Shown here in pieces: positions 1 to 64,000 of a stretch of DNA of 64,000 bases. The DNA is from Pseudomonas sp. MAG733B (GTDB taxonomy: Bacteria; Pseudomonadota; Gammaproteobacteria; Pseudomonadales; Pseudomonadaceae). A program made the translations under genes and the position numbers. The number at the start of each line of letters is the position of its first letter. Within the stretch, counting starts at the first letter, position 1. The stretch lies in assembly GCF_036884845.1 (NCBI RefSeq), contig NZ_CP145732.1, positions 2,852,001-2,916,000 on the forward strand. The letters are read 5' to 3'. Under the pieces are notes generated by a model. The model ran no database searches. It was given only the letters and a program-made list of their open reading frames with translations, and had not been told where the DNA came from.

Positions 1-291
1 CCAAGCGTACTGCTGGAGTCCTTAAGCATGAGTTTGAAGTGCTGCCGTGTCAGAATTATGTCGTTCTGGGGCGGCTACGACGGCCAGCTGCAAAGGCTAC
101 GCCAGACGCTGGCATATGCTTTCCCTAGCCGCGTTATTTGCGACGAAAGGTTGCCCAGCGCAAGGGTAAGGTGTGAGTTTGAAGCTATGCTGGACGCAAG
201 TGAAATGAATGGAGCGCCGAGTTTTAATCAAACAAACTCTTTGTCTAAGAATTTACCGTCGCCTCGCTGGCGTGCAGCGTTTCCAAGCTAG
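1..291 (+). other. Open frame at the left edge, possibly the end of a gene or a remnant
   Basis: Frame 1 is open from the first base to a TAG at 289-291. A second frame is open from base 3 to about 135. Neither translation resembles a family I recognise, and the base composition is AT-richer than most of the window, as in the next gene. It could be the 3' end of a gene entering from the left, a degenerate polysaccharide-cluster gene, or non-coding. The rest of the gap up to 423 shows nothing else. Confidence 0.2.
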
Positions 292-423
292 TGAACTTTC
301 AGATTTTCTGTGGCCCTAAGCACTTGCTGGAGATGAGGTGTGCGGCTCTTATGTGACTGTCTGCACTTGGGATACTGGACCAGTTCCTTGCTGGTAAACA
401 GAGCAATGTCCACGGTATTTTAA

Positions 424-1836
424 ATGAATAAGAAAAGTGTAATTCCCGTGTTAGCGGCGTTGGTGGCTTTCCTGTCAGTTTCAACCATGCTTCGCTTTCC
501 GGGCCTGCCTATAGGCATGGCGGAAATCACTGTGCTCTTTGCTTCTTTTGCAATTATTCGCCGCAATGTCTTCATGCAAAATGTTAAGCATCCCCTCATG
601 TTGTTTTGGTTTGCCTTCATTGCAACGACAATGATTGGCTTTTTTGTTGGTTCCATCCGTGGGGAGGGGGCAATACATACAGCGATTGCCTATTTATACA
701 CCGCAGGCTTTACGCTAATAGCATTGTCCTATGTGGGCGGCTTGGATCAGTTTGAGTTTCAAAGATTTATGAGGGCTATGGCGACAATTCCGGTTGTCTT
801 GCTTTTCATACCGCTGTTGATTTTTTTACTTGGCAGCATCTGGTTTTCGGACTTATTGGAAATCAATACCACCTATTATCCATCCCGTGTAGCTGCCTGG
901 TCGATGAACCCTAACCAGCTCGCATTGTTTTTACTGCCTATTCCAATCTGGCTGGCTGCTATTTCTCAGAACAGTCATTGGCAAGGTTGGCGGTTCGTTA
1001 AGAAGTTTGCTTTTTTGTGGCTTTTCTTTTTTTTGGGACTGTGTGTAAGAAGCGATGCGCTGCTTTTGGCATGGTGTATTGGGATCCCATTGTTGACAAT
1101 GATAGTATGGCGCTGGTTACCCAATATTAATTGGAGATTTTTTGGAGCGTTGATTGCGGCATTTATTCTGGCTTTTATATCGTTTAAGTTTATTTTTGAT
1201 GGGCCTGGTCAACAAGTTTTCGAATCGGTTCGGGCGGTTGTCGCTGAGCGGGAAAGCGACGTCATAGCTGAACGGGATCTCAAAAAAGAAAATACGAAAG
1301 CAATTTCTGGTTTTGCACTGTCTTTCGAACATGATGCTATAACTAAAGAAATTAAAGTTCCACTTGCGCTAGGGAAATCTGACTCTACCTTCGGAGTCGG
1401 GATGGATCCAAACAAAGCAGGTGTGCGCAAAACATTATGGGTTCATGCATTGGAGGTTTGGACGCTATCCCCGGTGTTTGGTCATGGACCTGGAGCGTTC
1501 TCCTATCTGGATAATCCGCAAGCAAGGCAGGAGGCTCACAATTTGTTATTGGATCTGCTAACCCAGGCGGGTATTGCAGGATTGATAATTTTTGCTGTGT
1601 TGTATCTTTGGTTGATAGCTGGAGCTATAAAGGCGCGAGATCCATTTTCGCTAACAACATTGATTGTTCTGATGATTTTTTCCGGTGCCCATTTCATGCT
1701 GCGTCAGCCAGTCTTTATGCTTTATATGGTGATTTGTGCGGTAGTCGTCAAAAATCGGATCTTTGAAAAGCTGGATAGAAGTCCGGGGATTACCTCAAGT
1801 GGTATCCCCGGAATTTCGACAGTCTTGAAGCCCTAG
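424..1836 (+). CDS. O-antigen ligase/polymerase-type membrane protein
   Basis: The 470-residue product is strongly hydrophobic, with about ten predicted membrane segments. A large hydrophilic loop lies near residues 265-345. After it comes GHGPGAFSYLDNPQARQEAHN, a short stretch with a conserved-looking His that recalls the catalytic periplasmic loop of the O-antigen ligase/Wzy superfamily (Wzy_C/WaaL). Members polymerise or transfer undecaprenyl-linked glycans at the periplasmic face of the inner membrane. The gene is AT-richer than its neighbours, as polysaccharide genes often are, which suggests an independent history. It starts at an ATG with only a weak ribosome site. The specific substrate cannot be read from sequence. 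Confidence 0.7.
   Translation: MNKKSVIPVLAALVAFLSVSTMLRFPGLPIGMAEITVLFASFAIIRRNVFMQNVKHPLMLFWFAFIATTMIGFFVGSIRGEGAIHTAIAYLYTAGFTLIALSYVGGLDQFEFQRFMRAMATIPVVLLFIPLLIFLLGSIWFSDLLEINTTYYPSRVAAWSMNPNQLALFLLPIPIWLAAISQNSHWQGWRFVKKFAFLWLFFFLGLCVRSDALLLAWCIGIPLLTMIVWRWLPNINWRFFGALIAAFILAFISFKFIFDGPGQQVFESVRAVVAERESDVIAERDLKKENTKAISGFALSFEHDAITKEIKVPLALGKSDSTFGVGMDPNKAGVRKTLWVHALEVWTLSPVFGHGPGAFSYLDNPQARQEAHNLLLDLLTQAGIAGLIIFAVLYLWLIAGAIKARDPFSLTTLIVLMIFSGAHFMLRQPVFMLYMVICAVVVKNRIFEKLDRSPGITSSGIPGISTVLKP
1782..1815. terminator. Inverted repeat at the tail-to-tail junction
   Basis: TCCGGGGAT (1782-1790) pairs with ATCCCCGGA (1804-1812), and the stem extends inward through ACC/GGT with one bulged base. 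It lies inside the last codons of the upstream gene and only ATTT follows, so it is an imperfect intrinsic terminator. Its place between two convergent genes supports a bidirectional termination role. Confidence 0.4.
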
Positions 1837-1877
1837 CGCGCACGAGCGGAATGCGGGGTTTGAATGTTTTGTAAATG

Positions 1878-3335
1878 TCAGCTTCTGGTTTCCGAATTTC
1901 GCTTCTTGACCGTCAACATGTTGCGCTGAGAAACGCGGTTGAGGAGATAGCAGGCTCCCACGATGGCGGCGTAAGCAATCAGGAATGGTACGACGCTATA
2001 TAACCCGGTCCTGGGAAGCAGCATGACTTTGACGAAAATCATTACATGCGCACCGAAAACGAGTGGATTCCTGGAGTTTACCAATCTGGATAAAACTACC
2101 CCGAACCCTGCCGCAGCAATCAAATACATGCCTGGAATCCATAGGGTGTATGCGTAGAAGTCTGAAAATAACGACCAACCCATACCAAATCCTTTTTGGT
2201 ACGCATCGCCCGAAAGTAGTGCCTTTGAAAGAAATTGCCCAAAATATAGTTGGTCCAACGGGACGTTCATGCCGAAAAATGTAGCGATCGTTGGTGTTGC
2301 CGGAAAAACGCTATGGAGATAAGCAAGGGTGGGATAGCTTTCAACTTGTGTCGCGGCATGGATATAGAGTGCTGTTAACCCTTGATTGTCGATGAACCAA
2401 GGCAAAAATACCGCTGTATTTTCACCAAAGTAAGGATTGCGGGGTCCGAGTGCGGCCAACATGAGTATGCTGGCAAGTACGATCGGAATGCCTACCAGTG
2501 CAATTCGGTCAATGCGCTTTATTTTTACATGAAATAACCACACGCAGAGTAAAGAAAATCCCATTATTCCGCCGCGAATTCCAAGTTTCAGATTGGCCGC
2601 GTAATAGATTGCCAGCAGGCCGAGGACACACCAACCCAGCCATTTGGTTCTTGAGGCGAATGCCAGGCCGAGAGCGAGTAAAAGTCCGTATTGCGCTGCT
2701 GTGCTTCCGCGCATAGTGAAATCGGTCGACGCTGAGGTGTACAGCGAGGTGTAACCACTGCTTTGAACTATTCGATGAGCTTCAGGGAAACTAAGTAGAA
2801 AGGCTGCGGTGGACAATGTGGCAAGTATGATTGCAGGGATCTGCAGGGTCTTGGTCCACTTTGGATCGATTAGGTGCTCGGTCTTGTTTGTACTTTTCCA
2901 TATTGAAAACATGTACCCCGCGTGTATGGCGAGAAGGCAGGTAACGATGTAAAGAGTTAGGCGAAGTGCTTCATTTTCGGTTAATTCAATGGTTACGAAG
3001 TCTGGTCTTTGGACAGAAAAGAAATTACTCTCCATTTCCAGTATCGAGAGATCAAATCCCATGGCGTAGGCGATGAAGCGGCCGCCAATGAAGAGCGATA
3101 TGCAGGCGATGAAAAAAACGTACGTATGTACGATAGTTCGATGAACGGCAATGCTGGTTATGAACAAGTAAGCCAAGGTGCCGATCATGCCGACAGTTGA
3201 CCAGAGTTCAGCCTCTTGCATCGTCGGATTTTCTGGGGAAATCAACCAGATAAACGAAAAAGCCGGGATTAGCCAGAGGCTGGTGAAGGCTATATGCCAT
3301 GGCTCCATAAATGTATTGTAGATTACACGGTTCAT
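1878..3335 (-). CDS. Oligosaccharide repeat-unit polymerase-like membrane protein
   Basis: The product is about 485 residues and polytopic, with roughly twelve hydrophobic segments and no soluble domain, like Wzy/O-antigen polymerase family proteins of low sequence conservation. I prefer the ATG at 3335, because AGGAAG lies 5 bases upstream. An in-frame start at 3368 would add 11 charged residues before the first membrane span and has no such site. It faces the preceding ligase-like gene tail to tail, so the two are not one operon. Together they suggest the edge of a surface-polysaccharide locus lying to the left. Exact function unknown. Confidence 0.6.
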   Translation of the reverse strand: MNRVIYNTFMEPWHIAFTSLWLIPAFSFIWLISPENPTMQEAELWSTVGMIGTLAYLFITSIAVHRTIVHTYVFFIACISLFIGGRFIAYAMGFDLSILEMESNFFSVQRPDFVTIELTENEALRLTLYIVTCLLAIHAGYMFSIWKSTNKTEHLIDPKWTKTLQIPAIILATLSTAAFLLSFPEAHRIVQSSGYTSLYTSASTDFTMRGSTAAQYGLLLALGLAFASRTKWLGWCVLGLLAIYYAANLKLGIRGGIMGFSLLCVWLFHVKIKRIDRIALVGIPIVLASILMLAALGPRNPYFGENTAVFLPWFIDNQGLTALYIHAATQVESYPTLAYLHSVFPATPTIATFFGMNVPLDQLYFGQFLSKALLSGDAYQKGFGMGWSLFSDFYAYTLWIPGMYLIAAAGFGVVLSRLVNSRNPLVFGAHVMIFVKVMLLPRTGLYSVVPFLIAYAAIVGACYLLNRVSQRNMLTVKKRNSETRS

Positions 3336-3690
3336 ATGCTTCCTGTTTCTGTCTAATTCAAGAACCACTCATGACGCCAAATCGATGAGTGTCAGATGGC
3401 TAGATAAAATTCGGTGTCGAAAAAACTGAAAAGTTCAGAAAAGACACTTTGCTTTAGACGAAAAGGGAGTGTATGTAGGGCGATTCTCGGAAATAGGTGG
3501 GTATCTTCCGAAACTGTAAATGTCTTGATTTCGATCTGGGCTGAGGGCCCTATCGTATTGAGCGCGCTTTTGGCGTGGAGGCAGGGTTGGCGTGGTCGCG
3601 ATCAGGCCCAATCACAGGAAAAATGATGAGGGCAATCGCCAGGACAGTGAAACTCAACCCCGTAGAGGATGACTGCGGGTTACGAGAAAG
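3336..3690. other. Intergenic stretch with no supported gene
   Basis: About 355 bases separate the membrane protein from the lipoprotein gene. A 70-codon plus-strand frame (3414-3626) lacks a ribosome site and resembles nothing known. The stretch presumably holds the promoter of the membrane-protein gene, but no promoter could be picked with confidence. Confidence 0.5.
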
Positions 3691-4110
3691 CTAGCGGTAT
3701 TTGATGACAATGCCCTTGAGCTTTCGGCCGTTTATGGTCTGCACATCCCGAGCCCACAGCGGTCCGTTGAGGTAGGCGCCCACCGGCCCGATATGGTCAT
3801 AGACCACCACCACGGCATCGCCACCGAGCTTGGCCGCTTCATCCCGCAGTTTCGCTTCTACTTCTGTGATGGGCGGAGCGGGGTCGACACTGGCGTCGAT
3901 CAGCACTTCACCTAAACGAATGTGCGGGCGCAGGGGTTCGGAGCGCAGCACGACGACTTCGCTGGGCAGGGTTGGTGCCGGATGTTCGACGCCGACGTAG
4001 GCGGTAGTCTGAGCATCGATACTCGTGCAACCACTGAGTGCGAGCAGGGTGGCGGTGAGCCCGCCAGCCAATAGCGATAATTTGAAACGGGCAGACCAGG
4101 ACACGGGCAT
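3691..4110 (-). CDS. Small putative lipoprotein
   Basis: The 139-residue protein begins with a charged n-region and a hydrophobic stretch ending in the lipobox LSGC (Cys28), so it should be lipidated after export. The mature part has short strands, several prolines and a segment AAKLGGDAVVVVYDH that recalls small YbjQ/RcnB-size periplasmic proteins without matching one I can name. GGAGG stands correctly before the ATG. It is followed by no same-strand partner and preceded by a terminator, so it is probably monocistronic. Confidence 0.75.
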   Translation of the reverse strand: MPVSWSARFKLSLLAGGLTATLLALSGCTSIDAQTTAYVGVEHPAPTLPSEVVVLRSEPLRPHIRLGEVLIDASVDPAPPITEVEAKLRDEAAKLGGDAVVVVYDHIGPVGAYLNGPLWARDVQTINGRKLKGIVIKYR

Positions 4111-4189
4111 GTTGGAATCCTCCGGACAATCCGCTGCTATGCGGCGGGTGGCATGTTGACGGTAGCAGACAGCCCGGGAGTTGCCAGAA

Positions 4190-4216
4190 AGCCCAACCCT
4201 TGCAGGTTGGGCTGTT
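4190..4216 (-). terminator. Intrinsic terminator of the VOC gene
   Basis: AGCCCAACC (4190-4198) and GGTTGGGCT (4205-4213) form a perfect 9-bp stem with a 6-base loop. Read on the minus strand, the stem is followed by TTTCT. It lies directly downstream of the gene ending at 4251, and the T run on the other side could also serve the plus strand. Confidence 0.75.
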
Positions 4217-4250
4217 TCATGCGGTTAACATCGGTGATCAGGAAGGCTTC

Positions 4251-4664
4251 TTACTGATCCTTTTCACAGTTGACCATCCACGAGACGCCGAAGCGGTCGA
4301 CCAACATGCCGAAGCGTGCTGCCCAGAAAGTGGCTTCCAGCGGCATCTCGATTCTGCCGCCGTCCGACAGCGCCTTAAACACCCCCTCGGCTTCAGCGAT
4401 GCTGTCGACATTCAGCGAAATCGAGCAGCCGCTCATGCCCGGGGTCGGGCGGTCGGGCGTGGTGTCCGAAGCCATCAGCATCTGATCGCCAACTTTCAGG
4501 CAGGTGTGAATGATCAGGTTGTGATGTTCCTTCGGCACATGCTCGGCGGCGGGTGTTTCGCCGAACGTCATCATCGCTTCCAGCTTGCCTTGCAGGCACT
4601 GTTGGTAAAACGTGAAGGCGGCGCGGCAGTCGCCGTTGAAGATGAGATACGGATTGATTTTCAT
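4251..4664 (-). CDS. VOC superfamily (PhnB-like) protein
   Basis: The 137-residue product starts MKINPYLIFNGDCRAAFTFY and contains the repeated beta-alpha-beta-beta pattern of the PhnB/'3-demethylubiquinone-9 3-methyltransferase-like' branch of the glyoxalase/bleomycin-resistance/dioxygenase fold. Motifs typical of the branch are HNLIIHTCLKVGDQMLMASD and FGMLVDRFGVSWMVNCE. The ATG at 4664 is chosen because GGGAG lies just upstream; a longer in-frame start at 4748 adds 28 atypical residues. Proteins of this branch are often of unknown substrate, so no reaction is assigned. Confidence 0.8.
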   Translation of the reverse strand: MKINPYLIFNGDCRAAFTFYQQCLQGKLEAMMTFGETPAAEHVPKEHHNLIIHTCLKVGDQMLMASDTTPDRPTPGMSGCSISLNVDSIAEAEGVFKALSDGGRIEMPLEATFWAARFGMLVDRFGVSWMVNCEKDQ

Positions 4665-4752
4665 GATTTGCTCCCGGTCATTGAAGGGCACACCGGATTG
4701 GACGCCGCGTTCATGGGCGAATTCCGATGAGATTGACTGGGCAAGCAAAGCG

Positions 4753-5412
4753 CTAAATCGCGATGGGAGCCTGGGTTTTTTTAGATGTTTTATCGATAGA
4801 CCGGGCGAGGCTTATTGCTTCGTTCGGACGCCGTGGCGCCAGCACGCGTTCGATGGCACCGCTCACCAGATTTTCCAGCAGTTCATCATGCTCTTGTTCG
4901 TCAAGCGCATGGGGTGTCAGCCAGCTGGGCGCGTTGTTGAGCAGGGCCGCAATCGCATGGCCGGCCGCCAGTTGCCCCGAATCACTAAAGCGCGAGCGCG
5001 CGCCGAGCATCACCAGCAACCGGCGTTCGTACTGCTCGCGCAATTGCCGGACCCGCGCCTGCTGTTCTTCATTCAGGCAGCCGCTGTCGCGTTCCACCAG
5101 GCGAAAATGCCACGGCATGTCGCGGTGCAGGTTCAGGTGTGCGCGGATCAGGTTGTTGAGCCGATCGCGTTTGGCCGGGGCCTTTTTTTCGATACGCCCC
5201 AGGGTGGCCAACAGCTCTTCGTAGAACTCTTCGATCAGGTCGAGCAGCAAGTGCTGTTTGCTGGGGTAGTGGTGATACAGCGAGCCCGGGGAAAGCCCCA
5301 GACATGTGGCGAGTTCACGCATGCCGACCTGACCGAAACCCTTGCTGGCAAACAACTCCAGCACCTTGTCCCGGTACTCGGCGAAACGTGAACAACGCTC
5401 AGGCATAGGCAT
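4753..5412 (-). CDS. TetR/AcrR family transcriptional regulator
   Basis: The N-terminus has a TetR helix-turn-helix: ELFASKGFGQVGMRELATCLG, then LSPGSLYHHYPSKQHLL, the classical recognition helix ending in YxHYxSK. The remaining part is helical and hydrophobic, as in the ligand and dimer domain. Two ATGs at 5412 and 5406 both overlap the end of the upstream dehydrogenase gene (stop at 5399-5401), so the two genes are translationally coupled. The regulator probably senses an acyl-CoA or related metabolite of that enzyme, but this is inferred only from linkage. Confidence 0.85.
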   Translation of the reverse strand: MPMPERCSRFAEYRDKVLELFASKGFGQVGMRELATCLGLSPGSLYHHYPSKQHLLLDLIEEFYEELLATLGRIEKKAPAKRDRLNNLIRAHLNLHRDMPWHFRLVERDSGCLNEEQQARVRQLREQYERRLLVMLGARSRFSDSGQLAAGHAIAALLNNAPSWLTPHALDEQEHDELLENLVSGAIERVLAPRRPNEAISLARSIDKTSKKTQAPIAI

Positions 5413-6250
5413 GGAAGCCGCGCCCCGATTTGCGACCCAGGTAACCGGCGGCAACCATTTCCTTGAGCAGTGGCGCCGGGCGATATTTGCTGTCGTTGAA
5501 GCCGTCGTAGAAGGCTTGCATGATCGCCAGCAGGGTGTCGAGGCCGATCAGGTCCGCCAGTGCCAGCGGGCCGATCGGCTGGTTGCAGCCCAGGCGCATG
5601 CCGGCGTCGATGTCTTCGGCGCTGGCCAGGCCTTCCTGGAACACCAGGATCGCTTCGTTGATCATCGGCACCAGAATCCGGTTGACCACGAACCCCGGAC
5701 GGTTGCCGGCGGTGATCGCGGTCTTGCCCAGCGTGGTCGCCATGTCCAGCGCCAACGCGTGGGTGGCATCGCTGGTTTGCAGGCCGCGAATGACTTCGAT
5801 CAGGCCCATCACCGGCACCGGGTTGAAAAAGTGCAGGCCGATGAAACGCTCGGGCTGGCTGACACTGGCGGCGAGTTGGGTGATCGACAGCGACGAAGTG
5901 TTGGAAGCGATCACGCAATCGGCGCTGACTTGCGCCGCGATCTGTTGCAGCACCCGCAGCTTCAGTTCGAGGTTTTCGGTGGCCGCTTCGATCACCAGTT
6001 GCGCGTTGTGCAAACTGCTGTAATCGGTACTGGTGCGGATCTTGTCGAGGGCGGCGTTTTTCTGCTCGGGCGTCAGGGTGTCCTTGGCGATCTGCCGATC
6101 GAGGTTTTTGCCGACGGTGGCGACGGCTTTTTGCAACGCGCTCTCGGAGATGTCGAGCAAGGTCACGTTGAAACCGGCCAGGGCGCAGACCTGCGCAATT
6201 CCGTTACCCATGGTGCCGGCGCCGATCACGCCAATGTTTTGCAGATTCAT
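5399..6250 (-). CDS. 3-hydroxybutyryl-CoA (3-hydroxyacyl-CoA) dehydrogenase
   Basis: This 283-residue protein has the length of single-domain bacterial 3-hydroxybutyryl-CoA dehydrogenases (Hbd/PaaH), which oxidise L-3-hydroxyacyl-CoA with NAD+. The N-terminal Rossmann motif is GVIGAGTMGNGIAQ (residues 7-20), and GLHFFNPVPVMGLIEV carries the catalytic His. The C-terminal dimerisation half includes NQPIGPLALADLIGLD. It is the first gene of a minus-strand pair with the TetR gene and is divergent from an AraC-type regulator. No thiolase or enoyl-CoA hydratase is adjacent, so its pathway (beta-oxidation, butanoate or phenylacetate) is open. Confidence 0.9.
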   Translation of the reverse strand: MNLQNIGVIGAGTMGNGIAQVCALAGFNVTLLDISESALQKAVATVGKNLDRQIAKDTLTPEQKNAALDKIRTSTDYSSLHNAQLVIEAATENLELKLRVLQQIAAQVSADCVIASNTSSLSITQLAASVSQPERFIGLHFFNPVPVMGLIEVIRGLQTSDATHALALDMATTLGKTAITAGNRPGFVVNRILVPMINEAILVFQEGLASAEDIDAGMRLGCNQPIGPLALADLIGLDTLLAIMQAFYDGFNDSKYRPAPLLKEMVAAGYLGRKSGRGFHAYA

Positions 6251-6416
6251 GTTGCCGTCCTTCCGCTCAAACCCTGCGATACCTTGGCCGAGTTGGCGGC
6301 CGAAGGCGTACTATTGCCGCGAGTCTAGAGCCGGCGGGGCGGTTGTCCTATGCCGAAACTGTTCAACGGCACTGGCGTTTTTTGCCATTTCAAATGACGG
6401 GGAGAGTAGCGTTCAC

Positions 6417-7457
6417 ATGCGGGAAAAGGACTCGGTGGCCGCCTACTTCGTGCAGGCAATGATCCACGGGATGGGTGACGATCCGCAGCGCGTGCGGACC
6501 GTGCTGGAACAGGCTGGCATCGATCCGGCGCTGGTGCAACAGCCCACGGCGCGGGTGCCGGCCAATGCCTTTGCGGCGTTGTGGCTGATCCAGATCCGTG
6601 AACTGAACGACGAATTCTTCGGGCTCGACTCCCATGGCATGCCGCCAGGCGCATTCGCGCTGATATGCCGCGCGCTGATCCAGGAACCCGATCTGCACAA
6701 AGCGATGCGCCAGTGCCTGGTCAACTTCGCCCTGTTCCTGCGCGACTTTCGCGGCACGCTGACCGTGCGTGGTAAACGAGCGGTCATCAGCCTGGACAGT
6801 CAGGCGGCGAACGATGACGCCAGCCGTTTCGGCGAAGAAACGTTCCTGGTGTTGATGATCAGTTTGTTGTGCTGGCTCGGTGGCCGGCGCATTCCCATCG
6901 ACCGCGCGGACTTTCGCCACGAGCGGCTGTCCCTCAGCGACGACCGCTTGTTGTGGGGACCGAACCTGACCTTCGGCGCCGAGCGCACCGAAATCGAATT
7001 CGCCAGTCACTACCTGCGACTGCCGGTGGTCCAGGATTTGGCCTCGCTCAAAGTCTTCCTGCGCACCGCACCGCAATGGCTGGTGATCCGCTTCCGCAAC
7101 CAGCACGGCCTCGCATCACAAGTCCATCAGCGCTTGCGCAACAGCCATTACAGCCATTGGCCGACCTTGCAGGCCTTCGCCCTCGAACAACACCTGAGCC
7201 CCAGCACCTTCCGCCGCAAACTGGAGCGTGAAGGTTGTTCCTATCAGGAGATCAAAGACGAAGTGCGCCGCGCGGTGGCCTTCGAGCAATTACGTGAAAG
7301 CCGCGCGAGCATCAGCGACATCGCCGAGCAATTGGGCTTTCAGGAACCGAGCGCGTTTCATCGCGCGTTCAAGAAGTGGACGGGGGAGAGTCCTGGGCGG
7401 TATCGGGCGCGTTTTCAGGGGGCGCGAGTCGAGCCTTTGGCGGAGTCTGAGGCGTGA
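6417..7457 (+). CDS. AraC family transcriptional regulator
   Basis: The 346-residue protein has the arabinose-binding-like N-terminal domain of the OruR/ArgR-type AraC group, and two C-terminal helix-turn-helices ending in ISDIAEQLGFQEPSAFHRAFKKWTGESPGRYR, whose parts match the AraC signature. The ATG at 6417 begins MREKDSVAAY and gives the family's usual length. Upstream in-frame starts run antisense into the dehydrogenase gene and are rejected. It diverges from that gene and overlaps the following exporter gene by four bases (GTGA), so it may control either. Confidence 0.88.
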   Translation: MREKDSVAAYFVQAMIHGMGDDPQRVRTVLEQAGIDPALVQQPTARVPANAFAALWLIQIRELNDEFFGLDSHGMPPGAFALICRALIQEPDLHKAMRQCLVNFALFLRDFRGTLTVRGKRAVISLDSQAANDDASRFGEETFLVLMISLLCWLGGRRIPIDRADFRHERLSLSDDRLLWGPNLTFGAERTEIEFASHYLRLPVVQDLASLKVFLRTAPQWLVIRFRNQHGLASQVHQRLRNSHYSHWPTLQAFALEQHLSPSTFRRKLEREGCSYQEIKDEVRRAVAFEQLRESRASISDIAEQLGFQEPSAFHRAFKKWTGESPGRYRARFQGARVEPLAESEA

Positions 7458-9268
7458 GCCTGGTTTTTGAGCGCTTCACCACGCTTCTCGACCAGGCGGG
7501 ACGTGCCTTGCTGCTGGTCTGGGGCACGTCCCGTGGGTTGTTCCTCGGCCTGGTGCTGGCAACCCTGATCGCGGGGGTCCTGCCGGCGTTGGCGGCATGG
7601 CTGGGGCAGCGGATTGTCGACGCGGTGGTCTTCGCCATGCAGTTGCATGCGCAGCAGGGCAGTGCGCCGTTGTGGCCAGTGGTGCGTTACGTGTTGTTTG
7701 AGGCGGGGGTGCTGGCATTGCTGTCCGCTACCCAGCGTGCGCTGTCGGTCCAGCAGTCACTGTTGCGGGTGCAGTTGGGGCAGAAGGTCAACACGATGAT
7801 TCTGGAAAAGGCCCAGACGCTATCGCTGGTGCAGTTCGAGAATTCCGAGTTCTATGACAAGCTGGTTCGGGTACGGCGTGAGGCCTCCACCCGGCCGTTG
7901 GCGCTGGTGATGAAGTCGCTGGGGCTGATCCAGAACCTGATCGTGCTGATCAGCTTCGGTGTATTGCTGGTGCATTTTTCGCCGTGGGCGCTGGTGTTGC
8001 TGGTGGTCGGTGCGCTGCCGGTATTTTTTGCCGAGGCGCACTTTTCCGGGGATGCCTTTCGCCTGTTCACCCGACGTGCACCGGAGAGCCGGCAGCAGAC
8101 TTACATCGAGACGCTGCTCTCCCATGAGGGTTACATCAAGGAGGTCAAGCTGTTCGGGTTTGCGCCGCTGTTGTTGCAGCGCTATCGCGACACGTTCGCC
8201 CGACTGTATGCCGAGGACCGGCGGCTAACCTTGCGCCGCGATGGCTGGGGTTTTGTTCTGGGTCTGTTGGGCACCTCGGCTTTTTATCTGGCGTATGCGT
8301 GGGTGGTGGTCGATACGGTGCACGGCAGCATCACCCTGGGCCAGATGACCATGTACCTGGTGCTGTTCAAGCAGGGTCAGACGGCGGTGAGCAGTAGTCT
8401 CAGCGCCATCAGTGGTCTTTATGAAGATGGTCTCTACCTGTCCAGCCTCTATGAATACCTGGCCGAACCCGTGGTGGCCGACACTGGCCATCTCACCGTC
8501 GGTGCGGTTCCCGGCGATGGCCTGCGTTTCGAGAACGTCGGTTTCCGTTATCCGGGCGCCAGCCGTGCCGCGCTGGAAGGTATCGATCTGCATCTCGTGC
8601 CGGGGCACAGTGTGGCGCTGGTGGGGGAGAACGGTTCGGGCAAGACCACGCTGATCAAGCTGCTGACCCGGTTATACCGTCCCGATCAGGGGCGTATTCT
8701 GCTCGACGGCAGCGATCTGCAGGCGTGGGACGAGGACGCGTTGCGGCGGCGGATCGGCGTGATCTTCCAGGATTACATTCGCTACCAGTTTTCCGTCGGC
8801 GAAAACATCGGTGTCGGCGACACGCTGGCGTTCAACGATGAGCAGCGCTGGCAGCAAGCGGCCGGCGAAGGCATGGCCGCGCCTTTCATCGAGCGTCTGG
8901 ATCGCGGATATGCCACGCAGCTGGGGCGCTGGTTTGCCGGCGGGCAGGAACTGTCCGGCGGGCAGTGGCAGAAGATCGCACTGTCCCGTGCCTATATGCG
9001 CCGCAACGCCGATATCCTGATTCTCGACGAACCGACCTCGGCGCTCGACCCGGCGGCGGAAGCGGCCGTGTTCGAGCATTTCAGCCAGCACACGCGGGAC
9101 CGCATGACCCTGCTGATCTCCCATCGTTTTTCCAGCGTGCGCAATGCCGATCACATCATTGTGCTGGATCAGGGCGCGATCCTTGAGCGCGGCGATCATG
9201 ACACGCTGGTCGCGGCCGGTGGGCGTTATGCGCAGTTGTTCGACTTGCAGGCGCGGGGTTATCGCTAG
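7454..9268 (+). CDS. ABC transporter, fused permease and ATPase (exporter type)
   Basis: The 604-residue product joins an N-terminal six-helix membrane domain (about residues 1-330) to an ATPase domain. Walker A is GENGSGKTT near residue 391, the signature LSGGQWQ is at 500-506, and Walker B ILILDEP is at 521-527 followed by SALD and the switch His in ISHRFS. This is a half-size exporter that must dimerise. The start is GTG, overlapping the stop of the AraC gene. The substrate is unknown; linkage to an AraC regulator suggests inducible export of a small molecule or lipid. Confidence 0.9.
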   Translation: MSLVFERFTTLLDQAGRALLLVWGTSRGLFLGLVLATLIAGVLPALAAWLGQRIVDAVVFAMQLHAQQGSAPLWPVVRYVLFEAGVLALLSATQRALSVQQSLLRVQLGQKVNTMILEKAQTLSLVQFENSEFYDKLVRVRREASTRPLALVMKSLGLIQNLIVLISFGVLLVHFSPWALVLLVVGALPVFFAEAHFSGDAFRLFTRRAPESRQQTYIETLLSHEGYIKEVKLFGFAPLLLQRYRDTFARLYAEDRRLTLRRDGWGFVLGLLGTSAFYLAYAWVVVDTVHGSITLGQMTMYLVLFKQGQTAVSSSLSAISGLYEDGLYLSSLYEYLAEPVVADTGHLTVGAVPGDGLRFENVGFRYPGASRAALEGIDLHLVPGHSVALVGENGSGKTTLIKLLTRLYRPDQGRILLDGSDLQAWDEDALRRRIGVIFQDYIRYQFSVGENIGVGDTLAFNDEQRWQQAAGEGMAAPFIERLDRGYATQLGRWFAGGQELSGGQWQKIALSRAYMRRNADILILDEPTSALDPAAEAAVFEHFSQHTRDRMTLLISHRFSSVRNADHIIVLDQGAILERGDHDTLVAAGGRYAQLFDLQARGYR

Positions 9269-9271
9269 GCC

Positions 9272-10249
9272 TCAGGATTCCTGGGAACCCTGTGTGATCG
9301 TCGGCCCGGCAATCTGCGGTTTTGCCCGCATCAAGCCTTCCAGTGCCTGTCGATACTGAGTACCGCCCAGGCTCATGCTGTTGTTGTGCGTCCCGCCGGG
9401 GATCAGCAACAGGCGTTTCGGTTGGTTGGCGGCATTGAACAATTGCTGGCTGAACCGCGATGGCATGAACGGATCAGCCAGGCCATGGACCACCAGCAAC
9501 GGCATGTCGATGTCGACGATCTTGTCGATGGAATCGAATTTCTGCGACAGCAACCAGCGCACCGGCAGCCAGTTCACCGGCAGGTTGTTGCCGGCCACTT
9601 CCGCCACGGCATCGCCCAGCGAGGTGAAGGTGGACTCGATCACCAGACCGCGTACGGGCACCGGGACGTGCTCCTTTTTCGCTTGCGCGGCCAGGTCTGC
9701 CGCCAGATCTATGGCCACCGCGCCACCCAATGAGTGGCCGTAGATCAAGCGTTTGCCGGCGTCCGGTTGCATCACGGTGAAACGCTCCCACGCCGCCCGG
9801 GCGTCTTCGTAGACGCTGGCTTCCGAGGGCAGATCGCCTTTGCTCTGGCCGAAGCCTCGATAGTCGATCGCCAACACCGAATAGCCCATGGCGCGTAACT
9901 GCTCGATGCGGAAGGCCTGGCCGGTGAGGTTCCAGCGCACACCGTGCAGATAGAGAATCGACGGCGCGTCTTTACGCGCGGCTGGCCACCACCAGGCATG
10001 CAGGTTCTGTCCGGCCTTGAAATCGGCAGGCTTGATGTCGAACTCCTGAACATCCTGCGGCAAGCCGCGATACCAGCCGGCCGTGCCCGGTTCGATGCGG
10101 AACAGCAACTCGCGTTCTTTGTACTTGAGCGCGCCGCAACTCACAGGCAGGCCGACAACCAGCGCGGCCATGCACAGCAGCGACAGCCAGCGTCGACGCA
10201 GGCGAGTGAGAAGGGCAGAGGGCATCGGGTGATCCATGGGCACAGACAT
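9272..10249 (-). CDS. Membrane-anchored alpha/beta hydrolase
   Basis: The protein (about 325 residues) has an N-terminal hydrophobic stretch ending VGLPVSCG, which could be a lipobox or a signal anchor, so it acts outside the cytoplasm or at the membrane. The fold is shown by LYLHGVRWN, IDYRGFGQSKGD and the nucleophile elbow GHSLGG (Ser173). VVHGLADPFMP and GGTHNN supply the acid and His. Such BEM46/YfhR-like hydrolases have unknown natural substrates. The start is uncertain: ATGs at 10249, 10237 and 10225 all lack a clear ribosome site. Confidence 0.75.
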   Translation of the reverse strand: MSVPMDHPMPSALLTRLRRRWLSLLCMAALVVGLPVSCGALKYKERELLFRIEPGTAGWYRGLPQDVQEFDIKPADFKAGQNLHAWWWPAARKDAPSILYLHGVRWNLTGQAFRIEQLRAMGYSVLAIDYRGFGQSKGDLPSEASVYEDARAAWERFTVMQPDAGKRLIYGHSLGGAVAIDLAADLAAQAKKEHVPVPVRGLVIESTFTSLGDAVAEVAGNNLPVNWLPVRWLLSQKFDSIDKIVDIDMPLLVVHGLADPFMPSRFSQQLFNAANQPKRLLLIPGGTHNNSMSLGGTQYRQALEGLMRAKPQIAGPTITQGSQES

Positions 10250-10347
10250 GAAGTTCGCGTTTTAACAGATGCGTGCCGCGGGCGGGAATAATTTCGACTT
10301 GTGGGAGGCCGCTCGTCCACCGAGCATGAGGCGCTCGATAAAAAAGA

Positions 10348-10377
10348 TTGAATATTCACACAAAATGTTATTTAAAT
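10348..10377 (+). promoter_or_regulatory. Candidate sigma-70 promoter of the deoxyribose kinase gene
   Basis: TTGAAT (10348-10353) and TTAAAT (10372-10377) are separated by 18 bases in an AT-rich block 58 bases before the start codon. The -10 hexamer lies inside the 16-bp operator palindrome, so a bound repressor would block polymerase. Confidence 0.5.
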
Positions 10378-10381
10378 AACA
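10366..10381. promoter_or_regulatory. 16-bp operator palindrome upstream of the deoxyribose kinase gene
   Basis: TGTTATTTAAATAACA is a perfect 16-bp palindrome. The same half-sites, TGTTA and TAACA with a 6-base spacer, recur at 14585-14600 in front of deoC and the DeoR-type regulator. It is therefore the probable binding site of that regulator. Confidence 0.65.
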
Positions 10382-10434
10382 AAACAAAAACGCCAGGTCC
10401 AAGCCTGGCCAGCCGGATCAAGGTGGGAAATGCA

Positions 10435-11373
10435 ATGAGCAAGATCGCAGTCATCGGCAGCAACATGGTCGACCTGATTACCTACATTGACCGGATGCCG
10501 GCCCAGGGCGAGACACTCGAAGCGCCGGGTTTTGCCCTCGGTTGTGGCGGCAAGGGCGCCAATCAGGCAGTGGCGGCGGCCAAGCTCGGGGCGGATGTGC
10601 TGATGCTGACCAAGGTCGGCGACGACATGTTTGCCGACAACACCCTGGCCAATTTCCAGCGCTTTGGCATCGACACCCGCCATGTGCAGCGCGTGCCCGG
10701 TGTGTCCAGTGGCGTGGCGCCGATTTTCGTCCAGGCCGACTCCCACAACAGCATCCTCATCGTCAAAGGCGCCAACGCGCATCTCGCCCCGGCAGACATC
10801 GAGGCCGCCGCACAGGCGTTGCGGGAATGCTCGCTGATCGTCCTGCAACTGGAGATCAATGTTGAAACGGTTTACTACGCCATCGAATTCGGCCGCGAGC
10901 ACCAGATTCCAGTGCTGCTCAATCCGGCGCCGGCCTTGTCGGGCCTGAGCCGTGAACATCTGGCGCAGCTGGATTTCCTGGTGCCCAACGAATCCGAGCT
11001 GGCATTGATCACCGGCCAGGTCGTGGATTCGCCGGAGTCAGCGCGCAAGGCCGCGCAGACCTTGGTCAGCAGCGGCATTCGCCATGTCATCGTGACCCTC
11101 GGCCAGCAAGGTGCGCTGTATGTCGGCGAGGAAGGCGAGTTCCAGATCCCCGGTCTGCGGGTTGCTGCCCGAGACACCACCGGCGCAGGAGATGCTTTCA
11201 TCGGTTGCTTCGTCCATCACTGGAGCCGTGACCGCGATATCCGCACCGCGATGACCCAGGCCGTGGCGTATTCAGCCTGCTCGGTCACAGGACTCGGCAC
11301 CCAGACGTCCTACCCGGAAGCACCCGCATTCGCGCAATTCCAGCGCAGCTTCGGCGTCTCGACGTCGGAGTGA
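10435..11373 (+). CDS. deoK: PfkB-family sugar kinase, probable deoxyribokinase
   Basis: The 312-residue protein is a ribokinase-type kinase. It has GCGGKGANQAVAAAKLG (substrate and dimer signature 1) near residues 36-52, NPAPA, NESE, and DTTGAGDAF with catalytic Asp253. The ATG at 10435 follows AAGGTGG and gives MSKIAVIGSN; an upstream frame start is atypical. Its neighbours are a FucP-like permease, a mutarotase-like protein, a DeoR-family repressor and deoC. This set points to phosphorylation of 2-deoxy-D-ribose at C5 to feed the aldolase. Ribose would be the alternative substrate, but no ribose-type ABC genes are present. Confidence 0.8.
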   Translation: MSKIAVIGSNMVDLITYIDRMPAQGETLEAPGFALGCGGKGANQAVAAAKLGADVLMLTKVGDDMFADNTLANFQRFGIDTRHVQRVPGVSSGVAPIFVQADSHNSILIVKGANAHLAPADIEAAAQALRECSLIVLQLEINVETVYYAIEFGREHQIPVLLNPAPALSGLSREHLAQLDFLVPNESELALITGQVVDSPESARKAAQTLVSSGIRHVIVTLGQQGALYVGEEGEFQIPGLRVAARDTTGAGDAFIGCFVHHWSRDRDIRTAMTQAVAYSACSVTGLGTQTSYPEAPAFAQFQRSFGVSTSE

Positions 11374-11416
11374 TTCAACGGCTGCACTTTCCCCAAGCTC
11401 ACCACGGAGAACAACA

Positions 11417-12748
11417 ATGACAAAGCCTCCGCTCCAACAGACGCCCGACGGTTTCTACCTCAATCGCACGCCCTGGTTCGCCTTCATCCTGCTGTGCAGC
11501 ATTTTCGCGCTGTGGGCGGCGGCCGCGAGCATGAACGACGTGCTGATCGCGCATTTCAAGAAAGCGTTCCTGCTCAGCGATTTCCAGACGGCATTCGTGC
11601 AGTCGGCGTTTTACCTGGGCTATTTCTTCGTGGCGATTCCGGCCGCACTGGTGGTCCGCCGTTTCAGCTACAAGACCACCATCCTGATCGGCCTGATGTT
11701 GTATATGTTCGGCTGCCTGTTGTTCTTCCCGGCGGCGTCCACCGCCAAGTACGGCATGTTCCTGCTGGCGCTGTTCGTGATCGCGGCCGGGCTGTCGTTT
11801 CTGGAAACCGCCTGCAACACCTATTCGACATTGATGGGGCCACGGGAAACCGGTACCCGTCGCCTGAACATTTCCCAGACATTCCACCCGTTTGGTGCGA
11901 TGGCCGGGGTGTATGTCGGCAGCTTCGTGATGTTCAAGGACACCGACGCGACCCGCGAACAACTCACTCAAATGAGCGCTTCGGACGCAGCGATCCAGCA
12001 ATTGCAAATGATCCAGTCCACGTTGCTGCCTTACAAATGGATGATCGCGGTGCTGGTGCTGATGTTCATTTTGATCGCCATCACCCGTTTCCCTGCTTGC
12101 AAAGGCAACCAGCCCGTCAGCAAGAAAACCACCAGCCTGGGTGAAAGCCTGTCGCGGTTGCGGCGCAATCCGCGTTTCACTTTCGGTGTGCTGGCGCAGT
12201 TTCTGTATGTCGGTGCCCAGGTCGGTGTGTGGAGTTTCACCATTCGCCTGGCCATGCAATTGGGTGGCATGAACGAGCGCAGCGCTTCGTGGTTCCTGCT
12301 GACTACATTCGCCGCGTACTTCGTCGGCAAACTGATCGCCAACGTACTGATGCGCAAACTGCACCCGGCCAAGGTACTCGCGGTGTACGGCGTGCTGTGC
12401 ATCCTGTTGCTGGCCTACACCATCCTCGTGCCGAATATCACGGCGGTGTATGCGGCGGTGGGCGTGAGCGTGTTCCTCGGTCCGTGCTGGCCTACCATCT
12501 ACGGCCTGACCATCGACGGTTTGGGCGAAGACACCGGTGTCGGCGGTTCGCTGCTGGTGATGAGCATCGTCGGTGGCGGGGTGATTCCGATCTTCCAGGG
12601 CCTGCTGTCCGACTACAGCGGCGGCAACATGCAACTGGCTTATAGCGTGCCGTTGCTGTGCTTCATCGTGATCGTGGCCTACGCGGTGCGCTGCCTCAAG
12701 CACTCCGAGAGCGAGCGGGCGCCGGTAGGTGCGGTGGTCGCCTCATGA
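11417..12748 (+). CDS. deoP: MFS sugar permease (FucP-like), probable deoxyribose transporter
   Basis: This 443-residue, 12-helix protein belongs to the fucose:H+ symporter branch of the major facilitator superfamily. Tell-tale stretches are FILLCSIFALWAAAASMNDVL in the first helix and FLETACNTYSTLMGP near residues 128-142. It lies 43 bases after the kinase gene and its stop overlaps the next start as ATGA. Placement in a cluster with deoC makes 2-deoxyribose the likely substrate, imported with protons across the inner membrane. Confidence 0.8.
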   Translation: MTKPPLQQTPDGFYLNRTPWFAFILLCSIFALWAAAASMNDVLIAHFKKAFLLSDFQTAFVQSAFYLGYFFVAIPAALVVRRFSYKTTILIGLMLYMFGCLLFFPAASTAKYGMFLLALFVIAAGLSFLETACNTYSTLMGPRETGTRRLNISQTFHPFGAMAGVYVGSFVMFKDTDATREQLTQMSASDAAIQQLQMIQSTLLPYKWMIAVLVLMFILIAITRFPACKGNQPVSKKTTSLGESLSRLRRNPRFTFGVLAQFLYVGAQVGVWSFTIRLAMQLGGMNERSASWFLLTTFAAYFVGKLIANVLMRKLHPAKVLAVYGVLCILLLAYTILVPNITAVYAAVGVSVFLGPCWPTIYGLTIDGLGEDTGVGGSLLVMSIVGGGVIPIFQGLLSDYSGGNMQLAYSVPLLCFIVIVAYAVRCLKHSESERAPVGAVVAS

Positions 12749-13803
12749 ACACGCGAATCAATCTCTATCCGTCGCTGTTTGGCGAAGCGCGCAGGACCTT
12801 GTTGGAATCCGAGGCCTTCAAGGTCAGCGCCTGGGTTTATCCCAGTGGTGTGCTGGCCGTGGAGTTGGCGAACAGTCGCGGGCATCTGGTGGTGCTGCCA
12901 TATCAGGGACAGATGATCTGGTCCGCCGTGTTCGACGGTTGCGAACTGACCATGAAAAACCTGTTCAGCCAGCCCCGACCGAGCCCGACAGTGATCGGCA
13001 CCTACGGTTGTTTCATGTTTCATAGCGGCCTGCTGCGCAATGGCTGTCCGGGCCCGGAAGATGATCATCCGCTGCACGGCGAGATGCCTTGCGCGGCCAT
13101 GGACCGTGCCTGGCTGGAGGTGGGTGAGGACAGCGCCGGACCTTATCTGCGCCTGGGTGGCGAGTACGAATATGTGCAAGGTTTTGGCGATCGCTATCGG
13201 GCGAGCCCGAGCGTGACGTTGCGTGGCGATTCGGGGTTGTTCGACATCGACATGCAGGTAACCAACCTGGCGGCCAAACCGATGGACCTGATGTACATGG
13301 CGCACATGAATTACGCCTACGTCGAAGGTGGTCGATTCATCGAGCCTCTGGGTTTCGACCGTGTGCGCTTGCGCAGCAGTATTCCGGCGCATGTGAAGCC
13401 GACGCCGGCGTGGAGCGCTTACATGGAGCAGTTGGCGCGGGAGCCTGAACAGTTTCAGTGCCTGGACCGGCCGGAGCTTTACGATCCGGAAATCGTGTTC
13501 TTCTTCGACGGCGTACGCGCCGACGCATCCGGTCATGCGCATTTTCTGCTGAGCCGTCCGGATGGCGCGGCGTTCTACACCGGTTATCGACCCGACCAAT
13601 TCCAGCATGCTGCGCGCTGGATCTTGCACAACGCCGATCAGCAGGTGGCGGCGTTCGTATTGCCCGCCACCTGTGAGCCGGAAGGCTATCGGGCGGAGTC
13701 CGCCAAGGGCCATGTGCGCTCGTTGGCGGCGGGGGACACGGCGGCGTTCAGCGTCACCACCGGTTACCTTAGCGCGACGGAGCAACAAGCCCTGGTCAGA
13801 TGA
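12745..13803 (+). CDS. Aldose 1-epimerase-like protein of the deoxyribose cluster
   Basis: The 352-residue protein has the beta-sandwich pattern of galactose mutarotase-like/DUF4432 proteins. It shows FMFHSGLLRNGCPGPEDDHPLHGEM, whose two His lie where mutarotases carry catalytic His residues, and MAHMNYAYVEGGRF. It probably interconverts anomers of the imported sugar so the kinase gets the right form; this is inferred from fold and operon. The start at 12745 overlaps the permease stop (ATGA). Its end overlaps the convergent repressor gene by eight bases. Confidence 0.72.
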   Translation: MNTRINLYPSLFGEARRTLLESEAFKVSAWVYPSGVLAVELANSRGHLVVLPYQGQMIWSAVFDGCELTMKNLFSQPRPSPTVIGTYGCFMFHSGLLRNGCPGPEDDHPLHGEMPCAAMDRAWLEVGEDSAGPYLRLGGEYEYVQGFGDRYRASPSVTLRGDSGLFDIDMQVTNLAAKPMDLMYMAHMNYAYVEGGRFIEPLGFDRVRLRSSIPAHVKPTPAWSAYMEQLAREPEQFQCLDRPELYDPEIVFFFDGVRADASGHAHFLLSRPDGAAFYTGYRPDQFQHAARWILHNADQQVAAFVLPATCEPEGYRAESAKGHVRSLAAGDTAAFSVTTGYLSATEQQALVR

Positions 13804-14566
13804 TCAATTGCGCACCGCTGGCGGTAATGGCGTCGCGGTAGGCCTTGGGGATTTTCTTGTCACTGACCACGTAGTGAAAGTCTTCCAGCGCCGCGAAATG
13901 CGCTGTGCGCACGGTGTCGAACTTGCTGTGATCGGCCAGCAGCAAGCGTTGCTGGGCCTGGCGCAGGACCTTCTGCTTGACCTCCACTTCATTGAAATTG
14001 AAGCAGGTCACGCCGAAGTCCTGGCTGATCCCGGCGGCCGATACAAAGGCCCAGGTCAGGCGCACGCTATCGAGAATGCCTATTTCGCTCTGGTTCTCGA
14101 ATACCTGGTTCTTGCGGTGGAACGTACCGCCGCACACCACGATGTTGCAGTTGGGTTTTTGCGAGAGTTTGAGCAGCACGTTCAGGGAATTGCACACGGC
14201 GGTGAACTCCAGCTCGTCGGGAATGAAATCCACCACGAAAGGCGTGGTGGTGCCGCAATCGAAAAACACCGTGTCGCCAGGCTTGATGAAACCGGCGGCC
14301 AGTTTGCCGATCCGGCGTTTTTCCTCGACGTGCCGGGTGTCCTGTTCGGCCACGCGGTAATCGCTGGGTTCGTTGCCATCGTGGATTTTGGTGATGTAGC
14401 CGCCGAGCAGGCGCAAGTGGTTGGTGTACTTGCTCAGGTCGCGGCGCAGGGTCATCTCCGAAACGTCCAGCAAGGCTGCCATTTCGCGCAGGTGAATGGC
14501 GCTCTGGTCTTGCAGGGCTTGTTGAATAAGCTTGAGGCGCTCGGTTTTTTTACTGTCCACAGGCAT
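13796..14566 (-). CDS. DeoR/GlpR family repressor of the deoxyribose cluster
   Basis: The 256-residue protein has a DeoR-type N-terminal winged helix (LREMAALLDVSEMTLRRDLS, residues 26-45) and a C-terminal sugar-phosphate sensor of the ribose-5-phosphate isomerase-like fold. The sensor part is shown by DTVFFDCGTTTPF and LLLADHSKFD. The ATG at 14566 gives the usual length; an upstream extension would cross the operator region and is rejected. It sits between the kinase operon and deoC, divergent from deoC. The shared operators suggest it represses both units and itself, with deoxyribose-5-phosphate the likely inducer. Confidence 0.85.
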   Translation of the reverse strand: MPVDSKKTERLKLIQQALQDQSAIHLREMAALLDVSEMTLRRDLSKYTNHLRLLGGYITKIHDGNEPSDYRVAEQDTRHVEEKRRIGKLAAGFIKPGDTVFFDCGTTTPFVVDFIPDELEFTAVCNSLNVLLKLSQKPNCNIVVCGGTFHRKNQVFENQSEIGILDSVRLTWAFVSAAGISQDFGVTCFNFNEVEVKQKVLRQAQQRLLLADHSKFDTVRTAHFAALEDFHYVVSDKKIPKAYRDAITASGAQLII

Positions 14567-14584
14567 TCCGGGGTTGATTGTTGA

Positions 14585-14621
14585 TGTTAAATAAGTAACA
14601 TTAATTGTGAAATAAGTAACG
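14585..14621. promoter_or_regulatory. Tandem operators between the DeoR-type gene and deoC
   Basis: TGTTAAATAAGTAACA (14585-14600) and TGTGAAATAAGTAACG (14606-14621) are direct repeats with centres 21 bases apart, two helical turns. The first has the TGTTA-N6-TAACA halves of the perfect palindrome at 10366. Placed in the divergent promoter region, they fit co-operative repression of both genes. Confidence 0.65.
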
Positions 14622-14687
14622 TTTTTGCGCGATTGATCCTCGATTGTGGCGCAGGGGCATTTGAATACACAAACAGGAGTTTTTGCG

Positions 14688-15371
14688 ATGGCACACCTCG
14701 AACCCCAAGCCCTGGCGCAATTCATCGATCATACCTTGCTGGCGCCCGACGCTTCCCGCGAGCAAATCGCAACCCTGTGCCGTGAGGCGCAAGAGCACGG
14801 CTTCTATTCGGTCTGCGTGAACTCCGGGCAAGTACCCCATGCGGCGCAGTGCCTGGCCGGGCAAAACGTCAAGGTGGTGTCGGTGGTCGGCTTTCCCTTG
14901 GGAGCCGGGCTCAGTAACAGCAAAGCCTTCGAGGCCGAGCGGGCGATTGCCGCCGGAGCGGGGGAGATCGACATGGTGTTGAACATCGGTTGGTTAAAGG
15001 ATGGCCTGTTCGATCAGGTTCACAGCGATATCGCTCTGGTCAAACAGGCCTGCGGCAGCGTGCCGCTGAAGGTCATCCTGGAAACCTGCCTGCTCAACGA
15101 CGCCGAAAAAGTGAAGGCCTGCGAGATCTGCCGTGAGCTGGACGTTGCGTTCGTCAAGACCTCCACCGGTTTCAGCCGCAGCGGCGCCACCGTGGAAGAT
15201 GTGGCGCTGATGCGTCGCATAGTGGGTGCCGGGGTTGGCGTGAAGGCCTCGGGTGGGGTGCGCGATTACCCGACCGCGCTGGCGATGATCGAAGCGGGTG
15301 CCACACGCTTGGGCACCAGTTCCGGCATCGCCATCATCGGCGGCGCTCAGGCGGCGGGCGACGGTTACTGA
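14688..15371 (+). CDS. deoC: Deoxyribose-phosphate aldolase
   Basis: The 227-residue enzyme splits 2-deoxy-D-ribose 5-phosphate into glyceraldehyde 3-phosphate and acetaldehyde. DeoC marks are DHTLLAPDA near residue 14, [10 protein letters not shown] with the proton-relay Asp95, [13 protein letters not shown] with the Schiff-base Lys157, and VKASGGVRD with the second active-site Lys. The ATG at 14688 follows AGGAG. It is the final step of the pathway formed with the kinase and permease upstream. Its last codons overlap the convergent oxidoreductase gene. Confidence 0.95.
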
Positions 15372-16366
15372 GGAACGTTCAAGACAATCTTGCCGATGTG
15401 ATCGCCGGCCTCCATTCGCGTATGTGCCAGCGATGCATCGGTCAGCGGGAACACCTTGTCGATCATCGGCAGGCAGCGACCGGTCGCCAACACCGGCCAT
15501 ACGTGCTCGCGCAGCTGTTGCGCGATCGCGGCTTTTTCTTCGCGGGTGCGCGAGCGCAGCAGTGAGCCGGTGACGATGGCGCGTTTGGCCATGATTGCCA
15601 GCAGATCCACGTCCTTGGCCACCGCACCGCCGAGGAACCCCAGCATCACCAGCCGGCCTTCCATGCCCAATGCCGCGATATTCTGATTCAGGTACGAACC
15701 GCCCATGATGTCGAGCACGACATCGACGCCGCGCCCAGCGGTTTTTTCCGCAATGACCTGAGCGAAGTCCTGCTCGCGGTAATTGATCGCTTCGGCCCCC
15801 AGTTGGCCAATCACTGCACATTTGTCTGCGCTGCCCGCGGTTGCGAAGGCCTCGATGCCGAACTCGCGGCAGAGCATCAACGCGGTGGTGCCGATGCCGC
15901 TGGTGCCACCGTGAATCAACGCGCGCAGACCTTTACGGGCGCCGCCCATTTCAAACAGGTTGGCCCATACGGTGAAGAACGTTTCCGGAATCGCCGCAGC
16001 CTCTAGCCAGTCCATGCCTGCGGGGATCGGCAACGTCTGGCTGGCCGGAACCACGCAATACTGCGCATAACCGCCGCCATTGGTCAGCGCACAGACTTTG
16101 TCGCCAACGACAAAAGCGCTGACACCGGCGCCGACGGCCACCACTTCACCGGCCACTTCCAGTCCCGGGATCGGGTTCATGCCGGGTTTCATCGGGTATT
16201 TGCCGGCGCGTTGCAGCACATCCGGACGATTGACCCCGGCGGCGTGCACGCGGATCAGCACTTCACCGGCACCCGCCGTGGGCACGGGGACCTGACGCGG
16301 TTGCAGGACTTCGGGGGCACCGGGTTGGGTGATTTCGATCTGGGTCATGCTTTTAGGCAAACTCAT
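15365..16366 (-). CDS. Zinc-free quinone oxidoreductase (NAD(P)H:quinone type, PIG3-like)
   Basis: This 333-residue medium-chain dehydrogenase carries [19 protein letters not shown] N-terminal residues, [13 protein letters not shown], and the nucleotide site [19 protein letters not shown] (about residues 152-170). It lacks the structural zinc cysteine cluster, as in the PIG3/QOR branch, which reduces quinones by one electron with NADPH. AGAGGT precedes the ATG at 16366. It is convergent with deoC, so a role in deoxyribose use is not implied. Confidence 0.85.
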
Positions 16367-16421
16367 TTCATATACCTCTATGCAAAGTGTTCGATAAATG
16401 GGACCGCGCCTTGGCGCGCAG

Positions 16422-16512
16422 AATCAAAAGATCGCAGCCTCGTTTCACTCGACAGCTCCTACATGGAGTGCGTATCCCGTAGGAGCTGCCGAAGGCTGCG
16501 ATCTTTTGATCT
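16422..16512. repeat. REPIN (GATCGCAGCC type)
   Basis: Two inverted arms, AAAAGATCGCAGCC (16427-16440) and GGCTGCGATCTTTT (16494-16507), bracket AGCTCCTAC/GTAGGAGCT inner arms. It fills the gap between two minus-strand genes and can fold into one long hairpin. Confidence 0.85.
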
Positions 16513-17724
16513 TCAAGGGTGGCTCATCGCAATGAGTGGATTACGACGGACCGGCAAACGCACTGCCAATTCCAGCAACAGCGCCACAACAATCGCGCCC
16601 GCCGCAATCACAAACATCAAACCATGATGCCCGCCGCTGGCGTTGAACAGCGCCGAGTAGGCGAACCCGGCGATGGCCTGGAAAGTGGCGAACGATACGG
16701 TGGCGCGGCTCCAGGCGATCTGTTGTTGATGATGTTCGGAAACCAGTTCATGAACCCGGGCCAACCCCAGCGGCACGATGCCTGGCGGGAACGAGCCGAG
16801 GATCACCGCCAGCAATGCCAGCGCCGCGAAAGCGCTGCAAATCGACAGCAGGCCGAGGGCAATTGCTTGTACCAGCAGCACCAGGCGAATGCTCATCTGC
16901 GCGCCCAGTCGATCGGCCAAAAAACCGTAGCTGACCGGCCCGAGAATGGCGCCGAACCCGTACATCACCCAGATCAGGCCACCGACATGCTGCCCGGCAC
17001 CGAGGCCGCGGGCCACGTAATCCACCAGGAACACCATGGCCGGCACCAGCCCGGCCGCCATGAGCGCGTATTGGGCAAACAGCAGGTAGACCTTCGGGTT
17101 GATCGATATCGGCGTGGCATCGGCGAGCGTCGTCGTTGCACGGGGCGCGGCTGACGGCCAGCCAAACCAGCTGACCGCCGTCAGGATCAACGCCAGCACG
17201 CCAAGGCCGAGCCAGGTTTGCTGCAAGCCCAGGCTCAACAGCGGCGGCACGATCGTCCCCGACCCGGCGATGCCCAGCCCGATCCCAAGAAAAATTGCAC
17301 CACTGGCCAACCCTTTGCGTGAGGCCGGGACGTGTGGCAGTACGGTTGCCGCCACCAGCACCATGATCGCGCCACCGGCAATGCCGGACAGCAGGCGCCA
17401 GCCGAAAAACCAGCTCACTGACAGCGGAAAGGCACAAGCGAAAAACGCCAGGGTCGCTGCCAGCATCATCAGGCGCAATGCGGTTTTGTTGGACGTGCGC
17501 CGCGCCAATGGATGGCCGATCAGCGCACCAATCAAGTAACCCACCAGGTTGGCGGCGCCGAGGTACACCACGTCGCTGGCGGAAAACCAGTGGGCCTGGA
17601 TCAGCGAGGGAATCAACGGCGTGTAGGCAAAACGCGCCAGGCCAATACTGACCAGACTGGCGCACAGGCCGGCAAAGATCGGCAGCCAGATCCCTTGGCG
17701 TGGAGTGGTCGAGGGGCTGAGCAT
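16513..17724 (-). CDS. YbfB/YjiJ family MFS transporter
   Basis: The 403-residue, 12-helix protein starts with GLCASLVSIGLARFAYTPLIP, the conserved first helix of the YbfB/YjiJ group of the major facilitator superfamily. A ribosome site AGGAG precedes the ATG. Its promoter region of about 110 bases is shared with a divergent LysR gene, the usual arrangement of a transporter and its regulator. The cargo is unknown; drugs or organic acids are reported for related carriers, so efflux is plausible. Confidence 0.85.
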   Translation of the reverse strand: MLSPSTTPRQGIWLPIFAGLCASLVSIGLARFAYTPLIPSLIQAHWFSASDVVYLGAANLVGYLIGALIGHPLARRTSNKTALRLMMLAATLAFFACAFPLSVSWFFGWRLLSGIAGGAIMVLVAATVLPHVPASRKGLASGAIFLGIGLGIAGSGTIVPPLLSLGLQQTWLGLGVLALILTAVSWFGWPSAAPRATTTLADATPISINPKVYLLFAQYALMAAGLVPAMVFLVDYVARGLGAGQHVGGLIWVMYGFGAILGPVSYGFLADRLGAQMSIRLVLLVQAIALGLLSICSAFAALALLAVILGSFPPGIVPLGLARVHELVSEHHQQQIAWSRATVSFATFQAIAGFAYSALFNASGGHHGLMFVIAAGAIVVALLLELAVRLPVRRNPLIAMSHP

Positions 17725-17837
17725 GAATGCTCTCCTGAAGGAATTTCTCTGGCCCCCAGCTTATCCAGATCTTGCATTGCAATAACGCAGCGATTTCGCG
17801 CTATTGTGATGCGCATATGCATCACTTGGAGGACCCT

Positions 17838-18713
17838 ATGAATTGGGATGACGCACGGGTGTTTCTCGCGGTGTGTCGCGAGTCGACGCTCAGGGGCGCG
17901 GCACGGGTGCTGGGGGTGGATCAGGCGACGGTCGGCCGGCGCATCACTGCGCTGGAAAAGTCGTTGAACGCGACGTTGTTTTTGCGCACGTCCGAGGGTT
18001 ATGCGCTTACGGCTGTTGGTGAAGCGGCGTTGAAAGCCGTGGAGAAAATGGAGCATTCGGCGCTGGAGCTGGAGCGGCGTATTCAGGGGCTGGATGATCG
18101 GTTGACGGGCACCGTGCGGGTCACCACCACTGACTCACTGGCGATCGACTTCCTGATCCCGGCCATCGCCCGTCTGCATCAGCAACACCCGGACGTGCGA
18201 GTGCAACTGGACGCCTCGACGCAAATCCTCAGCCTGGCCAAGCGGGAGGCCGACATCGCGGTGCGCAATACCCGGCCGGAAAACCCGGACCTGATCGCCC
18301 GGCGGATCGCCCGTTGGCCGTTGGGTCTGTTTGCTTCGCAAGCCTACGTCGACGCGCATGGCATCCCGGAACCGGGATCGGCGTTCGATAGGCATGATCT
18401 GGTGGTGTATCAGCCATATTTGCAAAGTGGCAAGGACATGACGCTGGTCGGCGAGTCGCTGGGGCGCGGGCGGATTGTTTCGAGCCTGAGTTCCAGTTTG
18501 CTGGTGCGACGGTCGATTGCTGCGGGGATCGGGATCGGGGAGATTCCGCTGTACGTGGGGGAGAGGGACGGGCTGGTCAGGCTGTGGCCGGAACGTACGC
18601 GACCGATGCCGTATGACGTGTGGCTGGTGACCCATGCGGACCTGCGGCATACCGCGAGGGTGCGGGCGGTGATTGACGAGATTGTGGCGGGGTTTTCCGG
18701 TACTGGTGAATGA
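17838..18713 (+). CDS. LysR family regulator, divergent from the MFS gene
   Basis: The 291-residue protein has the LysR winged helix (FLAVCRESTLRGAARVLGVDQATVGRRI, split here by function into helices 2 and 3), followed by the coiled linker and a two-lobe effector domain. It begins at the ATG at 17838 after GGAGG; the 22-residue upstream extension is atypical. It most likely activates or represses the adjacent MFS gene from the shared intergenic region and itself. Confidence 0.88.
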   Translation: MNWDDARVFLAVCRESTLRGAARVLGVDQATVGRRITALEKSLNATLFLRTSEGYALTAVGEAALKAVEKMEHSALELERRIQGLDDRLTGTVRVTTTDSLAIDFLIPAIARLHQQHPDVRVQLDASTQILSLAKREADIAVRNTRPENPDLIARRIARWPLGLFASQAYVDAHGIPEPGSAFDRHDLVVYQPYLQSGKDMTLVGESLGRGRIVSSLSSSLLVRRSIAAGIGIGEIPLYVGERDGLVRLWPERTRPMPYDVWLVTHADLRHTARVRAVIDEIVAGFSGTGE

Positions 18714-18714
18714 A

Positions 18715-18815
18715 CCCTGTAGGAGCGAGCCTGCTCGCGATGGCGGTCTGTCAGCCAACATTGATGTTGACTGATCCACCGCTATCGCGAGCAGGCTCGC
18801 TCCTACAGGGTTTTT
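18715..18815. repeat. REPIN that may also terminate transcription
   Basis: CCCTGTAGGAGCGAGCCTGC and its exact complement GCAGGCTCGCTCCTACAGGG enclose a spacer. TTTTT follows the right arm, so RNA from the LysR gene could stop here. Confidence 0.85.
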
Positions 18816-18825
18816 GGTGTAGCTG

Positions 18826-19548
18826 TTACGGCATTTCCGGCAACTCTTGCGGGCGCAAGTCGAACACCAATACTTCGGCATCCACACCGTTGCACAACGT
18901 CAGCACCTGTTCCTTGCGAACCCGCACACCATCGCCTTCCTGCAACGGCTGGCCGTTGAGCTCGACACTGCCCCGTGCCACATGCACGTAGGCGTAGCGG
19001 TCGGCGGCCAGTTCCAGGGTGGCGCTTTCCTTGCCGTCGATCAGGGCGGCATACACCCGCGCATCCTGGCGAACCTTCAGCGAACCCTTGGCGCCGTCGG
19101 GCGAGATGATCAGTTGCAGGCGACCGCGTTTTTTCTGCGTGCTGAAGTGCTCTTGCTGGTAGCGCGGTTTGGCGCCGCTGACCTCCGGTACGATCCAGAT
19201 TTGCAGGAAGTGCACGGGCCGCTTGTCCGAGTGGTTGTATTCACTGTGCGCCACGCCGCTGCCGGCACTCATCAACTGCACGTCGCCGGGACGGATCACC
19301 GAGCCGGTGCCCAGGGTGTCCTTGTGTTCCAGCGCACCTTCGAGCACATAGGAAAAAATCTCCATGTCGCGGTGCGGGTGCTGGCCGAAACCTTTACCGG
19401 CGGCGACGCGGTCATCGTTGATCACCAGCAGGTCGGAAAAACCCTGTTCTTTCGGGTTGCGGTAGTTGGCGAAGGAAAAGGTGTGGAACGACTTCAACCA
19501 GCCATGGTTGGCCATGCCACGATCAGAAGCTTTGCGAAGGGTCAGCAT
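18826..19548 (-). CDS. Pirin family protein (bicupin)
   Basis: This 240-residue protein is a YhhW/YhaK-like pirin. The N-terminal cupin holds the metal ligands His57, His59, His101 and Glu103, in GFGQHPHRDMEIFSYVLEG and SGVAHSEYNHS. The C-terminal cupin is shorter and lacks the set. Relatives act as quercetinase-like dioxygenases or metal sensors; which applies here is not shown. AGGAG precedes the ATG. It is bounded on both sides by REPINs, so it stands alone. Confidence 0.9.
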   Translation of the reverse strand: MLTLRKASDRGMANHGWLKSFHTFSFANYRNPKEQGFSDLLVINDDRVAAGKGFGQHPHRDMEIFSYVLEGALEHKDTLGTGSVIRPGDVQLMSAGSGVAHSEYNHSDKRPVHFLQIWIVPEVSGAKPRYQQEHFSTQKKRGRLQLIISPDGAKGSLKVRQDARVYAALIDGKESATLELAADRYAYVHVARGSVELNGQPLQEGDGVRVRKEQVLTLCNGVDAEVLVFDLRPQELPEMP

Positions 19549-19697
19549 GATGAATTCTCCTGCGGGGACGTTGATTCGTCCGAGTGAGGAGAAGGTTAAT
19601 GGTTACTGGTTGGTGCAATAAGTAGATGAAAATTGAAAGACTGTCTCGATTGAGTTGACAGTTGTAGGTCACATGAACCACCGGTGTTTGCACAAAA

Positions 19698-19791
19698 CCT
19701 GTGCGAGCGAGCTTGCTCGCGATGGCGGCTTCACATTCAATAGGTGCGTCGACTGATCCACCGCTATCGCGAGCAAGCTCGCTCCCACAGG
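19698..19791. repeat. REPIN
   Basis: Inverted arms CTGTGCGAGCGAGCTTGCTC and GAGCAAGCTCGCTCCCACAG enclose about 50 bases in the gap between the pirin gene and the GlxA-like gene. Confidence 0.8.
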
Positions 19792-19839
19792 GAACCGCGT
19801 TCGCTAAGCCTTTTGTTCAATTACTGTGATCTTTAACCC

Positions 19840-20790
19840 ATGAAAACCGTGGCAATGGTGCTGTTCCCCAACTTCCTCCTGCTCGACATGGCCGGGCCGA
19901 TGGAGGTGTTTTCCATCGCCAACCGTTACCTGAAACCCGACGATCATTATGTGCTGTCGACCATCGGCACCGAGCCCGGTGCACTGCGGGCGTCCAACGG
20001 GGTGAGCGTGCACGCTGATGTGCACATCGATCAGGCCTGCGACGGCTATGACCTGTTGCTGGTGCCCGGTGGTCCCGGTGCCTACAACGAAAACCATCCG
20101 CCGCTGCTCGACTGGCTCAGGCACAACGTCGGCCGGTCCGCCGGTTATGGCTCGATCTGCACCGGGGCCTTCGTATTGGGGCATGCGGGGTTGCTCGACG
20201 GCTATCGGGTGACGACGCACTGGCATTACACCGAGCGGCTGATCAAGGCGTTCCCGACGGCCACCGTCGAGACTGACCAGATCTTCATTCAGGACCGCAA
20301 CCTGATCACCTCCGGCGGCGTCACGGCCGGGATCGACCTGGCGTTGTCGGTGGTCGCTCGGGACCATGGCAAGAAAGTCGCCCAGGACGTGGCCAAAGTG
20401 TTGTTGGTGGTGATGAAACGCCAGGGTGGCCAGGCGCAGTTCAGTCCGTTGATGGCGGCGGTGGCGCCTCACGAAACGGCGATCACCCGGGTGCAGAACC
20501 ATGTGCTCGAACACCTCGACGAAACCTTCGGCATCGAACGCATGGCCGGTCTGGCCGCCATGAGCCCGCGTCACTTCGCCAGGGTCTTCGCCCGTGAAGT
20601 GGGCATGACGCCCATGGAGTTCCTGCAAAGTGCGCGCATCGATAGCGCGCGCAACCTGCTGGAAACCACGGAGCTGCCACTCAAGACCGTGGCTTTCAAA
20701 AGCGGCTTCGGCAGCGTGCGACACATGCGTTTTTTGTTCAGTGAAAAACTCGGCCTGACCCCGACCCAGTACCGCGAGCAGTTCAGCTAG
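19840..20790 (+). CDS. GlxA-type regulator (DJ-1/PfpI domain plus AraC helix-turn-helix)
   Basis: The 316-residue protein has an N-terminal DJ-1/PfpI amidase-like domain (residues 1-180) with LLLVPGGPGAY and a retained nucleophile-position Cys107 in GSICTGAF. The C-terminal AraC double helix-turn-helix is FGIERMAGLAAMSPRHFARV and LKTVAFKSGFGSVRHMRFLF. Such proteins sense small metabolites in Pseudomonas (CdhR, GbdR and ArgR are relatives). Its target is not obvious. It is followed by a regulator gene on the same strand 160 bases away. Confidence 0.85.
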   Translation: MKTVAMVLFPNFLLLDMAGPMEVFSIANRYLKPDDHYVLSTIGTEPGALRASNGVSVHADVHIDQACDGYDLLLVPGGPGAYNENHPPLLDWLRHNVGRSAGYGSICTGAFVLGHAGLLDGYRVTTHWHYTERLIKAFPTATVETDQIFIQDRNLITSGGVTAGIDLALSVVARDHGKKVAQDVAKVLLVVMKRQGGQAQFSPLMAAVAPHETAITRVQNHVLEHLDETFGIERMAGLAAMSPRHFARVFAREVGMTPMEFLQSARIDSARNLLETTELPLKTVAFKSGFGSVRHMRFLFSEKLGLTPTQYREQFS

Positions 20791-20950
20791 CGCCCTTGGC
20801 CGTTGTGCGCACCGTTATGGCCGGTACGCTCCTCCCGTGGCAGTTGTACCGTCACCGAGGCCTGCCAAGATAGCCGAGAACTCATTGCAAGGAAGGTACG
20901 GAGCCTGGATGGACTCGCGTGCCGAGCAGGCTCCCGGCGGGTGAACGTGC

Positions 20951-22423
20951 ATGAACAGCATTAGAGACTTACACAGCGACACGGTGCTGCGCTTCGGCCC
21001 CTACGCGTTCCACCTGAATCAGCGACTGGTTCTGGAAGGCGATCAACCGCTGCGGCTGGGTGGGCGGGCGCTGGATATCTTGCAGGTGCTGGTCGAACAC
21101 GCGGGCTCGGTGGTCAGCAAAGAGGAACTGATCGCACAGGTCTGGCCGCGCTCGGTGGTCGAGGAGATCAACCTGCGGGTGCACATTGCCGCCCTGCGAC
21201 GGGCCTTTCGCGACGGGCAGAACGGCCATTGCTACATCGTCAATATTCCCCAGCGCGGCTACAGCTTTGTCGCGCCGGTACAGCAGGCATCGGAGCTCAC
21301 GCCGATCTCGCTTGAAAACCTGCACAAACCCCAACATAACCTGCCGGCGCGGCTGACCCCGGTCACCGGGCGTGATGCGGTAGTCGGCAGTCTCGTGCGG
21401 CAGTTGCCGGTGCGGCGCTTCATGACCCTGGTCGGGCCGTGTGGCATCGGCAAGACCACCGTCGCGCTGCGGGTCGGTGAACTGCTGTTACAGCATTATC
21501 GCGAAGGCGTGTGGCTGGTGGACCTGGCCACCATCGATGACCCCGCGCAGTTGGTCGATCACCTGACGCGAACCCTGGGATTGAACGTCGGCACCACCCT
21601 GGAGGCGCTCGGGCAATGGCATGCGTTATTGATCCTCGATAACTGCGAACATTTGCTGGAACGCTGCCGGACCCTGATCGAAGCGCTGCTGGCCTCGGCG
21701 CCACGCTTGTCGATTCTGGTCACCAGCCGCGAGCAGCTGCTGGCGAGCGGCGAAACACTCCTGCCGTTGCCGCCGCTGGTGGTGCCGCCCGTCTCGGCGT
21801 TACGCAGCATCGAGGAGTTCATGGGGTATTCGGCGGTGCAGCTGTTCGTCAGCCGTGCCCGGGCCCGTCAGCAAGGGTTTGCTCTGCGCGAACAGGACCT
21901 CAAGGCTGTACGCGAAATCTGTCGACGGCTCGATGGTTTGCCCCTGGCGATCGAGCTGGCGGCGGCGCAGATCGACGCGCTGGCGCTGGTGGGGTTGCAA
22001 GCGCAACTGGACAACTGTTTTCAACTGCTGACCCAAGGTCGGCGCACGGCCGTCCCGCGACACCAGACCCTCAAGGCCGCGCTCGACTGGAGCTACGAAC
22101 GGCTGAGCCCGGCTGAGCAAACCGTGTTGCAGCGCCTGGCGGTGTTCAAGTCAGCGTTCACCCTGGACGCGGCGATGGGCGTCGTCAGTTGCGCCACATT
22201 GCTGCCAGCGAACCTGAACGGCGTGATGGACAGTCTTGTGCTCAAGTCGCTGTTGTCACTGGAGCAGGGTAACGGCGTGAGTCGATTCCGCTTCCTCAAC
22301 ACCACGCGCAGTTATGCCCTGGAAAAACTTGAACACAGTGGCGCGTTGCGCTCGGTCGAAATGCGCTATGCCGGTTACATCAGTCATACGCAGCAACCGT
22401 CAGACCGGCACGTCGCTCTGTAA
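20951..22423 (+). CDS. Winged-helix regulator with STAND-type ATPase domain, short paralogue
   Basis: The N-terminal domain (about residues 10-105) is an OmpR/PhoB-like Trans_reg_C winged helix with VVEEINLRVHIAALRRAF and GYSFVAP. It is followed by a P-loop ATPase of the NB-ARC/STAND kind: GPCGIGKTT at 162-170 and LLILDNCEHLLE as Walker B. The 490-residue protein is clearly paralogous to the convergent 932-residue neighbour. It stops where that protein enters its long helical-repeat region, so it lacks the likely sensor part. It may be a natural short form or a truncated copy. Confidence 0.8.
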   Translation: MNSIRDLHSDTVLRFGPYAFHLNQRLVLEGDQPLRLGGRALDILQVLVEHAGSVVSKEELIAQVWPRSVVEEINLRVHIAALRRAFRDGQNGHCYIVNIPQRGYSFVAPVQQASELTPISLENLHKPQHNLPARLTPVTGRDAVVGSLVRQLPVRRFMTLVGPCGIGKTTVALRVGELLLQHYREGVWLVDLATIDDPAQLVDHLTRTLGLNVGTTLEALGQWHALLILDNCEHLLERCRTLIEALLASAPRLSILVTSREQLLASGETLLPLPPLVVPPVSALRSIEEFMGYSAVQLFVSRARARQQGFALREQDLKAVREICRRLDGLPLAIELAAAQIDALALVGLQAQLDNCFQLLTQGRRTAVPRHQTLKAALDWSYERLSPAEQTVLQRLAVFKSAFTLDAAMGVVSCATLLPANLNGVMDSLVLKSLLSLEQGNGVSRFRFLNTTRSYALEKLEHSGALRSVEMRYAGYISHTQQPSDRHVAL

Positions 22424-25198
22424 CTCGTCGAGCAAGCGTCGTACGGCCTTCAAGTCGGGCGTGGCATGACCTTCGGTGAAGCGCTGGTAGATCGGCGCCA
22501 GTAGCGTATGGGCCTGGCGGTAGCGGCCCTGACGCTGCCAAAGTCGCGCCAGCGAAGTGGCGCTGCGCAGTTCCCAGGCCAGTGCGCCCTGGGATTTCGC
22601 CACGTTGATTGCCTTGATCAGCACGGTTTCGGCGACGCAGTTTTTTACCGGGCAATCGGCAGCCAACAACCCATCGGCGCGAGCCCGCAGAATCTCTGCG
22701 GTGCTCCAGCCGGCGGCGCCGCTGTCAGCGCGTTGCAGCAGATCATCATCGACGAACGCGGTGTCCAGCGTGACCATGATTTCCTTGATCAGGCCGACAC
22801 CCGGATGGCGCGGCGCAGCGGCACGATCAATGACCTGCGCGTAGTGTTGCGCCCAGTTGTAAAACAGCTGTACCGAGTGTTTCTGCGCCTGCTCCAGCAG
22901 CAACTGCAATAACTCGCGGGCAGTGCGGGTGTTGCCGTTGTAGTGGGCGATCAGGCAACCCGCGAGCGCCAGGGTGTAGCAGATCGAGGTGCCGTGGTTG
23001 ATCTGCAGGGCAATGTCCAATGCCTGGCGGGCCGTGCGCCAGGCCTGTTCCGGTTGGCCCCGCAGCCAGAGGATGCGCGCGAGGATGGTCAGGGCGGCGA
23101 CGCTCTGGTCGTATTGCACGCCAAAGCCGTGGGTGAAACGGTTGATATGGCCGCTGTGGGCCATGCGCTGGATTACTTCTTCGGCATTGAGCCGGGCGCG
23201 TTGCTGATCCCCGGCAAAGTGTAGGGCCAGCACCCGCAGACGATGGGTGCTCAGCGACAGCACCGGGTCGCCATGCAGGCCCAAACGGTCGAATTGCTGG
23301 CTCTGTTCCAGGGCCATTTGATAATGGCCGCAGCTGAGGTTGACCGCCATGTGCCCGGAGACGGCGCGCAACTCGCCGACCACGTCATTGCACTCTTTGG
23401 CCAGGGTTCTGGCGGTGACGAAAGCCCCGATGGTTTCAGCGCTGCCGCCCTGGGCGTGGTAGCAGGCACTGCCGAGGGCCAGTTTCAGGGACATTTTCAA
23501 ACGCGGGCACGGCTCGGCGGCCGCATCGAGCAGGGCCAGGGCCTTGCGCACGTAACCACCGTGTTCGCGAAGCAAGGACAGTTCTTGCCAGAGCGGTGTG
23601 GAGGCCGCCGTCAGCTGGATCGCCAGCGCCTGCGGTCCCCGCGCATTCAAGCCCCAATCGAGGGCCGCGCGAATGTCCTCCAGGCCTCGGGCGTAACGCT
23701 CGATCCACAGCGCTGTCGGAATCAACTCCCAATCTTCTTGCGCTTGCTGCATCAGCGTCAGGCAACGCTGCGCGTGGCGTTCGCGGGTGCCGGGCAGTTC
23801 GGTGGTCTGTTCGAGTTTTTCCAGGGCATAGCTGCGGGTGGTGTCGAGCAGGCGGTAGAACACGTCTTCGTCGCCAACGTCCACGCTCAACAGGGATTTG
23901 GCCACCAGTTGCGTGATCGAACCGAACACTTCGCCGGGCTCGATGTGTTCGCCGACGATCACCGCAGCGGCTGACGCCAGGGTAAAGCCACCGCGGAACA
24001 CGCCCAGTCGGCGCAAGCAAGTCTGTTCGCAGGCATTGAGCAGTTCGAAGCTCCAGTCCAGCGTGGCGTGCAGCGTTTGATGGCGGGCGAGGGTCGTCTG
24101 GCTGCTGTGGGTGAGCAGGCGAAAACTGTCTTGCAGTTGCGCGAGCAAACCGTCGAGGCCAAGGCTGGCGACTTGCGCGGCGGCCAGTTCCAGCGCCAGC
24201 GGAATTCCGTCGAGGCGCCGGCAGATATCGATCAGTAGCGGTAATTGGGCATCGTGCAGTTCGAAGTTGTCATGACTGGCCATGGCTCGCTCGACGAACA
24301 ACTGCAACGCGGAAAAACTCAAGGCCTGAGCGCGATCAAGCACGGCAATCGGAGGAGGGCAGTCCAGCGATTCCAGGCGCTGGACGAATTCGCCCTCGGC
24401 CCGCAGGCTCTCGCGGCTGGTGGCTAGAATGTGCACGTGCGGCGCGCCACGCAGCAGGTTTTCACACAGCAGCGCCACGCTGTCGATCAGGTGTTCGCAG
24501 TTGTCGATGACCAGCAGCAGCTGTCGCTCGCGCAGGAACAGGGCGAGTCCACTCATCGGTTCGCTGTCGTGCAGGGACAGGCCCAGCAGCGTGGCCAAGT
24601 GGCCGCTGATCATCAACGGGTCGTTGATCGGCGCCAGGTCCAGCAGGCGAATGCCGTCGCGGTAGCGGCCGATCAGTTGTTCGGCGACGCGCAGGGCCAC
24701 GGTGGTCTTGCCGATGCCACCGGGGCCGACCAGGGTGATGAAACGCTGGCGCGGCAGTTGCGTCACCAGATTGTCGACCAGCGCCTGGCGGCCGATCAGC
24801 CGGGTATGACGCACGGGCAGGTTGTGACCGTTCGATTCAATCGTGTCGCCTGCCGGGTGCTGTTCGACATGTTCCAGCGAGTAAGGCGCGACAAAGCTGT
24901 ACCCGCGCTGGGCTACGGTGACGATGTAGCGCTGGCCGGCCTGGCCGTCGCCGAGGGCCTTGCGCAGGGCCGCCATGTGCACTCGCAGGTTGATTTCTTC
25001 GACTACGCTGTCAGGCCAGACTTCGGCGATCAGTTGCTGCTTGCTGACCACGTTCCCGGCGTGTTCCAGCAGGATCAACAGGATGTCCATGGCCCGTCGG
25101 CCCAGGCGCAGGGGCTGGTCGGCCTCCATCACCAGGCGTTGTCCGGGGTAGATCCTGTAGGGGCCGAAATGCACAGCCTGTTCGAGGGCAAGGGTCAA
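22400..25198 (-). CDS. Winged-helix regulator with STAND-type ATPase and helical-repeat domain
   Basis: The 932-residue protein has a Trans_reg_C domain at the N-terminus, an ATPase with GPGGIGKTT and LLLVIDNCEHLID, and about 430 residues of alpha-helical, TPR-like repeats that should bind the signal. The start is a TTG with AGGAG eight bases upstream. It is divergent from the WrbA-like gene, and a 20-bp motif in the shared region recurs at the other end of the oxidant cluster. That makes it the best candidate to control the cluster. Its 3' end overlaps its shorter paralogue by 24 bases. Confidence 0.85.
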   Translation of the reverse strand: MTLALEQAVHFGPYRIYPGQRLVMEADQPLRLGRRAMDILLILLEHAGNVVSKQQLIAEVWPDSVVEEINLRVHMAALRKALGDGQAGQRYIVTVAQRGYSFVAPYSLEHVEQHPAGDTIESNGHNLPVRHTRLIGRQALVDNLVTQLPRQRFITLVGPGGIGKTTVALRVAEQLIGRYRDGIRLLDLAPINDPLMISGHLATLLGLSLHDSEPMSGLALFLRERQLLLVIDNCEHLIDSVALLCENLLRGAPHVHILATSRESLRAEGEFVQRLESLDCPPPIAVLDRAQALSFSALQLFVERAMASHDNFELHDAQLPLLIDICRRLDGIPLALELAAAQVASLGLDGLLAQLQDSFRLLTHSSQTTLARHQTLHATLDWSFELLNACEQTCLRRLGVFRGGFTLASAAAVIVGEHIEPGEVFGSITQLVAKSLLSVDVGDEDVFYRLLDTTRSYALEKLEQTTELPGTRERHAQRCLTLMQQAQEDWELIPTALWIERYARGLEDIRAALDWGLNARGPQALAIQLTAASTPLWQELSLLREHGGYVRKALALLDAAAEPCPRLKMSLKLALGSACYHAQGGSAETIGAFVTARTLAKECNDVVGELRAVSGHMAVNLSCGHYQMALEQSQQFDRLGLHGDPVLSLSTHRLRVLALHFAGDQQRARLNAEEVIQRMAHSGHINRFTHGFGVQYDQSVAALTILARILWLRGQPEQAWRTARQALDIALQINHGTSICYTLALAGCLIAHYNGNTRTARELLQLLLEQAQKHSVQLFYNWAQHYAQVIDRAAAPRHPGVGLIKEIMVTLDTAFVDDDLLQRADSGAAGWSTAEILRARADGLLAADCPVKNCVAETVLIKAINVAKSQGALAWELRSATSLARLWQRQGRYRQAHTLLAPIYQRFTEGHATPDLKAVRRLLDELQSDVPV

Positions 25199-25398
25199 CG
25201 GGTCACTCCTGGTTGCATCCGTCTAGATCGCGGTTTTCGAGCATATTCCTCAGGTTTTTTGTCGAGCGCAATGCAGTGGCCGGCTGACTGCCGGGTGTTC
25301 GCTGCGACTGCCGGTTTCCCAGCATAGTCGGTGGGTTGCGTGTTTGTTGGGCGCGGCGTCGGAAAAGCGGCAGGAAGGGCTTTTGGCGCATTGAGGAA

Positions 25399-25418
25399 AA
25401 TTAACAACGTTTAACTCG
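25399..25418. promoter_or_regulatory. 20-bp motif, copy 1 (inverted relative to copy 2)
   Basis: AATTAACAACGTTTAACTCG lies in the divergent promoter region of the long regulator and the flavoprotein. Its exact reverse complement is found at 28993-29012. The core TTAACAACGTTTAA is an interrupted palindrome. This looks like a shared regulator site. Confidence 0.55.
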
Positions 25419-25486
25419 TCGTGCGTCCGGTCCAGGCCCAAGACTCTGCTCCTACAGAAGGTTTAACCCATCGCAAGGACACCGGG

Positions 25487-26062
25487 ATGAGCAACGTGGT
25501 GGTGATCTATCACAGTGGCTACGGGCACACCCGGGTCTTGGCCGAAGCCGTGGCCCAGGGTGTGCAACGACATCCCGGCAGCATCTGCCGGCTGATTGCG
25601 GTCGAGGATGTCGACGAACACTGGGTCCACCTGCACCACGCTGACGCGATCATTTTCGGTGCGCCGACCTACATGGGCAGTGCCTCGGCCGCCTTCAAGG
25701 CATTCATGGAAGCGACGGCGTCCATCTATCTGGCGCAACCGTGGCGCGACAAACTGGCCGCCGGTTTCACCAATTCCGGCTGCCTGTGCGGCGACAAGCT
25801 CAATACCTTGCAGCAGATGGCGGTGTTCGCCGCTCAGCATTCGATGATCTGGGTCGGGCTCGACGTGCTGCCGGCACGCTCCGCCACCGGGCTGTTCGAC
25901 GGGCAAATGAACCGGCTCGGCAGCTCGCTGGGCGCCATGGCCCAGTCCAACGTCGAGCAGTCCCCCGATTTCGCCCCGCCCTTTGAGGACCGTTGCACCG
26001 CCGCGCACCTGGGCGAGCGGGTCGCGCGACTGGCCGAGCGAATGCGCCCCACAGCCGATTGA
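25487..26062 (+). CDS. WrbA-like flavodoxin-family NAD(P)H:quinone oxidoreductase
   Basis: The 191-residue protein starts MSNVVVIYHSGYGHTRVLAE, the FMN phosphate loop of the WrbA group. It also has AIIFGAPTYMGSASAAFKAFM, the second FMN loop of flavodoxin-like quinone reductases. These enzymes reduce quinones by two electrons and so limit redox cycling. The ATG at 25487 follows GGACACCGGG, a weak site; an upstream start at 25421 has none better. Linkage to the peroxidase-like hydrolase and catalase genes, 36 and about 930 bases further, supports an oxidant-defence role. Confidence 0.85.
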   Translation: MSNVVVIYHSGYGHTRVLAEAVAQGVQRHPGSICRLIAVEDVDEHWVHLHHADAIIFGAPTYMGSASAAFKAFMEATASIYLAQPWRDKLAAGFTNSGCLCGDKLNTLQQMAVFAAQHSMIWVGLDVLPARSATGLFDGQMNRLGSSLGAMAQSNVEQSPDFAPPFEDRCTAAHLGERVARLAERMRPTAD

Positions 26063-26098
26063 TTCACCCCCCAACCCCCACGTTAAGGAGCACGTCCC

Positions 26099-26923
26099 AT
26101 GAGCACGTTCACCACCCGCGATGGCACCGAGATTTACTACAAGGACTGGGGCACCGGTCAGCCGATTGTCTTCAGTCACGGCTGGCCGCTGAATGCCGAC
26201 AGCTGGGAATCGCAGATGATCTTCCTCGCCGACCAGGGCTACCGGGTCATCGCCCACGACCGTCGCGGTCATGGCCGTTCCAGCCAACCGTGGTCGGGCA
26301 ACGACATGGACCATTACGCCGACGATCTGGCGCAGTTGATCGAACGGCTCGATCTGCAAGACGCCGTGCTGTTCGGTTTCTCCACCGGTGGCGGCGAAGT
26401 GGCACGCTACATCGGTCGTCACGGCACCAGCCGAGTGGCCAAGGTCGGGCTGATTTCCGCAGTGCCGCCGCTGATGCTCAAGACCGCAGCCAACCCCGGT
26501 GGCCTGCCTGTCGAAGTATTCGACGGCATTCGCCAGGCGTCGCTGGTGGATCGCTCGCAGCTGTACATCGACCTCGCCAGCGGTCCGTTCTTCGGCTTCA
26601 ACAAACCGGGCGCCAAACCGTCCCAGGGCATGATCGACTGGTTCTGGATGCAAGGCATGATGGCCGGCCACAAGAACGCCTATGACTGCATCAAGGCGTT
26701 CTCGGAAACCGACTTCACCGAAGACCTGAAAAAATTCGATATCCCCACACTGGTTGTCCATGGCGACGCCGATCAGGTGGTGCCGTACGAAGCGGCGGGC
26801 ATCGCTTCGGCAGGATTGGTGAAAGGTTCTACGCTGAAGGTCTACCCCGGTGCGCCCCATGGCTTGACTGATACCCACAAGGATCAGCTCAACGCCGATC
26901 TGCTGGCGTTCCTTAAGGGTTGA
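26099..26923 (+). CDS. Alpha/beta hydrolase of the cofactor-free haloperoxidase/esterase group
   Basis: The 274-residue protein has the catalytic triad of non-haem chloroperoxidases and aryl esterases: Ser95 in GFSTGGGE, an Asp in HGDADQVVP (about 225) and His254 in GAPHGL. The oxyanion segment is [11 protein letters not shown]. Family members hydrolyse esters and, with acetate and peroxide, form peracid that halogenates substrates. It follows the flavoprotein by 36 bases and precedes a terminator, so the two form a short operon. Confidence 0.88.
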
Positions 26924-26929
26924 TGCGCT

Positions 26930-26959
26930 CCGGCGCGGGCGTAGATCCGCGCCGGTTTT
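26930..26959 (+). terminator. Intrinsic terminator after the hydrolase gene
   Basis: CCGGCGCGG (26930-26938) pairs with CCGCGCCGG (26947-26955) and TTTT follows. It separates the two-gene operon from the catalase gene. Confidence 0.8.
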
Positions 26960-26995
26960 CGCTCCTGATGAGCTGTAACCGTCGAGAACCTGACC

Positions 26996-28438
26996 ATGAA
27001 GAAGCTGACCAACGCCACCGGCGCCCCGGTGGCCGACAACCTCAACATCCAGACCGCCGGCCCACGCGGTCCGGCGCTGTTGCAAGACATCTGGTTGCTG
27101 GAAAAACTCGCGCATTTCGACCGTGAATTGATCCCCGAACGCCGCATGCACGCCAAGGGCTCTGGCGCCTATGGCACCTTCACGGTGACCAATGACATCA
27201 CGCGTTACACAAAAGCCGACATTTTCAGCTCAGTGGGCAAGCAGACCCCGCTGTTCGTGCGTTTTTCCTCGGTGGCCGGTGAACGCGGCGCCGCCGACGC
27301 CGAGCGCGACATCCGTGGTTTCGCGGTGAAGTTCTACACCGACGAAGGCAACTGGGACATCGTCGGCAACAACACCCCGGTGTTTTTCTTCCGCGACCCG
27401 CTGCGTTTTTCCGACCTCAACCATGTGGTCAAGCGCGACCCGCGCACCGGCCTGCGCAACGCCACCAGCAACTGGGATTTCTGGACCCTGCTGCCCGAGG
27501 CGCTGCACCAGGTGACGATCGTCATGAGCGATCGCGGGATTCCCACCAGTTTCCGCCACATGCACGGCTTCGGCAGTCACACCTTCAGCCTGATCGACCG
27601 CGACAACCAGCGGGTGTGGGTGAAGTTTCATTTCGTCTGCCAGCAAGGCATCGAAAACCTGTCGGACGCCGAGGCAGCGGTGGTGGTCGGCAAGGACCGT
27701 GAAAGCAACCTGCGGGATTTGTACGAGAGCATCGAGCATGGGCATTTCCCGCAATGGAAACTGTGCATCCAGGTGATGGAAGAAGCACAGGCCAGCACCT
27801 ATCGGCACAACCCGTTCGACTTGACCAAGGTCTGGCCGCATGGCGAGTTCCCGCTGATCGAAGTCGGGACCATGGAGCTCAATCGCAACGCCGAGAACCA
27901 CTTCGCCGAAATCGAACAAGCGGCGTTTTCTCCGGCCAACGTGGTGCCCGGTGTCAGTTTCTCGCCGGACCGCATGCTCCAGGCGCGGCTGTTTTCCTAT
28001 GGCGACGCCCAGCGCTATCGCCTCGGGGTGAACTTCAATCACATCCCGGTCAACGCCCCGCGCTGTCCGCACCACAGCTATCACCGTGACGGCGCCATGC
28101 GCACCGACGGCAACCTCGGTGGCACGGCCAGTTACTTCCCAAACAGCGTCGGCGAATGGGAGGATTCCAAGGAGTTGTCCGAACCGCCGCTGCCGCTGGA
28201 AGGCTTTGCCCAGCACTACGACCATCGGCTGGAAGAGGACCACTACGAACAACCCGGCAACCTGTTCCGTTTGCTGGACCCGGCGCGCCAGCAGTTGTTG
28301 TTCGAGAACACCGCGCGGGCCATGAACGGCGTACCGCAATTGATCCGCCAGCGGCACATCGACAACTGCACCAAGGCTGACCCGGCTTATGGGCGCGGAG
28401 TGGCCGAAGCGCTGGAGCGGCTGGTGCCGTTGGGCTGA
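26996..28438 (+). CDS. Monofunctional haem catalase (small subunit)
   Basis: The 480-residue enzyme converts hydrogen peroxide to water and oxygen. The distal His52 is in [12 protein letters not shown], the distal Asn125 in [11 protein letters not shown], and the haem-ligating Tyr335 in [12 protein letters not shown]. Its length fits the small-subunit cytoplasmic catalases of the KatA kind, and there is no signal peptide. It has its own space after a terminator. With the flavoprotein and haloperoxidase-like genes it makes an oxidative-stress cluster, probably controlled through the repeated 20-bp motif. Confidence 0.95.
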
Positions 28439-28458
28439 GGACTGTTCAAAGCAAGATC

Positions 28459-28537
28459 AAAAGATCGCAGCCTGCGGCAGCTCCTACGGGTGTACGTATT
28501 GCCTTGTAGGAGCTGCCGCAGGCTGCGATCTTTTGCT
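28459..28537. repeat. REPIN between the catalase and AraC genes
   Basis: AAAGATCGCAGCCTGCGGCA and TGCCGCAGGCTGCGATCTTT form nearly perfect arms. The element lies between convergent genes and supplies the last codons of the AraC-type gene. Confidence 0.85.
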
Positions 28538-28939
28538 TTTTACGTCCCGCATGACCCGGCACCGCCAGGCAAACGGATTAATGCCCTCGCTGCGGGTAAA
28601 CATGTGGCAGAAGTGCGCCTGATCGCAGAAGCCGCACTCCAGGCTGATTTGCGTGAGGCTCTGGTCCGTGTGCTGGATCAACAGCTTGGCGCGGGCGATA
28701 CGTTGCTGGCGAATCCATTCCTGAGGCGAGAGGCCGGTGCTGGATTTGAAGGCGCGGGAGAAGTGGCTACGGGAGAGGGCGCAGGCCTGGGCCAGTTCGG
28801 TCACCTCCAGGCTGTCGCCGAGGCGTTCGAGGATCAGTTGTTTCACCAACCGTTCGCGCTGGGGGCTGAGGCCGCCGGCGCTTTTTTTTGGCGCTTCAGT
28901 GACTGTCGCGCGGGCGGCGTTTTGCTGGAAGTGAGCCAT
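28484..28939 (-). CDS. Short AraC family regulator with a REP-encoded C-terminus
   Basis: The 151-residue product is almost only an AraC DNA-binding domain: LEVTELAQACALSRSHFSRAF and LTQISLECGFCDQAHFCHMF are the two helix-turn-helices. It has no ligand domain, as in SoxS/MarA-size regulators. The last 17 or so residues (SKRSQPAAAPT and on) are read from the REPIN at 28459-28537 and so are not ancestral. It is divergent from a LysR gene across a region carrying the second 20-bp motif, and convergent with the catalase gene. A role in oxidant response is likely but inferred. Confidence 0.8.
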   Translation of the reverse strand: MAHFQQNAARATVTEAPKKSAGGLSPQRERLVKQLILERLGDSLEVTELAQACALSRSHFSRAFKSSTGLSPQEWIRQQRIARAKLLIQHTDQSLTQISLECGFCDQAHFCHMFTRSEGINPFAWRCRVMRDVKSKRSQPAAAPTRQYVHP

Positions 28940-28992
28940 GGCGAATGTCCGTGTCGGTAGGCTTCATTCTTGAATCCGAAGGCTCTGGCATG

Positions 28993-29012
28993 CGAGTTAA
29001 ACGTTGTTAATT
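28993..29012. promoter_or_regulatory. 20-bp motif, copy 2
   Basis: CGAGTTAAACGTTGTTAATT is the exact reverse complement of 25399-25418. It lies between the divergent AraC and LysR genes, about 3.6 kb from copy 1, so the pair brackets the oxidant cluster. Confidence 0.55.
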
Positions 29013-29097
29013 CCATGGTGGGTGCGGGCAGTCTTGAGTAAAGTCAGACACAATCGTCACCCTCGCGCCTGGCTCAATACACAAGGAACCCGTGCCT

Positions 29098-30024
29098 ATG
29101 AACCGAAACGATCTGCGCCGCGTCGACATGAACCTGCTGGTGATTTTCGAGTCGCTGATGTTCGAAAAGAACCTGACCCGCGTCGCGGAAAAACTGTTCA
29201 TGGGCCAGCCGGCGGTGAGTGCCGCCCTCGGCCGGTTACGCGATCTGTTTGATGATCCATTGCTGTTGCGCAACGGCCGGGCCATGGAGCCAACGGCCCG
29301 GGCGCTGGCGATTCTCAAGGAGCTGCAACCGGCGATGGACGTGATTTCCGGTGCGGTCAGCCGGGCCAAGGAGTTCGATCCGACCAGCAGCTGCGACGTG
29401 TTTCGCATCGGGCTGTCGGACGATGCCGAGTTCGGCTTGTTTCCGCCGTTGTTGCGCCAGTTGCAGGAAGAGGCGCCGGGGATCGTGGTGGTGGTGCGTC
29501 GCGCCAACTACCTGTTGATGCCGGCGTTGCTGGCATCCGGGGAAATATCCGTGGGCGTGAGCTACACCACCGATTTGCCGGCGAATGCCAAGCGCAAAAA
29601 ACTGCGCGACATTCCCTGCAAGGTGTTGCGCGGCGATACCCGACCGGGGCCGCTGACGCTGGACGAGTACTGTGAGCGGCCGCATGCGATGGTGTCGTTT
29701 TCCGGCGATCTGAGCGGCAACATCGACCTGGACCTGGCCAAGGTCGGGCGTCGCCGCCGCGTAGTGCTCGGCGTGCCGCAGTTCAGCGGCTTGCGCGCAT
29801 TGCTCGCCGGGACCGAGATGATCGCCACCGTGCCGGATTATGCGGCATGTGCATTGGTCGAGGGATGCGGTTTGCGCGCTGAAGACCCGCCGTTCGAGAT
29901 TGAGGCGGCGCAGTTGTCGATGGCCTGGAGCGGGGTGCACGACAATGATCCGGCGGAGCGCTGGTTGCGCTCGCGGATCAGTCAGTTCATGTCGGTGTCG
30001 CTGGATATCCCCGAGCCTGCCTGA
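29098..30024 (+). CDS. LysR family regulator (NodD-like group)
   Basis: The 308-residue protein has MNLLVIFESLMFEKNLTRVAEKL and MGQPAVSAALGRLRDLFDDPLL, the winged helix of the NodD/SyrM/LeuO-like LysR subgroup, followed by a two-lobe effector domain. The ATG at 29098 has AAGGAA nine bases upstream; a GTG two codons earlier is too close to that site. It is divergent from the short AraC gene. Its targets are unknown. Confidence 0.85.
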   Translation: MNRNDLRRVDMNLLVIFESLMFEKNLTRVAEKLFMGQPAVSAALGRLRDLFDDPLLLRNGRAMEPTARALAILKELQPAMDVISGAVSRAKEFDPTSSCDVFRIGLSDDAEFGLFPPLLRQLQEEAPGIVVVVRRANYLLMPALLASGEISVGVSYTTDLPANAKRKKLRDIPCKVLRGDTRPGPLTLDEYCERPHAMVSFSGDLSGNIDLDLAKVGRRRRVVLGVPQFSGLRALLAGTEMIATVPDYAACALVEGCGLRAEDPPFEIEAAQLSMAWSGVHDNDPAERWLRSRISQFMSVSLDIPEPA

Positions 30025-30050
30025 TTTGATCTTGCGGTCTACTGGGAACC

Positions 30051-30079
30051 ACTGTGGGAGCCAGCCTGCTGGCGATGGC
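30051..30079. repeat. Single REP
   Basis: CTGTGGGAGCCAGCCTGCTG marks an unpaired REP whose stem uses CCAG/CTGG in place of CGAG/CTCG. It opens the left long repeat unit. Confidence 0.75.
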
Positions 30080-30105
30080 TATTTTTCAGGCGACCGGGAA
30101 TTTTG

Positions 30106-30455
30106 ACTGAGTACATATCCATTTCTGCGGTAACGGCTGCTTATGGTTTCGCCCTTACGGCGACTCACTTTTTTGACAAACGCCGGAATGCCGGCCCAGC
30201 TAAAAAATAAGCAAAAAAACGCTCGCCCCTTACGTACGGCCCCTCGCTAAGGCTCGGTGTTCCTTCGCTCCGGCATTCATCCGGGGGCATCGCCTCCGGT
30301 TGGCTTCGCTTCAACCTCCTCTCGATGTGTGCGGCTTCGCCGCACGGCGCTACGCGCCCACCCCCGGATAAACGCCTCCACTCAGCCTTCCGATGGGGCG
30401 GGTGGATCAAAAGCGGCAGGCGAGCTAACGCTCGGCCTGTGGAGTGGTGAAAAGC
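30106..30455. repeat. Structured intergenic repeat, copy A (about 350 bp)
   Basis: The ends and several blocks match 61119-61452, while the middle differs. An outer stem ATCCGGGGG (30289-30297)/CCCCCGGAT (30361-30369) encloses hairpins GTGCGGC-TTC-GCCGCAC (30329-30345) and GGCGC-TAC-GCGCC (30346-30358). CGAGC-TAAC-GCTCG follows near the right end. In the other copy the first hairpin has a different sequence but still pairs, so the structure is under selection. An 81-codon minus-strand frame across it has no ribosome site. Confidence 0.65.
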
Positions 30456-30472
30456 ATGGGTGTACGCCGTTG

Positions 30473-30649
30473 CCCTGTGGGAGCCAGCCTGCTGGCGATG
30501 GCGGCCTCACTGCCAACCAGTCTCTTCCAGATGTACCCAAACCCACTGTAGGAGCGAGCCTGCTCGCGAAAAACGCCCGGACAACGCGATCATTCAGATT
30601 GGGCACGTTATCGTTGATGTCCATCGCGAGCAGGCTCGCTCCTACAGGG
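30473..30649. repeat. REP followed by REPIN
   Basis: A single REP (30473-30506) is followed by a REPIN with arms CTGTAGGAGCGAGCCTGCTC and GAGCAGGCTCGCTCCTACAG (30545-30649). The same order occurs in the right-hand repeat unit near 61.7-61.9 kb. Confidence 0.8.
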
Positions 30650-30674
30650 ACTTTCGGTCGGTCTCAGGGGCATG

Positions 30675-31026
30675 TTTAAAAGCCTTCTGCGTATCTTCCT
30701 GAAAGCTACACCACCTTGCGTCGTTGCCTACAACTACGCCAGAATCCGCCGGCTTGTGCGCCTTGGACCCTGATTCTATCGTTGTCGGGTCGCTGCCAAT
30801 TCAGCGATCGGGTTTCGCAGCCCGGATCAATCAAGGCGCTCAGCGCCACCGTTTCCTTTCAGTTGGCGCTTTTTTTCGTCTACTGCATTGCGTTATGGCG
30901 GCTGTGCGCGGGAGGCTTTCGGGTCTGCCGGGTTCCTTGATTCCCGGTCTGCGAACCTGCGTACAGCTGCCACCTTTTTCGTTTCGCAGCGATTCGTGGC
31001 GGCTCCATTAATCAAGGAGCATCACT
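30675..31026 (+). ncRNA. Long structured 5' leader of DUF6124 gene, copy A
   Basis: The leader resembles 61899-62208. A hairpin with loop TTTCGCAG sits at 30809-30824 and a second with the same loop at 30979-30992, just before the ribosome site. A linker CTGCGAA (30949-30955) is complementary to both loops. A 16-bp helix joins 30897-30912 to 30956-30971. In copy B the loops read TTTAGCAG and the linker CTGCTAA, a compensatory change. Copy A also carries a terminator at 30842-30876. The likely function is cis control of the downstream gene, or a structured RNA released from it. Confidence 0.6.
30842..30876 (+). terminator. Intrinsic terminator inside the leader, with a competing hairpin
   Basis: AGCGCCA (30842-30848) pairs with TGGCGCT (30864-30870) and a run of seven T begins at 30870. 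GGCGC (30835-30839) can instead pair with GCGCC (30843-30847), which would break the terminator. This is the arrangement of an attenuator. Copy B of the leader lacks it. Confidence 0.6.
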
Positions 31027-31383
31027 GTGATCAAACCAACGCCAAATCCCCCACACACTGACAACGTTTCCCCCTACGATTGCGCCGACCCCAAAAAGCT
31101 TCACGAAGCCGCCGACCGTGCGCTGGATTACCATCTCAATCCCCCGAAAGACCCGAAAACCCCGCGCCAACCCAGCACGATGTTCGCCATCGTTCCCGAC
31201 ATCAACACTGAATCCCTGTTGGCCCACGCCTGCGAATCCCTGGCGTCGGCCAGCATCATGGCCAGTGACCTTGCGGGGTTTCTGGACAGTCCGCATCGCA
31301 ATGCGCTGCTGGGTATTGCGCAGATAATCATGCTCGGCGAACTTGCGGTGAATAGGGCACTGGACAACATAGACCCGCAGTAA
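31027..31383 (+). CDS. DUF6124 family protein, copy A
   Basis: The 118-residue protein begins at a GTG with AAGGAG at the right distance. It has a proline-rich N-terminus and a helical, hydrophobic C-terminal half (TESLLAHACESLASASIMASDLAG and on), with no signal peptide. It differs from the copy at 62209 by only about sixteen residues. DUF6124 proteins are small, common in Pseudomonas and of unknown function. The long structured leader is part of the duplicated unit. Confidence 0.85.
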   Translation: MIKPTPNPPHTDNVSPYDCADPKKLHEAADRALDYHLNPPKDPKTPRQPSTMFAIVPDINTESLLAHACESLASASIMASDLAGFLDSPHRNALLGIAQIIMLGELAVNRALDNIDPQ

Positions 31384-31391
31384 AAGCAGAA

Positions 31392-31488
31392 CCCTTGTGG
31401 GAGCGAGCTTGCTCGCGATGGCGGCAGGCCAGTCACCATCTATGTTGATTGGCCTGCCGCCATCGCGAGCAGGCTCGCTCCTACAGGG
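31392..31488. repeat. REPIN
   Basis: Arms CTTGTGGGAGCGAGCTTGCT and AGCAGGCTCGCTCCTACAGG pair, and the inner GGCGGCAGGCC/GGCCTGCCGCC also pair. The element follows the DUF6124 gene and may end its transcript. Confidence 0.85.
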
Positions 31489-31599
31489 ATCTACGTCGTA
31501 GCCAGAACCCAATACGCACGCAAAAAAGAGCACGTACATCCAATTTTTTCTTCCCTCGCCCCGGCACTCTGAATGCTCGTTTCGCCGGAGCCTTGCGTG

Positions 31600-32211
31600 A
31601 TGTCTGATACCAATCCACTTGAACCAACCAGCCCCGGAGCTGATGAAGTCGTGACGCTGATCGTCAAGCATCGGGTCAAGGTTGGCTTCGAAGTGCCTTA
31701 CGAAGCGTGGCTGCGCAACATCGTCAAAGTCGCCGGGCAGAACGTCGGGCATTTGGGGGTGGATGTGGTGCGCGGCAAAAGCGCCGGCCTCGATATGTAC
31801 ACCTGCGTGCTACGCTTTTGTTCTACCGAGGCGATGCAGCGTTGGCTCGATTCACCGCAGCGTCAGGCGCTGGTCGATGAAGCTGCGCCGATGCTCGCCG
31901 ATGGCGACCAGACCGAGGTCAATCCGGTCAACGAGTTCTGGTTCTCGCCCCAAGCCGAGGACGGTTCACCACCGCCGCGCTGGAAGCAGGCCGTGGTGAC
32001 GCTGCTGGTGATCCTGCCGCACACGCTGCTGGTGCCGCTGATCTGGGGGCCGCTGCTGCGGCTCAATGCCTTCCTGTCCAGTTACGTGGTCGCCACGTTC
32101 CTGATCACCCTGACCATCGTGCTGTCGGTGGTGTATGTCTTCATGCCCATGGCGACGCGTCTGTTCGCGCCCTGGCTGTCCGCCTCCCATTTGCCAAAGG
32201 AAACGCGATGA
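31600..32211 (+). CDS. Antibiotic-biosynthesis-monooxygenase-like membrane protein
   Basis: The 203-residue protein has an ABM ferredoxin-like domain (about residues 15-115) followed by two hydrophobic helices near residues 130-190, so it is anchored to the inner membrane. GGAG precedes the ATG at 31600; an earlier start adds nine residues. Its stop overlaps the amidohydrolase start as ATGA, so the two are co-translated. ABM proteins with C-terminal membrane helices are widespread and not characterised. Function is not assigned. Confidence 0.75.
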   Translation: MSDTNPLEPTSPGADEVVTLIVKHRVKVGFEVPYEAWLRNIVKVAGQNVGHLGVDVVRGKSAGLDMYTCVLRFCSTEAMQRWLDSPQRQALVDEAAPMLADGDQTEVNPVNEFWFSPQAEDGSPPPRWKQAVVTLLVILPHTLLVPLIWGPLLRLNAFLSSYVVATFLITLTIVLSVVYVFMPMATRLFAPWLSASHLPKETR

Positions 32212-34046
32212 ACGCCGATCTGATTCTGTTCAATGGCCAATTTCATACCGTTGACCGCGAGAACCCGTTCGCCACTGCCGTGGCGATCAGCAAGGGGCGT
32301 TTCGTCGCGGTGGGGAGCGATGCCGAAGCGATGGCGTTGCGCGGCGCGAACACGCAGGTAATCGACCTCAAGGGCCGTTGCGTGATTCCCGGTCTCAACG
32401 ACTCGCACCTGCACTTGATCCGTGGCGGTTTGAACTACAACCTCGAATTGCGTTGGGAAGGCGTGCCGTCGCTGGCCGATGCGCTGCGCATGCTCAAGGA
32501 CCAGGCCGATCGCACGCCGACGCCGCAATGGGTGCGGGTGGTCGGTGGCTGGAACGAATTCCAGTTCGCCGAAAAGCGCATGCCGACCCTCGAAGAACTC
32601 AATCAGGCTGCACCGGACACGCCGGTGTTCGTCCTGCACTTGTACGACCGCGCCTTGCTCAACCGTGCCGCACTGCGAGTGGCCGGTTATACCCGCGATA
32701 CGCCGAACCCGCCGGGCGGTGAGATTGTCCGCGATGCCAACGGCAACCCGACCGGCATGCTGGTGGCGCGTCCCAACGCGATGATTCTCTACTCGACCCT
32801 GGCAAAGGGGCCGAAGTTGCCGCTGGAGTATCAGGTCAACTCGACCCGTCAGTTCATGCGCGAACTCAATCGTCTGGGCCTGACCAGCGCCATCGATGCC
32901 GGCGGCGGTTTCCAGAATTATCCGGACGATTATCAAGTGATCGAACAGTTGGCCAAGGATGAGCAACTGACCGTGCGCATCGCCTACAACCTGTTCACCC
33001 AGAAGCCCAAGGAAGAGCTGAGCGACTTCAAGAACTGGACCGGCAGTGTGAAGTTGCATCAGGGCGACGATTACCTGCGGCACAACGGTGCCGGGGAAAT
33101 GCTGGTGTTCTCGGCGGCGGATTTCGAGGACTTCCTGGAGCCGCGCCCGGACCTGCCGCAAAGCATGGAGGACGAACTGGAACCGGTGGTGCGCCATCTC
33201 GTCGAGCAGCGCTGGCCGTTCCGTTTGCACGCCACTTACAACGAATCCATCAGCCGCATGCTCGACGTGTTCGAGAAGGTCAACCGCGACATTCCGTTCA
33301 ATGGCTTGCCGTGGTTTTTCGACCACGCCGAAACCATCACCCCGCAGAACATCGAGCGGGTGAGGGCGTTGGGCGGCGGCATCGCGATTCAGGATCGCAT
33401 GGCGTTCCAGGGCGAGTACTTCGTCGAGCGCTATGGCGCGAAAGCCGCCGAGGCCACGCCGCCGATCAAACGCATGCTCGCCGAAGGTGTGCCGGTGGGC
33501 GCGGGCACTGATGCCACGCGGGTGTCGAGTTACAACCCGTGGACCTCGCTGTACTGGATGGTCAGTGGTCGCACCGTTGGCGGCATGGAGTTGCATGCCG
33601 AAGGCTTGTCGCGGCAAACCGCGCTGGAACTGTTCACGCATGGCAGCGCCTGGTTCTCGTCCGAGCAGGGCAAGAAGGGCCAGATCAAGGTTGGGCAACT
33701 GGCTGACGTCGCGGCGTTGAGCGCGGACTTTTTCAGTGTCGATGAAGAAGCGATCAAGTGGATCGAGTCGGTGTTGACCGTGGTCGGCGGCAAGGTGGTG
33801 TACGCCGCCGGTGACTTCGAAAAACTCGGGCCGGCCAGTGTGCCGGTGCTGCCGGACTGGTCGCCGGTGGCGAAAGTGCCGGGTCACTGGCGGCCGAACG
33901 CACCGTTGCAGGCGCAGGTTCACCAGTGCAGGGGGCCGTGCGCGGTGCATTCCCACAGCCATGAACGGGCGCGTCTGTCGAACGCGCCGGTCAGCGATTT
34001 CGCCGGTTTCTGGGGCGCCTTCGGTTGCTCGTGCTTTGCCTTCTGA
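32208..34046 (+). CDS. Amidohydrolase family protein (YtcJ-like)
   Basis: The 612-residue protein fits the Amidohydro_3/YtcJ group. It has an N-terminal beta-sandwich segment (LILFNGQFHTVD), the metal motif DSHLHLIRGG near residue 66, a mid-barrel HAT, DHAE and the final metal Asp in GAGTDATRV. The C-terminus is extended and rich in Cys and His (CRGPCAVHSHSHERA), an unusual feature. It is translationally coupled to the ABM protein and followed by a YcaC-like hydrolase, which suggests hydrolysis of an amide or carbamate. Substrate unknown. Confidence 0.85.
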   Translation: MNADLILFNGQFHTVDRENPFATAVAISKGRFVAVGSDAEAMALRGANTQVIDLKGRCVIPGLNDSHLHLIRGGLNYNLELRWEGVPSLADALRMLKDQADRTPTPQWVRVVGGWNEFQFAEKRMPTLEELNQAAPDTPVFVLHLYDRALLNRAALRVAGYTRDTPNPPGGEIVRDANGNPTGMLVARPNAMILYSTLAKGPKLPLEYQVNSTRQFMRELNRLGLTSAIDAGGGFQNYPDDYQVIEQLAKDEQLTVRIAYNLFTQKPKEELSDFKNWTGSVKLHQGDDYLRHNGAGEMLVFSAADFEDFLEPRPDLPQSMEDELEPVVRHLVEQRWPFRLHATYNESISRMLDVFEKVNRDIPFNGLPWFFDHAETITPQNIERVRALGGGIAIQDRMAFQGEYFVERYGAKAAEATPPIKRMLAEGVPVGAGTDATRVSSYNPWTSLYWMVSGRTVGGMELHAEGLSRQTALELFTHGSAWFSSEQGKKGQIKVGQLADVAALSADFFSVDEEAIKWIESVLTVVGGKVVYAAGDFEKLGPASVPVLPDWSPVAKVPGHWRPNAPLQAQVHQCRGPCAVHSHSHERARLSNAPVSDFAGFWGAFGCSCFAF

Positions 34047-34115
34047 CGAATACAAAAAAGCGCTGGCGGTCAGCGTCAGCGCTTCAAGTCACAACCATCC
34101 ACCAAGGAGTTTCAC

Positions 34116-34742
34116 ATGAGCAACGTTCCTTACAAGCGCCTGAACAAAGACGATGCAGTGGTGCTGCTGGTCGATCACCAGACTGGCCTGATCTCGCTGG
34201 TGCAGGATTTCTCGCCCAACGAATTCAAGAACAACGTGCTGGCGCTGGGCGACATCGCCAAGTTCTTCGAACTGCCGACCATCCTCACCACCAGTTTCGA
34301 CAGCGGTCCGAACGGCCCGATCGTGCCGGAGCTCAAGGCGCAGTTCCCGGACGCGCCGTTCATTGCCCGTCCCGGCCAGATCAACGCCTGGGACAACGCC
34401 GACTTCGTCAAAGCGGTAAAGGCCACCGGTCGCAAGCAATTGATCATCGCCGGTGTGGTGACCGACGTATGCGTGGCATTCCCGACCCTGTCGGCGTTGG
34501 CGGAAGGTTTTGACGTGTTCGTCGTGACCGATGCTTCCGGCACCTTCAACACCACCGTGCAGCAAGCTGCATGGGCGCGTATGTCGGCGGCCGGTGCACA
34601 ACTGCTGAACTGGTTCTCCGTGGCCTGCGAGCTGCAAGGCGACTGGCGCAACGACATGGAAGGCCTGGCCAACCTGTTGTCGGAACGCATTCCGAACTAC
34701 CGCAACCTGATCAACAGCTACACCACGTTTACCGCCAAGTAA
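34116..34742 (+). CDS. Isochorismatase-like cysteine hydrolase (YcaC family)
   Basis: The 208-residue protein has the catalytic Asp20 in LLVDHQTGL and the nucleophile Cys119 in GVVTDVCVAFP, preceded by the cis-peptide VV. Overall it matches the YcaC group of isochorismatase-fold hydrolases. AAGGAG precedes the ATG. It is probably the third gene of the ABM-amidohydrolase set, 69 bases downstream. The presumed order is amide opening then further hydrolysis, but no substrate can be named. Confidence 0.88.
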   Translation: MSNVPYKRLNKDDAVVLLVDHQTGLISLVQDFSPNEFKNNVLALGDIAKFFELPTILTTSFDSGPNGPIVPELKAQFPDAPFIARPGQINAWDNADFVKAVKATGRKQLIIAGVVTDVCVAFPTLSALAEGFDVFVVTDASGTFNTTVQQAAWARMSAAGAQLLNWFSVACELQGDWRNDMEGLANLLSERIPNYRNLINSYTTFTAK

Positions 34743-34775
34743 GTGTTCGGCTGTCGGCTTCGGCCGGCACCCTTG

Positions 34776-34855
34776 AAAAGATCGCAGCCTGCGGCAGCTC
34801 CTACAGGGAAACGCATTCCAAAGTAGGAGCTGCCGCAGGCTGCGATCTTTTGCTT
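34776..34855. repeat. REPIN (GATCGCAGCC type)
   Basis: AAAAGATCGCAGCCTGCGGC and GCCGCAGGCTGCGATCTTTT form a long near-perfect inverted repeat between the YcaC-like gene and the LysR gene. Confidence 0.85.
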
Positions 34856-34926
34856 TCCAGGATGATGGAGTGCAGAAAAGGGTAAAAACCGCTATAACGC
34901 ATTTGACCGTCAACCAAGGCGTGACA

Positions 34927-35823
34927 ATGAACCCGTTCGAAGACATGCGTATTTTTTGCCAGGTGATGGATTCCGGCAGCTTCACGGCCGCCGCCGATCA
35001 ACTGGGTCTGTCCAAGCAATTCGTCAGCCGACGCCTGATGCAGCTTGAAGAGCGCCTCGGCGTGCGCTTGCTCAATCGTTCGACCCGACGCCTGGACGTC
35101 ACGCCGCTCGGGCAGAGTTACTACGAATCAGCCCTGCGCCTGCTCAGCGAAGTCGAGCAAGTGGAGCAGGGCATCGCCGGCCAGACCACCGAACCGCGCG
35201 GCACCATTCGTGTGAGTGCGCCGCTGTCGTTTGCATTGGCCCATCTGGGCTGCCTGCTACCCGTTTTTTTGCAGCGCTACCGTGACGTCACCGTGGAAGT
35301 GGATTTGAGCGATCGCCCGGTGGACCTGCTCGGTGAAGGCTACGACCTTGCCTTGCGCATCGGCACGCTGGAAGACTCGACCCTCATCGCCCGCCGCATC
35401 GCTTCGATCGAACGGGTGTATTGCGCGAGCCCGGCGTATCTGGCCGAACGCGGCACACCGGTCAAACCTGAAGATTTGCTCAACCATGACTGCCTGCCGT
35501 ACGGCCACGGTCGTCAGGTGCAATGGCGTTTCACGGGGCAGGGCAAGCCGCTGGCCGTCAACGTCACCGGGCGGATGCGGGTCAACAATGGTGAGTTGCT
35601 GAGAGACGCAGCTATTGCCGGGATGGGCATTACCTATTTGCCAACCTTCATCGTCGGATCGGCGCTGAGAGATGGCAGGCTGGTGCCGGTGCTGGACGCG
35701 TTTCGGCCGGAGCCGCTGACGCTGTCGGCGGTGTATCCGCAGCATCGCCAGTCATCGCGACCGGTGCAGGCGTTGATCGGGTTTTTGCGTGAGCGCCTGG
35801 ATCAGGCGGAGGGCGAATCGTAG
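34927..35823 (+). CDS. LysR family regulator (CrgA/DntR-like group)
   Basis: The 298-residue protein starts MNPFEDMRIFCQVMDSGSFT, with helix-turn-helix AAADQLGLSKQFVSRRLMQLEERLG, typical of the large CrgA-type LysR subgroup. VSAPLSFALAHL opens the effector domain. The ATG at 34927 gives the family's normal length. It lies downstream of the ABM-amidohydrolase-YcaC genes on the same strand and may control them; a REPIN lies between. Confidence 0.85.
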   Translation: MNPFEDMRIFCQVMDSGSFTAAADQLGLSKQFVSRRLMQLEERLGVRLLNRSTRRLDVTPLGQSYYESALRLLSEVEQVEQGIAGQTTEPRGTIRVSAPLSFALAHLGCLLPVFLQRYRDVTVEVDLSDRPVDLLGEGYDLALRIGTLEDSTLIARRIASIERVYCASPAYLAERGTPVKPEDLLNHDCLPYGHGRQVQWRFTGQGKPLAVNVTGRMRVNNGELLRDAAIAGMGITYLPTFIVGSALRDGRLVPVLDAFRPEPLTLSAVYPQHRQSSRPVQALIGFLRERLDQAEGES

Positions 35824-35843
35824 ATCGGCAATTCGCACGATCC

Positions 35844-35939
35844 CCTGTAGGAGCAAAGCTTGCTCGCGATTGCGGTGGTCCATTCAACAGTGATGTTGAC
35901 TGACACTCCGTCATCGCGAGCAAGCTTTGCTCCTACAAG
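35844..35939. repeat. REPIN
   Basis: Arms CCTGTAGGAGCAAAGCTTGC and GCAAGCTTTGCTCCTACAAG pair across about 50 bases between convergent genes. Confidence 0.85.
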
Positions 35940-35951
35940 GTTTAGTGCAAG

Positions 35952-36563
35952 TCAGTTGATGCGTTTGTCATCCCCCGGCTCACCAGCCGCATGCAGCCCG
36001 CGATCATCACCGATTTCCCCGGCGCGATGGACGCCGTGATCATCTCCAGAACGATGAACGCCATTGTCATCACCTGAGCGATGAACGCCATTGTCGTCGC
36101 CCGAACGATGGACACCATTGTCATCACCCGAACGATGTACGCCATGATCGTCACCCGGTTCGGAATGAGTGCCGCTGCGTCCGGAGTTGGAGGCTGTGCT
36201 GCCGGAGTGTCCCGAGGCATGGTCGCTGCCGCTATGACCGCTGCCAGCGCTGTTGCCGCCGTGACCACTGCCGCTGCTGCCGCCATTGCCACCGCCGCCG
36301 TTACCGCCACCACCACTGCCACCGTGACCGCCGCCGCCATTGCCGCCGCCACCACCGCCACTGCCGCCACCACCATGGCCGCCGCCGCCGCCGCCACCAC
36401 CGCCGCCACCGCCGCCGTGGCCACCACCACCTCCGCCGCCGCCACTACCACCATCTCTCGCCTGAGCACTCGACACACCGGACAGGCTGTCCGGGATCAA
36501 TACGGTAGACGCCGACAAGACCGCGCCAATAGCTACTGCCAGTAAAAGCTTGTTGATGTGCAT
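35952..36563 (-). CDS. Secreted glycine-rich protein with tandem SGDDNGVHR repeats
   Basis: The 203-residue product has a signal peptide with probable cleavage after AQA (residue 35). A low-complexity segment of Gly with His and Ser (about 37-120) follows, then a run of nine-residue repeats on the pattern GDDNGVHRS (about 137-195), encoded by a 27-bp DNA repeat. GGAG precedes the ATG. It lies on the same strand 150 bases after gspF, so it is a candidate substrate of the secretion system. The Asp/His repeats suggest metal or calcium binding; this is inference. It resembles no family I can name, and is not a curlin. Confidence 0.75.
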   Translation of the reverse strand: MHINKLLLAVAIGAVLSASTVLIPDSLSGVSSAQARDGGSGGGGGGGGHGGGGGGGGGGGGGHGGGGSGGGGGGNGGGGHGGSGGGGNGGGGNGGSSGSGHGGNSAGSGHSGSDHASGHSGSTASNSGRSGTHSEPGDDHGVHRSGDDNGVHRSGDDNGVHRSGDDNGVHRSGDDHGVHRAGEIGDDRGLHAAGEPGDDKRIN

Positions 36564-36713
36564 GTCGTTCTCCGTCTTTTTGTTCAGCTTGGAACGTTGA
36601 TGAACATTGCAACTTGCTGCTGTATTCAGTGGGTGAACACGTCAACGTCCGGCTTTATTCAGTCGAAAGTTGAAAAAACCATGCGATGGGTGCGCAAGTC
36701 TGTCCCAGAGCGG

Positions 36714-37916
36714 TCAGTGGATGCTTGAAGCGAGTTCGAAAATCGGGATGTACATCAGGATCACGATCACCCCGATCAGCAGGCCGATGAAGGTCATGAG
36801 CAGCGGTTCGAACAGCCGCACGAACCATTCGATCCAGCGGCTGATTTCTTCGTCGTAGAAGTCGGCGCTGCGCTCCATCATCTGTCCGAGGTTGCCGGAT
36901 TGTTCGCCGGCACGCAGCAGACGCAGGGACACCGGGGTCACCAGATGATTGAGTTCCAGCGCGGTCGACAACGATTGCCCCTCGCGCACCCGTTCGCAGG
37001 CCTGGTCCAGGCGCACGCGGGAGGCGGGCGTCAGCAGGTTGCGGACCATGCCCATGGCGGTGACGAGGGGAATGCCGCCTTGCAGCAGAATCCCCAGCGA
37101 ACGGTAGAAGCGCGCCAGTTCGTACATGAAGATGCGCTGGTGCACCGCCGGGAGTTTTTCGATCAGGCGATCCACGCCACGGCGGAACGACGGCTGTCGC
37201 TGGAGCAGGGCGAGGGCGACGATGATGGCCATGAAGGCGCCGAAGAATTCGCCCTGGTGGGCGTGCAGGAACATGCCGCTGGTCATCAGGATCTGCGACA
37301 GCCACGGCAGGTTCGACCCCAGCCCTTCGAACACCAGGCTGAAGCGCGGCACCACATAACCCATCAGGAACAAGACCACGCCGCCGCCCACCACCAGCAA
37401 CAGCATCGGGTAGATCGAGGCGCTGACGATCTTCTGCCGAACTTCGTCCATGCGCTGGCGATAGCTGACGTAGCGACCCAGTGCTTCGCCCACGGCGCCG
37501 GTTTTCTCGCTGGACTGCACCAGCGCCACGTACAGCGGAGGGAACACCGCCGACAACTGACTCAAGGCCTGGGAGAAGGATTTGCCTTCATACAGCAGGC
37601 GCACCAGTTCGCTCAGGGTTTTGCGGGCCTGCGGCGCCGATTCTTTTTCCGCCAGGCTTTCCAGTGCATCGATCAATGGCAGCCCAGCATTGAGCAACGT
37701 CGTCAGTTCCTGGCTGAACAACACCAGGTTGAACGTCTCGCGCTGCTTGAGGCGTAACGCTCGCCAGTGCCGCTCGGCGTGCAGGCTGACCACCCGCAGG
37801 CCCTGGTCCTCGGCGATGCGCCGGGCTTCGCTGTGACCCTGTGCTTCGACGGTCATCGACACCACACCGGCCTTGCCGACTGCTTTGAGGTGAAACCGCA
37901 TGGTCGCCACCGTCAT
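36714..37916 (-). CDS. gspF: Type II secretion inner-membrane platform protein GspF
   Basis: The 400-residue protein has two GspF/PilC domains (about 70-190 and 270-395), each followed by membrane helices. Typical motifs are FSQELTTLLNAGLPLIDALE and FYRSLGILLQGGIPLVTAM. It anchors the assembly ATPase GspE, encoded 14 kb away. The ATG at 37916 overlaps the gspG stop as ATGA, so gspG-gspF form an operon. Confidence 0.92.
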   Translation of the reverse strand: MTVATMRFHLKAVGKAGVVSMTVEAQGHSEARRIAEDQGLRVVSLHAERHWRALRLKQRETFNLVLFSQELTTLLNAGLPLIDALESLAEKESAPQARKTLSELVRLLYEGKSFSQALSQLSAVFPPLYVALVQSSEKTGAVGEALGRYVSYRQRMDEVRQKIVSASIYPMLLLVVGGGVVLFLMGYVVPRFSLVFEGLGSNLPWLSQILMTSGMFLHAHQGEFFGAFMAIIVALALLQRQPSFRRGVDRLIEKLPAVHQRIFMYELARFYRSLGILLQGGIPLVTAMGMVRNLLTPASRVRLDQACERVREGQSLSTALELNHLVTPVSLRLLRAGEQSGNLGQMMERSADFYDEEISRWIEWFVRLFEPLLMTFIGLLIGVIVILMYIPIFELASSIH

Positions 37917-38347
37917 TGCCAACTGGTGACTTCGGCGTTTTCGCCTTCGCCGCCGGGTTGGCCGTCCTTGCCCATCGACAACAGGTCGTACTCGCCGTTT
38001 TCGCCGGGATAGCGGTAGGCGTAATTACGACCCCACGGGTCTTGAGGCAGCTTTTTCTGCAGGTACGGGCCGGTCCAACGGGTTTCGTCGCTCGGCGCGG
38101 TGACCAGCGCCTGCAAGCCCTGTTCGGTCGACGGGTAATGGCCCACTTCCAGGCGATACAGGTCCAGGGCTTTGCCCAGGCCTTCAATTTGCGCCTTGGC
38201 CACTTTCACTTCGGACCGGCCCAGTTGCGCAAAATACTTCGGCGCCACGATACCGGCCAACAGCCCCAGCACCACCAGCACCACCAACAATTCAAGCAAT
38301 GTGAACCCGCGTTGAGGACGCGGGGCGAAATGCAGTCGCTGTTTCAT
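37913..38347 (-). CDS. gspG: Type II secretion major pseudopilin GspG
   Basis: The 144-residue precursor has the prepilin site RG|FTLLELLVVLVVLG with cleavage after Gly14 and Glu5 of the mature helix. The GspG C-terminal signature YPSTEQGLQALV, WGRNYAYRYPGENGEYDLLSMGKDGQPGGEGE also supplies calcium-site residues. The ATG at 38347 gives a normal leader. No prepilin peptidase is encoded here, so PilD/XcpA from elsewhere must process it. It is divergent from the transglycosylase gene. Confidence 0.94.
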   Translation of the reverse strand: MKQRLHFAPRPQRGFTLLELLVVLVVLGLLAGIVAPKYFAQLGRSEVKVAKAQIEGLGKALDLYRLEVGHYPSTEQGLQALVTAPSDETRWTGPYLQKKLPQDPWGRNYAYRYPGENGEYDLLSMGKDGQPGGEGENAEVTSWQ

Positions 38348-38465
38348 GATGACCTCACACAGTCGGCAGAAGGGTCGCAACAAAGGCCTATGCAATTGCC
38401 ATGCAAATGCTCATCAAGCTTCTGCTGTCCTCCTGCAACCCCCGTATTACGGCCTCTCGCGCTTT

Positions 38466-38481
38466 CGGCACAGTGCTTGCG
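38466..38481 (+). promoter_or_regulatory. Sigma-54 promoter of the transglycosylase gene
   Basis: CGGCACAGTGCTTGCG has GG and GC exactly ten bases apart and matches the TGGCAC-N5-TTGC consensus except for the first base. It lies 71 bases before the start codon. A G4/C4 palindrome (38507-38519) lies between promoter and gene. Confidence 0.65.
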
Positions 38482-38506
38482 TATGGCTGATAAACGACCG
38501 GCCATT

Positions 38507-38530
38507 GGGGCATTACCCCCATTTTTCGGG
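38507..38530. promoter_or_regulatory. G4/C4 palindromic region near the transglycosylase gene
   Basis: GGGGCATTACCCC (38507-38519) and the overlapping CCCCCATTTTTCGGGG (38515-38530) resemble the palindromes upstream of the oxidase and receiver promoters, but here lie downstream of the -12 element. They might serve the divergent gspG promoter or act at a distance. Confidence 0.35.
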
Positions 38531-38552
38531 GCCGGGCAGGGGAGACAGAGCT

Positions 38553-39161
38553 ATGAAAACTCTCACCACAGGAATGCTCGGCTTGATGCTGCTGGCCGGC
38601 GTCGTTCAGGCCGATGTGTTCGTTTCCGTGGACGCCAAGGGCAACTTCGTCCTGTCCAATGTCCACCGCCCCGGTCGCCACTATGAACGGGTGATTCGTG
38701 AGGCCGAGGCGACGGTGGTCAGCCTCGACCAGCAGCCGCAAATGATCGCCGCGCGACCCTATGCCGAGCTGGTATCCAAAGCCGCCACCGACAATCAGTT
38801 GCCGGCCGCGCTGTTGCACGCGGTGATCCAGACCGAGTCCAGCTACAACGCCAGCGCCGTATCGCCCAAAGGCGCCGGTGGGTTGATGCAGTTGATGCCC
38901 GACACCGCCCGCGAGATGGGCGTGAAAGACGTCTACGACCCCAAGGCCAACATCCAGGGCGGCGCCCGCTACCTCAAACGCCTGATGACGATGTTCGACA
39001 ACGACATTGCCCTCGCCGTGGCGGCCTACAACGCCGGGCCGCAAGCCGTTCTCAGCCGTGGCGGAGTGATCCCGCCGTTCGCCGAAACCCAGCGCTATGT
39101 GCCCAGCGTTTTGCGCCAATACCGGCGCTTGCAGGGGCTGGCGGCGGATGCCCCGTTGTGA
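38553..39161 (+). CDS. Lytic transglycosylase (SLT domain)
   Basis: The 202-residue protein has a signal peptide (about 1-20), a short DUF4124-like segment (FVSVDAKGNFVLSNV), and an SLT domain. The catalytic Glu is in IQTESSYNASAVSPKGAGGLMQLMP, in two conserved parts, and AVAAYNAGPQAV follows. Such enzymes open peptidoglycan so that envelope machines can be built. Its place between gspG and the oxidase, with a sigma-54 promoter, suggests it serves this secretion system. GGGAGA precedes the ATG. Confidence 0.9.
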   Translation: MKTLTTGMLGLMLLAGVVQADVFVSVDAKGNFVLSNVHRPGRHYERVIREAEATVVSLDQQPQMIAARPYAELVSKAATDNQLPAALLHAVIQTESSYNASAVSPKGAGGLMQLMPDTAREMGVKDVYDPKANIQGGARYLKRLMTMFDNDIALAVAAYNAGPQAVLSRGGVIPPFAETQRYVPSVLRQYRRLQGLAADAPL

Positions 39162-39182
39162 TCGAAACCCTGGGGCGGGTTT

Positions 39183-39196
39183 CCCCAACATTGGGG
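39183..39196. promoter_or_regulatory. CCCC-N6-GGGG palindrome upstream of the oxidase promoter
   Basis: CCCCAACATTGGGG lies about 105 bases upstream of the sigma-54 promoter at 39295. A block AAAAGTGGGGAA (39214-39225) and GGGGGATTTCCCCC (39231-39244) follow. The same motifs stand before the receiver promoter, so they are candidate enhancer sites for a sigma-54 activator. Confidence 0.55.
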
Positions 39197-39294
39197 CATG
39201 GTGGCCCCAGGGAAAAAGTGGGGAATAAGTGGGGGATTTCCCCCGACGTGTGAAGTGCTAATCGCAAAGCATTGAAAAACAACTGAATTTTTTA

Positions 39295-39310
39295 TGGCAT
39301 GCAGATTGCT
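39295..39310 (+). promoter_or_regulatory. Sigma-54 promoter of the oxidase operon
   Basis: TGGCATGCAGATTGCT fits TGGCAC-N5-TTGCW with one mismatch and correct GG-N10-GC spacing. It lies 57 bases before the preferred ATG. Confidence 0.75.
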
Positions 39311-39366
39311 CAAAGGGTTTTGTCGAGAATTATTCCCTGTGAGCACCCACAGTGAGGCCCGTGATC

Positions 39367-42300
39367 ATGACCGGCATTTACCACGCTCCACAAATACTCC
39401 CCTGGTTGCTGTTGGCCGCTTCGATGCTCGGCATCGAGATTGCCGAAGCAGCTGCGCGCTGTGAACGCAACCTGGTGGCCAACGTCGTGGCGCTGGATCA
39501 GCCGCTGATGTTCAACCGCCTCGGGGCGCAGAACGTCAACGGCATGATGTTCGCCCTGCGACGCGACGTGGTCGATGACCGTCAGGTCTCTCTGGAGCAG
39601 GGCGGCGCGGCAGTGCCGGGCAAAGTGTCCCTGCGGCCCGACAAGCGTCCGCGTCCGTTGGTGCTGCGGGTGGCTGCCGGTGACTGTCTGACCGTCAACC
39701 TGCAAAACCTGCTGGCCTACCAGCCCAACCCCGGCTCCCACAGCGATGGCGGTGGAGAGGAAGAGGGTGAAGAGGAAGAAGGCATCGAAATCGGTGACGG
39801 TGCGACCCAGTTCAAGGCCGACGAACAAGTGGCTGACCGTCACGTCGGCTTCCAGGTCAACGGCATGCAAGCGGTCAACAGCATCGATGACATCGCGTCC
39901 TATACCGGGCGCAACGCCAACACTTTGGTCGCCCCCGGCGCCAGCCGTTCCTACACCCTGTATGCCGAACGCGAAGGTGCGTTCGTGGTGAGCAGCCGTG
40001 GCGCAACGTTCGGTGGCGAGGGCGCGGCCGGCAACAATGCCAATGGTCTGTTCGGCCAGGTGGCGGTCATGCCCAAGGGCGGTCGCAACTACCGCAACAC
40101 CATTACCGAAGAAGAAATGCGTCTGGCCAGCACCGGGCGCACACCGGCCGGTCAGCCGATCGTTGATTACCAGGCACGCTACCCGCAACGCGAGCCGTGG
40201 ATCCGCGAAGGCAAGGCCGGCAAGCCGATCATCAACATGGTCGACGGCAATGAAATCATCTCCAGCGAAGCCGATGCGATCGTCATGGGCAGCAACGCCG
40301 ACGGCAGTTTCCCAAGCTCCACTTATCCGCTTGAAGCCTTGGGCAAACGCAACCCGGCCATCCCCAATCGCCTTGAGCCGTTCCGCGATTTCTCCGCGCA
40401 GTTCCAGGATGAAACCGCAGTCACCCAAGCGTTCCCCGCTTATTTCGCGGACCCGGTCATGGCCCATGTGCTCGAGCCGACTCGCGACTCGTTCATGATC
40501 AACTATGGCGCTGGTGGCATGGGTGCCGAGGTGCTCGCCAACCGCTTGGGCGTGGGGCCGATGCACGATTGTCTTTCCTGCGCTTATGAAGAATTCTTCC
40601 TCAGTGCCCACACCGTCGGCGACGTGGCGATGCTGGTGGACGTACCGGCCAACGCCGGGCTGGAAGGCATCACGCCCGGCCAGACACCGAACGCCGATCA
40701 GGTCGGGGTCAAGGCGACCACCGCGCTGTATCCGTCGGAGCCTTCGAACGTCGCCCACAGCTACATCGGTGACTTCGTCAAATTCCGCAACACGCACAAC
40801 GGCTACGAACACCACATCTTCCACTTGCACGGCCATCAGTGGCTGTTCAACCCTAATGACGACAACTCCGACTACGTGGATGCCCAAGGCATCGGGCCGG
40901 GCGCCGGCTACACCTATGAAATCGCCAACGGCGGTTCGGGCAACCGTAACCGGGTCGCGGGCGATGCGATTTATCACTGCCACTTCTACCCGCACTTTGC
41001 CCAGGGCATGTGGGCCATGTGGCGGGTGCACGACGTGTTTGAAGAAGGCACCAAACTCGAAGTGTCGCAACAAGGCGCCGACGGCTTCCACAGTGAACCG
41101 TATGCCTTGCGCAGCGGTAAACCGGCGGCGGATGCACGGGCCTTGCCCGATGGCGAAATCGTTGCCGGCACGCCCATTCCGGCAGTCGTTCCACTACCAG
41201 GCAAAGCCATGCCGCCGATGCCGGGCAAAGTCGCGGTCGTGCCGAAAATCGGTGAAACCTTGGTGGCTGCCAACGACGACGATGACGATGAAGCAGGCGA
41301 CGATGACGGCGAGCATCACGACGGCGGTGTCACCGGAGCAATTGGCTCGCTGGCGCTGGTCGATCGCAGCGAAGCCAACCGCAACGCCGATGGCACCCTG
41401 AAAAACCCTGGCTATCCATTCTGGATCGGCGGCATGGAAAGTTCGGTCGGCCAACGCCCACCAACTCCACCGCTGGACATGCTCGATGCCGCCACGGCGC
41501 AGGCCTTGAAGGCTAGCGGTAAAGCCTTGTGGGCCAACCTCGACCCTAATCAGTCCGGCGGCTGGAACGGCGGCTTGCCGCGTCATGCCCTGGGCGGTGT
41601 GTCCGAGGGTGGTGAAGCCGAGACCATCACCACGTCGCTGGACTTCTCCAAGACTGTGACCCGGGCCAAACCGATCTACATGCCGGAAGAGGGCACGGAA
41701 GTCGAACAAGCGGCCATGGCCTTCCACGCGAAAAAAGATCACCCAAGCTTTGCCGTACTGCCAGGCAACCAGATCGTGGCGCGCAACTTCCGCACCAACG
41801 GCGCCTTGCCGGTGGCCGGTGCGCCGTACTACGAACCGTGCATGGATGACCGGCAAAAACGCCTGACCAGCAGCGCCGGCACCGGTGAGTTCATCAGTGG
41901 CGAGCGCCTCGACGGTATGTCGTTTATCGGTGCCTCGACCTTCACCGCGGATCGTCCGCGGGTCTACAAGGCGGCGAACATCCAGTTCGACGCGGTGTAC
42001 AACAAGGTCGGCTACCACTTCCCGCAAGCACGCATTCTCGCCCTGTGGGAAGACGCCTGGCCGGTGATCACCAAGCAGCGTCCGCCAGAACCTCTGGTGA
42101 TGCGCATGAACACCTTCGACTGCGTGCAGTACCAGCAAACCAACCTGATTCCGGCCACCTACGAGATGGACGACTATCAGGTGCGCACGCCGACCGACGT
42201 GATCGGCCAGCATATTCATCTGCCGAAGTGGGACCTGGTGTCCGCCGATGGTTCGTCCAACGGCTGGAACTACGAAGACGGCGTGCTCTCCCCAGGCGCC

Positions 42301-45210
42301 GTGCAGGAACGCGTCCACGCCATCCGCGAGTTCAACCAGTGCGAAGGCACCGACCCGCGTGACGGCACCCCGGCCTGCCCGAAAGCCAAGAATCACCCGT
42401 TCTTCGGTCAATACGGCCGGGCTGATTGGGTGGGCGCGCGGACAGCCATGCAGCGCTGGTTCGTCGATCCGGTGGTGAACACCTATGGCGTCGACCGTGG
42501 CCTGGGCACCATCTTTACCCACGACCACCTCGGCCCATCGACTCACCAACAGATTGGCCTGTACGCCACCGTACTGGCTGAACCGGCCGGTTCCACCTGG
42601 TTCCACGCCGAAACCGGCGAGCCGTTGTACAGCGGCGCGCGGCAGGACGGCGGGCCGACCTCGTGGCAGGCGGTGATTTCCACCGGTGACCTGGACGGCG
42701 ACGGCAAGAACGACAGCTTCCGCGAGTTCTTCCTCGAATACAGCGACTTCCAGCACGCCTATGAAGCCGGTGTGTACGTCGGCGCTGGCCCGAACGGCGT
42801 GCCGAACCCGCAAGCGTTCCCGGCCACGGCCGACAGCTTCCGCTACGCGATCAACCCACCGGTGCGTGACAACACCAGCGAGTTGCTTGAAGCGGTTGTC
42901 GAGCTGCGCGGCGGGGTGAAACCGGGCTGCCCAAGCCGCCCATGCCCGCAAGCGATCTCGGTGGATGACCCTGGCATGTTCGTCGTCAACTACCGCAACG
43001 AACCGCTGGCCCTGCGGGTGTACGACCCGAACAAGGTCGGCCCGGACGGTAAGCGCGGCATGCAGGCCGATGGCCTGGGCGGCGACCTGGCGTATGCCAT
43101 GCAAAGCCGTACCGACCGTGCGATCCCGGCGATGAACCTGGCGCCGAACCTGATCACCGCGGCCACCGGCCCAACCGGCGGCACCACGCTGTTCCCGCCG
43201 CACATCAACCGTGGCGGCGCCGAACCGGGTGATCCGTTCACGCCGATGCTGCGCACCTACACCGGTGACAACGTGCGGCTGCGGGTGCATGCCGGCGGTC
43301 ACGAAGAAGAGCACAACGTCACCCTGCACGGCGTGAAATGGCTGCAAAGCGGTTCCGGCTTCGGCAACAGCTCCAACTCGGGCTGGCGCGCGTCGCAGAT
43401 GGTCGGGATCTCCGAGCAGATGGGCTTCAATGCGCCGGTGTCGATGATCTCCAGCGCGGCGGCGACCACTGGTGACTACCTGTACACCATGGACGCGTCC
43501 ATCGAGGGTTATTGGAACGGCATCTGGGGCGTGATGCGCAACTACACCGCGCAACGCAGCGACCTGTTCGCGGTGCCGAACAATCCGAAACCGACCGGCA
43601 TGCGCAACACCGTGGCGTTCGACGGCATCTGCCCACGGATTGGCGTCAACCCGAACGGCATCGGCACCCGGCCAACCGTGCAGCGCAACTATGAAGTGGT
43701 CGCGGCGCTGGCCAACGACATCCTCAGCAATCCGCTGGGCCTGTCCATCGCTGACCCGGCGGGTCTCGGCCAGCATGTCGGCGGGCCGCTGAAACCGGCG
43801 GGCGGCACCCTGGTGCTGAACTCGCGGCCAGTGAGCATTCCGCAGGTCACAGTGACCGATCTTGAAGATGGCGAGACCTTCACCATCGGCGGACAAAGCG
43901 GGCCGCTGCATGACCCGACCGCAATCCTGTATGTGCGCAAAGGCGACCTCGATCCGATCACCGGCAAGTTGAAACCCGGTGTGCCTGTCGAACCGCTGAT
44001 CCTGCGTGCGGCGGCCGGTGATTGCATCAACATCACCCTGGAAAACCGTCTGCCGAGCGTGATGCCGGACCTGGCCCAGACCGCGATCATGCAAGGCCTG
44101 GCCAAGCGTGACCGCAACGACGGCATGGGCTCGACCACCTTCAACAACAACCTGTTGCGGCCATCGAGCCATGTCGGCCTGCATGCGCAACTGCTGGCTT
44201 ATGACATCACCAAATCGGACGGTGCCAACGTCGGCGCCAACCCGATCCAGACCGTGCCACCGCGCGTCGGCAGCATCGGTGCGTACCCGACTCGTACCTA
44301 TCAGTACTACGCCGGGCACCTGGAACGTGAAGGCAAACCGATCACCCAACTGGGGCGCAACGTCGACAACATCAACGCCACGGCGGTGGAGTTCGGCGGG
44401 TTGAACTTCACCCCGGCGGACGTCATCAAGCAACCGCAAAAAGGCCTTGGCGGTGCGATGAGTGTCCTGCCGATCGGTTCCACCTGGGTTGAAGATGCCA
44501 AGCGCGCGTCGGCCACAGTGACCGCGCCGGGCCAGACCGTCTACCGCGATTTTGCGATGGTCTGGCAGCGCGCCCTGAACACTCGCTGGGCCAATGGCCG
44601 GCCGGTGGAAGGCATTGCCTCGGAAGGCAACGGTGTGCCGAACGATCCGAAGGACAACGCGAGCATGGCCATCAACTACAAGATCGAACCGATGTGGTTC
44701 CGCTTCGGTCTGGCCCCGGATGCTCCGTTCGGCCACGCCGGCAGCCCTGGCACCTACGGCGACGTGCCGAACGCGCACATGGCCTACAGCAACGCCTTGG
44801 TCGGCGGTGATCCGCAAACGCCAGTGTTCTATGTCAAGCCGGGGCAACCGTTCCGTACGCACATCCTGATGCCGTCCGGTGGCAGTCGCGGTTCGACCTT
44901 CCAGCTCGATGGTCACGTCTGGTCGGTCAACCCGTTCGTGTCGGAGAAGAGCGATGTGGGCGGTTACCCGACGGGTACACCGGGGATTGGTTCGGTGAAG
45001 TTCGGCTACAACCCGATGTCGATGTACATCGGCGCCCGGGAAAGCGTGTTGCCGGCGGCGCACTTCAGCTTCATGCACCCGAGCGCCGGGGGCAGCAATG
45101 CGATAGCGGGGGACTACCTGTACCGCGACAACGCGTCCTTCGGTAATACCGCCGGGTTGTGGGGGCTGTTGCGGGTGACCAACGAGCCGGAACCGGCGCC
45201 TGCGCCGTAA
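39367..45210 (+). CDS. Giant multicopper oxidase of the MofA/McoA Mn(II)-oxidase type
   Basis: The 1947-residue protein has a signal peptide and several cupredoxin repeats. Copper motifs include HHIFHLHGHQW (482-492) and HCHFYPHFAQGM, with the type-1 Cys near 538 and an axial Met. HDHLGPSTHQQIGLY (about 1052-1066) and HNVTLHGVKW (about 1316) follow. Very acidic inserts lie near 128-145 and 636-655. Size, repeats and downstream genes (isomerase, cytochrome c, SCO) resemble the mof operon of Leptothrix and McoA/MnxG of P. putida GB-1, which oxidise Mn(II). I infer the same here. GAGG stands eight bases before the ATG at 39367; a GTG at 39352 is possible. Confidence 0.85.
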   Translation: MTGIYHAPQILPWLLLAASMLGIEIAEAAARCERNLVANVVALDQPLMFNRLGAQNVNGMMFALRRDVVDDRQVSLEQGGAAVPGKVSLRPDKRPRPLVLRVAAGDCLTVNLQNLLAYQPNPGSHSDGGGEEEGEEEEGIEIGDGATQFKADEQVADRHVGFQVNGMQAVNSIDDIASYTGRNANTLVAPGASRSYTLYAEREGAFVVSSRGATFGGEGAAGNNANGLFGQVAVMPKGGRNYRNTITEEEMRLASTGRTPAGQPIVDYQARYPQREPWIREGKAGKPIINMVDGNEIISSEADAIVMGSNADGSFPSSTYPLEALGKRNPAIPNRLEPFRDFSAQFQDETAVTQAFPAYFADPVMAHVLEPTRDSFMINYGAGGMGAEVLANRLGVGPMHDCLSCAYEEFFLSAHTVGDVAMLVDVPANAGLEGITPGQTPNADQVGVKATTALYPSEPSNVAHSYIGDFVKFRNTHNGYEHHIFHLHGHQWLFNPNDDNSDYVDAQGIGPGAGYTYEIANGGSGNRNRVAGDAIYHCHFYPHFAQGMWAMWRVHDVFEEGTKLEVSQQGADGFHSEPYALRSGKPAADARALPDGEIVAGTPIPAVVPLPGKAMPPMPGKVAVVPKIGETLVAANDDDDDEAGDDDGEHHDGGVTGAIGSLALVDRSEANRNADGTLKNPGYPFWIGGMESSVGQRPPTPPLDMLDAATAQALKASGKALWANLDPNQSGGWNGGLPRHALGGVSEGGEAETITTSLDFSKTVTRAKPIYMPEEGTEVEQAAMAFHAKKDHPSFAVLPGNQIVARNFRTNGALPVAGAPYYEPCMDDRQKRLTSSAGTGEFISGERLDGMSFIGASTFTADRPRVYKAANIQFDAVYNKVGYHFPQARILALWEDAWPVITKQRPPEPLVMRMNTFDCVQYQQTNLIPATYEMDDYQVRTPTDVIGQHIHLPKWDLVSADGSSNGWNYEDGVLSPGAVQERVHAIREFNQCEGTDPRDGTPACPKAKNHPFFGQYGRADWVGARTAMQRWFVDPVVNTYGVDRGLGTIFTHDHLGPSTHQQIGLYATVLAEPAGSTWFHAETGEPLYSGARQDGGPTSWQAVISTGDLDGDGKNDSFREFFLEYSDFQHAYEAGVYVGAGPNGVPNPQAFPATADSFRYAINPPVRDNTSELLEAVVELRGGVKPGCPSRPCPQAISVDDPGMFVVNYRNEPLALRVYDPNKVGPDGKRGMQADGLGGDLAYAMQSRTDRAIPAMNLAPNLITAATGPTGGTTLFPPHINRGGAEPGDPFTPMLRTYTGDNVRLRVHAGGHEEEHNVTLHGVKWLQSGSGFGNSSNSGWRASQMVGISEQMGFNAPVSMISSAAATTGDYLYTMDASIEGYWNGIWGVMRNYTAQRSDLFAVPNNPKPTGMRNTVAFDGICPRIGVNPNGIGTRPTVQRNYEVVAALANDILSNPLGLSIADPAGLGQHVGGPLKPAGGTLVLNSRPVSIPQVTVTDLEDGETFTIGGQSGPLHDPTAILYVRKGDLDPITGKLKPGVPVEPLILRAAAGDCINITLENRLPSVMPDLAQTAIMQGLAKRDRNDGMGSTTFNNNLLRPSSHVGLHAQLLAYDITKSDGANVGANPIQTVPPRVGSIGAYPTRTYQYYAGHLEREGKPITQLGRNVDNINATAVEFGGLNFTPADVIKQPQKGLGGAMSVLPIGSTWVEDAKRASATVTAPGQTVYRDFAMVWQRALNTRWANGRPVEGIASEGNGVPNDPKDNASMAINYKIEPMWFRFGLAPDAPFGHAGSPGTYGDVPNAHMAYSNALVGGDPQTPVFYVKPGQPFRTHILMPSGGSRGSTFQLDGHVWSVNPFVSEKSDVGGYPTGTPGIGSVKFGYNPMSMYIGARESVLPAAHFSFMHPSAGGSNAIAGDYLYRDNASFGNTAGLWGLLRVTNEPEPAPAP

Positions 45211-45238
45211 TCGAGAGATGGAGCAAGTAATGACTATC

Positions 45239-45353
45239 TGTGGCGAGGGAGCTTGCTCCCGCTTGAGTGCAAAGCACTCACAAAATCTGCATTGACTGCA
45301 AAAGTTTTGGGGCCGCTGCGCAGCCCAGCGGGAGCAAGCTCCCTCGCCACAAA
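45239..45353. repeat. REPIN (GGCGAGGGAGC type)
   Basis: TGTGGCGAGGGAGCTTGCTC and GAGCAAGCTCCCTCGCCACA are perfect arms around about 70 bases. It lies inside the oxidase operon gap, where it could lower expression of the genes downstream. Confidence 0.85.
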
Positions 45354-45401
45354 GGTAGGCATGCTGGATAGGCAGACACAGATCTGAAGGGGAGTTTTGC
45401 C

Positions 45402-47354
45402 ATGAACAGGACCATCACATTCGCCAGTTGTGCGCTCGTCGTCGCAGGGGCGTTGATCTGGCTCGGGGTATCGCGCACATCGCCGCCGACCTTGCTCAAC
45501 CAAGTGGCGCTGCCCAACACCTGGACCGGCCAGACCCTTGAGCGCGATGGCGTGTCCGTGGCGCTCGATGTGAAGGCGCTGGCCGAGGACGGCGTGCTGC
45601 GTGAGGGTGAGTTCGCCGACGTGCAATTTCGCGTCACCGACAAGACTTCCGGACAACCGCTGTCGGGTATTGCACCCGGCGCCTGGGTGGACCCGGAAAC
45701 CGTCGCCGCCGACAAGGCCCAGGGTCGCGATCAAAGCTGCAAAGCCCGGGTCGGGGTGTTCCTCAAATCAAGCATCGGCGCGCGGCCGTTGCTCGATCTC
45801 AACAGCTATTTCGTGTTGGTGATGAACCGCGATGCCAGCGTTTCGGTGGTGGACCCGTCGGTGTCGGTGGGCGGCATCACCAGCACCATGACGCGGATCG
45901 ACATCAAGCAAGCGCCGATGGACTGGGTCACCCCGCGCGATAACAAACGTGTGTTCGTGTCGATGCCGACCGCGGGTGAAGTCGCGGTGATCGACACCGA
46001 ACAATTCAAGTTGCTTGATTCGGTCGCGGCCGGCAGCAACCCGGTGCGCGTGGCTTTGCAACCGGACGAGCGCCTGCTGTGGGTCGGCAACAACGCCAAG
46101 GATGCGGAGCAATCCGGGGTCACCGTCATCGACACCCGCAGCCTGAAAACCCTCAAGCACCTGGCCACCGGCGGCGGCCACCACGAGATCGCCTTCAGCA
46201 AGGACAGCCGCTTTGCCTTCGTCACCAACCGCGACGACGGCACGGTGAGCATCATCGATGTCGCCAGCCTGACTCTGCTCAAACAGCTCAAGACCGGTTC
46301 GCACCCGTTGTCGGTGGTGTATTCGCCGCTGTCCGGGGCGGCGTATGTGGCCGATGGCAAGGACGGCACGGTGACGGTGGTCGACGCGGCGAGCCAGTCG
46401 GTGCGACGGGTGATCAAGCTGAAACAGGGCCTCGGCCCGATGGGCTTCAGCGCCGACGGGCGTTTCGGCATCGTGCTCAATACCCTGGAGAACCAGGCTT
46501 CAGTGATCGACGCGGCCAACGATGCGCTGATCCATGAACTGGACGTGTCCGCCGAACCCTACCAAGTGGTGTTCACCAAGGCCTATGCCTACATTCGCGG
46601 GCTGGCCTCGTCCAAGGTGACGATGATCAACCTGTCGTCCCTCGGTGAAGGCCGCAAGCCGATTACCCAGGGTTTCGAAGCCGGAACCAAGGCCCCACGG
46701 CTGGCCGGCGACCTGCCGCTGGCATCGAGCCTGGCGGTGTCGCGGGACGACAACGCGGTGTTTGTGGTCAACCCGACCGACAATACCACTTACTTCTACG
46801 CCGAAGGCATGAACGCGCCGATGTCCGGCTACCCCAATCGCGGGCAAGTGGCGCGGGCAGCGCTGGTCATCGACCGCAGCCTGCGCGAAGTCGAGCCGGG
46901 GCTGTACAGCGCGCGGATCAAACTGCCGACGGCGGGGCGGTTCGACGTGGCGTTCCTGCTCAACCAGCCGAACATCATCCATTGCTTCAGCACCGTGGTT
47001 GAGACGAACCCGAATGTCGCGCAAGTGGTCGGCACGCCGAAAGTCGAGTTCATGCTCGACAAGTCCACGGCCGCATTGGGCAGCCCGTACGTAGTGCGTT
47101 TTCGCATCGTCCAGGGCAAGCAGAAAACCCAGCGCAGCGGGGTCAAGGACGTTCAGGTGCGCTACTTCCTGGCGCCATCCTCCCGGCCTCAGGCAGTCGC
47201 GGCACTGGACGTCGGCAACGGCGTTTATGAAGCCCCGGTAACGCTTGACCAGAAAGGCGCCTGGTACCTGCACGTCCGTGCGGCGTCGTTGGGTGCGGAT
47301 TTCGGCGACCAGACATTTGCCAGCGTTCGGGTGCTGCCCGGCGAAACTCATTGA
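45402..47354 (+). CDS. Periplasmic YVTN-type beta-propeller protein of the oxidase operon
   Basis: The 650-residue protein has an N-terminal signal anchor and a small beta domain (about 35-150). Seven-blade YVTN-like repeats (about 150-440) follow, with strands such as AFVTNRDDGTVSIIDVASL and AAYVADGKDGTVTVVDAA, then an Ig-like C-terminal part. No haem motif is present; one Cys is in NIIHCFST. GGGGAG precedes the ATG. It lies directly after the oxidase and before the SCO genes. A structural or electron-acceptor-docking role with the oxidase is inferred, not shown. Confidence 0.75.
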   Translation: MNRTITFASCALVVAGALIWLGVSRTSPPTLLNQVALPNTWTGQTLERDGVSVALDVKALAEDGVLREGEFADVQFRVTDKTSGQPLSGIAPGAWVDPETVAADKAQGRDQSCKARVGVFLKSSIGARPLLDLNSYFVLVMNRDASVSVVDPSVSVGGITSTMTRIDIKQAPMDWVTPRDNKRVFVSMPTAGEVAVIDTEQFKLLDSVAAGSNPVRVALQPDERLLWVGNNAKDAEQSGVTVIDTRSLKTLKHLATGGGHHEIAFSKDSRFAFVTNRDDGTVSIIDVASLTLLKQLKTGSHPLSVVYSPLSGAAYVADGKDGTVTVVDAASQSVRRVIKLKQGLGPMGFSADGRFGIVLNTLENQASVIDAANDALIHELDVSAEPYQVVFTKAYAYIRGLASSKVTMINLSSLGEGRKPITQGFEAGTKAPRLAGDLPLASSLAVSRDDNAVFVVNPTDNTTYFYAEGMNAPMSGYPNRGQVARAALVIDRSLREVEPGLYSARIKLPTAGRFDVAFLLNQPNIIHCFSTVVETNPNVAQVVGTPKVEFMLDKSTAALGSPYVVRFRIVQGKQKTQRSGVKDVQVRYFLAPSSRPQAVAALDVGNGVYEAPVTLDQKGAWYLHVRAASLGADFGDQTFASVRVLPGETH

Positions 47355-47366
47355 GAGGACATCGAT

Positions 47367-48020
47367 ATGAAGCGATTTGCACACCGTGGACTGCTGACTC
47401 TGTGTCTGTTGGCGGTTGGTATCGGCCAGGTTCTGGCTCATTCAACCGATGAGCACGCCGGCCACACCCCGGCGAAAAGTGCCAGTTCGGAAAGCGCCCA
47501 GGTCAAGTTCGCCGACGTGGCGTTGGTGGACCAGAACGGCAAGACCGTACGCCTGGAAAAAGACCTGGTCAGCAACAAGATCGTGGTCATGAGCTTCATC
47601 TACACCAGTTGCACCACGGTGTGCCCGGTGGTGTCGTCGATCATGGGCAAGGTGCAGAAACAGCTGGGCGCACGGGTCGGCACCGAAGTGCAACTGGTGT
47701 CGATCAGCATCGACCCGCAACGCGACGACGCCAAGCGCCTGAACGACTACGCCCGCACCTTCCAGAACGGCCCGGGCTGGAGCTGGCTCACCGGTTCGCC
47801 GCAGTCGGTCAACGAAACGCTCAAGGGCCTTGGCAGCTTCAGCGGCGACTTCAAGAACCACCAGCCGCTGATCCTCGTGGGCGACGGCAACAGCCGCCAC
47901 TGGACTCGCTACTACGGCTTCACCGACCCGATGGTGCTCAGCCGTGAAGTCGAGAAACTCAGCGGCCAGCGCAACGCCCACGCCAAGCACACTGCCATCG
48001 CCATGGAGCATCAACCATGA
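47367..48020 (+). CDS. SCO1/SenC family copper chaperone, first copy
   Basis: The 217-residue protein has a signal peptide and a thioredoxin-like domain with the copper-binding pair Cys82 and Cys86 in IYTSCTTVCPVVSS and a later ligand His in NHQPLILVGD. SCO proteins deliver copper to oxidases or act as thiol reductants. Here it should metallate the multicopper oxidase. An N-terminal His-rich segment (HSTDEHAGH) may add copper sites. Its stop overlaps the next start as ATGA. Confidence 0.9.
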   Translation: MKRFAHRGLLTLCLLAVGIGQVLAHSTDEHAGHTPAKSASSESAQVKFADVALVDQNGKTVRLEKDLVSNKIVVMSFIYTSCTTVCPVVSSIMGKVQKQLGARVGTEVQLVSISIDPQRDDAKRLNDYARTFQNGPGWSWLTGSPQSVNETLKGLGSFSGDFKNHQPLILVGDGNSRHWTRYYGFTDPMVLSREVEKLSGQRNAHAKHTAIAMEHQP

Positions 48021-48652
48021 AAGCGCTCGCCCTGATCTTCCTGACGATGTGCTTCTGCATCATCAGTTTCCTGGCCTTTTCCCATGAGCAGCATGAGCAA
48101 GCGGCGCCTGCCACAGCGCCGGCAGCGGTCGCAGCGGCGCAACCGGCGGGCGGAACGCGTGATGCCAAAACCTGGTTCACCGACACGCCGTTGCAGGACC
48201 AGAACGGCAATACCCTGCGTTTCTACAGCGACGCGTTGCAGAACCGCGTGGTGCTGCTCAATGTGATTTTCACCAGTTGCACCGATGCCTGCCCGTTGAT
48301 CACCCAAAAGCTCAAGGAAGTTCGTGAAGTGCTGGGCGACAAGGCGGACGGCATCACCTTTATCTCCCTTACCAGTGATCCGCAGCGGGATACTCCTGCG
48401 GTACTCAAGGCTTACACCTTGAAGCAGGGCGTCGATGGGCCCCACTGGCTTTTTCTTACCGGCGACAAAGCGCAAATGGACGTGGTCCTGGCCCGCATCG
48501 GCCAGATCATTCCGTCCCCCGAGCAGCACTCCACGCAGTTGATTGTTGGCGATGTGGCCAACAAACGCTGGAGCAAAATCCGTCCCGACGCCCCGGCCGC
48601 CGCCATTGCCCAGCGCTTGCAGTTGCTGACAATGCCCGTGGCTGGCCGCTGA
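48017..48652 (+). CDS. SCO1/SenC family copper chaperone, second copy
   Basis: The 211-residue protein has an N-terminal membrane anchor and CxxxC as Cys88 and Cys92 in FTSCTDACPLIT. The third ligand is probably His in PSPEQHSTQLIVGD. It is paralogous to the preceding protein and coupled to it. Two SCO proteins in tandem suggest division of labour, for instance one reducing and one loading copper. Confidence 0.9.
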   Translation: MKALALIFLTMCFCIISFLAFSHEQHEQAAPATAPAAVAAAQPAGGTRDAKTWFTDTPLQDQNGNTLRFYSDALQNRVVLLNVIFTSCTDACPLITQKLKEVREVLGDKADGITFISLTSDPQRDTPAVLKAYTLKQGVDGPHWLFLTGDKAQMDVVLARIGQIIPSPEQHSTQLIVGDVANKRWSKIRPDAPAAAIAQRLQLLTMPVAGR

Positions 48653-48661
48653 GTCCGCACC

Positions 48662-50203
48662 ATGAAAATCGCCCTGATCCTCGGCCTGCTCGTGCTCAGC
48701 CTGACTGCCCAGGCCCTGCCGCTGAGCCCCAGCGAAAGCGCCGGCAAACGCCTGTACCGCGAGGGCGTGTCAGCCAGTGGTGAGCCGATCATGGCGCGGA
48801 TCGGGGCGGCGGGCACTGTGCTGCCGGCCACCAGCCTGCCGTGTGCCAACTGCCACGGCGCCGATGGGCTCGGGCGTCCCGAGGGCGGGGTGCGACCACC
48901 GGACCTGACCTGGTCGCGGCTGACCAGCACCTATGGCCAGCAGCAGATCAACGGGCGCACTTACCCGGCGTATACCGACGGCACTTTGGCCAGGGCGGTG
49001 CAGGAGGGGCGCGATCCCGGCAACAATCGACTCGACCCGGCCATGCCGAAGTTCGTGCTGTCGATGAACGATCAACGCAACCTCACGGCGTACCTCAAGC
49101 GCCTGGCCGATGACCGTGATCCGGGCCTGAGCCCCGACAGCCTGCATCTGGGCACATTGCTGCCGAGTACCGGGGCGTTGAGCGAGGAGGGCGTCACGGT
49201 GGCGGCGGTGCTAAGGGGGTGTATCGCGCGCATCAATGAGGCGGGCGGGATTCATGGCCGGCAGTTGCGCCTGACCATTCTCGATCCCGGTCCGGATCGG
49301 GCCAGCGCCGAGCAGGCACTGAGCCAACTGATCGAACAGGAACAGGTGTTCGCCCTGATCGCTCCGCTGGTGCCGGTGCTCGACTCGGAGTTGGCGCCGC
49401 GCCTGGAGCAGGCCGGTGTGCCTTTGATCGGACCTTTGTCATTGCAAGGCACGAACCCGATCAGCCGGCAGATTTTCGAACCGTTGCCGGGGCTGCGCGA
49501 GCAGATGATTGCCCTGGCCAACTATGCGGCCGCGAGCCTGCGAGTGTTGCAGGGGCCGACGCTGATCGCCTACCCGGACGAGCCCGGCCAGCGGCTGGCA
49601 GCAGAGAATCTCGCCAAGTACCTGCAAGACAACGCCTGGCAGAAAGTCCGTCTGCAAATCTATCAATCGGCGCAGGACGAATTGCCGTTGGGTTCGCGCT
49701 CGGTGTTTTACCTGGGCAATAGCGGCGGTTTCAGTCACCTGGCCGAGCGATTGAACACAGCGGGGCAGGTGCCTTACCTGTTTGCCGCATCGAATCAGGT
49801 GGCGGGTGATTTGCTGCAAGTGCCCAGTGGTTTTTCGCGACGGGTGTTCCTCGCGTATCCGTTCGTGCCCAGTGACTGGACGATCGCCGGTCGCCTGGCC
49901 TTGACCCAGTTGCGCGAACGCCAGCGACTCGGTGGCGAGCACGCGGTCCTGCAAGTCGGCGCGTTCAGTTCGATGATGCTGCTCAGCGAAGGCATGAAGC
50001 AGTCCGGGCGCGATGCCAGCCGCGAGAAACTGGTCAACGCGCTGGAAGGCCTGCATGACTTCGATACCGGCCTGACCCCGCTGATCAGCTTCGGACCGGG
50101 CCGCCGCCAGGGCCTGAGCGGTGCCCATGTGGTCACGGTGGACCTGCCCGACCAGCGTTTCTATCTGGTTGCCCCTTATAAACCCATTGCCGCCATGCCC
50201 TGA
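48662..50203 (+). CDS. Cytochrome c fused to a periplasmic substrate-binding domain
   Basis: The 513-residue protein has a signal peptide and a class I cytochrome c domain with LPCANCHGADG (haem Cys61, Cys64, His65) and a probable Met ligand in DPAMPKFV. Beyond residue 150 follows a type I periplasmic-binding domain (Peripla_BP_6/LivJ-like) with LGTLLPSTGALSEEG and INEAGGIHGRQL. Such a fusion is uncommon. In the mof operon a cytochrome c gene follows the oxidase, so electron acceptance from the oxidase side is plausible. The binding lobe may sense a ligand or serve as scaffold. Confidence 0.85.
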   Translation: MKIALILGLLVLSLTAQALPLSPSESAGKRLYREGVSASGEPIMARIGAAGTVLPATSLPCANCHGADGLGRPEGGVRPPDLTWSRLTSTYGQQQINGRTYPAYTDGTLARAVQEGRDPGNNRLDPAMPKFVLSMNDQRNLTAYLKRLADDRDPGLSPDSLHLGTLLPSTGALSEEGVTVAAVLRGCIARINEAGGIHGRQLRLTILDPGPDRASAEQALSQLIEQEQVFALIAPLVPVLDSELAPRLEQAGVPLIGPLSLQGTNPISRQIFEPLPGLREQMIALANYAAASLRVLQGPTLIAYPDEPGQRLAAENLAKYLQDNAWQKVRLQIYQSAQDELPLGSRSVFYLGNSGGFSHLAERLNTAGQVPYLFAASNQVAGDLLQVPSGFSRRVFLAYPFVPSDWTIAGRLALTQLRERQRLGGEHAVLQVGAFSSMMLLSEGMKQSGRDASREKLVNALEGLHDFDTGLTPLISFGPGRRQGLSGAHVVTVDLPDQRFYLVAPYKPIAAMP

Positions 50204-50216
50204 CCGGAGGCCGAAC

Positions 50217-51170
50217 ATGAAACTCAACACTGTGCTGATCCTGTTGACGTTATGGGTGCCCGCTGCGTTTTGCAGCAATGGCCAGGTGGCGGCGCGGGTC
50301 AATGGCGAGGAAATTTCGCAGATGCGCCTCGAGCGTTATTTCGCCGAATACCTGGAAGACCAGGGCCGGGCAGTCGCCAGCATCCGCAGCCCCAGCGCGT
50401 ACAAGCAGTTGCGCAAGGCGGCACTGGACGCCTTGATCGACAAGGAGCTGCTCTGGCAGGAAGCGGTCAAGCGCGGCGTGGTGATCAGCGATGCCACGGT
50501 GCAAAGCCAGGTCGACCAGACCCGTCAGGCGATGGGCGGCGCGCAAGTGTTCGCCCGGCGCCTGGAAGACGCCGGTTTCGATGAGGCGGCCTACATCGAA
50601 TACACCCGCCGTGACCTGACGGCCCAGCAGATGTTTGCCGAACTGACCAAGGTCACCGAGCCGGACGAAAAACAGGTGCGGGCGTTTTTCGAAGAGCACC
50701 GCGCCGAGATGAAGAGGCCCGAGGAGATCCAGGTCAGGCATATCCTGATCAAAGTGCCTCAGGGCGCGGAGGCTTCCACTGTTTCATCCGCGAGACTACG
50801 CTTGGAGGCAATGCGTACGCGTATCGCTCAGGGCGAGGACTTTGCCAGCGTCGCCCGGAGCGGTTCCGAGGACGTTTCGGCCAGCCAGGGCGGTGATTTG
50901 GGCTATTTTCCACGGGGTCGCATGCTGCCGGAGTTCGACGCGGCAGCCTTTGCCCTGGCGCCCGGCGCGGTCAGTGAACCGGTGCGCACGGCGGTGGGAT
51001 GGCATTTGATTTATTTACAGAACCGAATGGAGGCAGCCGATGTCACAGAGGAGCAAGGACTTGACATGGTTCGGGCTTACCTTGCCCGACAGAAACAGGT
51101 TCAGGCGCGTCTACAGGTTCTGGCGCAGCTGCGTTCCAGCAATCGGATCGAACGGATTGACGACGATTGA
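50217..51170 (+). CDS. Periplasmic peptidyl-prolyl isomerase (PpiC/SurA type)
   Basis: The 317-residue protein has a signal peptide (MKLNTVLILLTLWVPAAFCS), a SurA-like N-terminal helical domain and one parvulin domain (about 185-280) with VRHILIKVP, SASQGGDLGYFPRGRMLPEF and VGWHLIYLQ. GGAGG precedes the ATG. It ends the oxidase operon. It should help fold the very large oxidase in the periplasm, matching the isomerase gene of the mof operon. Confidence 0.9.
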   Translation: MKLNTVLILLTLWVPAAFCSNGQVAARVNGEEISQMRLERYFAEYLEDQGRAVASIRSPSAYKQLRKAALDALIDKELLWQEAVKRGVVISDATVQSQVDQTRQAMGGAQVFARRLEDAGFDEAAYIEYTRRDLTAQQMFAELTKVTEPDEKQVRAFFEEHRAEMKRPEEIQVRHILIKVPQGAEASTVSSARLRLEAMRTRIAQGEDFASVARSGSEDVSASQGGDLGYFPRGRMLPEFDAAAFALAPGAVSEPVRTAVGWHLIYLQNRMEAADVTEEQGLDMVRAYLARQKQVQARLQVLAQLRSSNRIERIDDD

Positions 51171-51176
51171 GCATTC

Positions 51177-51234
51177 CCCCAAAAGTGGGGAAAAGCATCA
51201 ATCCACATCCGATCGGTTTTCCCCGCTTTTGGGG
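51177..51234. promoter_or_regulatory. Pair of CCCC-N6-GGGG palindromes upstream of the receiver gene
   Basis: CCCCAAAAGTGGGG (51177-51190) and CCCCGCTTTTGGGG (51221-51234) have centres 44 bases apart, about four helical turns. The second is about 80 bases upstream of a sigma-54 promoter. The first shares AAAAGTGGGGAA with the oxidase upstream region. Confidence 0.6.
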
Positions 51235-51309
51235 GGTGGGGTATGTGGACGAAAAGGCATTGCTTTTAAATTCAAGGACATGAATACATAAAATTACCGG
51301 CGCTCAGCC

Positions 51310-51325
51310 TGGCATGAAGTGTGCG
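51310..51325 (+). promoter_or_regulatory. Sigma-54 promoter of the secretion operon
   Basis: TGGCATGAAGTGTGCG keeps GG-N10-GC spacing; the -12 element is GTGC in place of TTGC. It shares TGGCATG with the oxidase promoter and lies 68 bases before the TTG start. Confidence 0.65.
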
Positions 51326-51392
51326 TTAGACCTCGTAAGGCGCGCACTCCGCCAGGTTCGGTATTCGGACCTGCGGTTTCAAGGAGTCCACC

Positions 51393-51926
51393 TTGTTAAA
51401 CAAAGTACTGGTTGTTGACGACGAACAACTTCTTGCAGAAAACCTCCAGGGTTACCTGCAGGCGCAAGAGTTGGACGTCCGGATTGCTCACGACGGTGCG
51501 CAAGGAATCGTTGAAGCTAACGATTTCGCACCCGATGTGATGGTGTTCGATTACCGCTTGCCCGATATGGAAGGCTTTCAGGTGCTCGATGCCGTCCGCC
51601 AGAACAGGAATTGTCATTTTGTGCTGATCACAGGGCACCCCACCGCAGAGGTTTGCGAAAGGGCCCGGCAACTGGGAGTCAGCCACATCCTGTTCAAACC
51701 GTTTCCGTTGGCGGAATTGGCCCGGGCAGTGCTGGATCTTCTAGGGAAACAGCGCGAACCCAGAGCGGGCATGAGCACATCCGAAGGATTCGTCGAACGA
51801 CGCCAGAGCAGGACCGAAAATTTCCCGCTGCAGTTGTACGACGGTAGTTGGGTGCTTGCAGATCGCCGACGAAGTACCACGGCCTCCACAGCGCCAGACG
51901 ACGAACAATTGCTCACCGGGGAGTAG
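51393..51926 (+). CDS. Stand-alone response-regulator receiver protein
   Basis: The 177-residue protein has a receiver domain (residues 1-120) with the acidic pair Asp9-Asp10, phospho-acceptor Asp53 in VMVFDYRLPD, Thr80 and Lys102 in FKPFP. The basic, Ser/Thr-rich C-terminal tail has no DNA-binding or enzyme domain. It starts at a TTG with AAGGAG six bases upstream. As first gene of the secretion operon it may tune secretion by protein contact, for example with GspE. No histidine kinase is encoded nearby. Confidence 0.88.
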   Translation: MLNKVLVVDDEQLLAENLQGYLQAQELDVRIAHDGAQGIVEANDFAPDVMVFDYRLPDMEGFQVLDAVRQNRNCHFVLITGHPTAEVCERARQLGVSHILFKPFPLAELARAVLDLLGKQREPRAGMSTSEGFVERRQSRTENFPLQLYDGSWVLADRRRSTTASTAPDDEQLLTGE

Positions 51927-52010
51927 TGGCGCGACAAGACGTTCCGGCCCCCGCCGAAATAGCTCGCCGCGCCGACAGGGCTCAAAGCCCCGGGCGTTGG
52001 AGAGCAAGCC

Positions 52011-53717
52011 ATGGACCGTCTATCACTTGTCGTCGATGCTGTGCCGCTGGACTGTGTACCGACCCGGTTTACCAGTGAGCAATTGGCTCAGGCGCGGTCG
52101 CTGGCCGCCACTTCCGGCGAGCGGGTTCTGCAAGCCCTCGGTGAGCTCTGCGAACTGGCCCCCATGCCCTTCATCCAGTGCCTGGGCGCTACCCTGCATT
52201 ACCCGGTGCTCGACACCGACAGCCTGTTTCAAGCCACGCCGGTTTTCGATCGGGTCACCCTGGCCCAATGCCTCAAGCGCGAATTCACCCTGCTGCGTCA
52301 CGACGACGCGGTCATCGGCGTGTTCGCCGACCCCTTCGACACGGCCCGTCTGGCCTGGATCGACGATTGCCTGCACGGCGCGCCGTTGTACCTGGTGCAC
52401 GCCGACGACCTGAAAGCCTACCTGGCCCGCCACGAAGAAAGCTTCCACGCGGTGGAGTCGCTCAACGCCCAGTCTGACGGCAGCACCGAAATCGATACCC
52501 TGCAAAGCCTGTCCTTGACCAGCATCAGCGAAGACTCCAGCGTCGTTGTGAAGCTGGTCAACTCGACCCTGTACGACGCCTTGAAAATGCACGCCAGCGA
52601 CATTCACCTGGGCACCACCGGCAGCGGTCTGGTGATCAAGTACCGCATCGATGGCGTGCTCAACAACATCAGCAAGATCCAGGGCAACGAGTTCGCCGAA
52701 CAGGTGATTTCCCGGGTCAAGGTCATGGCCGAACTGGACATCGGCGAAAAACGCGTGCCCCAGGATGGTCGCTTCAAGATCGGCATCAGCGGCCGGCAGA
52801 TCGACTTCCGGGTGTCGATCATGCCGAGCATTTTCGGTGAAGACGCCGTGCTGCGGGTGCTCGACAAACAGGACCTCGCCGACAAGGTCTGCGGTGTGCA
52901 ATTGCAGGCCCTGGGCTTCGAAGAAGAAACCCTGCGCCAACTGCGCCGCCTGGCCGCCGAACCCTACGGCATGGTGCTGGTCACCGGCCCCACCGGTAGC
53001 GGCAAGACCACCACGCTGTACGCGATGATCACCGAAATCAATCACGGCGTGGACAAGATCATCACCATCGAAGACCCGGTCGAATACCAACTGCCGGGCG
53101 TGCTGCAAATCCCGGTCAACGAAAAGAAAGGCCTGACCTTCGCCCGTGGCCTGCGCTCGATCCTGCGTCACGACCCGGACAAAATCATGGTCGGTGAAAT
53201 CCGTGATCCGGACACCGCACAGATCGCCGTGCAATCGGCACTCACCGGTCACCTGGTGTTCACCACCATTCACGCCAACAACGTGTTCGACGTGATCGGC
53301 CGTTTCACCCAGATGGAAATCGACCCTTACAGCCTGGTCTCCGCGCTCAACGCGGTACTCGCCCAGCGCTTGATTCGCCTGGTCTGCGTCAGCTGCAGCG
53401 CCCCTTACACGCCGAACGAAGAAGAGCTGGAAGCCTCCGGCCTCGATCCGCAAAACGTCGCGCACTACCAGTTCGTGCATGGCAAGGGCTGCGGCCATTG
53501 CCGTGGCACCGGTTACCGCGGGCGCAGTGCGATTGCCGAGCTGCTGCACCTGGATGATGAGCTGCGGCAAATGATCGTCGAGCGCCAACCCATTTCGAAA
53601 ATCAAGGCCCACGCCTGCAAACGTGGCTTGCGCCTGTTGCGCGAATCCGCGCTGGAACTGGTGCAACAAGGCCGGACCACTCTCGAGGAGATCAATCGTG
53701 TCACTTTTATCTCGTGA
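52011..53717 (+). CDS. gspE: Type II secretion/type IV pilus assembly ATPase GspE
   Basis: The 568-residue protein has an N1/N2 region (about 1-160) and a catalytic domain. Walker A is GPTGSGKTT at 326-334, with the Asp box near IITIEDPVEYQ and Walker B in DKIMVGEIRD. The His box is TGHLVFTTIHANN, and the zinc tetracysteine motif is CVSC and CGHC. It powers pseudopilus growth at the inner membrane with GspF. It is followed by a PilM-like gene overlapping by 20 bases. Confidence 0.94.
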   Translation: MDRLSLVVDAVPLDCVPTRFTSEQLAQARSLAATSGERVLQALGELCELAPMPFIQCLGATLHYPVLDTDSLFQATPVFDRVTLAQCLKREFTLLRHDDAVIGVFADPFDTARLAWIDDCLHGAPLYLVHADDLKAYLARHEESFHAVESLNAQSDGSTEIDTLQSLSLTSISEDSSVVVKLVNSTLYDALKMHASDIHLGTTGSGLVIKYRIDGVLNNISKIQGNEFAEQVISRVKVMAELDIGEKRVPQDGRFKIGISGRQIDFRVSIMPSIFGEDAVLRVLDKQDLADKVCGVQLQALGFEEETLRQLRRLAAEPYGMVLVTGPTGSGKTTTLYAMITEINHGVDKIITIEDPVEYQLPGVLQIPVNEKKGLTFARGLRSILRHDPDKIMVGEIRDPDTAQIAVQSALTGHLVFTTIHANNVFDVIGRFTQMEIDPYSLVSALNAVLAQRLIRLVCVSCSAPYTPNEEELEASGLDPQNVAHYQFVHGKGCGHCRGTGYRGRSAIAELLHLDDELRQMIVERQPISKIKAHACKRGLRLLRESALELVQQGRTTLEEINRVTFIS

Positions 53718-54501
53718 GCAATTTGTCGCCGTCCTCGGCGCCAGTGGTGTCGGCCTCGGCCAGCGCAAGGGCAGTCAAACCCTGTGGCTGGGTAGCGTCG
53801 GCTACATCGACGAAGGCTTTCAGGCCTGGACCGTGGCCCTGGAAACCCTCGACCGTTTGCTGGGCGAACATGCCCGCGCCGGTGCGGAATTGACCGTGGT
53901 GATCTCCGGGCACTTCAGCCGCTTTTGCCTGGTGCCCTGGAGCGAGCAGATCAGCAGCCCCGAAGAACTGCGCGGGTTTGCCCAACTGTGCTTCGAAGAC
54001 CTCTATGGTGTCCCGAGTCAACCCTGGAACCTGGTGCTCTCGGCCGAACCTGCCGGCTACGACCGGGTCGCCACGGCGCTGCCGCAAGACCTGCTGGAAC
54101 GCCTGCGGACTCTGGTCACGGGGCGTGGCTTGCGCCTGCGTTCGGTGCAGCCGTACCTGATGGCGGCCTTCAACCACTTCGATAAAAGCTTCGACGCCGG
54201 AGATTTCCTCTTCGTGGTCGCCGAGCCGGTGCGCAGTGTGATGCTGGTGGCGCGCGAAGGTCGCTGGGCGGCGGTGCGTTCGGTGGGCAGCAGCGACAGC
54301 GATGCCGCGCTGACCGCGCTGATCGGCCGCGAAAGCCAGTTGCAGGCGTCCACCAGCGAACGGCCACTGAATGTTTACCTGCACGCCCCGGCGCGCATCG
54401 ACTCGCACCCGGACGTTCCCGGTGTGCACCTGCGGACCCTTGAAGAGGACCGGACAGCCGTACACGATTGCCTGTACGTCATGTCCCGGGCGGTGGCCTG
54501 A
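53698..54501 (+). CDS. PilM/GspL-like cytoplasmic actin-fold protein
   Basis: The 267-residue protein reads like the actin/ASKHA-fold cytoplasmic part of GspL or PilM. It has an N-terminal beta-rich part, SGHFSRFCLVPW, and a second half with DFLFVVAEPVRSVMLVAREG. It has no membrane helix, unlike full GspL. The GTG at 53698 has GAGGAG seven bases upstream and lies inside gspE. With the next two genes it makes a PilM-PilN-PilO-like platform, an arrangement closer to type IV pili and MSHA than to classical gsp operons. Recognition is by order and fold pattern. Confidence 0.7.
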   Translation: MSLLSREQFVAVLGASGVGLGQRKGSQTLWLGSVGYIDEGFQAWTVALETLDRLLGEHARAGAELTVVISGHFSRFCLVPWSEQISSPEELRGFAQLCFEDLYGVPSQPWNLVLSAEPAGYDRVATALPQDLLERLRTLVTGRGLRLRSVQPYLMAAFNHFDKSFDAGDFLFVVAEPVRSVMLVAREGRWAAVRSVGSSDSDAALTALIGRESQLQASTSERPLNVYLHAPARIDSHPDVPGVHLRTLEEDRTAVHDCLYVMSRAVA

Positions 54502-54502
54502 C

Positions 54503-55048
54503 ATGCGCGCCCTGATGCTCGACTTTCAGCCACGCCGCCGCTCGACGCCTCTGGGCTGGAGCCTGCTGGCCGCAGGCGTGATGCTGGCGCTGACCTGCAT
54601 GGTGATTCAGCAACACCTCAGCGGGGAGGCCGAACAACAGCAAGGTCACCTGCAAACCGCGCAACGGGTGCTCACCGGCGACACCGGCAGCAAGGTCAGC
54701 CTGACCCCGGCGGAAACCCGCGAACAGGCACAGAACCTGGCCGAGATGCGCAAGGTCTCGCAGCAATTGCGCCGCCCTTGGGAACGCCTGTTCGCCACGC
54801 TCGAATCCATGCAACGCGACAACATTGCCTTGCTGACCCTGACCCCGGATGCCCGCAAAGGCCAGGTGCGGATCAGTGCCGAGGCGCGGGACCTGGACGC
54901 CATGCTCGACTTCCACCGCCGCCTCGAAGCCAGCGACGAGCTGTCCGATGTGTCGCTGCTCAGCCACGAAATCGTCGCCAACGTGCCGGAACACCCGGTG
55001 CAATTCAACTTGTCGGCTACCTGGGAGATTGGCGATGCAAATCCCTAG
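54503..55048 (+). CDS. PilN-like inner-membrane protein
   Basis: The 181-residue protein has a short cytoplasmic N-terminus, one membrane helix (about residues 18-38, LGWSLLAAGVMLALTCMVIQ), a coiled region and a ferredoxin-like periplasmic domain. This is the PilN/GspL-C pattern. It begins one base after the PilM-like stop and overlaps the next gene by 14 bases. It likely couples the PilM-like protein to the PilO-like protein. Confidence 0.72.
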   Translation: MRALMLDFQPRRRSTPLGWSLLAAGVMLALTCMVIQQHLSGEAEQQQGHLQTAQRVLTGDTGSKVSLTPAETREQAQNLAEMRKVSQQLRRPWERLFATLESMQRDNIALLTLTPDARKGQVRISAEARDLDAMLDFHRRLEASDELSDVSLLSHEIVANVPEHPVQFNLSATWEIGDANP

Positions 55049-55583
55049 ATTGATCGTCCACGAATACCTGCAAAGCCTCGGCGTTCCGGGCCTGGCAGGG
55101 TTGGCGGTGCTGGTTGTGGCACTGACTTACGGCCTGGCCGGTTTGCTGCCGGACTGGCAATCGTTGCAGCACCTGAGCCAGCAGACCCGCGAAGCCAGCG
55201 AGTACCTGGCCAAGGTCGAAGACGGCACCGTGGCCGCGCCAGTGGTACCGCAGCGCCAGCTCGATGATTTCCGCAGCAAGTTGCCGTCCCAGCCGCAGGC
55301 CACCGTGGCCATCGACAAGATCTACGCGCTGGCCGCTCAGGAGCGCATCACCCTGGCGCGAGGCGAGTACTCGCTGGGCATCGATCCGAAAACGCACCTG
55401 GCCCGTTATCAGATTCTGCTGCCGGTGCGTGGCAGCTACCCGCAACTGCGGCGCTTCCTGCACGCCTTGCTCGGCCAGTTGCCGGCGGTGGTGGTGGAGG
55501 ACGTGGAGTTCCAGCGCAAGAAGATCGCCGACACCGACCTCACCGGCCGGATCCGCATGACCCTTTACCTGTCGAGGTCATGA
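55035..55583 (+). CDS. PilO/GspM-like inner-membrane protein
   Basis: The 182-residue protein has one membrane helix near residues 18-40, a coiled stretch and a ferredoxin-like domain with QATVAIDKIYALAAQ and RYQILLPVRGSYPQLRRFLHALL, the PilO-type pattern. The ATG at 55035 lies inside the preceding gene. It overlaps the next start (ATGATGA). It should pair with the PilN-like protein in the inner-membrane platform. Confidence 0.72.
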   Translation: MQIPRLIVHEYLQSLGVPGLAGLAVLVVALTYGLAGLLPDWQSLQHLSQQTREASEYLAKVEDGTVAAPVVPQRQLDDFRSKLPSQPQATVAIDKIYALAAQERITLARGEYSLGIDPKTHLARYQILLPVRGSYPQLRRFLHALLGQLPAVVVEDVEFQRKKIADTDLTGRIRMTLYLSRS

Positions 55584-56092
55584 TGAATACCAAACGCGTA
55601 GTGGGTTGGGTGGCGTTCTTCGGTGTTGCGGCGGCGCTGATCTGGTTGCCCGATTACTTCAAGCAGGCCGATGACAGTGACGTGGAAGTCGCCGCCGTCG
55701 CCACGCCTGCCAAAGGCAAGACGTCGTCGGCCGCCAAAGCCGCCGCAGCGGTAGCGCCGATCAAGGACCTGAGCCCGGCCGGCGACCTGTTCGCCGCCCG
55801 CAGCTGGAAGGCTGCGCCAACGCTTGCCAGCGTCACCGAACAACCCGTCAACGTTGCTCCAGTCGTGCAGGCCCCCACTGCACCGCCGATGCCTTTCCAG
55901 TTCATTGGCCGCATGGATGACCGCACCGATCTGCAAGTGTTCTTGCAGAGCGGCGAAAAGATCTACGTCGTGCGCAAAGGGGATGTGATCGACGAAACAT
56001 GGAAGATCGAGGGGATTTCCGATCTGGAACTGAGCCTGGTCTATTTGCCTCTGCATTTGTCCCAGACGTTGTCTGTGGGGAGCGCGCAATGA
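55580..56092 (+). CDS. GspC/PilP-like protein with HR domain
   Basis: The 170-residue protein has one N-terminal membrane helix, an Ala/Pro-rich linker and a small C-terminal beta domain. That domain (PFQFIGRMDDRTDLQVFLQ, then EKIYVVRKGDVIDETWKIEGI) is the homology region that binds the secretin in GspC and PilP. It precedes the secretin gene with an ATGA overlap. It likely links the inner platform to the outer-membrane channel. Confidence 0.78.
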   Translation: MMNTKRVVGWVAFFGVAAALIWLPDYFKQADDSDVEVAAVATPAKGKTSSAAKAAAAVAPIKDLSPAGDLFAARSWKAAPTLASVTEQPVNVAPVVQAPTAPPMPFQFIGRMDDRTDLQVFLQSGEKIYVVRKGDVIDETWKIEGISDLELSLVYLPLHLSQTLSVGSAQ

Positions 56093-57921
56093 ACAAGTCC
56101 CGTTTGCTGATGAGCCTGTGCCTTTGTGCAGGGCTGGCCGCATGCAGCTCGGCGCAGGTCGCCAAGGAAGAAGCCTCTGACCTGATCGAACAGGGTCAGT
56201 ATGAAGCCGGGCTGGCCCGGATCGAGGAAGGGTTGCGCGAAAACCCTCGCGACACCGAACTGCACATTGCCCTCAACACCGCCCGTGCCCGCGCGATCAC
56301 CGCGCTGCTGACCCAGGCTGAGATGGACCGCGCCCAGCGCGATTTCGCTTCGGCGCGCATGGGTTACGGACGGGTGCTGACCATCGAGCCGAACAACCGC
56401 CGCGCCCAGGACGCCATGCGTCAACTGGAACATATGCGCAGCCTCGATGAAAAACTCGAACTGGCCCGTGGCGATCTGCGCCGGGGCGACATCTACGGGT
56501 CCGAGCGCCAAGTGCGGCAGATCCTCGAACTGGACCCGAACAACGAAGGCGCGCTGGAACTGCAAGGCAACATTCGCCTGGTGCAGAGTCGCAACGTGAT
56601 TCCTTATCCACAACTGCGCACTCGCCTCGACAAACCGGTGACCCTGGAATTTCGCGACGCCAACCTGAAAACCATTTTCGAAGTGCTGTCCCAGGTTGCC
56701 GGTTTGAACTTCATCTTCGACAAGGACCTGCGCCCGGACATGAAAGCCACGATCTTCGTGCGTGACGTGCGCATCGAAGACGCCGTGGAACTGCTGCTGC
56801 AACAGAACCAGTTGCACCAGAAAGTGGTGAACGAAAACACCTTGCTGATCTACCCGGACTCGCCGCAGAAGCTCAAGGATTATCAAGAGCTGGTGATGCG
56901 CACCTTCTACCTGACCAGCATCGATGCCAACACCGCGCTGAACATGATCAAGACCATGCTCAAGACCCGCGACGTGTTCGTCGATGAACGCCTAAACACC
57001 CTGACCATGCGCGACACCGGCGACGCCGTGCGCATGGCCGAGAAACTCCTGCAATCGCAAGACCAGTCCAACCCTGAAGTGGTGCTGGAAGTGGAAGTGA
57101 TGGAAGTCGCCACCCAGCGGATTCTCGACCTGGGCCTGCAATGGCCGAACACCTTCGGTGTGGTCAACAGCGATGGTTCGGCGGTGACCATTCTCGATCA
57201 GCTCAAAGGCATCAACTCCAGCCGGATCACCATTTCGCCGTCGCCACAGGCCAAGATCAACGCGCAGGACAAAGACATCAACACCCTGGCCAGCCCGGTG
57301 ATCCGCGTCAGCAACCGCGAGCAGGCGCGCATCCACATCGGTCAGCGCGTGCCGATCATCAGCGCCACTTCGGTGCCGTCGACTCAGGGACCGGTGATCA
57401 CCGAAAGCGTGACTTACCTCGATGTCGGTTTGAAACTGGAAGTGCAGCCAACCGTGCACCTGAACAACGAAGTGGCGATCAAAGTGGCGCTGGAAGTCAG
57501 CAACGCCACACCGCTGGAACCGACCCGCCAGGGCACGATTCCGGTCCAGGTCGATACCCGCAACGCGCAAACCACCTTGCGCCTGCACGACGGCGAAACC
57601 CAGATCCTTGCCGGCCTGATGCGCAACGACCATGGCAGCACCGGCAACAAGATTCCTGGCCTGGGTGACATTCCCGGCCTGGGACGGTTGTTCGGCAGCA
57701 ACAAGGACGACGTCAGCAAATCCGAGCTGGTGTTGTCGATCACGCCACGGATCGTGCGCAACCTGCCGTACCAGAGCCCGTCGGACATGGAGTTCCCTAC
57801 CGGCACCGAGACCAGCATGCACATCCAGGCGCCGGATCGCTCGAAGGTCGAAGTCGAAGAGGTTCGGGCCAATGGCATGAGCGCACCGATCGCTACCACC
57901 GTTACCGTCGGGAAGCCTTGA
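56089..57921 (+). CDS. gspD: Lipoprotein secretin (GspD/PilQ/MshL-like)
   Basis: The 610-residue protein has a lipobox LAAC (Cys19) and TPR-like helices (about 25-170). An STN/N0-type domain (about 180-250) is followed by an N1/NolW domain and the secretin domain (about 350-580) with VPIISATSVPSTQGPV and IPGLGDIPGLGRLFGS. The helical N-terminal extension and lipid anchor recall MshL and the secretins of some type IV pili. It may self-pilot to the outer membrane. It forms the exit channel for the type II-like machine. Confidence 0.92.
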   Translation: MNKSRLLMSLCLCAGLAACSSAQVAKEEASDLIEQGQYEAGLARIEEGLRENPRDTELHIALNTARARAITALLTQAEMDRAQRDFASARMGYGRVLTIEPNNRRAQDAMRQLEHMRSLDEKLELARGDLRRGDIYGSERQVRQILELDPNNEGALELQGNIRLVQSRNVIPYPQLRTRLDKPVTLEFRDANLKTIFEVLSQVAGLNFIFDKDLRPDMKATIFVRDVRIEDAVELLLQQNQLHQKVVNENTLLIYPDSPQKLKDYQELVMRTFYLTSIDANTALNMIKTMLKTRDVFVDERLNTLTMRDTGDAVRMAEKLLQSQDQSNPEVVLEVEVMEVATQRILDLGLQWPNTFGVVNSDGSAVTILDQLKGINSSRITISPSPQAKINAQDKDINTLASPVIRVSNREQARIHIGQRVPIISATSVPSTQGPVITESVTYLDVGLKLEVQPTVHLNNEVAIKVALEVSNATPLEPTRQGTIPVQVDTRNAQTTLRLHDGETQILAGLMRNDHGSTGNKIPGLGDIPGLGRLFGSNKDDVSKSELVLSITPRIVRNLPYQSPSDMEFPTGTETSMHIQAPDRSKVEVEEVRANGMSAPIATTVTVGKP

Positions 57922-57923
57922 TC

Positions 57924-58397
57924 ATGAACGCCTCGCAACGCGGTTTTACCTTGATCGAAGTCGTGGTGACGCTGTCTCTGATCGGCCTGCTGGCCGGCAT
58001 GGCTGCGCCGCTGACCGAGACCGTGGTGCGCCGGGGCAAAGAGCAGGAACTGCGTACTTCGCTGTACCAGATCCGCGATGCCATCGACGCCTACAAACGG
58101 GCATTCGATGCGGGCTACATCGAGAAGTCGCTGAACAGCAGCGGCTACCCGCCGAACCTGCAAGTGCTGGTCGAAGGCGTTCGTGACGTACGCAGTGCCA
58201 AGGGTGCCAAGTTCTTTTTCCTGCGGCGCGTGCCTCACGACCCGCTGGCGGCGGTCAAGCGTGATGACGAAGGCGGCTGGGGCTTGCGCTCCTACGACAG
58301 CACCGCTGAAAACCCGCGGGATGGGCAGGACGTCTTTGACGTTTATTCCAAGGCCCGCGGCAAAGGCCTCAACGGCATCGCCTACCGGGAGTGGTGA
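57924..58397 (+). CDS. Pseudopilin (type II secretion/type IV pilin-like), first of three
   Basis: The 157-residue precursor has a seven-residue leader and cleavage site RG|FTLIEVVVTLSLIG with Glu5. The C-terminal domain has a GspG/PilE-like beta region. The ATG at 57924 is preferred over an in-frame TTG at 57918. It starts just after the secretin stop. It belongs to the set of minor or major pseudopilins needing an external prepilin peptidase. Confidence 0.85.
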   Translation: MNASQRGFTLIEVVVTLSLIGLLAGMAAPLTETVVRRGKEQELRTSLYQIRDAIDAYKRAFDAGYIEKSLNSSGYPPNLQVLVEGVRDVRSAKGAKFFFLRRVPHDPLAAVKRDDEGGWGLRSYDSTAENPRDGQDVFDVYSKARGKGLNGIAYREW

Positions 58398-58401
58398 GCA
58401 T

Positions 58402-58776
58402 ATGCGTCGGGAAAAGGGTTTTACCCTACTGGAACTGATGGTGGTCATGGCAATCATCGCGACGCTGATGACCATCGCCTTGCCGCGCTATTTCAACAGC
58501 CTGGAGGCCTCGAAAGAGACCACCTTGCGCCAGAGCCTGTCGGCGATGCGCGAAGCACTGGACCACTACTACGGCGACACCGGGCGTTATCCCGATTCCA
58601 TCGAACAACTGGTCGAGCAGCGTTACCTGCGCAACCCACCGATGGACCCGATTTCCGAACGCAAGGACGCCTGGGTCATGGTTGCACCGCCTGAAGGCGT
58701 GGCCGGCGGCGTTGCCGATATCAAGAGCGGTGCCACAGGGAGGGCGCGTGATGGCAGCCTTTATTCCGAGTGGTAA
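58402..58776 (+). CDS. Pseudopilin, second of three
   Basis: The 124-residue precursor starts MRREKG|FTLLELMVVMAIIA, a six-residue leader with Glu5 after cleavage. The globular part is short, with YYGDTGRYPDSIEQLVEQ, resembling GspG/PilA-like minor pilins. It lies four bases after the previous stop and overlaps the next gene by about 26 bases. Confidence 0.85.
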   Translation: MRREKGFTLLELMVVMAIIATLMTIALPRYFNSLEASKETTLRQSLSAMREALDHYYGDTGRYPDSIEQLVEQRYLRNPPMDPISERKDAWVMVAPPEGVAGGVADIKSGATGRARDGSLYSEW

Positions 58777-59290
58777 GCCTGCATCAGAGGACGGCTTCAC
58801 CTACCTGGGTGTGCTGTTCCTGATCATGGTGATGGGCATGGGCCTGGCCAGTGCCGGCGAGTTGTGGTCCACCGCCTCGCGCCGTGACCGCGAACGCCAG
58901 TTGCTGTGGGTCGGCACTCAATACGCCCAGGCGCTGCGCAGCTACTACCGCAGTTCGCCCGGCTTGGCCCAGTACCCGAAAGAACTGGCCGACCTGCTGC
59001 AGGACGAGCGTTTTCCGAATGCCAAGCACCACCTCCGCCAGCTGTACCCGGACCCGATTGGCGGCGGCGAATGGTTCCTGATGCGCGGCTTCGACGGACG
59101 CATCACCGGCCTCAGCAGCCCGTCCACCGACAAGCCGCTGAAGCAGGCGGACTTTCCCACTCAATGGTCGGATTTCAACGGCATGGCCAGCTACAAGGAC
59201 TGGCAGTTCGTAGCCGAGAAAGCCTTCCTCGATGGCGCATCAGGCCCGGTCAAAGGCCCGTCGCAATCGCCACAGGCGGTGCAGCCATGA
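58751..59290 (+). CDS. Pseudopilin without Glu5, third of three
   Basis: The 179-residue precursor has a long leader ending DG and the hydrophobic helix FTYLGVLFLIMVMGMGLASA. Position 5 of the mature helix is Gly, not Glu. Loss of Glu5 is typical of the tip pseudopilin GspK, though this protein is shorter than usual GspK. It may cap the pseudopilus. The ATG at 58751 overlaps the previous gene; its stop overlaps the csgE start as ATGA. Confidence 0.8.
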   Translation: MAAFIPSGKPASEDGFTYLGVLFLIMVMGMGLASAGELWSTASRRDRERQLLWVGTQYAQALRSYYRSSPGLAQYPKELADLLQDERFPNAKHHLRQLYPDPIGGGEWFLMRGFDGRITGLSSPSTDKPLKQADFPTQWSDFNGMASYKDWQFVAEKAFLDGASGPVKGPSQSPQAVQP

Positions 59291-59670
59291 ACCGCTTCTG
59301 CCTGGCGTTGATCCTGGTGTTGAGCACTTCGGTGGCCGCCGAAGAAGACGAAATGCTCGGGTTCATCATCGACGACACGATCTCGCACATCGGCCACGAC
59401 TTTTACTACTCGTTCAGTGAACGCCTGCGGGCCACCAGCCCGATGGATTTCAACCTGGTGGTACGCGAACGACCTTCGGCTCGCTGGGGCAGCCTGGTGA
59501 CCGTGGAATTTCAACAACGTTTGGTTTACCGGCGTTTCCTGCCGCCGAACACCGTGGAGCTCAAGGACGAGGCTTATGACGCCGCCGACTGGGTACGCGG
59601 GCAGATTGTCCAGCGCAAGCTGGAAGCCTTGTTGCAGGACACCACGGACCTTGAGAGGGACGAACTATGA
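59287..59670 (+). CDS. csgE: Curli assembly chaperone CsgE
   Basis: The 127-residue protein has a signal peptide (about 1-18), then IIDDTISHIGHDFYYSFSERL, NLVVRERPSARWGSLVTVEF and LQDTTDLERDEL. These align by eye with E. coli CsgE (IGHDFY, ERPSARWGS, STGDLAHDE). CsgE is the periplasmic adaptor that caps the CsgG pore and brings substrates. It is fused into the secretion operon by ATGA overlaps on both sides. Confidence 0.93.
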   Translation: MNRFCLALILVLSTSVAAEEDEMLGFIIDDTISHIGHDFYYSFSERLRATSPMDFNLVVRERPSARWGSLVTVEFQQRLVYRRFLPPNTVELKDEAYDAADWVRGQIVQRKLEALLQDTTDLERDEL

Positions 59671-60086
59671 AAACGAAAACGTTCTTGCAGCGCACCGGTT
59701 TGTGCTTGCTCGGGCTGGGCAGCTTCGGCCTGGTCCAGGCCACGGAGCTGGTCTACACGCCCATCAACCCCTCGTTTGGCGGCAACCCGTTGAACGGCAC
59801 CTGGCTGCTCAACAACGCCCAGGCGCAGAACGACTATGACGATCCGGACTTGAAGGACCGCGCCACGCTGACCGGGACCTCGGCCCTGGAGCGCTTCAGC
59901 AGCCAGTTGCAATCGCGATTGCTGGGGCAACTGCTGGACAACATCTCCACCGGCAATACCGGGAGCCTGTCTACAGACGCTTTCATCGTCAACGTCCTCG
60001 ACGACTCAGGGCAACTGACGATTCAAGTGACCGACCGAGCGACCGGTGAAGTGTCGGAAATCAAGGTTAATGGCCTGGCCCCTTGA
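59667..60086 (+). CDS. csgF: Curli assembly factor CsgF
   Basis: The 139-residue protein has a signal peptide ending near VQA and the CsgF hallmark INPSFGGNPLNGTWLLNNAQAQND, in two conserved blocks. A C-terminal strand region with DSGQLTIQVTDRATGE follows. In E. coli the NPxFGGNPxNG segment inserts in the CsgG channel and the rest couples secretion to fibre nucleation at the cell surface. The key motif is intact. It overlaps csgE by four bases and precedes csgG by 30 bases. Confidence 0.94.
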   Translation: MKTKTFLQRTGLCLLGLGSFGLVQATELVYTPINPSFGGNPLNGTWLLNNAQAQNDYDDPDLKDRATLTGTSALERFSSQLQSRLLGQLLDNISTGNTGSLSTDAFIVNVLDDSGQLTIQVTDRATGEVSEIKVNGLAP

Positions 60087-60116
60087 GGGGATTTTGGCTG
60101 ACGGGGAGCAACGGAC

Positions 60117-61013
60117 ATGAAAAAGATAATTTTGCTAGGGATGCTGTTGGCAGCACTTCAAGGCTGCAGCCTGCGCGAGCCGATCGGGGCCGAGCAGGAC
60201 ACCGAAACCCCGACCCTGACACCACGGGCGTCGACCTATTACGACTTGATCAACATGCCGCGACCCAAGGGTCGGTTGATGGCGGTGGTGTATGGCTTCC
60301 GTGACCAGACCGGACAGTACAAACCGACGCCCGCCAGCTCGTTTTCCACCAGCGTCACCCAGGGCGCGGCGAGCATGCTGATGGACGCGATGCAGGCCAG
60401 CGGCTGGTTCGTGGTGCTGGAACGTGAAGGGCTGCAGAACCTGCTGACCGAGCGCAAGATCATCCGCGCCTCGCAGAAAAAGCCCAATACCCCGATGAAT
60501 ATCCAGGGTGAACTGCCACCGCTGCAAGCGGCGAACATGATGCTCGAAGGCGGGATCATCGCCTACGACACCAACGTGAAAAGCGGCGGGGAAGGGGCAC
60601 GCTACCTGGGTATCGACATCTCTCGCGAGTATCGCGTGGACCAGGTCACCGTGAACCTGCGGGCAGTGGACGTGCGCAGCGGCCAGATACTCGCCAACGT
60701 GATGACCAGCAAGACCATCTACTCCGTGGGCCGCAGTGCCGGCGTGTTCAAGTTCATCGAGTTCAAGAAGTTGCTCGAAGCCGAAGTCGGCTACACCACT
60801 AACGAACCGGCGCAGTTGTGTGTGTTGTCGGCGATCGAATCGGCGGTGGGGCATTTGCTGGCGCAGGGGATCGAGCGGCGTTTGTGGCAGGTGGCGGGGG
60901 ACAATTCGGTGTCTACGCAGAACGAGACGCTGGACCGGTATTTGACTCAGGCCAAAGTGGTGCCTGAGGGGTCGGAGTCGGGTTCAGGGTCGGGTTCTAG
61001 TTCGGATGAGTGA
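60117..61013 (+). CDS. csgG: Curli secretion channel lipoprotein CsgG
   Basis: The 298-residue lipoprotein (lipobox LQGC, Cys17) matches E. coli CsgG along its length: LEREGLQNLLTERKIIRA, NVKSGGEGARYLGI, VNLRAVDVRSGQIL and EVGYTTNEPAQLCVLSAIE. CsgG forms a nonameric outer-membrane pore. The constriction loop reads KPTPASSFSTS where E. coli has KPYPASNF, so the eyelet Tyr51 and Asn55 are Thr and Ser while Phe56 is kept. A Ser/Gly/Glu-rich tail ends the protein. No csgA, csgB or csgD lies in the window. Confidence 0.95.
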   Translation: MKKIILLGMLLAALQGCSLREPIGAEQDTETPTLTPRASTYYDLINMPRPKGRLMAVVYGFRDQTGQYKPTPASSFSTSVTQGAASMLMDAMQASGWFVVLEREGLQNLLTERKIIRASQKKPNTPMNIQGELPPLQAANMMLEGGIIAYDTNVKSGGEGARYLGIDISREYRVDQVTVNLRAVDVRSGQILANVMTSKTIYSVGRSAGVFKFIEFKKLLEAEVGYTTNEPAQLCVLSAIESAVGHLLAQGIERRLWQVAGDNSVSTQNETLDRYLTQAKVVPEGSESGSGSGSSSDE

Positions 61014-61059
61014 ACCGAGGCGGCCTTCGGGCCGACCTGGTTCTTGCGGATTTCGTTAT

Positions 61060-61095
61060 TCCCTGTGGGAGCCAGCCTGCTGGCGATGGCGGCCT
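61060..61095. repeat. Single REP opening the right long repeat unit
   Basis: CCCTGTGGGAGCCAGCCTGC and the following GGCGATGGCGG match the REP at 30051-30079, which opens the left unit. Confidence 0.75.
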
Positions 61096-61118
61096 GATAG
61101 CCGATCGGGATTTTGTTG

Positions 61119-61452
61119 ACCGTGTACATATCCATTTCTGCGGTAACGGCGGCTTATGGTTTCGCCCTTACGGCGAGTCCCTTTGGCAAACGCCCCAAAG
61201 GAACCAAAGGTCTCGCCCCGAACGTACGGCCCCTCGCTAAGGCTCGGGGTTCCTTCGCTCCGGTATTCATCCGGGGACACTGCCCTCCGGTCTGCTTCGC
61301 GACGACCTACATGCAGCGTGTTCGACTGCGTCGAACGGCGCTGCGCGCCACTCCCCGGATAAACACCTCCACTCAGCCTTCCGAGGGGGCGGGTGGATCA
61401 AGATCAAGAGCGGCAGGCGAGCTAACGCTCGGCCTGTTGAGTGGTTAAGAGC
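61119..61452. repeat. Structured intergenic repeat, copy B
   Basis: It corresponds to 30106-30455. The outer stem is ATCCGGGG (61269-61276)/CCCCGGAT (61353-61360). The first inner hairpin is GTTCGAC-TGC-GTCGAAC (61320-61336), different in sequence from copy A but fully paired. The second is GGCGC-TGC-GCGCC (61337-61349). Confidence 0.65.
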
Positions 61453-61470
61453 GACGGCGTAGGTTGTTTT

Positions 61471-61560
61471 GCCTTTGCCTTTGCCTTTGCCTTTGCCTTT
61501 GCCTTTGCCTTTGCCTTTGCCTTTGCCTTTGCCTTTGCCTTTGCCTTTGCCTTTGTCTTT
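61471..61560. repeat. Hexanucleotide microsatellite (GCCTTT)15
   Basis: Fifteen tandem GCCTTT units, the last one a GTCTTT variant, occupy 90 bases. Frames through it give Lys-Gly, Ala-Lys or Cys-Leu runs and are not genes. Length is likely to vary between isolates through replication slippage. Confidence 0.95.
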
Positions 61561-61567
61561 GCTTCTC

Positions 61568-61873
61568 TGTAGGAGCAAGGCTTGCCCGCGATGACGGCCT
61601 CACAACCAACCAATATCTTTCAGATGCACCCAATCCAACTGTGGGAGCCAGCCTGCTGGCGATGGCGGCCTCACAGCCAACCAATCCCTTTCAGATGGAC
61701 CCAATCCAACTGTAGGAGCCAGCCTGCTGGCGATGGCGGCCTGCCAGCCAACCAATCCCTCTCAGATGCACCCAATTCAACTGTAGGAGCGAGCCTGCTC
61801 GCGATGGCGGTGTGTCATTCAGCAGTGATGTTGTCTGACACACCGCATCGCGAGCTGGCTCGCTCCTACAGGG
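61568..61873. repeat. REP array: four tandem 71-72-bp units, the last paired
   Basis: Units begin with TGTRGGAGC at 61568, 61640, 61711 and 61782. Each has a REP followed by a linker of the type CCAACCAATCCCTTTCAGATG. The last REP is paired with an inverted partner ending near 61873. Stem bases vary together between units (CCAG/CTGG and CGAG/CTCG). Confidence 0.85.
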
Positions 61874-61898
61874 ATTTTTGGTGGGCCTCGGAGGCGTG

Positions 61899-62208
61899 TT
61901 TAAAAGCCGTCGGCGTATCTTCCTGAAAGCTACATCACCTTGCGTCGTTGCCTACAACTACGCCAGAATCCGCCGGCTTGTGCGCCTTGTCCCTGGTCTT
62001 TATCGTTCCCGTGTCGCTGGCAATTCAGCGATCGGGTTTAGCAGCTCGGTAAATTTCAAGGCTCGCCAGTGTCACCCTATGGTGGCTGTGCGTGGGGCAC
62101 TTCGGTGCGCCGGGTTCCTTGATCCCTGGTCTGCTAACCCGCGTACAGCCGCCACCCAGTCCGTTTAGCAGCGACGAGTGGCAGCTCCATTGATCAAGGA
62201 GTTTTACC
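61899..62208 (+). ncRNA. Long structured 5' leader of DUF6124 gene, copy B
   Basis: Hairpin loops TTTAGCAG occur at 62037-62044 and 62164-62171, and the complementary linker CTGCTAA at 62131-62137. The long helix joins 62081-62095 to 62139-62153 and encloses a GGCAC-TTCG-GTGC hairpin and CCGGG/CCTGG. All parts correspond to copy A, with compensatory changes. The terminator seen in copy A is missing. Confidence 0.6.
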
Positions 62209-62568
62209 ATGTTCAAACCAACACCCAACCCCCCCGAAACCGACGACGTTTCCCCGTACGATTCCCCCGATTCCAAAAAGCTCCACGAAGCCGCCGACCG
62301 CGCGTTGGATTACCATCTCAATCCTCCAAAAGACCCTGAATCACCGCGCCAACCCAGCACGATGTTCACCATCGTCCCCGACATCACCACCGAATCACTG
62401 TTGGCCCATGCCTGCGAATCCCTGGCCTCGGCCAGTGTCATGGCCAGTGACCTCGCCGGGTTCGTGGAAGGCCCTCAGCGCAACGCGTTGCTGGGCATTG
62501 CGCAGATCATCATGCTCGGCGAACTGGCAGTGAACCGGGCACTGGATAACCTGGATCCGCAGGGCTGA
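62209..62568 (+). CDS. DUF6124 family protein, copy B
   Basis: The 119-residue protein starts at an ATG after AAGGAG. It is nearly the same as the protein at 31027, with about sixteen substitutions, mainly in the proline-rich N-terminus. The C-terminal part RNALLGIAQIIMLGELAVNRAL is fully conserved between copies, so selection acts on it. Function is unknown; both copies travel with the same leader and repeat elements. Confidence 0.85.
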   Translation: MFKPTPNPPETDDVSPYDSPDSKKLHEAADRALDYHLNPPKDPESPRQPSTMFTIVPDITTESLLAHACESLASASVMASDLAGFVEGPQRNALLGIAQIIMLGELAVNRALDNLDPQG

Positions 62569-62577
62569 CACAACCCT

Positions 62578-62709
62578 TGTGGCGAGGGAGCTTGCTCCCG
62601 CTGGGTTGCGCAGCAACCCCAAATCCCGTGAGTATCTATCTCTTGATTCCACTTCAACCGGGTTTGCGACGGCTTCGCCGCCGAGCGGGAGCAAGCTCCC
62701 TCGCCACAA
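62578..62709. repeat. REPIN (GGCGAGGGAGC type)
   Basis: GTGGCGAGGGAGCTTGCTCC and GGAGCAAGCTCCCTCGCCAC enclose about 90 bases. It matches the element at 45239 and follows the DUF6124 gene. Confidence 0.85.
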
Positions 62710-62817
62710 CAATAACCGCGCCCCTGCGCAAAAAATGACTATCAGTTCTGCTAGTACCCAGCTCTCAATCCAGCGCCGATACTCGAGTTTTCAGACCCTG
62801 AAAGCTCGGAGGCGCCA

Positions 62818-63909
62818 ATGTCTACCCCTCACATCCATCTGCTCTGCCGCAATCTATACGACCCACTGGATCGTCTGATCGGCCAAACTCACCCGGACAT
62901 AGCCGCGCATCAGCGCTTCTACTGCAACAGCCGCCTAACCACCGAAATCCAAGGAGCGTTGCACTATTCCTTCGTTCAGCACGAAGACCATTTGCTGGCG
63001 CAAAAGCATTACCTGGATAACAAACACGACACCACGTTGTTGGCTACTGACCTGCAACGCTCGGTCCTGCAAGCATTGGAAGCCGGTCACCAACGGCGAC
63101 CCATTGCCTACACCACATATGGGCATCGCATTGCCGAAAGCGGCTTATCCAGTTTGTTGGGGTTCAACGGCGAACGACCTGACCCCGTGACAGGGCATTA
63201 TCTATTGGGGAATGGCTATCGTGCGTTCAACCCGGTGTTGTTGCGGTTTAACAGTCCGGACAGTCTGAGTCCATTTGGCAAGGGTGGGTTGAATTCGTAT
63301 GCGTATTGTTTAGGCGATCCGATCAATTTGACTGACTCAGACGGACATTCTGTAATTCCGGTAGCGATTGCCGGAACGCGCTGGCGACGATTCGTACCAG
63401 CACAAGTGGCGGCAAGGGTAGAAAGGAAATTAATAGATGAGACGAGGACAATTCAACTGGCTTATCCTGCTGATAGGAGGGTTTCATTAAAGCCTGGGGT
63501 AACTGTAGAACAAGCCATCGAAGCACGTCGTCAAACTGACCGGCTCAATTTTTTAGGAAAAAATGACCGGTTGTATAACGAAAAATTTCTAAACGATTAT
63601 TCTATAATAAAGCGGGAGAGTGCACTTCTGGAGAGAAATGTTGGCATACCTGCCAGCCAGAATGAACAACTTAAACTGATGAACTATATAAAAGCTGGTC
63701 GAATGAAAAAAGGCGAAGTGTATTCCTCTGAAAGATTAATTGAAGCGGCAGAAAATGGAAATTTTGATCCTGAAGTAAGGCTTAATGATCGTCCAAGTCA
63801 AACAGAGGCTATAATCTATTATCGTAATCTTCAGGGTGCACGTAACCCTAGTGCTTTCCGATATATGCAGGAGGCGAGGCGAATTAGAGAGCAGTTTTTT
63901 ATTTTGTAG
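62818..63909 (+). CDS. Orphan Rhs-core protein with a unique C-terminal region
   Basis: The 363-residue protein holds a short Rhs/YD-type N-terminal part and the Rhs-associated core (about residues 110-170). The core contains LLGFNGERPDPVTGHYLLGNGYRAFNP and FGKGGLNSYAYCLGDPINLTDSDGH, in two conserved parts. The remaining 190 residues are Lys/Glu-rich, AT-richer in DNA and match nothing I recognise. In polymorphic toxins this is the toxin-tip position. There is no secretion domain, no long shell and no immunity gene before the terminator, so it may be a spare tip cassette. CGGAGG precedes the ATG. Confidence 0.8.
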   Translation: MSTPHIHLLCRNLYDPLDRLIGQTHPDIAAHQRFYCNSRLTTEIQGALHYSFVQHEDHLLAQKHYLDNKHDTTLLATDLQRSVLQALEAGHQRRPIAYTTYGHRIAESGLSSLLGFNGERPDPVTGHYLLGNGYRAFNPVLLRFNSPDSLSPFGKGGLNSYAYCLGDPINLTDSDGHSVIPVAIAGTRWRRFVPAQVAARVERKLIDETRTIQLAYPADRRVSLKPGVTVEQAIEARRQTDRLNFLGKNDRLYNEKFLNDYSIIKRESALLERNVGIPASQNEQLKLMNYIKAGRMKKGEVYSSERLIEAAENGNFDPEVRLNDRPSQTEAIIYYRNLQGARNPSAFRYMQEARRIREQFFIL

Positions 63910-63969
63910 ATGATCAAAACTGTTCCAGTAGAGAGTTTTAACAGCTATACCATTTATCTTCAAAAAAAA

Positions 63970-63999
63970 CCGCGGCCCCCTTCAAGGGCCGCGGTTTTT
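63970..63999. terminator. Strong bidirectional terminator
   Basis: CCGCGGCCC (63970-63978) pairs with GGGCCGCGG (63986-63994). A run of A precedes it and five T follow, so it can stop transcription from both sides. It closes the Rhs-core gene. Confidence 0.9.
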
Positions 64000-64000
64000 C

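Follow-up and report, generated by a model that had tools for sequence, protein, structure and literature searches.

We propose that the operon at 51393..61013 (plus strand) of the 64,000-nucleotide stretch of DNA analysed here (the window) belongs to the half of a manganese-oxidation island that serves export, and it is likely that this half consists of two exporters with separate outer-membrane exits that are co-regulated for manganese oxidation. Based on our model, an atypical type II/type IV-pilus-like machine, which includes the gspF and gspG genes located across mnxG, would carry folded multicopper oxidases (MnxG and probably McoA) out via its secretin, and csgEFG would form a curli pore releasing the unfolded curlins encoded just downstream. 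The two units would be switched on together, probably via the sigma54-dependent MnxS/MnxR system, and an amyloid matrix would be laid down together with the manganese oxide-depositing enzyme. The model is put forward from the genes present and the way they are packed, from synteny and co-occurrence, from joint absence in two lineages and from conserved promoter-like elements, as discussed below.

The operon and its two modules

In the operon, the receiver gene is followed by gspE, PilN/PilO-like genes, a lipoprotein secretin, pseudopilins, csgE, csgF and csgG, all on the plus strand. The receiver-domain protein comes first (51393..51926; PF00072 Response_reg, 2.8e-21), followed by the gspE/pilB-like ATPase (52011..53717; PF00437 T2SSE, 3.3e-125), a protein in the PilM/GspL position (53698..54501), a PilN-like protein (54503..55048; PF05137, 6.9e-5), a PilO/GspM-like protein (55035..55583; PF10741 T2SSM_b, 1e-4, and PF04350 PilO, 0.0058) and a protein in the PilP/GspC position (55580..56092). 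The names proposed for these genes by a sequence-only reading of the window stand for the receiver, gspE, the PilN/O-like genes, the secretin and csgEFG, with Pfam matches to each, while those of PilM and PilP are assigned from position only, the former having a conserved order and no Pfam match and the latter no significant Pfam family. The lipoprotein secretin (56089..57921; PF00263, 7.6e-40) has a lipobox seen by eye and TPR repeats (TPR_14, 2.1e-6) that precede the Secretin domain in Pfam, and its PDB relatives are GspD and PilQ. Two of the three pseudopilins read earlier have N_methyl matches (57918..58397, 2.3e-8; 58402..58776, 6.5e-10); the third (58748..59290), perhaps GspK-like, has no Pfam match and was assigned by eye from its prepilin-like N-terminal GFTYLGVLFLI. 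It is noted that GspE, GspD and GspF score below the curated equivalog level (495 vs 630, 156 vs 351 and 285 vs 424 bits), that the same holds for PilB, PilQ and MshL (480 vs 676, 146 vs 284 and 99 vs 250 bits), and that the operon proteins have no Pfam match to GspC or GspL.

The 3' end of the operon is composed of csgE (59287..59670; PF10627, 3.3e-35; NCBIfam CsgE equivalog, 165.7 vs a cut-off of 137), csgF (59667..60086; PF10614, 2.3e-31; PDB CsgF, 6.2e-29) and the lipoprotein pore subunit gene csgG (60117..61013; PF03783, 1.6e-80; PDB CsgG, 2.2e-82). All three proteins pass the Pfam cut-offs for curli export (type VIII), with CsgG, at 300.6 bits, lying below the PRK15184 equivalog cut-off of 505. 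Since the secretin and the CsgG pore are both present, each branch would have its own exit.

That the pseudopilus machine and csgEFG form a single operon, as had been read from the sequence, is borne out by the Pfam matches and by the packing. The end of pseudopilin 3 (59290) overlaps the start of csgE (59287) by 4 bases, the end of csgE (59670) overlaps the start of csgF (59667) by 4 bases, and csgF and csgG are separated by a 30-base gap. Across 102 complete loci (33 from the genus sample and 69 named, the analysis covering 80 of the 177 secretin loci) the gene order is fixed, the csgE/csgF 4-base overlap occurs in all 102 and the pseudopilin/csgE 4-base overlap in 74, the remaining 28 having a gap of 4-128 bases with start codons chosen by script. 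Because the overlaps recur over the 102 complete loci, the packing is not due to chance. In the consensus scans the sole promoter-like site is at 51265, upstream of the operon, and terminator-like stems are as numerous as in shuffles (10 observed vs 10.6), those on the plus strand being one behind csgG (61093-61109) and three within genes (54189, 56329 and 58195); the scan thus speaks neither for nor against a single operon.

The surrounding manganese-oxidation island

The system extends beyond the boundaries given by the sequence-only reading, which omitted gspF/gspG (36714-38395, minus strand) and mnxG. The gspF-like inner-membrane platform protein (36714..37922, minus; PF00482, 7.7e-59; 285 bits against NCBIfam GspF, as given above) and the gspG-like major pseudopilin (37913..38395, minus; PF08334, 5e-44; N_methyl, 1.1e-9) are followed on the plus strand by a lytic transglycosylase (SLT, 38346..39161; PF01464, 3.7e-29), for which a role alongside the machine may be supposed from its position; for the latter two genes the true start is probably further in. 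Then comes mnxG (39352..45210, plus), encoding the giant manganese-oxidising multicopper oxidase of 1952 aa (NCBIfam equivalog NF041487, 3878 vs 3100 bits). In its operon there follow, all on the plus strand, a beta-propeller protein (45402..47354; PF02239, 1.3e-15; order as in PMC11409713 Table 4), two SCO1/SenC proteins (47367..48020 and 48017..48652; PF02630, 1.8e-20 and 6.3e-18), a cytochrome c plus periplasmic binding protein (48662..50203; PF13458, 3.7e-26; PF00034, 5.3e-4) and a SurA/PpiC peptidyl-prolyl isomerase (50217..51170; PF00639, 5.2e-25). The suggested link to manganese oxidation is upheld; the operon sits in an island with mnxG and mcoA-like genes.

The earlier statement that csgA and csgB are missing is true inside the window, but the curlins start 12 bases past its right edge (2916000), with Curlin_rpt matches at G000:C1:2916078-2917751. 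The two genes, convergent with csgG and spanning 12-1949 bases beyond the edge, encode curlins of 482 aa (L010:5013-6461, minus) and 153 aa (L010:6489-6950, minus), and their PF07012 E-values are 3.7e-22 and 1.4e-19. A csgBA locus elsewhere, which was held to count against the sequence-only reading, is therefore only half borne out, because there are curlin genes, yet they form part of this very island. Two secreted proteins (Ig-like or unassigned) share the convergent run with the curlins. For the ig512 family of the curlin unit, an AlphaFold model from 13 sequences (pLDDT 36.7) was set aside, and sequence matches to PDB have E 0.02 or worse. The island order is thus the mnxG operon, the machine, csgEFG, the curlins, the two secreted proteins and an mnxS1-mcoA-SCO1-mnxS2-mnxR-like run, the mnx/mco names of these final five genes being taken from the order given in the accessible part of PMC11409713. 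Between SurA and mnxS1 we count 17 genes, with an Rhs-like frame excluded.

Sigma54-type elements precede both transcription units. Before mnxG there is a −24/−12 element, TGGCATGCAGATTGCT (39295..39310, plus), found by element scan and conserved at all 11 scored positions in 20/20 other genomes sampled (20 of the 35 MnxG copies). Before the receiver gene there is TGGCATGAAGTGTGCG (51310..51325, plus), with 8/11 positions, and an element is present at −77 to −97 in 110/111 loci, the sole exception being L108; these 111 loci are what remained of 113 after L055 and L153, having too little sequence upstream of the receiver gene, were dropped. At internal control junctions it is found in 0/111, 0/112, 0/113, 0/81 and 0/102, and at one control in 9/112. 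By a looser test an element occurs before ig512 in 12/17, with 11 at −73 to −75, and 5/17 are without it; upstream of mnxS1 no such element was found. When the 78-kb stretch is simply scanned for sigma54 sites, 36 reach at least 9/11 versus 21-34 in ten random sequences, a slight excess that carries no weight by itself; the two elements are credible because of their position and conservation. Control of the machine-csg operon by MnxR may be supposed from these elements.

Co-occurrence, losses and alternative explanations

The search for the order gspE-secretin-pseudopilin-csgEFG, as the sequence-only reading had suggested, finds it in many species, and the synteny is clearly not confined to this strain. 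Among 99 Pseudomonas genomes, counted raw with kinship ignored and with only two independent joint absences, MnxG is present in 34 and an orthologous secretin (at least 72%) in the same 34, a number in which six genomes with secretin relatives at 34-36% and a fragment in G021 are not included. In all 34, csgF is present, 1791-2401 bases behind the secretin on the same strand, and MnxG lies 10.4-11.7 kb ahead in 32, the remaining two being on split contigs. Two further genomes (G020 and G068) have csgF without MnxG and the secretin, and a search of both at E 1e-100 found neither McoA nor a match of the MnxS2 type. Curlins adjoin csgG in 22/33 relatives' loci and were found genome-wide in 13/13 others (the 11 remaining relatives and two more); none was found in 10 csgF-negative Pseudomonas genomes, in G021 or in 6 non-Pseudomonas MnxG genomes.

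In 11 genomes of two separate lineages the machine is kept and mnxG and the island csgEFG are both missing, with remnants of mnxG or of the operon left behind. At one such locus, L107, a lytic transglycosylase gene (PF01464) takes mnxG's place with no large oxidase frame, and stops seen in two gspG matches of the mnxG-loss loci lie ahead of the true start. Because the machine persists in these 11 genomes, MnxG would not be its only cargo. Ten of them have 2-4 McoA matches at 69-78%, some being pieces at contig ends, and the other, G477, has one at 83%, as well as CsgF on another contig; McoA paralogues of this kind are also present in MnxG-positive genomes. Conversely, L141 (G467) has an intact MnxG without csgF/G, no CsgF genome-wide and short curlin pieces only, so curli are not indispensable. 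The count of mnxG/csgEFG changes is 2 if L141 is uncounted and 3 if it is scored as a loss.

Among the alternatives, it could be that the curli and manganese-oxidase modules are neighbours by history only, being co-inherited with a promoter type in common and having no functional dependence. With this would agree the retention of MnxG without csgF/G in L141, the absence outside the genus of any genome shared by MnxG (6/368) and CsgF (6/368), and the joint absences, which, with only two independent, could be general loss of accessory DNA. However, in both joint absences the machine that lies between the two modules is retained; in G057 and G072 the curlins lie ~100 kb from csgEFG but ~20 kb from the mnxS kinases (in G025 they are ~106 kb from these kinases); and in G087 a second MnxG adjoins csg and curlin genes that have no gsp genes with them and whose CsgG belongs to another lineage. 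For this lineage assignment only the grouping within Pseudomonas was used in the CsgG tree, since its branches are long outside the genus. We thus consider neighbourhood by history alone to be unlikely.

The sequence-only reading proposed a composite exporter, in which the pseudopilus and CsgG parts would work as one apparatus on shared substrates. If this proposal were true, the fixed order and the recurrent pseudopilin/csgE overlap described above would be readily understood. It is nevertheless quite improbable, with the machine possessing its own secretin beside CsgG and the curlins lying next door, and with the modules separating both ways: csgEFG-curlin loci with no gsp genes in the stretch examined occur in 5/99 Pseudomonas genomes and in 5/5 evaluable loci outside the genus (of six csgF loci there, L175, on a 3-kb contig, is not evaluable), the 11 genomes above have the machine without the island csg genes, and three distant MnxG loci carry gsp genes without csg. 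Also quite improbable is export by csgEFG of a non-curlin cargo, be it a manganese oxidase or one of the Ig-like proteins. Although the constriction region of CsgG reads KPTPASSF in 101/102 island proteins against KPYPASNF in E. coli, stand-alone curli CsgGs are also substituted at the same place, curlins are present in 36/36 csgF-positive genomes of the genus sample, and a CsgG-type pore passes unfolded chains, to which MnxG, a multicopper enzyme of 1952 residues, is ill-suited.

Thus, in the model of two co-regulated exporters, the oxidases would be the cargo of the pseudopilus machine, the curlins would exit through CsgG and the curli fibres may support the enzyme or the mineral; the mineral-binding fibre suggested earlier is plausible. 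A stronger form, which we put forward only tentatively, is that manganese biomineralisation has an amyloid organ of its own in these Pseudomonas, where MnxG/McoA export under MnxR control is combined with CsgG-exported long curlins, oxidase and fibre would come together at the cell surface, and the fibre would template or hold the oxide.

Relation to known systems

The machine, likened by description, is probably Xcm, as had been suspected from the sequence. In 2003, de Vrind et al. reportedly described Xcm as the Gsp-related route by which P. putida GB-1 exports its manganese-oxidising factor. OmpB reportedly has an atypical type II system as well (Mehta et al. 2006), a further likeness to the machine here. 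Xcm has also been reported for KT2440 and WCS358, according to the accessible text of PMC4509608, and like the machine here it is a Gsp-like Pseudomonas system tied to manganese oxidation; in the literature, in so far as its text is accessible, no mention was found of csgEFG as part of it. In the available part of PMC11409713 the six-gene mnxG operon is common to the island here and to P. putida GB-1, Pseudomonas sp. MS-1 and DSV-1, mcoA-SCO1 lies between mnxS1 and mnxS2 in MS-1 and DSV-1 as here, and the gene numbers, if consecutive, leave 17 unnamed genes from SurA to mnxS1; its main text has no 'csg', 'curli' or 'secretion'. The Geobacter OmpB and Leptothrix MofA clusters, as far as the accessible text of PMC5566968 describes them, have an extracellular multicopper protein beside an isomerase, SCO1 and a cytochrome c-periplasmic binding protein, a likeness in neighbours known from descriptions rather than sequence comparison, and that text has no 'curli' or 'csg'.

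The likeness to curli (type VIII) lies in CsgE, CsgF and CsgG together with curlin-repeat proteins; unlike in curli, csgEFG here come last in an operon of pseudopilus genes, one curlin is 482 aa long, and there are manganese-oxidase neighbours and a sigma54-type promoter element. From the portions of the papers available, P. putida carries csgEFG and csgAB (PMC3056050), and Pseudomonas curli, P. stutzeri excepted, have no csgD near csg (PMC3521004), the available main text of the latter having no 'secretin', 'gsp' or 'manganese'. The parts are known singly; the literature search found no paper joining the manganese oxidase, the secretion machine and the curli genes.

In the Pseudomonas models, neither the reason for bacterial manganese oxidation nor the way in which the oxide is kept outside the cell has been settled. 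Our results suggest that an amyloid coat is made together with manganese oxide-depositing enzymes in many Pseudomonas. With csg genes overlapping a manganese-linked machine and preceded by an mnxG-type sigma54 element, the idea of an amyloid matrix laid down with the oxidase can be directly tested by gene removal in laboratory strains. Pseudomonas curli, mostly reported without a nearby csgD, also gain a candidate function and a candidate regulator.

Composition of the operon and of the surrounding island

The genes named by the sequence-only reading are all present in the window, in the order that it stated, from the receiver gene at 51393 to the end of csgG at 61013. Pfam matches were obtained for CsgE, CsgF, CsgG, the ATPase, the secretin, PilN, a PilO/GspM-like protein and two pseudopilins, with the assignments of PilM, PilP and pseudopilin 3 being based on position and N-terminus. 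Pseudopilin 3 and csgE overlap by 4 bases, as do csgE and csgF, csgF and csgG are spaced by 30 bases, and a consensus scan gave a single promoter-like site, at 51265, upstream of the operon. The terminator-like stems carry no weight as evidence, their number being 10 versus 10.6 in shuffles, with those on the plus strand lying behind csgG (one) and within genes (three).

The type II/type IV-pilus-like secretion genes (hereafter the machine) are flanked by mnxG, identified by an equivalog model, with its operon including two SCO1 proteins, and by divergent gspF and gspG together with a lytic transglycosylase, so that gspE lies on one side of the oxidase operon and gspF/gspG on the other; one machine should need them jointly. 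Around csgG and the window's end there are also a short repeat (61464-61580), poly Lys-Gly when translated from one strand and poly Leu-Cys from the opposite one, and a frame of Rhs-like appearance by eye with no Pfam match (62818-63909), both between csgG and the curlins. A small DUF6124 frame (62209-62568) looks to be nearly a duplicate of 31027-31383.

The curlins had been thought absent because the window (G000:C1:2852001-2916000) ends too early: curlin repeats are present at 2916078-2917751 of the same contig on the minus strand, where locus L010 (2911000-2930000) encodes a 482-aa and a 153-aa protein with curlin repeats, 12-1949 bases beyond the window edge. Beyond them, on the same strand, are encoded a 754-aa protein with bacterial Ig and cadherin-like domains and a 512-aa protein having no Pfam family, which may be exported by the machine or be partners in the matrix. 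It is noted that the N-terminal parts of these two proteins (L010:7011-10810) are similar by eye and that the two form one run with the curlins. After the 512-aa gene, a plus-strand run in L010 encodes a histidine kinase, a 936-aa multicopper oxidase, a SCO1-cytochrome c protein, a second histidine kinase and finally a sigma54-type response regulator. This matches the mnxS1-mcoA-SCO1-mnxS2-mnxR order that PMC11409713 gives for Pseudomonas sp. MS-1 and DSV-1, and the gene names used here for the run are taken from that order rather than from a family model.

Conservation in Pseudomonas

The synteny extends well beyond the strain. Among 99 Pseudomonas genomes, the window's own included, CsgF is present in 36, MnxG in 34 and an orthologous secretin (at least 72% identity) in 34, a count that leaves out a G021 fragment at a contig end and relatives of 34-36% identity in six genomes. 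The MnxG-positive and secretin-positive sets are the same, with G020 and G068 being the only extras for CsgF. In 34/34 secretin-positive genomes csgF lies 1791-2401 bases 3' of the secretin on the same strand, and in 32 of them MnxG lies 10.4-11.7 kb upstream, the other two being on split contigs; the Fisher value for co-occurrence is 1.6e-24 when kinship among the genomes is ignored.

In 80 Pseudomonas loci (the named loci), the best preserved of 177 loci found with the secretin, csgEFG stands behind pseudopilin 3 in 69, a csgE remnant in one (L141) and none in ten, two of which, on contigs ending near the pseudopilins, were settled by genome-wide search. In the 102 complete loci the 4-base csgE/csgF overlap is invariable (102/102), the 4-base pseudopilin/csgE overlap occurs in 74, and the csgF-csgG gap measures 24-43 bases in 100 loci and 11 and 3356 bases in the remaining pair. 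In P. umsongensis DSM 16611 (G480, the genome of L086), the MnxG match at C1:104726-110569 has one internal TAG, either real or a sequencing error.

By tblastn, curlins adjoin csgG in 22 of 33 relatives' loci; of the other 11, five are on contigs stopping at most 554 bases past csgG, and six show no curlin within 8.8-8.9 kb beyond it. Among the named loci, 40 of the 69 that have csgG likewise show curlins; for the other 29, the contig stops 155-586 bases past csgG in 18, continues for another 1-4 kb in four and runs to the 6.9-kb flank limit in seven. When 32 chosen genomes were searched in full, curlins turned up in each of the 13 MnxG/csgF genomes tried, including all 11 that have none beside csgG, and also in G020 and G068, and in none of ten csgF-negative Pseudomonas, G021 and six non-Pseudomonas MnxG genomes. 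In the 99-genome sample, all 36 csgF-positive genomes, the window's counted, have curlins. The mnxS-type kinases lie less than 5 kb from the curlins in G015, G089 and G096, about 20 kb away in G057, G072 and G081 and about 106 kb away in G025, while csgEFG lies about 100 kb from the curlins in G057 and G072.

At the positions of the E. coli CsgG constriction residues Tyr51 and Asn55, the aligned island CsgG has Thr and Ser (alike in 101/102), from which no reading is drawn because CsgG of stand-alone curli loci also changes there.

Sigma54-type elements

Elements of the sigma54 type were scored across the island, with counts that overstate independence because related sequences inherit them by descent. 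A -24/-12 element matching all 11 scored positions, with C or T at the sixth, is present ahead of mnxG in 20/20 genomes sampled. A TGGCA-N8-GC element (at least 8 positions) lies 77-97 bases upstream of the receiver gene in 110/111 loci, including the most divergent ones (G027, G042, G060); the sole exception is L108, an mnxG-loss locus, with the other nine named mnxG-loss loci having the element. The same test gave 0/111, 0/112, 0/113, 0/81 and 0/102 upstream of gspE, pilN, gspD, the cytochrome gene and csgG, respectively, and 9/112 upstream of pseudopilin 2. Upstream of the 512-aa gene (ig512), with which the four-gene curlin unit begins, less strict criteria gave an element in 12 of 17 loci, at -73 to -75 in 11 of these. 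The window's strain has no TGGCA element ahead of csgE, csgG, mnxS1 or mnxS2, and mcoA is preceded by a 9-position element with TGGCG. According to PMC11409713, manganese oxidation in GB-1 requires MnxR, which is sigma54-dependent, and we infer that MnxR acts on the machine-csg operon.

Two exits found apart and together

In ten named loci and in G021 (L092, L093, L094, L099, L101, L103, L104, L107, L108, L162, L050), the locus lacks csgEFG and mnxG is either missing or a remnant, whereas those machine genes that fall within the 11 stretches are open frames. Searched genome-wide, the ten named genomes show no intact MnxG, a 68-residue remnant being left in one, and CsgF is missing from nine, the tenth, G477 (L162), carrying it on another contig; in G021 neither was found. 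The gspE tree needs two changes to explain the joint absence, and the mnxG/operon remnants together with nesting among csg-positive rows suggest that these were losses; no csgE remnant was found in the mnxG-loss loci. Each of the 11 genomes retains two mnxS-type kinase matches (3/22 with a stop), and McoA matches number 2-4 in ten of them, some being pieces, and one in G477; McoA-type oxidases may therefore be served by the machine.

Conversely, G020 and G068 have csgEFG-curlin loci with no gsp genes in the fetched stretch, and G042, G060 and G087 have such loci as second copies. At G087:C4:277256-284952 (L044, L045), such a locus adjoins a second MnxG that is 76% identical and preceded by an 11/11 sigma54-type element, and the CsgG of this copy groups with G020 and G068, not with island CsgG. 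The counter-example to the joint absence of mnxG and csgEFG is L141, where MnxG is intact, the curlins are short pieces and no CsgF was found genome-wide. Among 368 other genomes of the class, MnxG-like proteins occur in six and CsgF in six, with an overlap of 0. The five evaluable csg loci outside Pseudomonas have curlins and no gsp genes. In G131, G399 and G252, gspE, gspF, gspG and a secretin adjoin the mnxG operon and csg is absent; the other three non-Pseudomonas MnxG loci show no gsp gene within the part fetched, a short one for G398. MnxG is linked to a gsp machine beyond Pseudomonas as well, and among the genomes surveyed csgEFG is added to this pair in Pseudomonas only.

In the literature, no title among the matches listed joins csgG/curli with type II secretion, MnxG, Xcm, OmpB/OxpG or manganese oxidation. 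PMC3056050 contains both 'curli' and 'mnxG', with csgEFG/csgAB and manganese oxidation handled in separate sections in the parts examined, and 'csg' and 'curli' are absent from the main texts of PMC11409713, PMC11930936, PMC8218464 and PMC9765421.

It had been proposed that the pseudopilus machine and the CsgG pore form one composite exporter. This is unlikely, with the secretin and CsgG exits each occurring without the other elsewhere, while the accompanying idea of a mineral-binding fibre gains support. The island is a real, conserved joining of known parts, a description of which was not found in the literature searched. Two outer-membrane exits in one operon, each found alone elsewhere, favour a pair of exporters that share one purpose over a single composite pore, and that purpose is most likely to bring the oxidase and an amyloid matrix to the cell exterior simultaneously.
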